33,912 nucleotides of DNA from the IMG/VR virus record IMGVR_UViG_3300005613_003639, positions 1-33,912 of that record; one strand, given 5' to 3'. Within the stretch, counting starts at the first letter, position 1; each line of letters starts with the position of its first letter. The notes under the pieces were generated by a model. The model did no database searches. It had not been told where the DNA came from and was given only the letters and a program-made list of their open reading frames with translations. The stretch is from a virus. Of this stretch, positions 1-33,912 are shown one piece after another. A program made the position numbers and the translations under genes.

Positions 1-115
1 TCCCAGATTTGCCAGCATCAGTATCTCCAACAATTACATTTACTCCTCTGTGGAAACGGAGTATGGTTTTTACATGGGATTCAAGATTTTTAATTAGTAG
101 TGATTTTATAGCCAT
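1..115 (-). CDS. SbcC/Rad50-like ATPase, N-terminal fragment (runs off window)
   Basis: Reading from the ATG at 115, 38 codons are open to the window edge. Residues 1-25 have the form of the first strands of SMC/Rad50/SbcC/RecF-type ATPases (IKSLLIKNLESH, then FHRGVNVIVG), followed by a Walker A loop, GDTDAGKSG. That order (short strand, 'N-x-x-S-H', 'G-x-N-x-I-x-G', P-loop) is known from the ATP-binding head of phage gp46/SbcC-type recombination exonucleases. It lies downstream of SSB, recombinase and 5'-3' exonuclease genes, which fits a role in DNA end processing. A RecF- or RecN-like protein remains possible because the coiled coil and C-terminal half lie outside the window. Confidence 0.7.
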   Translation of the reverse strand, partial: MAIKSLLIKNLESHVKTILRFHRGVNVIVGDTDAGKSG

Positions 116-152
116 GTTTAATAGTGTCCAACGTGTGATTTAACTGAAATGG

Positions 153-329
153 TTAGTAGGGCGGTTCATTCATTAATATTTGTTTTTCTTTATATATTTC
201 ACAAGCTAACTCCGCTCCTTTTTTCATTTCTGAAGGTGTAATTAAAGAAGTTTCAAAAAAACTGACCAACGTATTTACTATAGCAAAAAAAGTCGGATCG
301 TTATTGTATTTTTCTATGGTCTTATTCAT
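153..329 (-). CDS. small phage protein, 58 aa, unknown function
   Basis: An open frame of 58 codons with an ATG at 329 preceded by AGAGGGGAATAA, a good Shine-Dalgarno site, and a TAA at 153. The product is mixed charged and hydrophobic and looks helical (SEMKKGAELACEIYKEKQ near the C-terminus). It has no cysteine cluster, signal peptide or recognisable motif. It sits 37 bases upstream of the SbcC-like gene in the same orientation. I do not recognise the family. Confidence 0.6.
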   Translation of the reverse strand: MNKTIEKYNNDPTFFAIVNTLVSFFETSLITPSEMKKGAELACEIYKEKQILMNEPPY

Positions 330-348
330 TTATTCCCCTCTTCTAGTT

Positions 349-612
349 TTACATCTTTATAATTTTATTTTCTCCTTTTGCTGAGGTTATTACCCTTTTT
401 AATTGATCTAAGAGTTTTGGCATATTTGTATTAGTTAAGATCAAAATACAGGAAAATAGTTTACCACTACAATATGGACATTTTGACTCTACTATTTTAG
501 TGATATTATCCTTAAACATATCAATATTAAATATCATTTTTTTTCCACATCTTGGACAGATAGCAGTTGCTGGCCCTGGACGATCTTTATCTACCAATTC
601 TATCTTAGACAT
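349..612 (-). CDS. small zinc-ribbon protein, 87 aa
   Basis: An 87-residue protein with two CxxC knuckles, CPRCGKK near residue 19 and CPYCSGK near residue 45, about 23 residues apart. This is the pattern of a four-cysteine zinc ribbon. The rest is unremarkable, with a basic C-terminus. ATG at 612 follows a GGGAGAAG purine run. Such ribbons are common in small phage DNA- or RNA-binding proteins, but no specific role can be assigned. Confidence 0.7.
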   Translation of the reverse strand: MSKIELVDKDRPGPATAICPRCGKKMIFNIDMFKDNITKIVESKCPYCSGKLFSCILILTNTNMPKLLDQLKRVITSAKGENKIIKM

Positions 613-631
613 TTTCTTCTCCCCTCTCTTT

Positions 632-874
632 CTATTTAGTCTTAATGAAGATTAGTTTTCTTTTTTTTATTATATTTTTTCCTTCCCATACCCCAAATAC
701 TGCATGAGGAAAACCCCCAGGTCCTTTTACTATTTCGCCTGTATAAATTAAAGAACCATCAGGAAGACTCATAACAGGCGTGCCCTTCCTTGTAAATCTA
801 TAAAGTTTTTCTTCAGTTACGAGATTCTCACTTGGTATTTCAACAACTTGGCATTGGTCAATGGTTTTTATCAT
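632..874 (-). CDS. hypothetical protein, 80 aa
   Basis: An 80-residue open frame with ATG at 874 and AAAGGATAA upstream. It is the first gene after the promoter at 898-927. The sequence looks like a small beta-rich domain (LPDGSLIYTGEIVKGPGG) with a basic tail. Family not recognised. Confidence 0.6.
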   Translation of the reverse strand: MIKTIDQCQVVEIPSENLVTEEKLYRFTRKGTPVMSLPDGSLIYTGEIVKGPGGFPHAVFGVWEGKNIIKKRKLIFIKTK

Positions 875-897
875 TTATTTATCCTTTATTTGACTTT

Positions 898-927
898 ATT
901 ATATAGGATGAAATTATTTTCTATTAG
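898..927 (-). promoter_or_regulatory. phage promoter, CTAATA-N18-TATAAT
   Basis: On the minus strand CTAATA (927-922) is followed 18 bases later by TATAAT (903-898). The pair recurs at the same spacing upstream of four other transcription units in this window. It sits just 5' of the 80-aa gene at 632-874 and downstream of the gene at 939-1202. The upstream box is not the sigma-70 TTGACA. Confidence 0.7.
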
Positions 928-938
928 GATTATTTTTG

Positions 939-1202
939 TTATTTAAAAAGTGAAGTTTCTTTCGTGGAAGATTTTACCCAAAGTGTTTTCTTTTTCTTTT
1001 TAGGATCTATTGTTATTACATAAGGTTTGCTTGAGCATAAACTTCTCCCTTGAAAATGGTCTTCCCATTTCCTGAATATCTTTTCTTCTGATGATCCTAT
1101 TATAGCGTCTATAAATGGTATTAACGAATTTATTGGTATTTCTTCATAACTACTCCACAAATAGAGTTTAGTTATATATTTTTCTTCAAACAAATCTCTC
1201 AT
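939..1202 (-). CDS. hypothetical protein, 87 aa
   Basis: An 87-residue frame whose ATG at 1202 overlaps the TAA of the preceding gene by one base (TAATG), so translation is probably coupled. It has several tryptophans and a lysine-rich C-terminus (DPKKKKKTLWVKSS). No motif is recognised. Confidence 0.6.
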   Translation of the reverse strand: MRDLFEEKYITKLYLWSSYEEIPINSLIPFIDAIIGSSEEKIFRKWEDHFQGRSLCSSKPYVITIDPKKKKKTLWVKSSTKETSLFK

Positions 1203-1399
1203 TATTTACTCCTATCAAGAAGAAATTTAATCATCGCCTCCTTATCAATTTTCCACCTTCCTACAAACTTGAATCCAAGATTATATTGTTTTGCCCAAGT
1301 AATAATGGTTGGTAGACTTGGGGCTGACTTTGATAGAAATTTGTCCTTGACCATTTTTCTTGCTTCAGAGGTGGTCAAGTAAACTTTTTTTTCTTCCAT
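1202..1399 (-). CDS. excisionase/MerR-type helix-turn-helix protein, 65 aa
   Basis: The 65-residue product has the layout of small winged-helix DNA-binding proteins of the HTH_17/excisionase type: LTTSEARKMV at residues 8-17, a recognition-helix segment SLPTIITWAKQY at about 28-39, a wing-like FKFVGRWKID, then a final helix KEAMIKFLLD. It overlaps the upstream nuclease-like gene by 25 bases. It is likely a small DNA-binding regulator or architectural protein. The assignment rests on pattern only. Confidence 0.65.
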   Translation of the reverse strand: MEEKKVYLTTSEARKMVKDKFLSKSAPSLPTIITWAKQYNLGFKFVGRWKIDKEAMIKFLLDRSK

Positions 1400-1986
1400 T
1401 GTTTTTTACCTTCTATAAACAGTTTCATAGATTCAGAAGAGCACCATTCCAGAAAGGGATATAAAGGGACTATGATAAGTGTAGAATCAATAGAGACAAA
1501 ATCAATTTGGATTAAATTGGACATTTTCCAGATTCCAGCATATTGTTCTAAACAACTAAATAATACTTCATCCATCATAATGCAGGGATGTCTTCGGTTT
1601 CTCTCAAAGATAAGTATTCCAAATTTTCTGTTACTCTCCCTCTTGATTTTCTCATTTTTCTTCCACCACTTCAACAAAACAGGTTCTTTTTGTCTTCCAT
1701 CAATTAGTAGAAGAACACCTATATCTTTATCATATCCTTTTTTGAACTCAGTAAGGATAAAGCGTTCAAATGGCTTCCCAGATTCATGAATGGCCATCAT
1801 ATCCCCATATGATCCAGCGGTTTTCATTCCTTTCTTTTTTCTTTCAGTTGCCCGACCACCTGATTGGGATGTTCTCCAGAAAATATCATTTCTTCCATTA
1901 TCAGACTCAGACCACCAAAGACTTAAAATCTTACACATTTTTCTTTCAAATTCGCCGCCTTTTCCTTTTCCTTGTCCTTTTGCCAT
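1375..1986 (-). CDS. PD-(D/E)XK-like nuclease or resolvase, putative
   Basis: 203 residues. The N-terminal half has a nuclease-like arrangement: GGEFERKMCKILSLWW (residues 10-25), a basic glycine-rich segment FWRTSQSGGRATERK, GSYGDMMA with an acidic residue at about 62, then FILTEFKKGYDKD with E-x-K at about 80. E...D...ExK is the signature order of PD-(D/E)XK enzymes such as phage Holliday-junction resolvases. The C-terminal half is not informative. ATG at 1986 has AAAGGAAAC upstream. Its position next to recombinase, exonuclease and SbcC-like genes supports a recombination role. The fold is inferred from the order of residues and the specific reaction is unknown. Confidence 0.55.
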   Translation of the reverse strand: MAKGQGKGKGGEFERKMCKILSLWWSESDNGRNDIFWRTSQSGGRATERKKKGMKTAGSYGDMMAIHESGKPFERFILTEFKKGYDKDIGVLLLIDGRQKEPVLLKWWKKNEKIKRESNRKFGILIFERNRRHPCIMMDEVLFSCLEQYAGIWKMSNLIQIDFVSIDSTLIIVPLYPFLEWCSSESMKLFIEGKKQWKKKKFT

Positions 1987-2004
1987 GTTTAGTTTCCTTT
2001 TAGT

Positions 2005-2088
2005 TCAATTCAACGCAATCCAACACCATGAATATCCACACACAACTCCGATAAAAAACCATACAGAATATAAAAAATAATTACCCAT
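2005..2088 (-). CDS. 27-residue membrane micro-protein
   Basis: A 27-codon frame with a near-ideal start (AAAGGAGGCGGAATG) and a TGA stop. The product is almost entirely one hydrophobic helix (YFLYSVWFFIGVVCGYSW), so a single-pass membrane peptide is predicted. It lies between the nuclease-like gene and the 71-bp repeat at 2123-2193, which would form its leader. Function unknown. Confidence 0.5.
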   Translation of the reverse strand: MGNYFLYSVWFFIGVVCGYSWCWIALN

Positions 2089-2122
2089 TCCGCCTCCTTT
2101 TCTTTGCACTTTTACTATAATG

Positions 2123-2193
2123 TATACCCTTATATACCTTTCTAAAAGATCTCCTTGTATACTCGGTCTCCGGCCGGTTAAAATTGATTTTTA
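2123..2193 (-). repeat. 71-bp dispersed repeat, copy 1
   Basis: Identical to 22491-22561 except for one base (position 2171, C here, A at 22539, plus strand). On the minus strand it covers the last bases and stop codon of the 5'-3' exonuclease gene and the leader of the next gene. It contains AAGGAGATC, a GTATAC...GTATAT pair able to form a 6-bp stem, and GGTATATAAGG. Copy 2 lies in the leader of the replicative helicase. Confidence 0.9.
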
Positions 2194-3044
2194 CAAAAGG
2201 TTTTTACCCATGAATCCAACTCTTTTTTCTTTAGAAAACTTTCAAATCCAAAATCCATAAAAACGTCAATAAATTTTTCTTTACCAAAGGAATCTTCTTT
2301 AAAATTTATTCTTATTGGTTTTACTCCTCTGTAAGGTATATCAATTAGTTTAACGTTTCGTTTAATCAGATCTTTACTTTCCTCAATCCTTGATAATATC
2401 TTACCTTTTGGTAATGTTCCTTTGACATACTGGATCGCTTTCTTTTCTCCTACTCCCTCGATTCCAATTATATTGTCCCCTGAATCCCCCATCATAGATT
2501 TAACTTCAAACCATATGCTGGGGGAGATGTCGTATAATTTGGTAAAAGTCTTTTTTGTAATGATTTTCTTTGTTCTTTGGTTATAGATATCACAAACATT
2601 AAGTAGCTGATATAGATCTTTATCAGTACTAACAATATAGAAGGGACCTTTATACTCCTTTCTTTTTTCCAATACAATGTAGGCTATTAGATCATCTGCT
2701 TCATAACCGTTCTGCCAGAATATATTACCAAATCCAAGACCAGGAAGGACTTTTAATCTCAGTTCATCAAATTGTTTAAAAGCCAAAGCATAATCTATCT
2801 TCTCTTGCTCAGTTAGATCTTTTCTACGATTTTGCTTATATTCGGGATAAATAATTTTTCGGTAATTCTTTTTCGTATCCCAGGTAAAGATAAATTTATT
2901 GGTTTCAAATTTCTTTGCTAAGAAAAGAACCCTTTGAAGAAAGCCGAAGATGACGCCTGTTTTTTTCTCCTCAAAAGATAGCTCTCCAAAAGTGTGGAAA
3001 CTTGAATAAGCTATATTATTACAATCAATAATTAAAGTAGTCAA
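2178..3044 (-). CDS. 5'-3' exonuclease / flap endonuclease (PolA N-terminal type)
   Basis: Matches the phage 5' nuclease family that removes RNA primers and trims 5' flaps. Visible metal and DNA sites in order: IIDCNN near the N-terminus, FTWD followed by YPEYKQNRR (the helical arch), NGYEADDLIAYI, STDKDLYQLL, and the helix-3-turn-helix GDSGDNIIGIEGVGEKKA. All key acidic residues are present. The separate polymerase in this window lacks this domain, so this gene supplies it. I choose the TTG at 3044 because GAGGGG lies 7 bases upstream; another in-frame TTG at 3059 has no such site. The last codons lie in the 71-bp repeat. Length, about 288 residues, is normal. Confidence 0.92.
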   Translation of the reverse strand: MTTLIIDCNNIAYSSFHTFGELSFEEKKTGVIFGFLQRVLFLAKKFETNKFIFTWDTKKNYRKIIYPEYKQNRRKDLTEQEKIDYALAFKQFDELRLKVLPGLGFGNIFWQNGYEADDLIAYIVLEKRKEYKGPFYIVSTDKDLYQLLNVCDIYNQRTKKIITKKTFTKLYDISPSIWFEVKSMMGDSGDNIIGIEGVGEKKAIQYVKGTLPKGKILSRIEESKDLIKRNVKLIDIPYRGVKPIRINFKEDSFGKEKFIDVFMDFGFESFLKKKELDSWVKTFCKNQF

Positions 3045-3055
3045 ATCAATACCCC

Positions 3056-3223
3056 TCAATATATAAACAAATTTTCTTCGAAGGTTTCATATATCTTTTT
3101 CCAGGTTTTCTTTCTTGGTCGCATTTTACAAGCCTCCATAATTGCCTCATGAAGATTTTTTGCTTCTTTTTGCTTTAGAATAATAATCGCATCTCGATTT
3201 TTTTCATCTGTAAATATTCTCAT
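3056..3223 (-). CDS. small charged protein, 55 aa
   Basis: A 55-codon frame from ATG 3223 to TGA 3056. Its start overlaps the TGA of the recombinase gene as ATGA, and its stop overlaps the region of the exonuclease start, so it fills the gap between them exactly. The product is lysine-rich and helical (LHEAIMEACKMRPRKK). I do not recognise a family. Being fitted between two recombination genes suggests a small accessory DNA-binding protein. Confidence 0.6.
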   Translation of the reverse strand: MRIFTDEKNRDAIIILKQKEAKNLHEAIMEACKMRPRKKTWKKIYETFEENLFIY

Positions 3224-4374
3224 ATGAATTTTGGTTTCCTCCCTAATTTTAAGGATTCTTCAATATCATTCCAAACAGTTTCAGCTATTTGTTTAAGATC
3301 ATCTTCCAAAGAATTATCTTCAATATATTTAACCAAGGCTTTTTCTTTTAAGAAAACACCTAATTCTTTAGCATCAATTGCAGTTGTAGATTTACCATCA
3401 ACTGTTCTTGTTCGGGTCTTCCAATGCTCCTTTCCATATTTGGAATTCAAAAAATTAATTATAGAACCGATATCATCGACCCCATAATCATAGAAAAGAG
3501 GAGTTATGATATTTCTCCTTTTTCCTGAGAATTTATTCTTTACAACTTTTATCTTAGAGGCAATTCCTATTTCTCTTTCTGTTTTATAAAAACGTTGTAT
3601 GATAGTTAACCACACTCGATGAGATGGGAAGAATTTAATAGCATTCCCCCCAGTGACTATCTTGGGATTAAACATAGCATCTGGGCCGAAGTTATCCTTC
3701 GTCTGAGAGACAATAACCCAAAGGGAGTTAGTTTGTTTTATTTTACCGACATTTAGTCGACAAAATTTATGAAGCATTTTAGCTTTCCCATCTCCATAAG
3801 AACCCTCTTCCTTCTGGTCTCTTTTCCTTTTACCAATATTAACCTTTTCCTTTGCCTCCTCATATTTAGATCTTAAAACATCCCAACTATCTGTGATGTA
3901 GATAAAAGGTTTTCCATCTTTTTTCAATGCCTTTTTACAAGCTTCATGAATCTCATCACCAGTCTCCTCAGCATATACAGAGTTTTTAAGGATCAGACGA
4001 TCGGTAAATTTTACATCTTTTTTATTAAATAAGTATTCAAGATCAAATTCATTGGTTTGTTCTGCATCGTCATAATAAAGATCATAATTATCAAACCTTT
4101 TGTCGTAACAAATTGTTGCTAGCATTGTTAGAGCAAGGAAAGATTTTCCTGCTGAGGAGTCCCCTATAAGATTGACAATTCTTCCGGGTCTATAAGCACC
4201 TTTACAGCTATCAGAACAAGCCAGGTCCAACATTGTAGATCCAGATGGTATTAACAATACTGGACCTGGCTTTTGAGAAGAAGGGCTTTTTTTATATTTC
4301 TTTTTTATCCCTTCTATATGTTTTTCTGTAGAGGTTCGAGATAACTTTCTTTTTTTATTAGAATGGGATGTCAT
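3220..4374 (-). CDS. RecA/UvsX-like recombinase
   Basis: A 384-residue RecA-fold ATPase. After a basic N-terminal tail (residues 1-40) come IPSGSTMLDLACS, Walker A GDSSAGKS at about 72-79, the catalytic-glutamate strand YYDDAEQTNEFD, Walker B-like PFIYITDSWDVL, SLWVIVSQTKDN, and a region where RecA loops L1/L2 would lie (NPKIVTGGNAIKFF). It would form the strand-exchange filament that repairs and starts phage replication. It overlaps the upstream SSB gene by 17 bases, so the two are probably co-translated. The C-terminal region carries 28 residues (from KEHWKTRTRT to ELGVFL) encoded by an 85-bp sequence repeated exactly at 17467-17551. Confidence 0.88.
   Translation of the reverse strand: MTSHSNKKRKLSRTSTEKHIEGIKKKYKKSPSSQKPGPVLLIPSGSTMLDLACSDSCKGAYRPGRIVNLIGDSSAGKSFLALTMLATICYDKRFDNYDLYYDDAEQTNEFDLEYLFNKKDVKFTDRLILKNSVYAEETGDEIHEACKKALKKDGKPFIYITDSWDVLRSKYEEAKEKVNIGKRKRDQKEEGSYGDGKAKMLHKFCRLNVGKIKQTNSLWVIVSQTKDNFGPDAMFNPKIVTGGNAIKFFPSHRVWLTIIQRFYKTEREIGIASKIKVVKNKFSGKRRNIITPLFYDYGVDDIGSIINFLNSKYGKEHWKTRTRTVDGKSTTAIDAKELGVFLKEKALVKYIEDNSLEDDLKQIAETVWNDIEESLKLGRKPKFI
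3349..3433 (-). repeat. 85-bp exact repeat, copy 1 (in recombinase gene)
   Basis: All 85 bases match 17467-17551 exactly, and both copies are read in the same frame inside different genes. The encoded segment starts KEHWKTRTRT and ends AKELGVFL. Sequence outside these borders is unrelated between the two genes. Confidence 0.93.
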
Positions 4375-5509
4375 CTAGTTCCTCAGCTTTTTCTGCACAG
4401 GCTGTCCAAACATCTTCGGGACAGTCATCGCAATCATCTGTTTCATCCAAATCTTTTCCAAACACATGACCAAAGGGACATTTTCCGGGATCTTTTTCTT
4501 TTTTGGATTCTTTTTCCTCCTCTTCAAGTTTTTCTTTATGGTCAAGAATTGCTTTGATAATATCCTCTTCATCCATTTTGGGCTTGACGGAGATTTTCAG
4601 ATTATTTTTTCTTATATACTTCTTCAATTCAATTCTACTCATTTTTCCCAATTCCTCCTCAAGAGTAAGATCACCTTCCTCTTCTTCTTTTTCTTTCTTA
4701 GGGGGTTTGGGCTTTTCTTTTTCCTTGGTTGGACTGGTTCTAACCTTTTCTTCTTTTTCCTCCTTCTCATCTTCGGGTTCTTCTCCATGTAACCAGGCCA
4801 ATTGTTCCTCATAAGTAGGGATGCGAATACATTTGTCGAGGGTATGAGCAGATTTCAATAGTTTTTTATCCAGAGCATAGTCCCTATCTTCTAAGCAATG
4901 AGCCACAAACTCGAACTTGTTTTTTCGTTTGAACGAAATAGTTTTACCTGTCTCATCTGAGGCTGGGTAATAAATAAAAGGATCAATCTGGGTACTTCCG
5001 GGTCTGGTGGGTCTGTTTGCTAACTCTAACAGATGGGACTCGATGGTAAAGTGGGAAGCATTGAAGATCTGAACCCCTTTCTTCTGCTCTTCTTTTGAAT
5101 CGAGAACATGTACATTGTAAATAGCTCTCGGATTTCTTTGAACCTGCAGTGCTTTGATCTCATCTTCGTCCTCTTCATCAGCGATCATTTTCTTAACATG
5201 TTCACAAATAGCACATTTTTTACCATAGGTTTTTGCTAAACATATAACATCTCTTTCGTTTGGGCCAACTCCTCTATGAACATAGGGTTGGAAGCAGTAG
5301 GTTTCTTCGCCCTCTTCCACATCAGGATCATATGGTCCGGCGATGTAGGGAATAATATCAAACCAATGTTCCTCTCCTTCTTTCGGAGCCCAGAACTCTG
5401 CATCAAGCCCCCCTCTGAATATAGAAGTTCGTTCAAAATCACCTGCTCCTTTTTTCTGACCTTTTTTCATTCTTTCTAACAGTTTTTCTTTTGCTGATTG
5501 TTTTGCCAT
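4358..5509 (-). CDS. single-stranded DNA-binding protein, gp32-like, with SSB-Ct tail
   Basis: 383 residues. An N-terminal basic segment (LLERMKKGQKK) is followed by an OB-type core with a zinc-site candidate, CLAKTYGKKCAICEH at about 90-105, like the zinc-containing phage gp32 family. Residues 240-350 are very rich in Glu and Lys, and LGKMSRIELKKYIRKNNLK resembles a SAP/Rho-N-like helix. A cysteine-rich stretch (CPFGHVFG, then DDCDDCPEDVWTAC) follows. The last residues are ELDDIPF, the acidic D-D-I-P-F tail that bacterial SSB uses to recruit partners. The protein should coat single-stranded DNA and recruit recombinase and polymerase. ATG at 5509 follows AAAGGAGATTAAC. Confidence 0.85.
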   Translation of the reverse strand: MAKQSAKEKLLERMKKGQKKGAGDFERTSIFRGGLDAEFWAPKEGEEHWFDIIPYIAGPYDPDVEEGEETYCFQPYVHRGVGPNERDVICLAKTYGKKCAICEHVKKMIADEEDEDEIKALQVQRNPRAIYNVHVLDSKEEQKKGVQIFNASHFTIESHLLELANRPTRPGSTQIDPFIYYPASDETGKTISFKRKNKFEFVAHCLEDRDYALDKKLLKSAHTLDKCIRIPTYEEQLAWLHGEEPEDEKEEKEEKVRTSPTKEKEKPKPPKKEKEEEEGDLTLEEELGKMSRIELKKYIRKNNLKISVKPKMDEEDIIKAILDHKEKLEEEEKESKKEKDPGKCPFGHVFGKDLDETDDCDDCPEDVWTACAEKAEELDDIPF

Positions 5510-5545
5510 GTTGTTAATCTCCTTTCTTCTCTTCTATTATTTTGA

Positions 5546-5797
5546 TTAATCATCTTCGACCCATAGAGGGTCGACTTTCTTTATCGCCCAAACAACTGAG
5601 TTTATGGTCATCTGATCTGATTCCGAATCGTTCGAAAGCCGCAGGCGTTTAAGAGCTCGCTTACAAACCCTCAGTAGCTCATTCTGTTTAGCCATCATCT
5701 CCCTTTTTTGATCATATAATTCCTCCAATGCAGTTCGGCAAAATCCTAGCCTACTAATCAACTCAATTTTACTTAACTCTTCCAAATCACCCATCAC
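5546..5797 (-). CDS. hypothetical helical protein, 83 aa
   Basis: 83 residues with regularly spaced leucines (LEELSKIELISRL, LLRVCKRALKRLRL), probably a short coiled coil. ATG at 5797 follows AAGGAGTCG. It lies between the tRNA-like gene and SSB. Family not recognised. Confidence 0.6.
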   Translation of the reverse strand: MMGDLEELSKIELISRLGFCRTALEELYDQKREMMAKQNELLRVCKRALKRLRLSNDSESDQMTINSVVWAIKKVDPLWVEDD

Positions 5798-5815
5798 GAC
5801 TCCTTCATTTCTATT

Positions 5816-5955
5816 GAGGCCAACCGGGATTCGAACCCGGACAAGGGGACGCCGTCTCTCTCGTCCAACCCATTCAATCTACAATGTAGATGCGTTTTGT
5901 GTCTACCAATAATAAAATTTACATCTCTCAATCTTATTAATTCCACCATTGACCT
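5816..5955 (-). tRNA. leucine-type tRNA (tRNA-like) with an expanded D-loop and extra central sequence
   Basis: The 3' part is canonical: T arm CCGGG-TTCGAAT-CCCGG, then TTGGCCT. The 5' strand AGGTCAA (5955-5949) pairs with TTGGCCT over 7 bp with one G-U. Next comes TGGTGGAATT, then after 31 extra bases GGTAGACAC. Joined, these give the leucine D arm (G-GTG-GAATTGGTAGA-CAC). The insert at 5908-5938 can fold by TAATAA/TTATTA. Between the D arm and T arm are 58 bases where about 33 are usual, including hairpins ATCTAC-ATT-GTAGAT and GGACG...CGTCC. No clean 5+7+5 anticodon arm is visible, so the anticodon is unassigned. No CCA is encoded and the base after the acceptor is C. It could be an intron-bearing tRNA, a tRNA relic or a tRNA-like RNA. 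Confidence 0.6.
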
Positions 5956-5961
5956 CAATTA

Positions 5962-6579
5962 CTAAGTACTATTTCTCCCACCCAATCTCTTCCTTAGTTT
6001 TTTCTGGACTTTCTTTTGACCCTGTTCGATATAAGTTTTTGGAATTTTTGGATCTGAATAATATTCTCCTAACCAAAGACTGATCTCTCCTTCGATGGCA
6101 GCTTTCCTATGGATCATAGCCATTACTGCTGTATCAAACAATCCAAGAGACTCTATTACTTTAGAGAGTTCTAAGGTCTTCTGATTTATCTTCTCGTTCA
6201 TCTCTTTCTGTATTTGGATATACTCCGGATGAAGAGTAACAAAGGAATTAACCATTGCCTCAGTTATTTTTTTCTCACAAGATTCTTGGAAATTATCAAG
6301 GATCTCTTCATAATCAGGATATTTCTTTTTCTGATCCTTGTAAAATACAGCGTAAGTGTGGTTGGTCCTGAATAAAATATCTATCTCAGCTCTTTTTTCT
6401 TCGATGACTCTCTTACACTCTCCTTTGAGAACTTTTAACTCTTCCCTGATAAGAAACTCCTCCTTTACAGCCTTTGATTTTCTTCCACCCCATTTGGAAT
6501 ATAATGAAGCTTGTTTTTGATACTCCATATGTAAGTTATAGATATCAATTTTTGAATCTCTATCTAACTCTGTTCCCAT
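5962..6579 (-). CDS. conserved-looking phage protein, 205 aa, helical
   Basis: 205 residues dominated by charged amphipathic helices (KVLKGECKRVIEEKRAEID; IQKEMNEKINQKTLELSK), so extended coiled coil is likely. The N-terminus has a tryptophan-glycine motif, YSKWGGRKSKA, and the C-terminus is very basic (GQKKVQKKLRKRLGGRN), as in DNA-contacting proteins. It overlaps the zinc-ribbon gene upstream by 16 bases and is in the replication and recombination block. A mediator or accessory role in replication is only a guess from context; I do not recognise the family. Confidence 0.65.
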   Translation of the reverse strand: MGTELDRDSKIDIYNLHMEYQKQASLYSKWGGRKSKAVKEEFLIREELKVLKGECKRVIEEKRAEIDILFRTNHTYAVFYKDQKKKYPDYEEILDNFQESCEKKITEAMVNSFVTLHPEYIQIQKEMNEKINQKTLELSKVIESLGLFDTAVMAMIHRKAAIEGEISLWLGEYYSDPKIPKTYIEQGQKKVQKKLRKRLGGRNST

Positions 6580-6815
6580 TTGATATTACCTCCTTCAATA
6601 AAATCGTTTGATTCTTGGGCTTGTTTTTTCACTATATTGACATATGCCTCTTGACATTTTGGACATACAATCCTCCAAACACTGAAGATGCTCATATATC
6701 TATGTTTAGAATGTCTCGTAATAATTTCTCTGATGTTGAGATTTCCAATATTTTTAACACTAATAAATTTCTTCCCATGACATCTTTCACATTCTATTAT
6801 AATATCAATATTCAT
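6564..6815 (-). CDS. zinc-finger protein, 83 aa
   Basis: Two CxxC pairs, CERCHGKK at about residue 9 and CPKCQEAY at about residue 51, are separated by a basic and aromatic stretch (ITRHSKHRYMSIFSVW). This predicts one zinc ribbon. ATG at 6815 follows GGAGGGGGTATGA. It lies right after the clamp-loader gene. Function unknown. Confidence 0.65.
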   Translation of the reverse strand: MNIDIIIECERCHGKKFISVKNIGNLNIREIITRHSKHRYMSIFSVWRIVCPKCQEAYVNIVKKQAQESNDFIEGGNIKWEQS

Positions 6816-6824
6816 ACCCCCTCC

Positions 6825-7745
6825 TTACATATTGCAGATTGCATAACAAGCAGCTACCAAACCAGCTTTTTTGGTATACATAAATGATCCTTTGAATTCT
6901 TCGATTATAAGAAAAGCTCGATTACTCTGTTTATTGATAAGGACAGCCGCCATGTATCCAAGTATTGCGTATCGAACATCTTCTGGTTCCTCGTCTAATC
7001 CTTTTATAATACCCGAAACTTTCTTCCATTTATCACCATTGAGTAATGCTCTACATAGTTCAATAACTTCCTTCTTAGCAATAGAGAAATCATTTATAGC
7101 TGATAGCAACTTACCTTCATCCCTTATATCAATAACGGAATCCAAAACTTTCAAAGCTTCCCTTGGACAACCATCAGCAGCATAGGCGATTTCTCGGACT
7201 CCTTTCTTTGGAAATCTTTTGTTTTTTTCTTCTGCCAATACATAGATGATGAGTTTTGTTATCTCAGACACTCTTAGTTTTCTGACTTGATAAGTAGTAC
7301 ATCTGTTCGTAACAGTAGGTAACAGTTTATTAGGATCGGTTGTACACAGAATAAAATAAGTGTTTCTTGGAGGCTCTTCCAGAATCTCTAACATAGCATT
7401 TTGAAACTCAGAAGTAGCTTTGTGGACTTCATTTAATATATAAACATTACAATCCCCACTAAAGGGTTGGTATTGAGCATTTCTTATTATACTCCTTGCT
7501 GCATCTATACCCCTGGTATCTGATATATTCAATTCTTTTATATACTTATCTTTTGCTCCAAGATGTTTTCCTATAATCCTTGCTAAAGTGGTTTTCCCAC
7601 AGCCGGCTGGCCCCTGGAGCAGAAAAGTGGTTATACCTTTTTCTTTGGATAATGCTGTTTGTAAAGATTCGATCAAAGATTTATTACCAATTATTTGGCT
7701 GAAATCAGTTGGTCTATATTTTCTGTGTAAAGGAAGGTTTTTCAT
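6825..7745 (-). CDS. DnaX/RFC-like clamp loader ATPase
   Basis: 306 residues, shorter than bacterial DnaX and lacking its C-terminal tau region. It starts LHRKYRPTDFSQIIGN, the usual beginning of clamp-loader subunits. Walker A GPAGCGKTT is at about 44-52, a Walker B-like segment is VYILNEVHKAT, sensor 1 is ILCTTDPNK, and the arginine-finger region reads TNRCTTY where SRC is usual. There is no zinc module between Walker A and B. The Walker B aspartate is replaced by asparagine (NEVH for DEVH). It should load the DnaN-like clamp encoded upstream. A single subunit gene suggests a homo-oligomer or partnership with host subunits. Confidence 0.88.
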   Translation of the reverse strand: MKNLPLHRKYRPTDFSQIIGNKSLIESLQTALSKEKGITTFLLQGPAGCGKTTLARIIGKHLGAKDKYIKELNISDTRGIDAARSIIRNAQYQPFSGDCNVYILNEVHKATSEFQNAMLEILEEPPRNTYFILCTTDPNKLLPTVTNRCTTYQVRKLRVSEITKLIIYVLAEEKNKRFPKKGVREIAYAADGCPREALKVLDSVIDIRDEGKLLSAINDFSIAKKEVIELCRALLNGDKWKKVSGIIKGLDEEPEDVRYAILGYMAAVLINKQSNRAFLIIEEFKGSFMYTKKAGLVAACYAICNM

Positions 7746-7995
7746 CTAATCTCCTTATCATTTCGGGTAATAGAATATACCAGAAAGTTGAATCATATGT
7801 TGTAGCCGGATAGTCTTTGTCAAAATGTTTTCTTGGTTCTCTCATCTGGGTCATAAAATATTTAACAGATGCTATTAGATTTTTCGTTTCTATATTTCTA
7901 TATTCAATCAACCGTTTCTCATAATATTCGTCCCATTCAGCTAATTGTTTTTGCTGCTCTGGTGATAGAAGTTTTCTAAAGTTAAATTTTTCCAT
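7714..7995 (-). CDS. hypothetical protein, 93 aa
   Basis: 93 residues, helical and charged, with aromatic residues at the C-terminal end (TFWYILLPEMIRRLDEK). It overlaps the clamp-loader start by 32 bases, so the two are probably translated together. It is the first gene after the promoter at 8017-8046. Family not recognised. Confidence 0.6.
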   Translation of the reverse strand: MEKFNFRKLLSPEQQKQLAEWDEYYEKRLIEYRNIETKNLIASVKYFMTQMREPRKHFDKDYPATTYDSTFWYILLPEMIRRLDEKPSFTQKI

Positions 7996-8016
7996 TATTT
8001 ATTCTTTCTTAATTAT

Positions 8017-8046
8017 ATTATATATTATAAATCTTAGTTTTATTAG
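8017..8046 (-). promoter_or_regulatory. phage promoter, CTAATA-N18-TATAAT
   Basis: CTAATA at 8046-8041 and TATAAT at 8022-8017 (minus strand), 18 bases apart, followed by an A-T-rich leader before the ATG at 7995. It would drive the clamp-loader, tRNA and SSB group. Part of the box lies beside the polymerase gene stop. Confidence 0.7.
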
Positions 8047-8048
8047 AG

Positions 8049-10676
8049 TTATTTTTTTCCATACCAATTTCCATCTATTTCGGTGAATTCTGATTCTACA
8101 TCAAGAGGAACAATTATCCAATCCCAATGCTCTCTAATTTTGTTGCACATTATATCCTGGGTTACTTCTAATACTTCCTCTTCCTCGTCAGGATAAATAT
8201 CCTCAATAACTTCATCATGAATCTGACCCACAGCTTTTGTTTTTGTTTTCTTAAAATACTTATCTAATTGGATGTATGACCATAACAAACAATGGAAAGC
8301 TGGACCTTGTATAGGAGTATTTAAGATCATATTATTAGATAGGTATCCTTGTCGTTTGAAACCAGTTATTAATTCAACATAACCTTTTTTCTGATATTCT
8401 ATTATAACTTTTTCTTTCCATTCTCGATAGTAGTGATACTTATCCCAGAATTTACCTTCCACATTCTTTACATGGTTTTCAAAATCTTTATATGTTGTTA
8501 TTCCTTTACTTTCCAAATGTTCTACCACAGAAATTTTATCATTGGTTTCTAACCCAAAACAGGTTTCGGCTAAACTTTCAGCACATGCCTTATACCAACT
8601 CCCATAAAACTCAGGAAACACAAACTGATTCTTTGCATAAAATCTAATCTCTTTATTGACTTGCTTATCATTAAGAAGAAATAATTCCATTGCTTCATCT
8701 CGATGCATATCGGATGTAGAATCTTTAATATAAGCGATTAGGACTGGATCTTTGGTTATGCAGGCTGCGATCTTAACTTCAATACCCCCATAATCATGAA
8801 AACCCAATTTATTTCCTGGAGATGGTTTTATCCCTCTACGAACCATCTTTTTAGCCAGTTCATCTCTTCTGGGTATTTGCTGAAAATCAGAAGATGATCT
8901 ATAAGTACGAGGTATATGTAAGTCGAAAAATGGATGTAGTTTACCATTTACAATTTCTCTGATAAATTTTACTATATAAGTATTTTTTATTTTAAATAAT
9001 TTCCTCCTCTTTATTATCCGGTTTGTGAAAGGAGTATCAATTTTGATTAATGTCTCATGATCAACAGCAGCTACTTTAGCTTTGGCTGTTAGTTTGGTTG
9101 GTTTTAATTTCATTATATCAAACAATAAAGTTCTCAAATCTTTGGTGGAAATGTCTCTATCTATTTTTAATGGTTCACCTGTTTTCTTTTCAAATAGTTT
9201 CGCCTCTTTTCCTTTTAAGATTTTGCTTTCTATTTTTTGGATATCCTCGGTTAATATTTTTTCTTGTTCAATAAAATACTTTTTGTCAGCACAGATCCCA
9301 AGATGTTGAGAATTACTAAGCGCAATCAACCCATTTTTAAAGAAAGTAGAGGCTTTTCGTCTCTCATCCTTCTGTTTAGAAAAAAATTTTTGTTGATCAT
9401 AATATAATTTTTCACCTATTCGAGAATCCAAAGCATTGTATCTTAACAATTGATCTAAAGGCATTTCATCTAAGCTATTGAATGGAGTACCTGGTTTGGT
9501 TTTAAGATATTTTTTGAATTCTTTATCATATCCTTCTATTCCATAATTGATATATGCCTGGAATTTTAGCTCGGTAAAATTTGGTCTATCATCTATTATA
9601 TGGGCATCATTCATAGTACAAGTTGCCCATCCAACTGTATTAACTCCGAATATTTCCTTGCCCCACATATCCTCGAATTTTAAATTATGAGCTACTTTTT
9701 TAATTTTTGGATTTTTTAATATTCTAATCCATAGAGATTTTATTAGGCGTTTTGCTCCTTTACTCCATGTGAGGTATTTACTGTCTTGTGGGTAATCATA
9801 AGGAAAAGCCGTTCCATTGACTGATATAGCCCAAACTTTATGTCGATCCACCCAGAATTTGGGTAGGTATGGTTTAAGTGCAGATGTTTCATAATCAAAT
9901 TCAATTAGAGGTTTTTCTTTGATTATTTTTTTTAGAAAATCAATAATATCTTGAGCATCATATAAACAGGTTATCTGAGATTCAAAATCTATAAATTCAG
10001 GAGGTTTTCTTTTTAATTTCTTTACAGCCCATTCTAAATCCCTATCATATGTAGATTCTAAATTTTTATCACGTTCATTTCTTAATAAATATGATGGGTG
10101 GTATAAAGGAATAACCCAAACACCTATTTTCTTATCTGGTATACAAAGCTTCCGCCATCTTGTTATACCCAAGTTGGAGAATCGGTCCATATAAAAAGAT
10201 TCAATAGCAGATCCTCCTAACAACCAAATGAATTCTGGTTTTAATTCTTCTATAGTTTTAGTAAGGTTTTCTCTGCAACATTTTAATTGTTTTTTAGTTG
10301 GTTTTTTATTGCCTTTTGGATGGCAAATAAGTGCATTTGTTTTCCAACAGTCTTGGTCCAAACTAATGTCATGAGCTTTTAATTTTCTTCTCAGTAATTT
10401 ACCAGCTTTGCCAATAAACTGTGTAGGTTCATCATATCCTAATTCTTCCCAGTTTTCATCTTCGTCTCTTCCGGGGGATTCTCCAATAATAAGGATTTTC
10501 TTTTCACCTCCCCCTGTATACCTCATCTTTGGAGATTTACACTTTTTGTATAAACCACAGATTTCACAAGGATCTTTAGGAGCTTGAGGAGATGATCTTC
10601 GCACGGAAGATTTTTCTCTTATGATAATTGCCTTTTGTAAAATATTTTTCTTAGTGTAAAAACCTATTTGTTTCAT
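8049..10676 (-). CDS. family A DNA polymerase fused to an N-terminal uracil-DNA glycosylase-like domain
   Basis: 875 residues. At about 35-225 lies a family-4-type UDG domain: CEIC at about 37-40, LIIGESPGRDED, TQFIGKAGKLLRRKL, LICHPKGNKKP and a later cysteine pair (QLKCC) able to complete an iron-sulfur site, then PLYHPSYLL. At about 240-420 a 3'-5' exonuclease shows EFDYETSA (DxE), VAHNLKFEDMW and YNALDSRIGE. The polymerase follows: motif A HDYGGIEVKIAA, motif B RFYAKNQFVFPEFYGSWY, motif C QIHDEVIED. All catalytic residues are present. There is no 5' nuclease, which is encoded separately at 2178-3044. UDG-like N-termini are known on some phage PolA enzymes of the SPO1 kind; whether this one excises or only senses uracil is unknown. 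Confidence 0.92.
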   Translation of the reverse strand: MKQIGFYTKKNILQKAIIIREKSSVRRSSPQAPKDPCEICGLYKKCKSPKMRYTGGGEKKILIIGESPGRDEDENWEELGYDEPTQFIGKAGKLLRRKLKAHDISLDQDCWKTNALICHPKGNKKPTKKQLKCCRENLTKTIEELKPEFIWLLGGSAIESFYMDRFSNLGITRWRKLCIPDKKIGVWVIPLYHPSYLLRNERDKNLESTYDRDLEWAVKKLKRKPPEFIDFESQITCLYDAQDIIDFLKKIIKEKPLIEFDYETSALKPYLPKFWVDRHKVWAISVNGTAFPYDYPQDSKYLTWSKGAKRLIKSLWIRILKNPKIKKVAHNLKFEDMWGKEIFGVNTVGWATCTMNDAHIIDDRPNFTELKFQAYINYGIEGYDKEFKKYLKTKPGTPFNSLDEMPLDQLLRYNALDSRIGEKLYYDQQKFFSKQKDERRKASTFFKNGLIALSNSQHLGICADKKYFIEQEKILTEDIQKIESKILKGKEAKLFEKKTGEPLKIDRDISTKDLRTLLFDIMKLKPTKLTAKAKVAAVDHETLIKIDTPFTNRIIKRRKLFKIKNTYIVKFIREIVNGKLHPFFDLHIPRTYRSSSDFQQIPRRDELAKKMVRRGIKPSPGNKLGFHDYGGIEVKIAACITKDPVLIAYIKDSTSDMHRDEAMELFLLNDKQVNKEIRFYAKNQFVFPEFYGSWYKACAESLAETCFGLETNDKISVVEHLESKGITTYKDFENHVKNVEGKFWDKYHYYREWKEKVIIEYQKKGYVELITGFKRQGYLSNNMILNTPIQGPAFHCLLWSYIQLDKYFKKTKTKAVGQIHDEVIEDIYPDEEEEVLEVTQDIMCNKIREHWDWIIVPLDVESEFTEIDGNWYGKK

Positions 10677-10681
10677 TATTT

Positions 10682-11725
10682 TTATAATTCCGTCTCTTGC
10701 ATTAGCCCAACTAAAAGTTTGTATGAATCAGATGAAAATAAGATTCGGTCAGTTCCTACTGCTACCTTTGTTGATTCATTTAAAGCTCTTTTGAAGAATT
10801 CTGGGTTAATATGGAAAGATGTTTTCTTTTTTACTTTAGTTTTGTTATAAAATTCTTTTATTATATTTCCGGATACATTTGAGCTTTCTAACATAATGGA
10901 GTTATCTTCCAAAGTTACCTTTATTTTTCTATCTACATCTTGTTCTCTTAAAGTAAAAGTGGAAGCAACTTCCACAGCATTTGATAGTTTTTCAGGAGTT
11001 GGGAAACTCACTACTATATCAAATACAAAGTAATCTGTATAATCTGGATATTCATTATAGGAAAGTCTTGAACAAAAAATTCTATCGTCTGATGTTTTGA
11101 AACAAACCCAAGAATCTATAATACAATAACTAATTACGTTATCTATAAAAGATAATTCCTTTGCGGATTCTTTAGGGAGTAAAAAAGGTTGGTCAATTTT
11201 TTCATCCATAGTATATTCTGATATCTGAGCATCGTCACAAGAAGTTATTTTGTCTTTTAAAATTTCTAAGAAACAAATATCAGAAAGAGTAGCATTATCT
11301 GAAGCAGTTGGATAACAGAGTCGAATAGCTTCTATAAAATTTTTCGGTAATGGATACCATAGGTTCTTATCTCCTATATTCACAGGGATTTCTTCCAATA
11401 AATCATCAATTTTTATTGTATTAAATGTAGCTTTTATTTTATCTTTAAAAGCTCGAAGGGTAAGTTTTGTTTTATCTTTGGACACTATCAAATGGGTTTC
11501 TGGATCGGTAATTCTGACTAATGTTTTATAGAATTCATCAGAAGCTACCCCGATATGGAGGTTAGATAAAAAGAATGGGGAGATTATACATATTCTATCG
11601 TTATATGAATATATATGTTGATTATGAAATACAAAACAATTTGATCCTTCAATATCTTCTCCTTTGCCTAATCCGGACTTCAATAATGAAAGAGTGTTAA
11701 AAAGTTCTTTGGTCTTTATTATCAT
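10682..11725 (-). CDS. DnaN-like sliding clamp
   Basis: 347 residues, close to the length of bacterial beta clamps. The sequence has the beta-rich, repeated-domain character of DnaN: NTLSLLKSGLG at the start, FYKTLVRITDPETHLIVSKD, a middle domain near LWYPLPKNFIEAIRLCYPTA, and a third domain with ISYCIIDSWVCFKTSDDRI and the closing FSSDSYKLLVGLMQET, resembling the beta-clamp C-terminal strand. It sits between dpdA and the polymerase, with only 5 bases to the polymerase gene. Overall identity to known clamps is low and the call relies on length, strand pattern and context. Confidence 0.75.
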   Translation of the reverse strand: MIIKTKELFNTLSLLKSGLGKGEDIEGSNCFVFHNQHIYSYNDRICIISPFFLSNLHIGVASDEFYKTLVRITDPETHLIVSKDKTKLTLRAFKDKIKATFNTIKIDDLLEEIPVNIGDKNLWYPLPKNFIEAIRLCYPTASDNATLSDICFLEILKDKITSCDDAQISEYTMDEKIDQPFLLPKESAKELSFIDNVISYCIIDSWVCFKTSDDRIFCSRLSYNEYPDYTDYFVFDIVVSFPTPEKLSNAVEVASTFTLREQDVDRKIKVTLEDNSIMLESSNVSGNIIKEFYNKTKVKKKTSFHINPEFFKRALNESTKVAVGTDRILFSSDSYKLLVGLMQETEL

Positions 11726-11882
11726 GATTCAATTCCTCGTTTATAAAATTTTCTAAAAGTTTAGGATCGGAATCTTTTATATCCCTTAAACGGAAGTAGG
11801 ATAAAAGAATGTTTTTAGTGTTGGCTTTGTCTCCGATTTCTACAAAAGATCTCTCCATCGATGTAGCTAAGAATATTTTCAT
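11697..11882 (-). CDS. DpdA N-terminal-module-like protein, 61 aa (displaced or truncated paralogue)
   Basis: Its ATG overlaps the dpdA stop as ATGA. The sequence MKIFLATS...NILLSYFRLRD has the shape of the first strand and the 'I-S-x-x-R-L-R' strand that precede the DSGAF motif in full-length phage DpdA proteins. The neighbouring DpdA begins directly at FLDSGAYSA and lacks those strands. This frame therefore looks like the missing N-terminal piece moved downstream, or the remnant of a second DpdA. After about residue 45 it ends in a charged tail. It overlaps the clamp gene by 29 bases. The similarity is from memory of family patterns, so confidence in function is moderate. Confidence 0.5.
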   Translation of the reverse strand: MKIFLATSMERSFVEIGDKANTKNILLSYFRLRDIKDSDPKLLENFINEELNHDNKDQRTF

Positions 11883-12754
11883 TTTCTTTTCCTCATAAAG
11901 TAAGTTTGTTCTCTTTTATATTTCCACGGCCACTTAGGCATTGCTGACTCTAAATCTTGGTAATATAGAGCATTTAAAATAGAACGTTGTATGTAATTAT
12001 TACATAAGCCCTCCTCAACTACAACTTCTTCCACTATAGTATCACCATTTTCATCTATTCTTTCTTTAGTGGTGGATTTGCCAATTTTAAATCCTTTCAT
12101 ATCAAAATAATTTTTTATTTGTTCCTGCTTCTTTTTTGTGTAGGTATTAAAATGTTTTCCCACTTGCTTAATTAATGGAGACCGGATAGAAAGGAACACT
12201 CTTAATGCTCGCAATTTTCTTGTCTTTGATTCGTAGTGAACATATTTTCCATCTTTCCAGATGGGGATCAATACACCACCAAACCTTGCAGTCTGAATCC
12301 AAGAAGTACTATCTGCAGAAAACCATGGATATCGAGGAAGGAGAACAATAGAAGTAATACCAAAGGCATGAACTTTTACTTTTGGGTACCCTTCAGAATC
12401 CACTAGATATCTGGACCAGAGTCTGTCCAAATAATCTCTCTGAACTTGTATAGTTTGTCCAGTACCCGCCACTCCTCCAATAGCTATATAATCAGATTTC
12501 TCGATATATTTTTTAAGGAATTCCACAGGTGATCCTACATGAAATACAGGAAGAGGATCTACCCCTTTTGATTTCATATACTCCCAGTTTTTATAACTGG
12601 CTTCTGCATTTCCTATTACATCAAGATTAGCATATACGTATAACGATTTTTTGGTTTTCTTTATATAATTTATGTAATTATCAATATTTATTTCTGCGTT
12701 CTGAGTCATAGCTGAATATGCCCCAGAATCTAGAAATATGTTTCTTTTTCTCAT
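11879..12754 (-). CDS. dpdA: DpdA, DNA guanine transglycosylase (7-deazaguanine insertion)
   Basis: 291 residues with the pattern of the TGT-related DpdA family: FLDSGAYSAM at residues 7-16, a central YVYANLDVIGN, VFHVGSPVEFLKKYI, YIAIGGVAGTG, VHAFGITS, and WFSADSTSW. The Asp in LDSGAY and the Asp in SADSTSW correspond to the two catalytic aspartates expected of these base-exchange enzymes. The protein would replace guanine in phage DNA by a preformed 7-deazaguanine, protecting it from restriction. It starts inside the Gat-QueC stop (ATGA overlap), so the two are coupled. It begins unusually close to the DSGAY motif; the usual first strands are absent here and similar sequence is in the next gene. 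Confidence 0.85.
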   Translation of the reverse strand: MRKRNIFLDSGAYSAMTQNAEINIDNYINYIKKTKKSLYVYANLDVIGNAEASYKNWEYMKSKGVDPLPVFHVGSPVEFLKKYIEKSDYIAIGGVAGTGQTIQVQRDYLDRLWSRYLVDSEGYPKVKVHAFGITSIVLLPRYPWFSADSTSWIQTARFGGVLIPIWKDGKYVHYESKTRKLRALRVFLSIRSPLIKQVGKHFNTYTKKKQEQIKNYFDMKGFKIGKSTTKERIDENGDTIVEEVVVEEGLCNNYIQRSILNALYYQDLESAMPKWPWKYKREQTYFMRKRK

Positions 12755-14103
12755 TTTACTAGCCCCAAAAGTTTTTGTATCTTGTATTGTTTAGGATTTG
12801 TCCATGGATAAGGATCTAGTTTTTGATCAAGGTAAGTTTGAGAATCTGTTAAACCCGCTCTTTTAAAAGCATATCTTCTAGTGGTACAACATCCACAAAC
12901 TCCACAGGGACGGGAAAATCCTTGGTCACATGACCAGGTTTTATCATAAGGAACTTGTAAATATGTTCCAATATGGAGAATTTCGGGTTTCATTACTCTT
13001 CCAAGAACCCGTTTTATTTTTACCCCTTTCAATGTTCCATAATCTAACAATTCGTTGTAGAGGTAAATAAATTCCAAATCGTTATCGGAATAGCCAGTAG
13101 CTTCTTCTTCCATATTGTTACCATAATAAATCCACTTTATTCCTTTGGCTTCGGCAAAAGCCGCAGCATAAGCTATCATTAACATATTTCTTGCCGGAGT
13201 CCAACATAAGGTACTTTCTACTGATAGCATTCCCAAGGGAAGATTGATGGAAGAATCTGTCAGAGGACTGGATCCCCACTTTCCAAGATTTGTTAAATCT
13301 ACAAATTCTGCGGGGACTTTTAGATCTTTAGATATATTTTCAACAGCCTCTTTTTCCTTGTTATTTGATAACTGCCCATAATCAAAATGAATTAAAGTTA
13401 GATCATGTCCATATATCTTTTTACCAATATATGCTGATGTAGTTGAGTCAATACCCCCACTAATTACCACAACTGATTTATTTGGGTCGAGATCAGGTGT
13501 TGATGACCAGAATTTTCTTTTAATTTTTTTGGTTTTAGCAATTCCAGAATGATTGAATGTTACTTTATAGTTTTGGGGAAACCGTCTTGGATAATTCTCA
13601 GTAAATATGTGATCGGAATCTTGAAATATAAGAAATTCCTTCTCTGAGGCAAAAAGAAAATAATCCTTTGTTTTTACGAACCATAAAGTTTTAAAGTTTT
13701 TAGCTATAGTTAATAAATCACTCTTTTTATTGTATACTCCAAAGGCAAAACCCCCAACAAATTCTTCACAGCACTTCCAGCCCAATATAGCCCAAAGATT
13801 AATTGCTGTATAGGTATCTACTTCTTTAAATGGTAAGTTATATTTTTCTATTAAGTCTCGATCATTAGATAACGTTCCATTATATACCATAACTAAATTA
13901 TGTTCTTGTAGTGGAAGTGGTATGTCATCAGCCTCTGGGAGGGGTTGTGCTCTAGAAACCCCTATATATCCCCACCCCCATTCATATCTTCCGTGACCAT
14001 CTCGTCCTCTTAGTCGAGATGTTTGTTCTAATCGAGGTTTGTACTTATTTATAAAGATCTTTCCCCTGTGGGAGAAAGCTGCCGCTCCGTATATACCACA
14101 CAT
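12751..14103 (-). CDS. Gat-QueC: class II glutamine amidotransferase fused to QueC PP-loop domain
   Basis: 450 residues. After the initiator Met comes CGIYGAAAF: Cys2 is the N-terminal nucleophile of class II amidotransferases, and VMVYNGTLSND is the matching glutamine-site segment. From about residue 205 a QueC-type PP-loop domain follows: VVVISGGIDSTTS, HFDYGQLSNNKE, TPARNMLMIAYAAAFAEA, and a zinc site CGVCGCC near 410. Gat-QueC proteins are known in Crenarchaeota and in phages such as 9g, where they turn preQ0 or its precursor into the archaeosine base using glutamine-derived ammonia. Here it is followed by dpdA with a 4-base overlap, which links base synthesis to insertion. Confidence 0.9.
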   Translation of the reverse strand: MCGIYGAAAFSHRGKIFINKYKPRLEQTSRLRGRDGHGRYEWGWGYIGVSRAQPLPEADDIPLPLQEHNLVMVYNGTLSNDRDLIEKYNLPFKEVDTYTAINLWAILGWKCCEEFVGGFAFGVYNKKSDLLTIAKNFKTLWFVKTKDYFLFASEKEFLIFQDSDHIFTENYPRRFPQNYKVTFNHSGIAKTKKIKRKFWSSTPDLDPNKSVVVISGGIDSTTSAYIGKKIYGHDLTLIHFDYGQLSNNKEKEAVENISKDLKVPAEFVDLTNLGKWGSSPLTDSSINLPLGMLSVESTLCWTPARNMLMIAYAAAFAEAKGIKWIYYGNNMEEEATGYSDNDLEFIYLYNELLDYGTLKGVKIKRVLGRVMKPEILHIGTYLQVPYDKTWSCDQGFSRPCGVCGCCTTRRYAFKRAGLTDSQTYLDQKLDPYPWTNPKQYKIQKLLGLVK

Positions 14104-14114
14104 AATAATAACCT

Positions 14115-15065
14115 CTATACAAAAGGATTAACTATATTACCAAGATACACCTGTTCAGCAATATAAGTACAATTCCATACACACCCATTACAGTTTTTCA
14201 CTTCCTCTCTGATGTTATTAATCATAGAATCTATGTTAAAAAATGGATCGTTAATATTGATTCCAGTTTTACCAATGTAGTCCATACACGCCCATATCTT
14301 TCCATCTGCATCAATAGCAGGGTTGGTGCCCGTTTTGCACTTCCAAAGTTTTTTATCATTAGCTCGATCAATAGCAAACTTTAGATATTCTAAAGGGTCA
14401 GCGAAGGTTGTTTTAATAGAAGGGTAGTTTTCAATAAGGTAAAGAATAAAATCTTTGGTTTTATTACCCACAACTTCCATCTCTGGGATATTTCCTGAAG
14501 GATTTGATAATCCCCTGCTTTCTTGGTTGTAACTCTGCATAACACAGAATACCCATTTACAGTTAAACCCCTCTGCAAAATTGAGAACATCATACATTTC
14601 TTCTACAACACAGTCTCTCAAAACAGATACAAGAACAATCTCCCCTTTGTACTTAAGAGTTTGGCGAAGATACAATACAAGATCCTTAGCTGCTTCACTT
14701 TTGACTATATCAGAAGAACGTTTTTTGTTTTTAGTGTTATGATAATCCATCGACAAAGAAATGGATGACAATCCTTTATTAACTAGTTTTTTGTAAACTT
14801 CTCGTTTTGAAGTACTATTTGTAACCAAAGAATAAACGGCATCAATATCTTCCATGTAATGAATTATATCTTCTATTCCAGGGTATAAAGTAGGTTCACC
14901 ACCTATGATGTTGTAGAAGGCTGTATGAGGAGTAATAATATCCAAAGCTTTTTTCCATTCTTCGATACGCATCTCTGGAACTTTATTTGAACGGACTCCA
15001 CAGTAGTGACATGCCAAATTACATCTCCTTGTAATATAAAGCGACATAAATTGAAATAGTTTCAT
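14115..15065 (-). CDS. radical-SAM enzyme with SPASM/twitch-like C-terminus (1)
   Basis: 316 residues. The CxxxCxxC iron-sulfur motif is in YITRRCNLACHYCGV at about residues 10-24, followed by NIIGGEPTLYPG, the SAM-binding GGEP motif. The C-terminal third carries further cysteines (WKCKTG; WACMDY; CNGCVWNC) typical of an auxiliary cluster domain. It is not the QueE of this locus, which is at 18828-19487. It lies between Gat-QueC (11 bases away) and a second similar enzyme. A role in modifying the deazaguanine base or another substrate is inferred from position only. Confidence 0.8.
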   Translation of the reverse strand: MKLFQFMSLYITRRCNLACHYCGVRSNKVPEMRIEEWKKALDIITPHTAFYNIIGGEPTLYPGIEDIIHYMEDIDAVYSLVTNSTSKREVYKKLVNKGLSSISLSMDYHNTKNKKRSSDIVKSEAAKDLVLYLRQTLKYKGEIVLVSVLRDCVVEEMYDVLNFAEGFNCKWVFCVMQSYNQESRGLSNPSGNIPEMEVVGNKTKDFILYLIENYPSIKTTFADPLEYLKFAIDRANDKKLWKCKTGTNPAIDADGKIWACMDYIGKTGININDPFFNIDSMINNIREEVKNCNGCVWNCTYIAEQVYLGNIVNPFV

Positions 15066-15078
15066 ATTTTATCTCCTC

Positions 15079-16047
15079 CTAATATTTGTGTACATAGTTG
15101 TCAAAAGAAGAATACCCTTTCTTTATCAACCAAGCATCATAATGTGTGGTCCAAAAACATCCTGGACATTTACTTTTAATCTCTTTTCGATAAAACCCAG
15201 TGAAATCTGAGAAGGCCTTTTCATCTAGATTCCATACTTTCCATTGTCTACTTGTATAGAAATCATCACATGGAAGGACTGTTCCATCTGCGTCTATGGT
15301 TATCCAACTTGGAAATTCTTGGTTGGAACAGTTCCATTGAAATTTGGAAACAATATTGGGATTTTCAACCATGTACTGAAGAAGTGGGTTTGATGGGTGG
15401 ATTTTGAATCCTTGGGATTTATAAGATTGTATCCCTTTACAAAATGCCTTTACCCCATTTGGTTTCATTAAAAGATTTAATGCATCTCCTCTACATTTAG
15501 TTCCAGACTGCTTTCGATCAGGATGGATAAAATCGAAACTGAACCATATTTTTTTATCAATTACTTTCTTCAGATTTTGTAGTATATCTTTATAGTTTTG
15601 AGAGGTAACTGTAGCAACGATTTCCACATCCCTAATGTTTGGGAGAGAGTTGAACCAATGTACTAAAGGTAAGGCTTTTTCTGTTTTAGTTTTAGAATCA
15701 TTATCATACGCGACGAAATCATAACTAACTGTTAAAGATCGTAACCCATGATGATATAGTTTTTCAATTTTTTCTTTGCTGTTAGAAACTATACCATCGG
15801 TTATTATTGTGGTTAAAATTCCTAAATCTTCTGCTGTTTTTATATATTCGGGAAGTCCTTCGAAGTCGTGCAAAGGAGATGCTCCGTAGATTGCTATGAA
15901 TCGACAATCTAAATTTTTCAACCGGTGTAAACCTTCTATCATTTTGTAAGTAGGCGCACGAGGAATTGGTTGTTTCATCGCACAAAAAGAACAATTCAAA
16001 GGACACTTACGAGTCCATAAGATTTCTGCTTTTGTTAAATTAGCCAT
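15079..16047 (-). CDS. radical-SAM enzyme with SPASM/twitch-like C-terminus (2)
   Basis: 322 residues. CxxxCxxC occurs in WTRKCPLNCSFCAMK at about 12-26. The GGEP position reads AIYGASPLHDFEG, so the usual GGE is altered to G-A-S. The C-terminal part includes WITIDADGTVLPCDDF and KCPGCFW, matching the DADG...C / C-x-x-C layout of its neighbour, so the two are probably diverged paralogues. It overlaps the QueC-like gene by 13 bases and precedes radical-SAM gene 1 by 13 bases. The substrate is unknown. Tight packing with QueC-type genes is the main clue. Confidence 0.8.
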   Translation of the reverse strand: MANLTKAEILWTRKCPLNCSFCAMKQPIPRAPTYKMIEGLHRLKNLDCRFIAIYGASPLHDFEGLPEYIKTAEDLGILTTIITDGIVSNSKEKIEKLYHHGLRSLTVSYDFVAYDNDSKTKTEKALPLVHWFNSLPNIRDVEIVATVTSQNYKDILQNLKKVIDKKIWFSFDFIHPDRKQSGTKCRGDALNLLMKPNGVKAFCKGIQSYKSQGFKIHPSNPLLQYMVENPNIVSKFQWNCSNQEFPSWITIDADGTVLPCDDFYTSRQWKVWNLDEKAFSDFTGFYRKEIKSKCPGCFWTTHYDAWLIKKGYSSFDNYVHKY

Positions 16048-16679
16048 TGTCTCATCCTGTCCTGTCGTTCTATAGGATACTTATGCAATCGGTTAAGGTA
16101 ATAGATTTTAATTTCCTCTTGCAATTCATATCCAGGGTGAATATTATTATTCATCAAAGCTACATACCTTCGAAAACAAGAACCACAATTACCACAATGT
16201 CCTTCTTCAGAGCTGAAGCATCCAACCGTTGACAAAAGTCCTTTAACATCATTTATATTCTTTACAAACCATCCCACCATCTCTGTTTTATCCATGTGAC
16301 AGAATGGGGAAGAAACTTTTACCTCTCTTTCTGCTAAGAAGGTCAACAATTTAGAAGATGAAGAAAAAAACTCGTGAGATCGATCTGGTATAGACATCTC
16401 GTCTTTTTGCACGATCATCCATACTTTTGAAGCCCCTTCATTAACTGCTAACATAGAAAGATATAAGTTCCTTAGAGGTATGTTAGCGTCATCTTCTTCG
16501 TATTTGCCAATGGTGGACATTTCCATAATTTTAGTTTTTGGGATTGTCTTTATTACGGCCTCAAATTCTTTAAATCTATATCTATGCCCAAGATTTGCAA
16601 ACAAAGTTTTCGGTTTTCTTAAATAATGCCATGCTATATAACTGTCCATCCCTCCACTATAGAGCAATATCTCTTTCAT
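16035..16679 (-). CDS. queC: QueC-like PP-loop ATPase (7-cyano-7-deazaguanine synthase or paralogue)
   Basis: 214 residues, near the normal QueC length. ILLYSGGMDSYIA at 4-16 is the PP-loop. IPLRNLYLSMLAVNEGA corresponds to the conserved P-x-R-N helix of QueC, PDRSHEFF to its substrate segment, and VGCFSSEEGHCGNCGSCFRRY to the four-cysteine zinc site. QueC converts 7-carboxy-7-deazaguanine to preQ0 with ATP and ammonia. A separate Gat-QueC is also encoded, so this gene may make preQ0 while Gat-QueC continues to the amidine, or it may have taken another substrate. Divergence from typical QueC, including a short lysine-poor loop after SGGMDS, leaves that open. Confidence 0.75.
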   Translation of the reverse strand: MKEILLYSGGMDSYIAWHYLRKPKTLFANLGHRYRFKEFEAVIKTIPKTKIMEMSTIGKYEEDDANIPLRNLYLSMLAVNEGASKVWMIVQKDEMSIPDRSHEFFSSSSKLLTFLAEREVKVSSPFCHMDKTEMVGWFVKNINDVKGLLSTVGCFSSEEGHCGNCGSCFRRYVALMNNNIHPGYELQEEIKIYYLNRLHKYPIERQDRMRQWLI

Positions 16680-17103
16680 TACCCCTCCTTTGGTATTTTA
16701 ACATATAAAGCGGGGTGGGCTTTCCAAGTGGTTTGGTAAACTGGATACCTTTTTTGTATTCAAATCCCTGACTAATACAATAACGTTCTATATCAACATT
16801 GTGTATTGACCCATACAATTTTTTAACACTCTTATTTTTGTTTTTAGCCTCTTTTGGAATATAAACTACTTGTGATTCTGGATCAATGTAAAATATAATT
16901 CTTTCTGGATCTCCGTTTACTTCTCTTACTACAAACCCCACCCCGGTTCTTTCTTTTGGAAATACATTTTGTCTTGTAAAAACGATACCCGTATCCTTTT
17001 TTAACTTCATAGTGCTATGGTTGGGTAGAAGGCCTTCTTCTTTTTTTGTCCATCCTTTTGGAAAAATATCTAATTTTTTGTATTTTACTTTTTTGTTTTG
17101 CAC
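16657..17103 (-). CDS. hypothetical protein, 148 aa, in the modification cluster
   Basis: 148 residues, basic, rich in beta-type segments (GVGFVVREVNGDPERIIFYI; QVVYIPKEAKNKNK). It overlaps the QueC-like gene by 23 bases, so it is translated with it. No catalytic motif is recognised. It could be a small DNA- or nucleotide-binding accessory of the cluster, but nothing in the sequence proves this. Confidence 0.6.
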   Translation of the reverse strand: MQNKKVKYKKLDIFPKGWTKKEEGLLPNHSTMKLKKDTGIVFTRQNVFPKERTGVGFVVREVNGDPERIIFYIDPESQVVYIPKEAKNKNKSVKKLYGSIHNVDIERYCISQGFEYKKGIQFTKPLGKPTPLYMLKYQRRGNERDIAL

Positions 17104-17125
17104 TTTAACCTCCTATTTTACCTTC

Positions 17126-17428
17126 TCACTCTCTATTATTGGTAAAACCATCTAAAGATTCAAAGCTTGAGACTGCCTTATCATCTATATAAATATCCGC
17201 TTGGGGTTTACCCATAAATAAGGGGGCTATTGGAAAATTATGTAATCTCAACCATCTCTCTGTGATGATCCTGTCTATCTCTGGTCTCGAGGTGAAGTAA
17301 ATTATAGAATGGGTTTTGGATAAATGGTTAACTTTTTCTACCACCCCTGAAAGAGGTAGGGCTTCAGAATATTTTGTATGCCCCACCTCTTCACATAAGG
17401 TCCCATCAATATCGAAGCAAATAATCAT
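17126..17428 (-). CDS. small HAD-superfamily phosphatase
   Basis: 100 residues. Motif I is CFDIDGTLCEE (residues 4-14, both catalytic Asp present), motif II YFTSRPE, and the acidic motif IV region DIYIDDKAV. There is no cap domain, so it is a minimal HAD hydrolase. It starts in an ATGA overlap with the gene upstream. Such enzymes dephosphorylate nucleotides or small phosphates. In this cluster it could act on pterin or deazaguanine intermediates, for example dihydroneopterin triphosphate by-products, but that is inference. Confidence 0.78.
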   Translation of the reverse strand: MIICFDIDGTLCEEVGHTKYSEALPLSGVVEKVNHLSKTHSIIYFTSRPEIDRIITERWLRLHNFPIAPLFMGKPQADIYIDDKAVSSFESLDGFTNNRE

Positions 17429-18099
17429 TCATTCATTCCTACTAATTGTAAGGTATTCTCCTCCACTAAGAAAACACCTAATTCTTTAGCATCAATTGCA
17501 GTTGTAGATTTACCATCAACTGTTCTTGTTCGGGTCTTCCAATGCTCCTTTTTAAAAATCCAACCTCTTTTTTCTCTATCTTTTATATGAGCAAGGATTT
17601 TCTTTTCTGAACAATTGGCATAATCTTTTATTCCTCTTTTTTCCACCTCTTCACTTACTTTCTCACAAAGATTGTCCATAGAGATTTTCTTGAGGAGCAA
17701 GGCGTCTACGAAGGATGTCATCATTGTATCTTTCGTTTTCTCGATTTTACTGGTCAGATTTTCAAAAGCATCTCCACTCAGATCTTGAGGGGCTCCCTTC
17801 TCTTTCTTCTCTTCCTTTTCTTTCTTCTCTTCCTCAACCGTTTCTTCCTCAACTTCTTCTTCCGGTTTTCCGATAAGCTCTTCGAGGTGCTCTTCCCAAA
17901 AGTCAATACAATCTTCGGGGGTCTCATCAATCAGTTCAGCATCATCAAGGGCCAGCATTATCCTTTTGAAATTTTCCTGCATCTCTTCGAGCTTGGTCCC
18001 TTTTCCAACGACTGGGATCTTTTCTTCTTCGATTTTTTCCAAAAGGTCTGTTTCTTTGTTTAGCACTTTTACAATTCTCATCAAGTCTTTTCTTTCCAT
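17425..18099 (-). CDS. acidic coiled-coil protein carrying the recombinase-derived 28-residue module
   Basis: 224 residues from the ATG at 18099, preceded by AAAGGAGAGTAAAA; an in-frame ATG at 18135 has no such site. Residues 85-115 are a Glu/Lys run, and the rest looks helical. Near the C-terminus 28 residues (KEHWKTRTRT to ELGVFL) are identical to part of the RecA-like recombinase and encoded by an exact 85-bp repeat. The last 15 residues then differ. The first 190 residues match nothing I recognise. Acquisition of the segment by recombination is likely; a shared binding surface is possible. Confidence 0.7.
   Translation of the reverse strand: MERKDLMRIVKVLNKETDLLEKIEEEKIPVVGKGTKLEEMQENFKRIMLALDDAELIDETPEDCIDFWEEHLEELIGKPEEEVEEETVEEEKKEKEEKKEKGAPQDLSGDAFENLTSKIEKTKDTMMTSFVDALLLKKISMDNLCEKVSEEVEKRGIKDYANCSEKKILAHIKDREKRGWIFKKEHWKTRTRTVDGKSTTAIDAKELGVFLVEENTLQLVGMNE
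17467..17551 (-). repeat. 85-bp exact repeat, copy 2 (in the 224-aa gene)
   Basis: Exact partner of 3349-3433, 14,118 bases away, in the same reading frame. Here it forms nearly the C-terminal end of an otherwise unrelated protein. Confidence 0.93.
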
Positions 18100-18169
18100 T
18101 TTTACTCTCCTTTTAGTTTTTAGTTTTTCATTCATTGATTTTTATAATTTAGTTACTATCTCCTCCTTT

Positions 18170-18757
18170 CTATTCTTTAATTAATGATATAAGTTCTTCT
18201 TTTGCTTGATTACCACCTTCTAAAAAGCATCCTTTTAAAGATGATGTTACCATTACTGAGTTTTGTTTTTGAACTCCTCTCATTCTCATGCATAAATGTT
18301 GTGCTTCTATTATACAAGCAGCTCCTTGAGGTTTTAAATGTTCCATAAGAGCGGAAGTGATTTGATCACCTATTCTCTCTTGAATCTGTAGTCTTCTTGA
18401 ATACATTTCAACCAATCTGGCTAACTTTGATATTCCAATAATTTTATCATTGGGAATATAAGCCACATGAGCCTGTCCCGTAAAAGGGATGCAATGGTGC
18501 TCGCACATCGAATATAATTCAATATTTTTAAGGAGAATAATTTGATTATAACCATCACTATCGAAAGTGGTCATAATATCTTCAACCTTTTGATTATAGC
18601 CCGAGAACAGAAATTGCCATGCTTTGATGAACCGTTTTGGGGTATCTATTAATCCTTCTCTTGTTGGATTTTCACCAATAAATTCAATTAATCTCCTAAC
18701 ATTTGCTTCTTCTGGCATTTCATTATCAGCTGGTGAATAATACTTTTTTAATTTCAT
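18170..18757 (-). CDS. folE: GTP cyclohydrolase I (FolE)
   Basis: 195 residues, the usual FolE core length. Visible motifs: [19 protein letters not shown], the zinc and active-site [40 protein letters not shown], and [19 protein letters not shown]. These include the Cys-His-Cys zinc ligands and the histidine pair needed for ring opening. The enzyme makes dihydroneopterin triphosphate from GTP, the first step of preQ0 synthesis. It is the first gene after the promoter at 18792-18821. Phages carrying their own folE next to queD and queE use it for DNA deazaguanine modification. Confidence 0.96.
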
Positions 18758-18791
18758 GTCGTAAATACTTCCTTCCTTTATTCTTAATTGT

Positions 18792-18821
18792 ATTATATAG
18801 TATAAAATCGATTTTTATTAG
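18792..18821 (-). promoter_or_regulatory. phage promoter, CTAATA-N18-TATAAT
   Basis: CTAATA at 18821-18816 and TATAAT at 18797-18792 on the minus strand with 18 bases between. It begins 7 bases after the queE stop and should drive folE and the genes after it. The flank AAAATACTAATAAAAA is also found at the 27969 promoter. Confidence 0.75.
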
Positions 18822-18827
18822 TATTTT

Positions 18828-19487
18828 TTACAAAACATCTAAAATTTTATGAATTTGAACGTTGATAATAGCATCGAAAACTTTATCTTGAATCAACCAA
18901 TCTACTATAGGCATACGATTCTCAAGGGTTCTACAAGGACCAAATACTGGGCTGAAAGCAAACTTAGCATGACAACCATCACTTTGTAAATAGTTCTTTT
19001 CTCTGATTGCTGTTCGATAATCGTTCTTATCTGTGATTACAAATTTCACAAAGTCAGAAGAATTTAAACCAACGAATAGTTTATGATCCATTTTATCGTA
19101 ATTACCCGATCCTGGTAATTTGAAATCCGTTACCCAACTACCAACTCCATATCCTTCCAGTGGTAAAGAACCATTGGTTTCTACAGATGTATTAAATCCA
19201 GAATGATATAATTTCTTTGTAAGCTCATAAAATTCCTTCATTTGAAATAATGGTTCACCTCCTGTTATAGTTATTTTATGTCCTCCAAGTTTGGAAACAA
19301 TATCGATAATTTCTTTCACCTCCATTTCTTTACCACTATTAGGATCTGCGGCATATTTGGTGTCGCAGTACAGACAAGGATTTTTCCAGAAATTACATCC
19401 AGCTACTCGGATGAACGTTGTTATACATCCTTGATGAAAATAGTTCACTTCTCCGTCAATTGATTGAAATATCTCATAGATTTTCAT
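18828..19487 (-). CDS. queE: QueE, 7-carboxy-7-deazaguanine synthase (radical SAM)
   Basis: 219 residues. It starts IYEIFQSIDGEV, the QueE opening. The iron-sulfur motif is RVAGCNFWKNPCLYCDTKYA with a six-residue first spacer (C-x6-C-x2-C) in place of the usual CxxxCxxC; variant spacing is known in QueE. ITGGEPLFQ follows. TDFKLPGSG and SPVFGP mark the substrate half. It converts 6-carboxytetrahydropterin to 7-carboxy-7-deazaguanine. I use the ATG at 19487 because AGGAGGTGATC, a full anti-SD match, lies upstream; a GTG at 19499 falls inside that site. It precedes folE. Confidence 0.93.
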   Translation of the reverse strand: MKIYEIFQSIDGEVNYFHQGCITTFIRVAGCNFWKNPCLYCDTKYAADPNSGKEMEVKEIIDIVSKLGGHKITITGGEPLFQMKEFYELTKKLYHSGFNTSVETNGSLPLEGYGVGSWVTDFKLPGSGNYDKMDHKLFVGLNSSDFVKFVITDKNDYRTAIREKNYLQSDGCHAKFAFSPVFGPCRTLENRMPIVDWLIQDKVFDAIINVQIHKILDVL

Positions 19488-19495
19488 TAAAGGGA

Positions 19496-19681
19496 TCACC
19501 TCCTATTTATTGGGGATAAATCAATTGTCATTTCATCTGATTCTAAACACAACTCTCTATATCCATCATGATCCTCTTGAGCTTCCTTAATCGACTCAAG
19601 GTCACCCATTTCTTTTGCTTTTGCAAGTGTTCTAGCTTTATTACAAAGTACGCTGAAGTTTGTAACAATTTTCAATGCCAT
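19496..19681 (-). CDS. hypothetical protein, 61 aa
   Basis: 61 residues, charged and helical (ARTLAKAKEMGDLESIKEAQ), ending in a TGA that overlaps the queE Shine-Dalgarno region, so it is probably coupled with queE. Family not recognised. Confidence 0.55.
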   Translation of the reverse strand: MALKIVTNFSVLCNKARTLAKAKEMGDLESIKEAQEDHDGYRELCLESDEMTIDLSPINRR

Positions 19682-19783
19682 TTCATCTCTTTTCTTTTTA
19701 TAGGTTCGATTTTGATCTCATATCCTATTACTTCTAAACTATATTTAACATTTTCTGCTTCAGATAATGTTAAACATCTTCGA

Positions 19784-19963
19784 TCAATCCTTTTTAATTC
19801 TAATCATCGGAACATCTTTCCCCCACCATTTTCTTGCTGCTTTTTTGCTTTCAAAAGCAAAACAAATCCCTATACATCCTTCTGGTAATTTTAAATTTGT
19901 GTGGGTTCCTTGTATGGACACCTCTCCGGGATGTAGTTTTAAAGCAATAACCGGTTGTTTCAT
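19784..19963 (-). CDS. small protein, 59 aa, probably continued in another frame
   Basis: Starts in an ATGA overlap with the queD stop (ATG at 19963). The product is beta-rich (LHPGEVSIQGTHTNLKLPEG) and ends ESKKAARKWWGKDVP...KKD. Just before the TGA at 19784, another frame opens and continues to 19676 with a protein-like sequence (CLTLSEAENVKYSLEVIGYE) but no start codon. A one-base shift at AAAAAGGATTG would join the two into about 95 residues. The motif ARKWWG is shared with the protein at 28574-28936. Function unknown. Confidence 0.6.
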   Translation of the reverse strand: MKQPVIALKLHPGEVSIQGTHTNLKLPEGCIGICFAFESKKAARKWWGKDVPMIRIKKD

Positions 19964-20379
19964 TTTCTTATCCATTTCGCACAAGAATTCTCAGTCTCCC
20001 ATAAGAGAAGTTCTGTTAATTTTACTCCTTCTGGAAGTACTGAATTTGAATTAATGAAAATTGCTATATACTGAACTATGTTTTCAGCCGTTGGGTTTGA
20101 GAAGACATCATTTAGATATCTATGATCAAATTGATTGATAATATGCTTTGATACTATTTTTTTAAGTTGCCCGAAATCCATAACCATCCCACTGTTCGGA
20201 CCATATCCTTCGGGTTTTATAGGACCTTCAACTTCTACAGATAATTTGTAGCTATGACCATGCTGGGATTTACAAACTCCTTGATGATAAGGCAGATGGT
20301 GTCCCGCCTCAAACCGAAATGTTTTTTTCACTCTTATAATTCCTCCACTATATAATATCACTTCATTTTCTCTGGCCAT
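19960..20379 (-). CDS. queD: QueD, 6-carboxy-5,6,7,8-tetrahydropterin synthase
   Basis: 139 residues, the normal QueD/PTPS length. Motifs: KTFRFEAGHHLPYH, GVCKSQHGHSYKLSVEVEG (catalytic Cys and the HGH zinc ligands), GMVMDFGQLKK, FDHRYLND, PTAENIVQYI, and LLLWET with the substrate-binding Glu. It turns dihydroneopterin triphosphate into 6-carboxytetrahydropterin, the QueE substrate. ATG at 20379 follows GGAGGATTTCA. It is upstream of queE and folE, so the three early steps are in order queD-queE-folE, with two small genes in between. Confidence 0.95.
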   Translation of the reverse strand: MARENEVILYSGGIIRVKKTFRFEAGHHLPYHQGVCKSQHGHSYKLSVEVEGPIKPEGYGPNSGMVMDFGQLKKIVSKHIINQFDHRYLNDVFSNPTAENIVQYIAIFINSNSVLPEGVKLTELLLWETENSCAKWIRK

Positions 20380-20435
20380 TGAAATCCTCCTTCATTCTTA
20401 TCATTGATATAAACATCCGCACTTAGATGGTCCAT
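20358..20435 (-). CDS. possible 25-residue leader peptide before queD
   Basis: An ATG at 20435 after GGAAGGAA opens a 25-codon frame ending 22 bases inside queD. The peptide is MDHLSADVYINDKNEGGFQW... It may be a real coupled micro-gene or chance. No homologue is known to me. Confidence 0.25.
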   Translation of the reverse strand: MDHLSADVYINDKNEGGFQWPEKMK

Positions 20436-20457
20436 TTCCTTCCATTGACCCCCTTTT

Positions 20458-20823
20458 CTAATCATAATAAACTTTTGACATTCTGTGGAACTCCGGGTTT
20501 CCTTTTAACCCATCACCAAATTTATTTGTAAATCCATAACCTCTTAGTGGAGCATATCCTTCAGCTGCCAGTAATGAATTGTATATATGGTAAAGCATTG
20601 CTTGTCGAGTATTTGGGATAAATGAGGAACACCTCATTTTATTCATAGTACGGGTATATTGAGCTCTTTTACTCCCTGAGCAGCAATCTCTTTTCTTCTT
20701 ACAAAAGTCATAGATTAAATCGTTTATCCCAACATATAATTCCTTCAATGCTTCATACGACCATAAAGAAAGATTGGAAATAGAATGTAAAATTAAAATG
20801 GAAATGTCCTTTGGGTCTTCCAA
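20458..20823 (-). CDS. hypothetical protein, 121 aa; frame extends upstream past an in-frame TGA
   Basis: 121 residues from a TTG at 20823 with no good Shine-Dalgarno site. The C-terminal half looks conserved-like and glycine-rich (AAEGYAPLRGYGFTNKFGD). The same frame is open upstream and reads LYYLKIHGYGSNIRLEDPKD immediately after a TGA at 20866-20868. That TGA is codon 7 of an ATG at 20886 which does have a good site (AAGGGGATTAAA). The natural protein is therefore probably about 142 residues with a TGA where tryptophan would fit. See findings. Function not recognised. Confidence 0.6.
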   Translation of the reverse strand: MEDPKDISILILHSISNLSLWSYEALKELYVGINDLIYDFCKKKRDCCSGSKRAQYTRTMNKMRCSSFIPNTRQAMLYHIYNSLLAAEGYAPLRGYGFTNKFGDGLKGNPEFHRMSKVYYD

Positions 20824-20865
20824 TCTTATATTAGATCCATAACCATGAATCTTTAGATAATACAG

Positions 20866-20961
20866 TCATTCTTGCCTTTTGGTCATTTTAATCCCCTTTT
20901 TGGGTTTCTTTTTAATGACTGGAAGAACTCGAGTAAGTCGTCTTTTTGTTATCCTTTCCAT
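20866..20961 (-). CDS. short basic protein, 31 aa, or N-terminus of the downstream gene
   Basis: ATG at 20961 directly follows the helicase TAA (GGAGGATTAAATG), giving 31 very basic residues (ITKRRLTRVLPVIKKKPKK) before TGA at 20866. It is in frame with the 121-aa gene downstream, so it may be a separate micro-protein or the front of a gene interrupted by the TGA. Confidence 0.4.
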   Translation of the reverse strand: MERITKRRLTRVLPVIKKKPKKGIKMTKRQE

Positions 20962-22482
20962 TTAATCCTCCTTTCTTTCTTCAAATTTTTTGTTCCACCA
21001 TACTGAGTCTAATAAAGGTTGGCCTAATGATAATTCCTGTAAAATCAATACTTCTCTTTCAGGATGGAAATATTTATGCCTGTGAAATAAATTAGTAATT
21101 CTGGCAATCTTTCTTTGCTTCTCAGAAAAGGTTTGATTAATAGCTATCCTCATATCCAGGTGGGCATCTTTTCTTTTATCATCTGTAAAGCTCATTTGAT
21201 CCAAATTCCTTTTACCTCTACTTGGAGCATCAGCTTGATCTGCTGTAATAACCAAACAATTTTTCTCTCCAGCTATCTGAGCAGCCATTTTCCATGTGGT
21301 ATTAATAAACTCTCTTTCAGATTTATAAGACCCTGGTGGTGAAGCAAGGATATCAAGATAATCAATAACCAAAACATCCGGAATAAAACCTTCTGAATAT
21401 TCGAGGTCATCTAATTCATTTACAATATCATAAATATTAGCACTGAATCTTGGGTATGATTTGATCCTTAAATTCTTACCATACATTCGAGTAAAACTTT
21501 TTACCTTTTCTCGAATAAGTTTTATTTTCATTTCATTGGTTTTTAGATATGTATGCCAAATAGCAGGAATATATTTGGAGGATCTTCCTTTGCATATTGT
21601 GCACGGTTTGTATTTAGTATTCCTGGTAAGGTCAGTAGGGGCTTCGCAATCACAGGTTCTTCTTTTCATCAGACATGAATTATCTTGATTATTTAAACAA
21701 TCCAGAACAGGTAATCCACAGTCTTGACTTTTGATAGCATCTAATCCCGTCATCTTTTGATAGGTTCGTTTTTGTAGTTGAGTTTTATTCATCTCCAATG
21801 AGACCCAAAATACTTTTAATCGAGTAGTTAGGGCAGCAAACACTATCTCTTCTAGTAGCCACGACTTTCCACGCTTTTCGGGGGCCATAACTGCTACTAA
21901 CCAACTTCTTTCAAAATGACCAAGCAAATCACCAAGGTCTCCAGGAAATCTAAACAATTCGTTTTCATTGACACTAAATCCATATCCCATTATAGCCAAT
22001 GGATCAAATGGATCAAATCTCCCACTTGTTACTTTAGATACTTGTTTATGGGAAATTAATAATCTCTCAGCTTCATCAGTCCGACCCGAAGAAATAAGTT
22101 TATGTCCTTTTTTGAATAAGATTTCTAATGCTCTGTTTCTGAAATAGTTTTTAGTTTGGTCAATTAAATAATCGACATTTAATTGTTCCGATCTTTCATA
22201 TTCTTCTGATATGTCCAACAAGAATAATTCAACAAGATCTGCTAATGGTTCTTTTAATGAAGGTCTTTCTATATCAAATATATCTTGGATATGAATACCA
22301 GGAGCTATTGAGTATTGATCAAAGTATTGTAAAGACCAGTCAATGATCCTCCGAGCATACTCTAATTCGATATACTCTTTCTTGTAAGTAATTCTGATTT
22401 TCTTGTTGAAAGAGGTTGATGTAATAAAGGCGATTGTGATTTTTCTTTCGATATTTTTATCCACTTTTATTCGGCGTAACAT
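20962..22482 (-). CDS. DnaB-like replicative helicase
   Basis: 506 residues. The N-terminal 170 residues are helical, as in DnaB-type helicases. Walker A reads MAPEKRGKSWLLEE at about 198-211 with Ala in place of the first Gly, which is common in phage DnaB proteins. Next come VFWVSLEMNK, Walker B VLVIDYLDILAS, LVITADQAD, and a C-terminal arginine-rich region. Between Walker A and B is a cysteine-rich insert (CGLPVLDC, SCLMKRRTCDCEA, CTICKG) that probably binds zinc. It follows the replisome organiser and shares the initiation block with the primase. Its leader contains copy 2 of the 71-bp repeat. Confidence 0.88.
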   Translation of the reverse strand: MLRRIKVDKNIERKITIAFITSTSFNKKIRITYKKEYIELEYARRIIDWSLQYFDQYSIAPGIHIQDIFDIERPSLKEPLADLVELFLLDISEEYERSEQLNVDYLIDQTKNYFRNRALEILFKKGHKLISSGRTDEAERLLISHKQVSKVTSGRFDPFDPLAIMGYGFSVNENELFRFPGDLGDLLGHFERSWLVAVMAPEKRGKSWLLEEIVFAALTTRLKVFWVSLEMNKTQLQKRTYQKMTGLDAIKSQDCGLPVLDCLNNQDNSCLMKRRTCDCEAPTDLTRNTKYKPCTICKGRSSKYIPAIWHTYLKTNEMKIKLIREKVKSFTRMYGKNLRIKSYPRFSANIYDIVNELDDLEYSEGFIPDVLVIDYLDILASPPGSYKSEREFINTTWKMAAQIAGEKNCLVITADQADAPSRGKRNLDQMSFTDDKRKDAHLDMRIAINQTFSEKQRKIARITNLFHRHKYFHPEREVLILQELSLGQPLLDSVWWNKKFEERKED

Positions 22483-22490
22483 ATTTTATC

Positions 22491-22561
22491 TATACCCTTA
22501 TATACCTTTCTAAAAGATCTCCTTGTATACTCGGTCTCAGGCCGGTTAAAATTGATTTTTA
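22491..22561 (-). repeat. 71-bp dispersed repeat, copy 2
   Basis: 70 of 71 bases equal to 2123-2193. It fills the leader between the promoter at 22587-22615 and the helicase ATG at 22482. The AAGGAGATC in it lies too far from the ATG to be that gene's ribosome site, so another function is likely. Confidence 0.9.
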
Positions 22562-22586
22562 AATGGAATTTATATCCTATATTTTC

Positions 22587-22615
22587 ATTATATATTATAA
22601 AAGCCTTTTTATTAG
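22587..22615 (-). promoter_or_regulatory. phage promoter, CTAATA-N17-TATAAT
   Basis: CTAATA at 22615-22610 and TATAAT at 22592-22587 (minus strand), spaced 17. It starts 9 bases after the stop of the replisome-organiser gene. Transcripts would begin with roughly 95 bases of leader that include the 71-bp repeat, then the helicase gene. Confidence 0.72.
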
Positions 22616-22623
22616 AAAAATAT

Positions 22624-24009
22624 TTAATATTCCGGTTCGCAATCAAAAAGATTTGCTCTTGCTGAATGGTCAATCTGTATATTAAGTGGACCACTTCTTG
22701 ATCTAAAATAATTCATCTTCTTCAACCAATGATAAAATTTATTTCCCGACTTCTCAGATAAGGAGTAACACATCAATCCTGGGTAATGGTCTCCATTATT
22801 ACTAATTCCTTTTACGAACTCTATGAAGATAGGAAGGAATTGGATTACATTCCTATTCTCAGAGGGGTGTAAATTGAAACGATCTAAATGGGTATTCCAG
22901 AACTCAGTTAATAAAATAGAAGTTTTTCTGAATGAATTTTCATCTATTGAGGTAATCTTTATATCTTCAATTTTGTCTAAATAAAGATGTTTTATTTGCT
23001 TTGTGAGTTCGGGATATTTATCTTTGCCTAATTTCATTAAATGAGACAGATCATCTTTGAGGCATTCTTCAAACCAGGATTTGATATTTTCCATACCTGA
23101 TATTTTTTTGGTATTAGTAAAATTATCAAATTTTAGAAATCGATTTAACCCAACCTTGAATGGTGATCGATCTTCTAACTTAGAATAAGGATCATCTAAT
23201 AGTTTTTTATAAGTATCAATTGATTTGATAAGATCAGACTTGTTATGATGACGTAAGGTTTTGTTGAGGAGTTCTAATGCTTCGTCTCTGGCTTTAGATT
23301 TTCTATGAACTATAATATTTTGATCCTGCCAATACTGAAATAAGGATTGAACATCTTCTGGATAATCAGATAAGTTGTCATCTTTATAAATAGGTTGAGG
23401 CCTGTCTTTTGGTTTTGAAATAGTATTACTTTTTATTTTTATTGTTCTTGTAAGTCCCTTTTTAGTAGTTTCGGAAGAAACTATAGAATTATTTATAATT
23501 CTATCATTATGTTTAATATTCTTACCATTATATATTATTATACCTGGATCTTCCATTTCTGGCATAGCCACATCTGGGTTTTCCATATGTGGCTTTTCCA
23601 TCTTTTCTAATTGAGCTTCTGGGATTTCAATTCCAATTTGTTCTAAAGCTTGTTTTTGATTTTCAATATTAAATTTCCAAGGTAAATCAGTATAAGCCCA
23701 AAAAGAACCTCTCCAAGTTTTTGTTCTATTATCTCGATACTTTATTCGTAATAGGTATCCATGTTTTTCTAATTCAGAAATACCAGAACGAATAGCATCC
23801 TCACCTTCTTTCATCATTTGTTTAATAGTAGTAATATAAGATTTCCAACCTTCTTTATTTGATAGTAGAAGACAGATTAAAGCTTTTGCTTTACCAGTAA
23901 TCTTAGGATTTCTTAATAGTTTATTTGGTACTTGAGTAAACCCTCTTGTTAAACTGCAGTTGATTGCATCAGATACATCTATTTCGACAGGTTTTTTTAG
24001 CTTTCTCAT
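22624..24009 (-). CDS. replisome organiser / winged-helix replication initiator
   Basis: 461 residues. Residues 18-115 form the winged helix found at the front of phage replication initiators and DnaD-like organisers: FTQVPNKLLRNPKITGKAKA, then TTIKQMMKEGEDAIRSGISE and LEKHGYLLRI, the wing ending in WAYTDLP. A linker rich in Met, Pro and Asn follows, then a helical C-terminal half with no recognisable motif. It would bind the origin and recruit the DnaB-like helicase encoded next. It sits directly after the structured non-coding region, a candidate origin. Confidence 0.72.
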   Translation of the reverse strand: MRKLKKPVEIDVSDAINCSLTRGFTQVPNKLLRNPKITGKAKALICLLLSNKEGWKSYITTIKQMMKEGEDAIRSGISELEKHGYLLRIKYRDNRTKTWRGSFWAYTDLPWKFNIENQKQALEQIGIEIPEAQLEKMEKPHMENPDVAMPEMEDPGIIIYNGKNIKHNDRIINNSIVSSETTKKGLTRTIKIKSNTISKPKDRPQPIYKDDNLSDYPEDVQSLFQYWQDQNIIVHRKSKARDEALELLNKTLRHHNKSDLIKSIDTYKKLLDDPYSKLEDRSPFKVGLNRFLKFDNFTNTKKISGMENIKSWFEECLKDDLSHLMKLGKDKYPELTKQIKHLYLDKIEDIKITSIDENSFRKTSILLTEFWNTHLDRFNLHPSENRNVIQFLPIFIEFVKGISNNGDHYPGLMCYSLSEKSGNKFYHWLKKMNYFRSRSGPLNIQIDHSARANLFDCEPEY

Positions 24010-24029
24010 TTAATGATTCTCCTTTTGTA

Positions 24030-24173
24030 TTAAACACCATGAAATTTTTCATGATATCCTTGACAAATACAAATCAAATCTTCTTTCTAGTAAATATGCT
24101 CAAGTCCATGTCTATCATAGTTTTTATGGTGGGTGTTTAATAAAGATTCCCCTCCTTTATTCCTTGCCAAACA
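24030..24173 (-). pseudogene. HNH endonuclease remnant with in-frame TAG
   Basis: An open stretch without a start codon encodes LLNTHHKNYDRHGLEHIY, a TAG (24087-24089), then KEDLICICQGYHEKFHGV and TAA. This matches the C-terminal HNH core of homing and phage endonucleases (L-x-x-HH-x-x-Y...ED-L-x-x-x-C...CHEKFHG) with the second zinc-type cysteine changed to tyrosine. No complete gene is present on either side. A decayed homing endonuclease is the best reading. Confidence 0.6.
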
Positions 24174-24184
24174 TCATAAATAAA

Positions 24185-24367
24185 AAAATCCCTTATTATC
24201 TTAAAGGAAGGTAGAATTATAAACATAATATGAAAGGTCAAGATGGTTGTTGGGTGCCAATCTTGATTTCTACCTTCCTTTAAAACAACAAAGGATTTTA
24301 GTTAAAGCAAATACATTATAAAACCTTTCCCATTATATTTATAAATTCAAGAAGTCTCACCCAACAA
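24185..24367 (-). ncRNA. structured RNA candidate with pseudoknot pairing
   Basis: Nested helices on the minus strand: P1, 24299-24290 with 24194-24185 (10 bp, one G-U); P2, 24283-24268 with 24216-24201 (16 bp, perfect); P3, 24266-24260 with 24244-24238 (7 bp) with a 15-base loop. Ten loop bases (24256-24247) are complementary to 24367-24358 at the 5' side, so a pseudoknot or long-range pair is possible. An A-T-rich promoter-like TATATTATATAT lies just upstream, and P1 runs into seven T residues, like a terminator. It is between primase and initiator genes. It could be a small RNA, an RNA leader or an origin structure. No known RNA family is recognised. The rest of 24010-24407 holds only the HNH remnant. 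Confidence 0.65.
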
Positions 24368-24407
24368 TTTATATATAATATATATTTTAAAAAATTAAAA
24401 GGGTTTT

Positions 24408-25301
24408 TTAAAATATTTTTTTCCTTAGATATTTCAATACTTTATTAGGTAGGGTATCAGGGTCCAACTCCTTCTTAGAATTATAATCAACAAATTCTAC
24501 ATGAGGAGCTAAACCAGATAGTTGAACTGCTAATTTCTTCCCTTCTACCATGGCATCTGAGTCGAGTAGTACCAAAATCGACTTAATCCCTTTCCTGTGG
24601 ATTAAAAGTTTCTGCTCATCAGTAGCAGTTTTCCCCATAAGAGCACAGCAACCATCACCAATTCTCCATACATCAGTAATTCCTTCAACCAAGATTATTT
24701 TATCTTTTACAGTATCAATATTATATAAAGTCTTGGATGGATCTATTATGGCTTCATCTATTACCTGGTGTTTATATTTGGGGATTTGTTTTCCAGTAAC
24801 ATCAAGGCTGGAGAAAGTGACCAATCTGTTATTGAGATAGAATGGAATAATCAATCTGAATTTATATTTACCAGAGATCCCGCTGTATCTAAGATTGTAT
24901 TTGTTGATAATAAAACTAGGATTAAAGTTTCTTTTTTTAAGGTAATTCTCGGCTTTTTTTGGTATGTTTTTCGTAACGCTTTTAGGGTAGATAATTTTTT
25001 TGATTAAGGGATGTTCTTTTTTTTCTGGTATTTCATCTTCTTTTTGGTAAAAGTCGAAAATATTTTTTGCTTGCCTCCAGGAACATTTATCAATCTCTTC
25101 TATGAGTTTTGTTATATATCCCGACTCACCACAGATATAACAGTTGAATGCCAATCCTTCTGGATTTATACCCAGATGATTTGAAGGGTCTGGACACGAA
25201 GGAAAAACGCAGTTGATATTTGTCCACCCAGCTGTTACATTTTTCCCTTTCGTCCAGAATTCTATTTCTCTGTCTTCTAAGTAAGATATTATATCAAACA
25301 T
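24408..25301 (-). CDS. DNA primase, CHC2 zinc finger plus TOPRIM (DnaG-like)
   Basis: 297 residues from the ATG at 25301; a GTG at 25313 is in frame without a clear site. The zinc finger is CVFPSCPDPSNHLG...FNCYICGESG at about 30-57, a C-x5-C...H...C-x2-C pattern. The TOPRIM fold shows ILVEGITDVWRIGDG at about 200 and LVLLDSDAM at about 245, giving the Glu and Asp-x-Asp metal ligands. The length is short for bacterial DnaG; the helicase-binding C-terminal domain is absent, as often in phages. It makes RNA primers for the polymerase and partners the DnaB-like helicase nearby. Confidence 0.9.
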   Translation of the reverse strand: MFDIISYLEDREIEFWTKGKNVTAGWTNINCVFPSCPDPSNHLGINPEGLAFNCYICGESGYITKLIEEIDKCSWRQAKNIFDFYQKEDEIPEKKEHPLIKKIIYPKSVTKNIPKKAENYLKKRNFNPSFIINKYNLRYSGISGKYKFRLIIPFYLNNRLVTFSSLDVTGKQIPKYKHQVIDEAIIDPSKTLYNIDTVKDKIILVEGITDVWRIGDGCCALMGKTATDEQKLLIHRKGIKSILVLLDSDAMVEGKKLAVQLSGLAPHVEFVDYNSKKELDPDTLPNKVLKYLRKKIF

Positions 25302-25314
25302 TATAGAACCCACT

Positions 25315-25560
25315 TTAATATTTAAGAATTAACCATTGTTTATCAACTTTAACTTTTAGGGCCCCATCAGTTTCGATAATGTATTGGTAATATGGACCCA
25401 TTTTGTTTATAGCCTTTTCTATCTTCTCAATATCTTCTTGATTAACTAAATCCTCTATTGAACAATTATTCTCTTGAACATAAGCAGGTTTATTGTACCA
25501 ATTCATGAACAATACAAATGAAATTAATATCCAAATTACAATGATTAGAATGATTTTCAT
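25315..25560 (-). CDS. membrane-anchored small protein, 81 aa
   Basis: The first 20 residues (IILIIVIWILISFVLFM) form one membrane helix or uncleaved signal anchor. The rest is soluble and charged. ATG at 25560 follows GGGAGATTAAT. It is one base from the primase gene region. Function unknown. Confidence 0.65.
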   Translation of the reverse strand: MKIILIIVIWILISFVLFMNWYNKPAYVQENNCSIEDLVNQEDIEKIEKAINKMGPYYQYIIETDGALKVKVDKQWLILKY

Positions 25561-25570
25561 ATTAATCTCC

Positions 25571-25723
25571 CTATATTTTATAAGGCATTAGTACACCAGC
25601 TAATTTAGAACCGGAATAAATATAAGCGTGTCCTTCATTATCATAAGCTTTTATACTAAAATCTGGTATCCATTTTTGGAAAAATAGGACGAATTCAAAG
25701 TATAGTTTAATTCTTAGATCCAT
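25571..25723 (-). CDS. small protein, 50 aa
   Basis: A 50-codon frame with a strong start (AAAAGGAGGAAAATAAATG) ending in TAG at 25571. The peptide is aromatic-rich at its front (LYFEFVLFFQKWIPDF) and ends YSGSKLAGVLMPYKI. No family recognised. It lies 10 bases before the membrane-anchored gene. Confidence 0.6.
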   Translation of the reverse strand: MDLRIKLYFEFVLFFQKWIPDFSIKAYDNEGHAYIYSGSKLAGVLMPYKI

Positions 25724-25779
25724 TTATTTTCCTCCTTTTTTAAAGAACTTGATGTAATTACTCTTCTTGTGTTACGGTT

Positions 25780-26112
25780 TCATTCTATAGTCTGGATTGT
25801 CATCTGATAATAAAATTTATCTTCTTGGATGTTCTTTTTATGCGGCCATGTTTTTTTCTGCCAGTCAAGCAAATCGCTCAGTTTTGTATCTGGGGCAATC
25901 TGTTTTATGTATGTATTCCATTCATAATCATAAGGCGAACATTGTTCCGAAACTCTTACGACTGCCGCAAATTTCATCATATTTTTTAGTGGGACACTCT
26001 CTTTTTTGTTTTTAGGATCACATATACTTACCCCCGTTTCAAAAATTTCGTCTGCTCCTGTTAATTCTTCTTGTTCTTCATATTTCATTTCAAAAATTTC
26101 AGAGTATTTCAT
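25780..26112 (-). CDS. hypothetical protein, 110 aa
   Basis: 110 residues from the ATG at 26112, which has GGGAGAAGGGGGTAGA directly upstream; a longer in-frame start at 26157 has none. The N-terminus is acidic (KYEEQEELTGADE) and the C-terminus aromatic. Family not recognised. Confidence 0.6.
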   Translation of the reverse strand: MKYSEIFEMKYEEQEELTGADEIFETGVSICDPKNKKESVPLKNMMKFAAVVRVSEQCSPYDYEWNTYIKQIAPDTKLSDLLDWQKKTWPHKKNIQEDKFYYQMTIQTIE

Positions 26113-26113
26113 T

Positions 26114-26206
26114 CTACCCCCTTCTCCCAGTGGTATCATTAAACTGTTCACCCGCAAACTTTAATTCGGTATCTTCATAGTCGTTACAGACTATCCAATC
26201 TCCCAT
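26114..26206 (-). CDS. possible 30-residue protein
   Basis: ATG at 26206 opens 30 codons ending in TAG that overlaps the Shine-Dalgarno region of the next gene. The peptide is acidic (CNDYEDTELKFAGEQ). There is no ribosome site before the ATG, which lies at one arm of an inverted repeat. It may be a coupled micro-gene or chance. Confidence 0.3.
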   Translation of the reverse strand: MGDWIVCNDYEDTELKFAGEQFNDTTGRRG

Positions 26207-26228
26207 ATATATTGACAAATCAATATAT
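26207..26228. repeat. 9-bp inverted repeat, operator-like
   Basis: ATATATTGA and TCAATATAT, perfect, separated by CAAA. It lies in the gap before the genes at 25780-26206 and after the UvsW-like gene. It could be a protein-binding site or a weak hairpin. Confidence 0.5.
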
Positions 26229-26258
26229 TACGTAAGATTTTTGATATAATCTTTCCTA

Positions 26259-27662
26259 TTATAACCAACCATTCTTGACATACATTTGCAATCTTTCTAT
26301 AGTATGAGAACTTAAATAGGTATAAGGATCTAAAAAATCAATTATTTCTGCGCAATCCTTTCCTTCTATTTTTGTTAAAGAACGACCTACAGATTGAAGG
26401 GTTTGTATTTCACTCTTTCCTCCAAGGGCGTTAATCACACATCCTAAGCTGGGCAGATTGATACCCTCACGCCAGACAGAAGTGCTGATCACCGCTTTTA
26501 ATTTTTTCTTGATAAAAGCATTCTTTACGGATAATCTGGTGCCTGTATCGGTTTCCCCTCTGACAAATTCAATATCTATACCAAAGATTCTCTTTGCTAA
26601 TTCTTGAATATTTAAACCATGTTGGATTTCTTTGACCATTATTAGTACGGTTATGCCTTGTTTGATTCGGTCTTTTGTTAGTTTAGCTATTAATTTGTTT
26701 CTAATTCTATTATGAACAACTCCATGTTCATAGAGGTCCTTATACTTTCTGTACTGGGAAATGCTCATTTTATATGGTACAGGAATTAATTCAATTTTTG
26801 GCTTCATAGTTATCTCCAGTTCAACAGATTCCTGCGGGGTCATTTCCCCTATCACAGGGCCTATTAGCCCTTCCAAGGATAGAATTTTTTCCTTTTCTGT
26901 GGGCAAGGTTGCGGTAAACCCGAGTTTTATTGGAGACAGATTATGACTTAACACCATCCCATACTGCCCATCTACAACTTGACGATTTGAATTCCAGCCA
27001 CCAGTACAGTGATGAGCCTCGTCAGTTATAGTCATGTCAAAATAATCGCAGTAATCTTCAACTTTAAATTTTGAAAAGGTTTGGATAGTACTCACCACAA
27101 TCCCACTTCCTTGCCAATCTTTAACACCCCGACCAAGTTTAACTATGTCTTTGAAATTAAATTTTTTAAGTTCTTCAACAGTTTGATCTATAATATCTAA
27201 AGTGTCACAGAGAAAAAGGACTTTTGCTTTTGGAAACATAGACATAAAGCCTAAAGCTACTACAGTCTTTCCGAATCTTGTAGGAGCAAAAATAACCCCT
27301 CTTTTATGCTCATAACAATTCTGAATTAATTGCTTTTGATCAGGTCTGAAAATAATTTTATCTAAACGCGGGGGGTTTGTTACTAGCAAATTATCCCGTT
27401 TGGAATATTCAGAATACTGTTCAGAATACTGCACAGAAACCTTGATTCTATTTGCATCTAGATGCGTTAAAACTCTTGGTAAAAGACCCGTAAGAAACCT
27501 GCCCGATCCTTTATGAATAAAATAAGCGGATTTTGTTACAGATACTTTTCTATACTGTCTTTTCTTCCAGAATGTCTTCTGATATTTTAAACAAGGGACA
27601 ATATAAGGGATGAGCTTCTTATCAGCTCGACAAATAATACTATCTATTACCTCAATATTCAT
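26259..27662 (-). CDS. UvsW-like SF2 helicase
   Basis: 467 residues from the ATG at 27662, which overlaps the stop of the gene upstream as ATGA and has AAAAAGG before it. Helicase motifs in order: I GVIFAPTRFGKTVVA at about 125, Ia/Ib KVLFLCDTLD and VVSTIQTF, II MTITDEAHHC (DEAH), III LGFTATLP, then a RecA-like second domain with VISTSVWREGINLP and VI QTLQSVGRSL. The N-terminal 100 residues form an accessory domain like those of phage UvsW/RES_III enzymes. The likely work is unwinding R-loops and recombination intermediates, which changes origin use in T4-type phages. Confidence 0.85.
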   Translation of the reverse strand: MNIEVIDSIICRADKKLIPYIVPCLKYQKTFWKKRQYRKVSVTKSAYFIHKGSGRFLTGLLPRVLTHLDANRIKVSVQYSEQYSEYSKRDNLLVTNPPRLDKIIFRPDQKQLIQNCYEHKRGVIFAPTRFGKTVVALGFMSMFPKAKVLFLCDTLDIIDQTVEELKKFNFKDIVKLGRGVKDWQGSGIVVSTIQTFSKFKVEDYCDYFDMTITDEAHHCTGGWNSNRQVVDGQYGMVLSHNLSPIKLGFTATLPTEKEKILSLEGLIGPVIGEMTPQESVELEITMKPKIELIPVPYKMSISQYRKYKDLYEHGVVHNRIRNKLIAKLTKDRIKQGITVLIMVKEIQHGLNIQELAKRIFGIDIEFVRGETDTGTRLSVKNAFIKKKLKAVISTSVWREGINLPSLGCVINALGGKSEIQTLQSVGRSLTKIEGKDCAEIIDFLDPYTYLSSHTIERLQMYVKNGWL

Positions 27663-27910
27663 CTTGATAACCTTTTTGGCAATGTTCGCTTTAACTTGGT
27701 AAGTTTTTTGGGAGGCCATTCTTTTCGTGGATCAGGAAATAGATGTTCAGCATTATAGGATTTCTCCCCGAAGGTTTCCCTCATCTTTTTCATGATAAAG
27801 AAATTACAAAGGGCTTTGTCGAAGTCTGTAGGTTTTTCAGTCTTCTCTATAGAGTAGAATGGGTTTGATACATTTTTATTATCACTTTTAATTTTTATAT
27901 TCCTTGTCAT
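27659..27910 (-). CDS. hypothetical basic protein, 83 aa
   Basis: 83 residues, lysine- and arginine-rich at both ends (NIKIKSDNKN; WPPKKLTKLKRTLPKRLSR). It is first after the promoter at 27969-27998 and is coupled to the UvsW-like gene. Family not recognised. Confidence 0.6.
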   Translation of the reverse strand: MTRNIKIKSDNKNVSNPFYSIEKTEKPTDFDKALCNFFIMKKMRETFGEKSYNAEHLFPDPRKEWPPKKLTKLKRTLPKRLSR

Positions 27911-27928
27911 AATTAATATACCCTCCTA

Positions 27929-28019
27929 TTTATTAGTATTTTTTAAAAGCAGAACTCTTTTTTTTATTATTATATAATATTTTTTGCCTTTTTATTAGTA
28001 TTTTTTAAAAGCAGAACTC
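27929..28019 (-). repeat. 29-bp direct repeat pair flanking a promoter
   Basis: 27929-27957 and 27991-28019 are identical over 29 bases. Each contains the CTAATA box and, in the upstream copy, the last codons and stop of the 140-aa gene. Only the copy at 27991 has a TATAAT at the right spacing. Confidence 0.9.
27969..27998 (-). promoter_or_regulatory. phage promoter, CTAATA-N18-TATAAT
   Basis: CTAATA at 27998-27993 and TATAAT at 27974-27969 on the minus strand, 18 apart. It serves the gene at 27659-27910 and the UvsW-like helicase after it. Confidence 0.75.
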
Positions 28020-28427
28020 CTTTATCTCTTGTTGAACTCTCAACCATGTCTGATTATTCCAACCAAAGAATTTTTGAAAGAACCCTCGAATAATGTTTTT
28101 ATCTTGAAGTCGTTTTTCTAATGCCGGATGAAATTTGTTTTTATCGTTTTTGTTATAGATTTGTTTTAGTTTGTATTTACTAGTTCGGAATTTCAAGTAG
28201 CTACTACTATTATTCTTGGCAAATAGCACGAACTTCATGGGTCTTTCGGTAACAATTTCTACTACCTCCCTTGCTTCCGGTGATAGTTTTCTATAGAGAT
28301 CCTTTCTGATAATTAGATCTTCTGTAGATCGGTCTGGATCAATTAGGGTTATAGATGATATTTCTATATAGCTATCTTTGTCCATTGCGTTTATGGCGGC
28401 TATTAGGTTATGTCCCAATGTTTTCAT
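28005..28427 (-). CDS. hypothetical protein, 140 aa
   Basis: 140 residues. The middle has a helical, basic look (LYRKLSPEAREVVEIVTERP) and the C-terminus is aromatic (FFQKFFGWNNQTWLRVQQEI). ATG at 28427 follows AAGGAGACAATA. Its last codons lie in a 29-bp direct repeat. I do not recognise it. Confidence 0.6.
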   Translation of the reverse strand: MKTLGHNLIAAINAMDKDSYIEISSITLIDPDRSTEDLIIRKDLYRKLSPEAREVVEIVTERPMKFVLFAKNNSSSYLKFRTSKYKLKQIYNKNDKNKFHPALEKRLQDKNIIRGFFQKFFGWNNQTWLRVQQEIKEFCF

Positions 28428-28446
28428 TATTGTCTCCTTATTTCAA

Positions 28447-28581
28447 TTAAATTAGCCGAAAGGTTTCCATGATAACTTTGAGAATGATACTATTACCAAG
28501 AAGAGTTTTTATTATCTCGTATAGAATAGAGGCCATAATCAGAAAATCAAATATGATAAGGGATATAAAATTTTTAAGCAT
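28447..28581 (-). CDS. 44-residue membrane micro-protein
   Basis: ATG at 28581 follows GGGGGAGGAAAA and overlaps the end of the gene upstream. The peptide has a hydrophobic helix (LKNFISLIIFDFLIMASILY) and a second less hydrophobic segment. A single-pass membrane peptide is predicted. Function unknown. Confidence 0.5.
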   Translation of the reverse strand: MLKNFISLIIFDFLIMASILYEIIKTLLGNSIILKVIMETFRLI

Positions 28582-28936
28582 TTTTCCTCCCCCACCATTT
28601 TCTTGCCACTTTTTTGGCGTAGTTATCGACTGAACAATCTTTGCTGTATAATTCTTTTACCTTTTTTATACAACTAAGTTCTTTTACCTTTTTTCTGATG
28701 AATCGTTTTTGATCTTTATCCAACATTTTCTTTTCTCCTTTCTTGATGATTTTGTCTAGTCGGGGGGTTAAGTTCGCTTCTCTGAATAATACAGATCGCC
28801 CAACTGTAGGATTAAATCTCACACATTTAATCCTTAGTGGACACCATAGACACCCCATAAATCCGAGGTTATGATCCCCGAATTCATGGAGTGGTTCAAG
28901 TAAACAATCAAGATTTTTATTGGTTAATATAGTCAT
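28574..28936 (-). CDS. cysteine-containing small protein, 120 aa, with C-terminal KKVARKWWG motif
   Basis: 120 residues from the ATG at 28936, which has GAGGGATTCTGCA upstream; a TTG at 28951 is less likely. Near the front is GCLWCPLRIKC, a possible metal site. The last third is strongly basic and ends AKKVARKWWGRKNA, like the end of the 59-aa protein at 19784-19963. Function unknown. Confidence 0.6.
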   Translation of the reverse strand: MTILTNKNLDCLLEPLHEFGDHNLGFMGCLWCPLRIKCVRFNPTVGRSVLFREANLTPRLDKIIKKGEKKMLDKDQKRFIRKKVKELSCIKKVKELYSKDCSVDNYAKKVARKWWGRKNA

Positions 28937-29612
28937 TGCAGAATCCCTCAAGTTTATTACTATAATGGGAAATGGTGAATAAAGAACTATTTCTCATTAA
29001 TCGGGTTACTCCTCCATGAAAGGTATATAAGGAAGGGGCCTCGTTGAGACAAGCCTCTTTATCATGGCATTTTATAAATTGATTAAATTTAGTTGTAGGA
29101 ATAACCCCTTTTTTCATAGCATTGAATGTTAGGACTTTGAACTCTTCCCTATGCAAAGAATATTTCTTCAGATTGGTTTGCCATTTAGTGAGTCTTTCTA
29201 GTTTTTCTGTAATAGAATTAACCCCTCTAACAGAAAGAATTGAAAGCTCTTCCAAATTGACTCCGGACGTATGCCTTCTAAACTCGATAAATTCTCCAGA
29301 GAATACCATGTTAGAACAAACTATAATGTTTGTACCAGCACATATCCCAATAGAAAAGTCTTTACACATAGAATTTCTAAACCCCAACATCCATAAACCA
29401 CCATTGAATTTTTGGTTCAGATGCCAGGTACCAAATACATTTAATCCATTCCGTTGAAGGGAATAATACCTATCGATTACTTCTAGCCCGGCATTTTTCA
29501 CAGCCACCCCCAAAGCATCGATAACTTTACCGTGACTTACTGGATGCCATGATTTGGTAAATTTGGGCTCAGGGACTATTCTTACAGTAGATTCGGTTGT
29601 TCTTGTTTTCAT
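28917..29612 (-). CDS. DUF932-like protein
   Basis: 231 residues. HPVSHGKVIDALGVAVKN, then MLGFRNSMCKDFSIGICAG and NIIVCSNMVFSGEF match the order of conserved segments in DUF932 proteins found on phages, plasmids and integrated elements ('G-F-R-N-S...G...V-x-V-C-x-N-x-x-F'). The biochemical role of this family is not known. It is often near replication genes, as here. Confidence 0.7.
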   Translation of the reverse strand: MKTRTTESTVRIVPEPKFTKSWHPVSHGKVIDALGVAVKNAGLEVIDRYYSLQRNGLNVFGTWHLNQKFNGGLWMLGFRNSMCKDFSIGICAGTNIIVCSNMVFSGEFIEFRRHTSGVNLEELSILSVRGVNSITEKLERLTKWQTNLKKYSLHREEFKVLTFNAMKKGVIPTTKFNQFIKCHDKEACLNEAPSLYTFHGGVTRLMRNSSLFTISHYSNKLEGFCNDYINQ

Positions 29613-29624
29613 TTTCTTTCCTCC

Positions 29625-29825
29625 TTATTTTACTTTTCCAATGCTATAAGATGAACTAATATTTTTACCGGCTCGAATAGCTCCTCTTTTACCGAGGAAG
29701 TATAAAGTATCTTCCCTTTTAGGATTCTTGAATACCCTATATTTTTTACTTTTACCTGGGAGCTCTGTAAATCCTCTTTTTAGAAGCATCTGAGCACCTT
29801 TTTCTTGTTTGGATTCCTCTGACAT
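29625..29825 (-). CDS. hypothetical basic protein, 66 aa
   Basis: 66 residues with a compact basic pattern (KSKKYRVFKNPKREDTLYFL) that suggests a small winged or beta-rich nucleic-acid-binding protein. Its start overlaps the previous stop. Family not recognised. Confidence 0.55.
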   Translation of the reverse strand: MSEESKQEKGAQMLLKRGFTELPGKSKKYRVFKNPKREDTLYFLGKRGAIRAGKNISSSYSIGKVK

Positions 29826-30020
29826 TTATTTTTCCTCCTTACACTCTATTTCTTTTTTATAAGTGAAGATTTTTTCATACTGCTCTTCAGTTCCTTGCCA
29901 GATGAATTCTTGCCTTGTTATGGCATCGGTCAGAGTTAGGGCTACTATTGTTTTTCTTGGAACACCCGCATTACAAAAAGGGCATTGGCCTTTTTTAAAC
30001 TCATGGCAAAATTTTTTCAT
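29826..30020 (-). CDS. small zinc-finger-like protein, 64 aa
   Basis: 64 residues. The front holds CHEF and CPFCNAG, a possible C/H...CxxC metal site, then a beta segment (TIVALTLTDAITRQEFIWQG). It begins 4 bases after the helicase gene's stop. Function unknown. Confidence 0.55.
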   Translation of the reverse strand: MKKFCHEFKKGQCPFCNAGVPRKTIVALTLTDAITRQEFIWQGTEEQYEKIFTYKKEIECKEEK

Positions 30021-30023
30021 TGT

Positions 30024-31823
30024 TCATTCCCCCTCTGTTAAAAGTTTTCTTGCTTCTGATTGTACCTTTTTGGCCATACTTGGAGTAACCACATTCAGTA
30101 ATTTTTTCTTGTTTCTAAGATTTGCTACATCGGCAATTGTCTTGAATCCAAGGTCCCATAGTTTCCTTGCCCTAACCCCCCCAATGCCGGGTACTTTAAC
30201 TAATTCAACCATCTCATTAGGAATACCATATTTGATTCGGGTGGGTAAGATTTTCCAGAAATTTTCTTTACCCCATTTGGTGTATATATCATCAATTAAT
30301 CTAAATGCTTGAACTTGTCTATCAATATCATAGATGATTGTTCGTTTAAATGAGTCAAAAGATTGATCATTAATTCCATTCAAACAATTATATGCTCCTA
30401 CAACAGAAGGACAGGCTTGAGTAACGTGAATGTTTCTGTTTTTAAGTAACCATTTCCAATCATTACATACAGGAACTAAGTCTTTTCTGATATAACCAAG
30501 ATCATTGGAAGGAATATCAGCAATGGCCCAAGCAAGAATTTCATCAGACATCTCGCAATTAAAAATAACATTTAGGTTTCTGAACCATGCATATATATCG
30601 TAAGGGCTGAAATACAACCAGGCGCTAACTTTACCAAGTCCGGTAATGCTAAATCTTTGAATATCACCAGTTAACATTTCCATTTTAATAAGGTCAGTAA
30701 TTAATCCTTCTGCATCTCTTTTATCAAATGGGGTGATGTTCTGCATTCCAGCAAGGCTTTTCTTATACCAAGCAAGTAAAGAACCCACACTATTAATAAT
30801 TCTATTCTCAACTTCCGCCAGTACATGAAAGGCCAAGATATGTCTATTATTCAGAACTGAATTAACAGGTCTTGGATTCTTAAAAATCTCTTGCCATCTG
30901 GTAGTAGAAGTTTCTGGGATAATAAGATAAACAAAACCAGCATCATCTATTCCGTATCTTCCAGCCCTCCCTGCACATTGTATAATGTCGAGTTCGTCAA
31001 CTTCAGTTAATCCACGATGTACTCCTACTATGATAACGTTTCTGGCTGGAAGATTAACTCCCATCGCTAATGTTGAGGTAGAAACTAATACTCTTATGCC
31101 ATTGTTTTGATCTTGAAAAGAGTTTTCAATATCTGATCGATCTTTCAAAGGTAGATCAGCATTATGGAAAACAGTATTCTCTCCTTCCTTCTCAAATCGT
31201 TTTACTATATCACGACCAGTTCCCTTATCATGACAAAAAATTAAAAACTTTTCGTTAGGTTTTGTTAAAGCAATATCTACTGCTTTTTGTCGCTTCCTTT
31301 CTTGAGATGCCCAATAATCTTCCCAACCATTTCTCATTGTAGTTACTTCATATTCTTCATAATTGATTTGAAGTTCTACTGGTCTCCAATTAGAATAAAT
31401 AATTCTTGGGTCCTTTCCATTTAGAGACGTTAACCATTTACCAAGTTCATTTACATTTGGCATAGTCGCACTAAGAAATAGAATTTTTGCTTTATTGTTA
31501 ATAGAAGTAAATCTTATGATTCCCGTCTCTATAGCATGTCCGCGAGAAGTTGTTAGTAAATGAGCTTCATCAACTATTAATAACCCAATATTATGAAGCC
31601 AGTAGTTTCGTTCCGATTTCATTTTTCTAGTTCTGGAATCAACCATCTCACTTGTGCAAAGGATAATATCTGCTTTTGATAGTTCTTTTTGTTTTGTTTT
31701 GGTTAAATAGTAATCTCCTGTCAAAACACTTATTTTTTTATCTGGATATCGTTTTAACCATTCTCGATGTTTTTCTTCCGTTAAAGCCTTCATAGGACTC
31801 ATGTATAAAATTTTATTTCTCAT
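30024..31823 (-). CDS. Ski2/Hel308-like SF2 helicase, C-terminal piece of a split gene
   Basis: 599 residues from the ATG at 31823, overlapping the endonuclease stop as ATGA with a long purine run upstream. It begins exactly where motif Ia should (KILYMSPMKALTEEK), then II LIVDEAHLLT, III LFLSATMPN, SNWRPVEL, V VLVSTSTLAMGVNLPAR, and VI QCAGRAGRYG. The C-terminal part has the Hel308 order: winged helix, helical ratchet and a helix-hairpin-helix (VKVPGIGGVRARKLW). It lacks motif I, which is on the separate protein at 32736-33623. Together they would form one helicase acting at stalled forks. No residue appears to be missing at the join. Confidence 0.88.
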   Translation of the reverse strand: MRNKILYMSPMKALTEEKHREWLKRYPDKKISVLTGDYYLTKTKQKELSKADIILCTSEMVDSRTRKMKSERNYWLHNIGLLIVDEAHLLTTSRGHAIETGIIRFTSINNKAKILFLSATMPNVNELGKWLTSLNGKDPRIIYSNWRPVELQINYEEYEVTTMRNGWEDYWASQERKRQKAVDIALTKPNEKFLIFCHDKGTGRDIVKRFEKEGENTVFHNADLPLKDRSDIENSFQDQNNGIRVLVSTSTLAMGVNLPARNVIIVGVHRGLTEVDELDIIQCAGRAGRYGIDDAGFVYLIIPETSTTRWQEIFKNPRPVNSVLNNRHILAFHVLAEVENRIINSVGSLLAWYKKSLAGMQNITPFDKRDAEGLITDLIKMEMLTGDIQRFSITGLGKVSAWLYFSPYDIYAWFRNLNVIFNCEMSDEILAWAIADIPSNDLGYIRKDLVPVCNDWKWLLKNRNIHVTQACPSVVGAYNCLNGINDQSFDSFKRTIIYDIDRQVQAFRLIDDIYTKWGKENFWKILPTRIKYGIPNEMVELVKVPGIGGVRARKLWDLGFKTIADVANLRNKKKLLNVVTPSMAKKVQSEARKLLTEGE

Positions 31824-32659
31824 TCCCTTTCCTTCTCCTCCCTCCTTATTTTTTTCTTTAATATACATTGGGCTAAGGTATATACTAAACTGGCTTCTTT
31901 TTCAGTACCTTTTACAAAAGGAAATCGATAAATAGACCATCCTAAGGATTCTAGATGAATATCTTTTTTTCTATCCTTTAGTTTTTGGTCAGGATGTAGA
32001 TGTTGAATACCATCTAATTCAATACCTATAAGTAAATCCCTTCTACCAAAATCTATTGAATATGTTCCCTTCATCCCTTTAGGAGTAGGTTGCTCTATCT
32101 CTTTTTCAAAACCAAGCGGAATTAATTTTTTTCCTACTAATAACTCAAACCGACTACTTTTACTATGATGTCCTATCGTTTTCCATGGGGTTTTTTCTTT
32201 CATTTGATGACTTATTTTCTGCTTCCACTTTGAGTCATAACACGCTCCTTCTTTATGTAAAGTTTTTACTGTTCTTGATATTTTTTGTCTGGTTTCTTGT
32301 GTAATAATATTACCTTTTAGATTTTCAGATATTTTCTTTATTCGTAAATCTGTTTCTTTTGTTAAGTCTTTATTCCATGGTTTCATTCCGTTTTTGTATC
32401 GCTTTTTTAGAGTTTGGGATATTTTTTTAGGATTGTTTTTATTATGACCTAGTACCCATTCAGGCCATCCCAATCTTATTCCTTTCCAAGGACCTACTTC
32501 TTGGCCACAGCCACACTTGCATAAGGGTGTAGGTTTATGATGATTTAAATATTTAATAGCATAGTCTAAAGAACTCACCCCATGACTTATTCTTACATGT
32601 CGCCCTAATATAGTTATATCCATTTCTTTACTACATATTTCACATTTAATTTTTTTCAT
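31820..32659 (-). CDS. free-standing homing endonuclease, Vsr/EDxHD type
   Basis: 279 residues. A zinc-finger-like front (CEICSKEMDITILGRHVRIS) and CKCGCGQEVG are followed by NUMOD-like DNA-contact motifs (MKPWNKDLTKETDLRIKKIS; TRQKISRTVK). The C-terminal nuclease is SIDFGRRDLLIGIELDG, IQHLHPDQ, DRKKDIHLESLGWSIYRF, the E-D...H-x-D order of the Vsr-like EDxHD homing family, known from phage introns and from genes broken at conserved sites. The gene fills the whole interval between two helicase pieces and no intron core or intein half is visible. It is likely a mobile gene that cut an uninterrupted helicase gene. Confidence 0.82.
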   Translation of the reverse strand: MKKIKCEICSKEMDITILGRHVRISHGVSSLDYAIKYLNHHKPTPLCKCGCGQEVGPWKGIRLGWPEWVLGHNKNNPKKISQTLKKRYKNGMKPWNKDLTKETDLRIKKISENLKGNIITQETRQKISRTVKTLHKEGACYDSKWKQKISHQMKEKTPWKTIGHHSKSSRFELLVGKKLIPLGFEKEIEQPTPKGMKGTYSIDFGRRDLLIGIELDGIQHLHPDQKLKDRKKDIHLESLGWSIYRFPFVKGTEKEASLVYTLAQCILKKKIRREEKERE

Positions 32660-32673
32660 ACTTCCTCCTTTTT

Positions 32674-32709
32674 GTTAATATAGATATTAATATCTATATC
32701 TATATTAAC
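32674..32709. promoter_or_regulatory. nested inverted repeats in the endonuclease leader
   Basis: Arms 32674-32686 and 32697-32709 are perfect complements (13 bp). Within and across them, 32678-32699 is also a perfect 22-bp palindrome, so two alternative hairpins exist. They lie just upstream of the AAAAAGGAGGAAGT site of the homing endonuclease. Leader hairpins that limit translation are known for T4-phage homing endonucleases. Confidence 0.6.
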
Positions 32710-32735
32710 TTGCTCAAAAAATCAAGAAGTATTTT

Positions 32736-33623
32736 TTAAACTCCATATTTTAGTATATGATCCATTATCAGTTCGGCACAAATAGTTTTTCCACTACTTG
32801 TAGAGGAAGAAATAACCATATTCTTGTCCTCTTCAATATATTTCATAACTTCGCTCTGCACCGGATTAAAATTCTTGAAGGGGTATTTATGAGGTTTATA
32901 GGTTTTGGTTTTTATCAGGTTTTTGAGATCAACATTCTCTGGCGTATATTCTTTAACCTCTTCAATGACCTCTGGCTCTTCCTTCGCATTTTCTTCTGTA
33001 ATTCTTTCGTAGTTTTCAATTTCAGACTCTTCATCTTGATCTCCTTCCATATTGTCCAAATAATTTTGCAGGAAATTAGGATCTTTTTGCTTAGCCCTTG
33101 CTTCCATAGTTGGTTTACCTTTTGGATTTTTTCCTCTAGGTAAACCTTCATTACCAATGATATAAGCAAGCTGTCCATCGGTCAAGGAACCATAATCTTC
33201 GAGACTATTAAGGAGACTTTGGGCAAAATCCATCCAATTAACTGCATCTGAATTTAGGATGGCTTTGATATAACTATAATCAATTACATTTTGATTATAT
33301 GACTCCTTCATAAAATGATTTATTCGATCTTGAATCCTTTCCCCAATTGTGGTTTTACTTTCTACTCGATAAATTCTTTTTCCCTTACCAAATGGTCGAT
33401 CATTAATGATGTCCCAAAAGACAATCCTGACGGCATCAGCACCAATGTCTCTAGTTTTATTTGTTCTTGTATCCACCGAAGAATACACTCGGATACCGAC
33501 ATTTGCATTGTCCGTAGTTCCTTGGTAGATGTATTCTTTTGAGTGGGGATTCTGGAGCAGTTCGAATCCATCTGGGAGATAAGATTCGAACTGCTTCTTT
33601 TTTAAGACTACAAAATTTGACAT
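32736..33623 (-). CDS. Ski2/Hel308-like helicase, N-terminal piece with extra N-terminal domain
   Basis: 295 residues. About 130 residues at the front form an independent domain (LPDGFELLQNPHSKEYIY; NVGIRVYSSVDTRTNK; DAVRIVFWD) of a type I recall from phage and plasmid proteins without a firm function. An acidic linker (about 185-235) follows. The helicase begins at PFKNFNPVQSEVMKYI, the Q-like motif, then Walker A MVISSSTSSGKTICAELI, and stops at LKYGV. Motif Ia onward is on the protein at 30024-31823. The stop follows directly on the residue expected before the insert. ATG at 33623 has AAGGAGGTAAT. Confidence 0.85.
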   Translation of the reverse strand: MSNFVVLKKKQFESYLPDGFELLQNPHSKEYIYQGTTDNANVGIRVYSSVDTRTNKTRDIGADAVRIVFWDIINDRPFGKGKRIYRVESKTTIGERIQDRINHFMKESYNQNVIDYSYIKAILNSDAVNWMDFAQSLLNSLEDYGSLTDGQLAYIIGNEGLPRGKNPKGKPTMEARAKQKDPNFLQNYLDNMEGDQDEESEIENYERITEENAKEEPEVIEEVKEYTPENVDLKNLIKTKTYKPHKYPFKNFNPVQSEVMKYIEEDKNMVISSSTSSGKTICAELIMDHILKYGV

Positions 33624-33644
33624 ATTACCTCCTTATGTATGGTT

Positions 33645-33887
33645 TTAATACTTTCTAAAAAGTATTGGTATTCTCACAAACCTTTTCTTAATGAAGAAGG
33701 TTTGTTTTGTTTCGATGTTCTCAATTTCTAACTCGTTTTTACCTATGGAGTTTTGAATCAAACCCATACGATACATAGAATCGTCAGATGGAAATTCGAT
33801 TGCTCCAATTTTAACCACTGTCCGAATTCTTTTCTTTCCTTCGCTATCTTCTACCAATACGGCTTTTTTGATTTCATACTTTTTCAT
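33645..33887 (-). CDS. hypothetical protein, 80 aa
   Basis: 80 residues, alternating charged and hydrophobic, probably beta-rich (KAVLVEDSEGKKRIRTVVKI) with a basic C-terminus. ATG at 33887 follows AAAGGAGGGTAAA. It precedes the helicase N-terminal piece by 21 bases. Family not recognised. Confidence 0.6.
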   Translation of the reverse strand: MKKYEIKKAVLVEDSEGKKRIRTVVKIGAIEFPSDDSMYRMGLIQNSIGKNELEIENIETKQTFFIKKRFVRIPILFRKY

Positions 33888-33912
33888 TTTACCCTCCTTT
33901 GTATTAAGGTTT

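Follow-up and report, generated by a model that had tools for sequence, protein, structure and literature searches.

Genes of the locus

The window, by which is meant the whole virus fragment of 33,912 nucleotides (33.9 kb), carries genes of 7-deazaguanine DNA modification together with further enzyme genes, all of them on the minus strand in the list of open reading frames. Every reading frame that an earlier note on this DNA had placed was found on that strand at the position it gave, and the 236-aa reading frame at 17425-18135 is a further gene of the module, absent from that note's list.

11879..12754, minus strand: DpdA, DNA guanine transglycosylase, 291 aa (phrog_887, 5e-55; catalytic Asp; match to 9g DpdA)
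12751..14103, minus strand: Gat-QueC, glutamine amidotransferase-QueC fusion, 450 aa, YSDN motif (PF06508, 3.8e-46; GATase_7, 1.5e-11)
14115..15065, minus strand: rSAM1, radical-SAM protein with CxxxCxxC and a C-terminal end of four or five Cys (PF04055, 1e-16)
15079..16047, minus strand: rSAM2, radical-SAM/twitch protein, 322 aa (PF04055, 4.8e-10; weak SPASM, 0.005)
16035..16679, minus strand: QueC2, divergent PP-loop enzyme of the QueC family, 214 aa (PF06508, 1.1e-15)
16657..17103, minus strand: orphan reading frame, 148 aa, GTG start (no family)
17126..17428, minus strand: HAD, predicted small cap-less phosphatase, 100 aa (LNS2, 1.6e-8; phrog_1238, 1.6e-17)
17425..18135, minus strand: accessory protein with a charged linker, 236 aa, adjoining folE (assigned by place and build)
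18170..18757, minus strand: FolE, GTP cyclohydrolase I (PF01227, 2e-69)
18828..19499, minus strand: QueE, 7-carboxy-7-deazaguanine synthase (NCBIfam QueE models about 3e-37, scores under the curated cut-offs; PF04055, 6.7e-10; phrog_2076, 1.1e-25)
19960..20379, minus strand: QueD, 6-carboxytetrahydropterin synthase (TIGR03367, 3.2e-27, over the cut-off; PTPS PF01242, 1.3e-29)

The overlaps of 4 to 25 bases that had been described throughout the cluster exist at four junctions (DpdA/Gat-QueC, 4 bases; rSAM2/QueC2, 13; QueC2/148-aa frame, 23; HAD/236-aa frame, 4), while others are gaps (Gat-QueC/rSAM1, 11 bases; rSAM1/rSAM2, 13; 148-aa frame/HAD, 22; queE-queD, 460). DpdA gave no significant Pfam match; its D9 (of LDSGA) and D148 are invariant in 19 homologues and the DpdA of phage 9g matches the profile of the window family at 7e-63. 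A DpdA with both catalytic aspartates thus stands beside FolE, QueD and QueE of the pathway to 7-carboxy-7-deazaguanine (CDG), the combination that marks modification of the DpdA type, and Gat-QueC has both the Gat and the QueC domain, as in the dG+ type of phage 9g. Family matches uphold the earlier reading of FolE, QueD, QueE, Gat-QueC and DpdA as the dG+ set of that phage. A locus purely of the 9g type would have no extra tailoring enzymes, and here QueC2, HAD, rSAM1 and rSAM2 are present besides. The 148-aa reading frame, which had been counted among the extra base-making genes, falls outside the conserved set, with no family match, no convincing phage match and no relative in the compared loci. 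A gene of similar build to the 236-aa frame lies beside folE in 15 of 20 related loci, and the window gene resembles it by size and place, not by sequence match.

QueC2, HAD and the radical-SAM enzymes

QueC2 has the SGGxDS loop and the C(x)nCxxCxxC pattern of canonical QueC, and in 27 of 27 sequences the ATP loop, P68/R70/N71, K131 and four zinc cysteines are kept, together with D99, the Asp that in Cap9 reads the edge of the deazaguanine (PMC13279940). It departs from canonical QueC in the YxQxHxxE and YPDC motifs: the former is displaced, and of the latter all 27 lack the stacking Tyr (position 97) and have K/R100 instead of the Cys. That Tyr is essential for preQ0 formation by E. coli QueC (PMC13329287). 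The closest solved folds to the AF2 model of QueC2 (pLDDT 95) are QueC and Cap9, and the QueC2 profile is equally close to both (1.7e-11 and 1.8e-11, respectively).

In HAD, residues D6, D8, R48, T56 and K74 are invariant, and the motifs (DxD, Thr/Ser, Lys and acidic motif IV) predict a phosphatase, with the motif IV Asp present in some but not all aligned rows. Its structural counterparts are PDB 1xpj and 9iqw, 'capsule biosynthesis protein'.

The signature of rSAM2 is W-x-C...TxDxDG...CDD...CxGCxWxTH, and C15, C19, C22, C240, C260, C294 and C297 are invariant or nearly so, comprising the CxxxCxxC motif and cysteines of a C-terminal cluster. Of the SPASM/twitch-like ends claimed earlier, rSAM2 retains one four-cysteine C-terminal set of twitch type and not a full SPASM domain. 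The solved fold nearest to its AF2 model (pLDDT 92) is the nucleoside-sugar enzyme BlsE, a remote match (TM 0.64, 18% identity) that is only slightly ahead of PqqE, viperin and MoaA. Membership of the radical-SAM proteins in the RaSEA, QueE or viperin families was rejected, nothing lying near an NCBIfam cut-off; no RaSEA model is among the 12 NCBIfam matches of rSAM2 or among the best 25 of 55 for rSAM1.

Distribution of the cassette among viruses

Beside QueC2 and DpdA, rSAM2 was found in about 23 other virus contigs, nearly always with HAD as well, and the counts of co-occurrence speak against a chance assembly of the extra genes. Within the close family all three occur together in each rSAM2 locus, HAD is missing from one virus only (L001/L014), and in four contigs (L009, L010, L012 and L013) QueC2 and HAD are fused, which indicates one joint reaction. 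In a dereplicated set of 55 loci anchored on DpdA, QueC2 and canonical QueC are mutually exclusive (0/27 versus 16/28, p=1.5e-6) and QueC2 is associated with HAD (13/16 versus 1/39, p=5e-9) and with rSAM (p=1.6e-5), in Fisher tests that count related viruses as independent. The DpdA tree holds three well-supported independent contrasts, all in the expected direction and too few for significance. The replacement is seen directly between L028 and L064, whose DpdA and clamp proteins are 70% and 74% identical: one has canonical QueC and the other has rSAM2, QueC2, one or more methyltransferases and HAD in its place. On whole contigs of up to 104 kb, QueC2 is the sole PF06508 protein. There are also relatives of QueC2 that lack rSAM2 or HAD (L004-L006, L110, L112 and L117), and their existence means that QueC2 may simply make preQ0 or an amide.

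Gat-QueC and rSAM1 form a pair, present both or neither, in three viruses (the window, L007 and L026), and rSAM1 was only found together with Gat-QueC, the window Gat-QueC being 64% identical to that of L007. Among the 55 loci Gat-QueC occurs with HAD in 6/6 and with rSAM in 5/6, and in 17 of 20 compared rSAM2 loci no Gat-QueC is in view. The idea that the extra protein of L041, L062, L079 and L092 is a Gat domain split off from its enzyme was rejected: it carries ATGGxDST and is a PP-loop protein resembling QueC, the third of that kind. The check proposed earlier, whether the radical-SAM genes accompany the QueC-like gene in viruses with dpdA, is positive for rSAM2, and the partners can be refined: rSAM2 goes with QueC2 and HAD, and rSAM1 with Gat-QueC. 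Matches in the viral scans came from alignment queries with rSAM2 and Gat-QueC; single sequences of rSAM1 or Gat-QueC gave none there. In the genome contigs a first rSAM2 alignment found no match and a wider one found a single MAG contig.

The QueC2 loci also carry methyltransferases (four proteins in the list were added by hand), three SDR dehydrogenases, the glycosyltransferases GT2 and GT1 and an inositol-phosphate synthase, and these accessory genes differ between the viruses with the cassette. None of these kinds occurs among 41 extra reading frames of the canonical-QueC loci.

Proposed pathway and its alternatives

Co-occurrence, block replacement of QueC and the altered QueC2 motif support the earlier view that the additional QueC-like protein forms a tailoring set with both radical-SAM enzymes. 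From these observations, together with the gene content, linkage, fusions and conserved catalytic residues, it is suggested that the locus is a 7-deazaguanine operon of the DpdA kind with a tailoring cassette in place of the usual QueC step, an explanation whose chances, taken as a whole, are judged about even. FolE, QueD and QueE would supply CDG, and QueC2 would activate the CDG carboxylate with ATP and couple it to some amine, not free ammonia, on the model of its relative Cap9, which joins CDG to a protein amine. HAD would take a phosphate off the amine to be coupled or off the side chain once attached, rSAM2 would remodel the side chain through hydrogen abstraction, and DpdA would exchange guanine in DNA for the finished or nearly finished base; in the window and its two relatives Gat-QueC and rSAM1 may contribute one more step, or a branch that leads to an amidine of archaeosine type. 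Both the order of these steps and a role in shielding virion DNA from host nucleases are likewise proposed. The product would probably be a larger DNA base, so far undescribed, and its side chain is guessed to be a sugar- or cyclitol-like amine. The genes of side-chain chemistry in QueC2 loci (methyltransferases, SDR, GT2, GT1 and inositol-phosphate synthase) and the BlsE-like fold of rSAM2 count in favour of this pathway; the variation of such genes from one virus to another and the remoteness of the BlsE match count against it. A more doubtful extension is that a virus lineage of wide distribution hypermodifies a DNA base by radical-SAM chemistry: an amide ligase of the QueC family, a phosphatase and a radical-SAM enzyme would together give its DNA a 7-deazaguanine with an extended side chain, from a cyclitol- or sugar-like amine that some viruses methylate or glycosylate further.

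It is possible that QueC2 is a fast-evolving enzyme that still makes preQ0, with rSAM2 (and rSAM1) slightly changing preQ0 or the inserted base and HAD in a minor or nucleotide-recycling role. The retained ATP loop, PxRN, Lys, zinc Cys and deazaguanine-reading Asp, the occupation of QueC's place and the phages that have QueC2 without rSAM2 all agree with this, but it is unlikely for two reasons: the Tyr essential in E. coli is gone from every QueC2 and YxQxHxxE is displaced, and the HAD fusions speak for a joint reaction. A route like that of archaeosine is quite unlikely. In it the product of QueC2 would be preQ0 or an adduct, amino-acid adducts would be split by the radical-SAM enzymes to give the amidine, and the DNA would contain only dG+. 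There is a precedent in Euryarchaea, where lysine is attached to preQ0 by ArcS and RaSEA, a radical-SAM enzyme, turns the adduct into G+ (PMC11298593), and the window does have Gat-QueC, which with DpdA yields dG+ in 9g. In E. coli, however, those two proteins are enough to produce dG+, also when QueC is missing (PMC6884629), so that QueC2, HAD and two radical-SAM enzymes would be superfluous; moreover, no RaSEA model is among the matches listed for rSAM1 and rSAM2, and most of the compared rSAM2 loci have no Gat-QueC in view.

Highly unlikely is a protein or peptide target, rather than a DNA base, for QueC2 and the radical-SAM enzymes, for example against host defence. SPASM/twitch radical-SAM enzymes often act on peptides, and QueC2 is as near to Cap9, for which coupling of CDG to a protein amine has been shown (and for QatC proposed), as to QueC. 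Against this, the cassette genes replace the base-making QueC and adjoin dpdA in all cases, and the module holds no conserved small partner except the folE-adjacent accessory gene, the 148-aa frame being unconserved.

If the suggested tailoring pathway is right, the many viruses in which QueC has given way to the conserved set of QueC2, HAD and radical-SAM enzymes should contain a DNA base that is new and larger, and the modification of their DNA should include a radical-SAM step. The phage 7-deazaguanines known so far carry, to our knowledge, small groups only. The pathway would also link phage DNA with the amine coupling of the QueC family, which has been observed in CBASS and suggested for Qat defence, and it singles out genes for testing. 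No radical-SAM/QueC/HAD branch in phages was found in the literature searched, subscription papers being outside its scope.

Among known systems, canonical QueC (PF06508) shares with QueC2 the fold, SGGxDS, PxRN, the zinc cysteines and the C-terminal Lys; QueC2 differs in the YPDC and YxQxHxxE motifs, is fused or linked to HAD and never occurs with canonical QueC. Cap9 and QatC of CBASS IV and Qat share the profile match (to Cap9) and the CDG-reading Asp, but QueC2 is viral, lies beside dpdA and the CDG pathway and has lost the stacking Tyr, and Pfam recognised no CD-NTase or QatB partner among the module reading frames (QatB has no Pfam model). BlsE, PqqE, MoaA and viperin, of the twitch-SPASM group, are the nearest solved folds of rSAM2, at 14-19% identity, and we know of none that acts on deazaguanine. 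ArcS and RaSEA likewise pair a coupling enzyme with a radical-SAM partner on a 7-deazaguanine, whereas here a PP-loop protein would do the coupling, the target would be DNA, and the matches listed for the radical-SAM proteins include no RaSEA model. The DpdL, DpdM and DpdN enzymes of Cui et al. 2023 also tailor phage 7-deazaguanines, but are reportedly a decarboxylase, a methyl- and a formyltransferase with no radical-SAM enzyme among them, unlike the window cassette. Phage 9g is close in its dG+ pathway (PMC6884629), as folE, queD, queE, gat-queC and dpdA all have homologues in the window and polymerase, clamp and dpdA adjoin alike, and it differs in that the 9g stretch compared contains no match to QueC2, HAD, rSAM1 or rSAM2.

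Gene content of the operon

The window is a virus record of 33,912 bases. ORF calling recovers each of the genes previously reported, all on its minus strand, and profile searches identified FolE, QueD, QueE and Gat-QueC, one more protein of the QueC family, a pair of radical-SAM proteins and a small HAD protein, together with DpdA, the DNA guanine transglycosylase, via PHROGs. The earlier note described uniform overlaps of 4-25 bases; four overlaps (4, 13, 23 and 4 bases) bear this out, while several short gaps show that the packing is not uniform. Judged from its genes, among which the defining set was sought and found, the window system is of the DpdA kind. A further ORF belongs to the operon:

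17425-18135, 236-aa ORF (accessory protein)

This protein and the UvsX-like recombinase (3220-4374) have a similar stretch in common (phmmer, 5e-14).

The cassette and canonical QueC

Relatives were gathered from IMG/VR by scans with rSAM2 alignments and a DpdA alignment, followed by HMM annotation, and about 23 further distinct virus contigs proved to carry the same gene block. Every locus of the rSAM2 clade (rSAM2 being the second radical-SAM enzyme of the window) carries rSAM2, DpdA and the small divergent QueC-family protein QueC2 together; among these loci the small HAD phosphatase is absent from L001/L014 only, and in L009, L010, L012 and L013 it forms a single polypeptide with QueC2. 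The more distant rSAM relatives of L015-L019 occur without dpdA and are placed outside the clade. An identical gene order is found on one MAG contig labelled Sulfuricurvum (L122, JAQTTG010000010.1), where the module adjoins phage replication genes; the host may lie in the direction of Sulfuricurvum, although a phage contig can be mis-binned. No description of the QueC2/HAD/radical-SAM branch was found in the literature searched.

For co-occurrence, 80 DpdA-anchored loci gave 70 groups at 90% DpdA identity, 55 of them with both FolE and QueE. In these 55, obtained with a DpdA query alignment drawn mostly from cassette loci and with p-values that ignore kinship, HAD occurs in 13/16 QueC2 loci versus 1/39 others (p=5e-9), rSAM in 9/16 versus 1/39 (p=1.6e-5), and QueC2 in 0/27 loci with canonical QueC versus 16/28 others (p=1.5e-6). 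QueC2 changes about nine times on the DpdA tree; the 3 contrasts left on well-supported branches, too few for significance, have on average canonical QueC opposite to QueC2 in 2.8/3 and HAD moving the same way in 2.5/3. The sister loci L028 and L064 (support 99 on the DpdA tree) are 70% identical in DpdA, 74% in the clamp, 65% in QueE and 64% in DnaB. L064 carries canonical QueC and a small ORF (3291-3710) that by eye reads like DUF6884, the DpdC domain, DUF6884 matches being found in two members of the ORF set that includes it; L028 carries rSAM2, QueC2, a methyltransferase, HAD and a further ORF of methyltransferase look. QueC2 is the sole QueC-family protein on whole records of up to 104 kb, and no QueF scored above the cut-off on the whole records searched, a weak match in the window falling in FolE. 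The cassette of QueC2, HAD and rSAM2 acts like a substitute for the QueC step.

The window, L007 and L026 are the only loci in which Gat-QueC of the 450-aa type and rSAM1, the first radical-SAM enzyme, co-occur. The loci with a Gat-QueC of about 540 aa (L077, L082, L086 and L095) each carry HAD, QueC2 and a radical-SAM protein placed outside the rSAM2 clade with moderate support, unlike the HMM labels, which name some of these proteins rSAM2; L109 has Gat-QueC, HAD and QueC2 without rSAM. Among the 55 loci, those with Gat-QueC have HAD in 6/6 and rSAM in 5/6. Given the distribution of both Gat-QueC types, rSAM2 pairs with QueC2/HAD and a second kind of rSAM with Gat-QueC. In rSAM-less loci, a third QueC-like PP-loop protein (ATGG[LIM]DST, about 225 aa) adjoins QueC2 and HAD:

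L041, 7614-8279, third QueC-like protein
L062, 4427-5107, third QueC-like protein
L079, 7642-8313, third QueC-like protein
L092, 6655-7386, third QueC-like protein

Accessory genes

The extra ORFs of QueC2 loci include methyltransferases (a count that takes in four proteins added by hand and is indicative only), three SDRs, GT2 and GT1 glycosyltransferases and a myo-inositol-1-phosphate synthase. Canonical-QueC loci have none of these among their 41 extra ORFs, which do include QueF and a DUF5591 (ArcS-type) domain. The synthase (L115:7871-9001; PF01658, 9.7e-34) lies between QueC2 and DpdA; in the same locus FolE2 replaces FolE. Up to three consecutive GT-A-like ORFs lie between FolE and QueC2 in L001 (5319-7847), one a clear GT2, one weak and one without a Pfam match, a row that hints at a glycosylated base. 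A GT1-type glycosyltransferase stands between rSAM2 and QueC2 in L040 (9987-11240). Other modules show a long insert splitting DpdA (L005:8677-10875) that resembles an intein carrying a homing endonuclease, intein-like inserts within QueE (L008, L012) and Gat-QueC (L095), two adjacent dpdA genes (L105:7946-9876) and, by eye, an N-terminal phosphoribosyltransferase-like domain apparently fused to FolE (L002:8679-9644, L105:3562-4554).

Proteins of the cassette and a proposed route

The model of rSAM2 (pLDDT 92) combines a radical-SAM core with a C-terminal part in which four Cys are conserved. Among solved structures BlsE, the blasticidin cytosylglucuronate decarboxylase, matches it best (TM 0.64); PqqE and viperin come next, and MoaA and DesII rank lower. 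Such predicted-fold likeness does not fix the reaction. The top viral match of rSAM2, a 571-aa protein named '7-cyano-7-deazaguanine synthase', is suggested by name and length to be a putative radical-SAM/QueC fusion. For the radical-SAM enzymes of the window, RaSEA was absent from the 12 NCBIfam matches of rSAM2 and from the best 25 of 55 for rSAM1. HAD is a small phosphatase-type protein with conserved catalytic residues; its closest matches are 1xpj and a capsule biosynthesis protein.

QueC2 (model pLDDT 95) is closest to QueC (3bl5, 2pg3) and Cap9 (9nto). The QueC signature comprises SGGxDS, YxQxHxxE, VPxRN, YPDC and a zinc site, with Tyr35, Arg99, Tyr131 and Tyr189 essential (PMC13329287). 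In 27 QueC2 proteins PxRN, Lys and four Cys are invariant, Tyr directly follows the first Cys in 26/27, and [VITA]-x-D-[KR] stands in place of YPDC with the Asp kept in 27/27. Going by its motifs, QueC2 falls outside canonical QueC, since it departs from two of the defining ones (YxQxHxxE and YPDC). Given that the Asp is kept and YPDC altered, and that the equivalent Tyr of Cap9 stacks against the base and the Asp reads the base edge (PMC13279940), QueC2 probably still binds a 7-deazaguanine, in a changed pocket.

In the proposed route QueC2 would join CDG (7-carboxy-7-deazaguanine) to an amine, HAD would take off a phosphate, rSAM2 would remodel the side chain and DpdA would put the base into DNA, while Gat-QueC and rSAM1 would form a second branch. 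Tailoring of a 7-deazaguanine by the cassette is likely, and the base is more likely than not to be something other than dPreQ0, dADG or dG+. The chances of the amine-coupling route are about even, and a sugar or cyclitol as the side chain is a tentative suggestion. A precedent for the coupling is given by Cap9, which attaches CDG to the amine of a protein's N-terminal glycine, and the QueC fold can therefore use amines other than ammonia.

Follow-up and report, generated by a model that had tools for sequence, protein, structure and literature searches.

The split helicase gene and its insertion

The virus record IMGVR_UViG_3300005613_003639, 33,912 bases long, is referred to here as the window. 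On its minus strand we found a helicase-like gene broken once, giving an N chain, an endonuclease gene and a C chain (Table 1). The N chain ended in ...SSSTSSGKTICAELIMDHILKYGV, also written ...SSTSSGKTICAELIMDHILKYGV, followed by a TAA stop codon 15 codons past the GKT of Walker A (SSTSSGKT), and comprised an N-terminal domain (about residues 1-185), a variable linker and the beginning of RecA domain 1, including Walker A and the next helix. The C chain, with the N terminus MRNKILYMSPMKALTEEK..., began at motif Ia with an ATG at 31823-31821 and stopped at 30024, while the mechanically called reading frame opened further upstream, at 31868. This piece carried the rest of the Pfam DEAD profile together with Helicase_C and HHH_5, and the purine-rich, Shine-Dalgarno (SD)-like stretch AAGGAGGGAGGAGAAGGAAAGGGA lay directly before its start codon. 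The ATGA in which the endonuclease stop overlaps the C-chain start is, as sequence, consistent with coupled translation of the two genes. An earlier note, made by reading the sequence, had placed the end of the upstream piece right after Walker A and the start of the downstream piece at motif Ia, with its ATG within the endonuclease stop, and had put the insert at about 0.9 kb, all of which was confirmed. Since the window is a single metagenomic contig, the junction depends on its assembly.

Table 1. Features of the split helicase locus in the window
Feature	Position	Strand	Description
Helicase N chain	32736..33623	-	295 aa; Pfam DEAD profile positions 1-35
RNA hairpin between N-chain stop and endonuclease start	32658..32732	-	MFE -23.6 kcal/mol
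Homing-endonuclease-like gene	31820..32659	-	279 aa
ATGA overlap, endonuclease TGA stop/C-chain ATG start	31820..31823	-	
Whole insertion relative to continuous relatives	31821..32738	-	918 nt
Helicase C chain	30024..31823	-	599 aa; motifs Ia to VI, C-terminal domains, helix-hairpin-helix

NCBIfam and PDB searches placed the helicase among the Ski2-like enzymes, with Hel308, Brr2 and ASCC3. The fold was read from an unsplit relative 54% identical to the window helicase (L192), for which the AlphaFold model had a mean pLDDT of 82 and Hel308 structures were the best structural matches; with the fold taken from this relative, motifs I-VI, the C-terminal domains and the fold of a Hel308/Ski2-like SF2 helicase were all present. 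The earlier label of a Hel308-like helicase thus holds at the level of Hel308/Ski2-like enzymes. The score against the NCBIfam Hel308 equivalog was 155 bits, far under the curated cut-off of 1200, and we therefore regard the protein as a Ski2-like relative and not as archaeal Hel308 itself or its orthologue. Compared with Hel308, Brr2 and ASCC3, the phage helicases are extended at the N terminus by a domain of about 185 residues. A 33% relative of this domain was present in a 484-kb phage (LR756508.1; L012 5001-5309) where the neighbourhood held no long helicase ORF, and the domain may therefore also exist as a separate small protein.

The endonuclease combined a Cys-rich N-terminal region, a NUMOD3-like middle and a Vsr/EDxHD-like nuclease at about residues 167-279, and its C-terminal part matched DUF559 and REase_MTES_1575 in Pfam. 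A profile built from four endonuclease sequences matched 3hrl, Vsr (1cw0) and I-Bth0305I (3r3p) in the PDB. In agreement with this, the top fold matches of the endonuclease-domain model (pLDDT 70-86 in most blocks) were the two chains of 3R3P, which is the catalytic domain of I-Bth0305I (best Foldseek E 3.3e-3, probability 1.00), so that profile and fold matches both bear out the earlier assignment to the Vsr/EDxHD group. E172, D203, E214 and D216 were conserved in the four-sequence alignment and are candidates for the EDxHD catalytic residues. The closest full-length relative was the endonuclease of L022, with 30% identity over the full length (E 8e-25).

The spacer between the N chain and the endonuclease gene measured 76 nt (32735..32660). 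The hairpin predicted there had a z score of -5.83, was matched in stability by 0/200 shuffled sequences, and pairs the endonuclease start codon and part of its Shine-Dalgarno sequence AGGAGGAAG. Hairpins that mask the ribosome-binding site (RBS) have been reported for I-TevI, segB and Aeh1 mobE (PMC2988022), and the one described here may delay or limit translation of the endonuclease.

Elsewhere in the window, an exact 85-nt repeat (3349-3433 and 17467-17551) lay inside the RecA-like 3220-4374 and inside 17425-18135, encoding HWKTRTRTVDGKSTTAIDAKELGVFL in both. A 74-nt repeat, 97% identical between its copies (2120-2193 and 22488-22561), was mostly intergenic, as was a 43-nt AT-rich element found four times (897-939, 8016-8058, 18791-18833 and 27968-28010), whose copies are possibly phage promoters. 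Positions 11879-20379 held a 7-deazaguanine gene set with a glutamine-amidotransferase-QueC fusion and radical SAM proteins, to which QueD-, GTP cyclohydrolase- and DpdA-like genes were added by eye; this set suggests that the phage DNA is modified.

The junction in unsplit relatives and a second fracture at the same loop

Alignment-based scans yielded about 100 viral helicase relatives, and in nearly all of them the gene was continuous across the window junction. Counted from GKT up to the proline of motif Ia, and leaving out the start Met, the window chains when joined have 24 residues, the same number as the unsplit L079 (24); other close unsplit relatives had 23 (L078) or 22 (L192 and L205). 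As the loop length equals that of L079, the join lacks no residues. The model of L192 has the post-Walker A helix at residues 277-290 and the strand of motif Ia at residues 294-299, which puts the cut in a loop of three residues. The gene order downstream of L192, in which the gene is unsplit, resembled that of the window. The earlier note had held that the two pieces, put end to end, give an uninterrupted helicase with no gap, and had proposed comparing the junction with that of an unsplit gene; in the unsplit relatives a single ORF runs through the site, their loop lengths agree with the joined chains, and no coding sequence was lost at the join. In further viral scans, no relative of the window exceeded about 54% identity across the full helicase, and a single-protein search of IMG/VR gave no match.

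A second split at this loop was found in two metagenome records (L013 and L015) that share an identical 13.9-kb sequence, and here the gene was interrupted by another endonuclease. The L013 N chain ended in ...EEILRGGNR, its TGA stop overlapping the GTG of a 321-aa endonuclease, while the C chain (MTIKQETKKILYMAP) started at an ATG 11 nt short of where the endonuclease gene ends and was served by the SD AGGAG, so that the three genes overlap with zero noncoding nucleotides between them. L205, from the same metagenome as L015, was unsplit at the loop (...EECLLGNMKVLYTSP) and colinear with L013/L015, at 70-85% DNA identity overall and 73-75% in the helicase gene.

Both endonucleases were DUF559-like. 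Compared directly, they were similar over no more than a short Cys-rich stretch (E 1e-4 when just the two sequences were compared), and no similarity at E<=0.01 appeared in a further comparison, so that the proposal that they are one element was rejected. An earlier tree calculated without L205 weakly joined the window and L013 (79/65). Once L205 was included, L013 grouped with L205 with support of 100/100, and a tree forcing the window and L013 into one clade was rejected (p-AU 1.6e-51), which speaks against a common origin of the two splits. On these sequence comparisons, two independent fractures at the same loop would be the simplest reading; one ancestral split followed by repeated precise loss would need several losses plus an exchange of the endonuclease, and is not favoured.

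Introns, inteins and the fate of the two chains

If the insertion were an intron of group I (or group II), either small or divergent, with the endonuclease ORF overlapping the ribozyme core, splicing would restore the helicase. The sequence offers some room for this, as T is the final base of the exon preceding the insert, a G is available to serve as the last intron base, and joining the chains minus the start Met keeps the frame and yields the natural loop length; moreover, the I-TevI ORF reaches into its intron core (PMC2988022). However, Rfam found neither group I nor group II introns at E<=10 in the window or the L013 insert, a blank that means no detectable intron and that a very divergent one could still produce, and crude core-motif searches returned nothing convincing. 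The space is also short: only 76 nt lie outside the window ORF, where the RBS hairpin occupies them, and in L013 the overlapping frames leave none, in line with the earlier remark that there is too little room for a group I core. The separate stops, SDs and start codons would, in addition, be superfluous in an intron. With no signal from Rfam at relaxed thresholds, from the motif search or from the space outside the ORFs, the intron was rejected, and we consider it very improbable.

An equally slim chance attaches to a former split intein that would have brought the endonuclease and then lost its halves, leaving the chains separate. What speaks for such a history is that the closest full-length relative of the endonuclease, that of L022, is flanked by split-intein halves at motif V of the same helicase gene (L022 1093-4953). 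The window insertion site is, however, unlike that of L022, and models that detect the L022 half and contiguous inteins found no intein half at either window edge, so that intein halves were rejected there, as the earlier note had also concluded. In addition, L013 carries a bare homing endonuclease gene (HEG) at the same site, and among the relatives fetched none had an intein at the window's loop, the intein of L036 lying inside Walker A.

Inteins occurred at several other places in the family: within Walker A (L036), at motif II (L070, L077 and L106) and at motif V (L063, L065-L067 and L069). Not all of them were profile-tested; for L066 the classification relied on just the continuous frame and the gap, and for L036 on a LAGLIDADG_3 match and the edges. 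In the motif II inteins of L070 (5354-6118), L077 (6542-7309) and L106 (5072-5953), a LAGLIDADG_2 endonuclease was encoded in the +1 frame and Intein_splicing matches lay in the host frame, which was open for ~250 codons versus ~16 stops expected (open in 0/5000 synonymous resamplings). The nearest precedent that we found is in phage methylases, where the ShiLan insertion carries an HNH gene out of frame (PMC11855218); unlike these three, that insertion has no intein domain. A same-family helicase on a Nitrospirae MAG contig (JADFXO010000068.1; L114 5536-8984) was split at motif V, its N fragment ending in STLAYGLNL and a stop, followed by a QueC-like gene (Pfam 2.8e-9), a 154-aa gene and then MARRVVILGVHRG. 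No intein half was seen at this split, which is a third, different non-intein split of the helicase family.

It could also be supposed that a recent HEG insertion broke the helicase and that the phage copes without it or carries another copy, an explanation that we judge unlikely. The split is rare in the clade (2/about 10 lineages), the GC3 of both endonuclease genes is lower than that of their host gene, so the insertions may be young, and the window encodes other helicases, UvsW-like and DnaB-like; as the record is only 33.9 kb long, a second intact copy may lie elsewhere in the genome. Against it, each chain is full length, has its motifs intact and contains no further stop, all helicase motifs are kept in the window and in L013, and both split genes have plausible SDs and start codons. 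At columns invariant in unsplit members, 8-9% were changed in the window and 5-6% in L013, within the range of 2-11% obtained at otherwise invariant columns when each unsplit member was left out in turn. L013 had also evolved no faster than L205 (9:9 in the N part and 21:35 in the C part). Two hits on the same loop point to a site at which a cut is tolerated, and the downstream gene order shared with the unsplit L192 likewise counts against a broken gene. Such conservation of sequence would fit continued constraint on both chains but, because the insertions may be young, does not prove it.

A fractured helicase and its place among known split genes

Taken together, the fracture itself is well supported, and we consider it quite probable that a bare HEG, with neither intron nor intein, fractured the helicase gene and that the chains assemble into a working helicase; within this, the assembly and the helicase activity of the two chains are what we infer from sequence. 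The HEG would have inserted where a short loop links the post-Walker A helix to the strand of motif Ia, supplying a stop codon upstream and, downstream, an SD-like sequence and the ATG overlapping its own stop. Translation would then give two polypeptides, an N chain with the P-loop strand and its helix and a C chain with motifs Ia-VI, which may associate non-covalently so that the N chain provides the central P-loop strand of RecA domain 1. The endonuclease presumably cuts uninterrupted copies of the gene and spreads by repair, and the insertion would protect its own target. It also seems reasonably likely that an SF2 RecA-like core is formed here from two chains, one with Walker A and the other with motifs Ia-VI, and is kept so without splicing, the loop having been fractured independently twice, by different endonucleases, as a permissive site.

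To our knowledge, very few enzymes are encoded by phage genes split by bare homing endonucleases. In the literature searched we did not find described a helicase as the host gene, a cut between motifs I and Ia, or a repeat of the event at one loop. The cut runs through the ATPase core and separates the P-loop from all other motifs, where a working two-chain motor is unexpected. Two events at one loop and the intact L205 cousin provide an empty-site comparison and natural pairs of split and unsplit enzymes. Should the two-chain enzyme prove to work, Ski2-like helicases would have a natural split point in this loop, and the case would probe the limits to which selfish genes can break up important enzymes.

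The window helicase resembles Hel308, Brr2 and ASCC3 in sequence and fold across the motor and the C-terminal region, although these are single chains and it is encoded as two. The I-Bth0305I catalytic domain is the best PDB match of the endonuclease fold, but I-Bth0305I is intron-encoded, whereas the window endonuclease is found in a split gene and differs in its DNA-binding parts. Fractured genes with split inteins, together with a new HEG family, were reportedly described by Dassa et al. in 2009. These likewise have a HEG between two halves, a layout that L022 shows in this very helicase family; they carry intein halves, however, and the window has none, so that its chains cannot be ligated in that way.

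Closer parallels are found among two-chain enzymes. In T4, mobA adjoins gene 60 of the two-chain topoisomerase (genes 39/60), and the split gene 43 DNA polymerase of Aeromonas phage 25 yields chains that co-purify and are active (PMC2988022); these are other genes, and the phage 25 HEG may have invaded a gene that was already split. In Aeh1, mobE divides nrdA into two chains that are active (PMC2988022). There, as in the window, a free-standing HEG without intein or intron cuts an enzyme gene in two and has its RBS in a hairpin, while the Aeh1 host gene encodes a ribonucleotide reductase and its nuclease is HNH, and activity was shown for Aeh1, the window being known from sequence. The window shares with this type a single ORF at the join in continuous homologues, no loss of coding sequence and no detectable intein or intron. 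The likeness to fractured phage genes and to Aeh1 nrdA that had been proposed earlier is therefore upheld in anatomy, in the bare HEG and the RBS hairpin, and by that anatomy the window would fit the Aeh1 nrdA kind, its two chains probably being active together as those of Aeh1 are.
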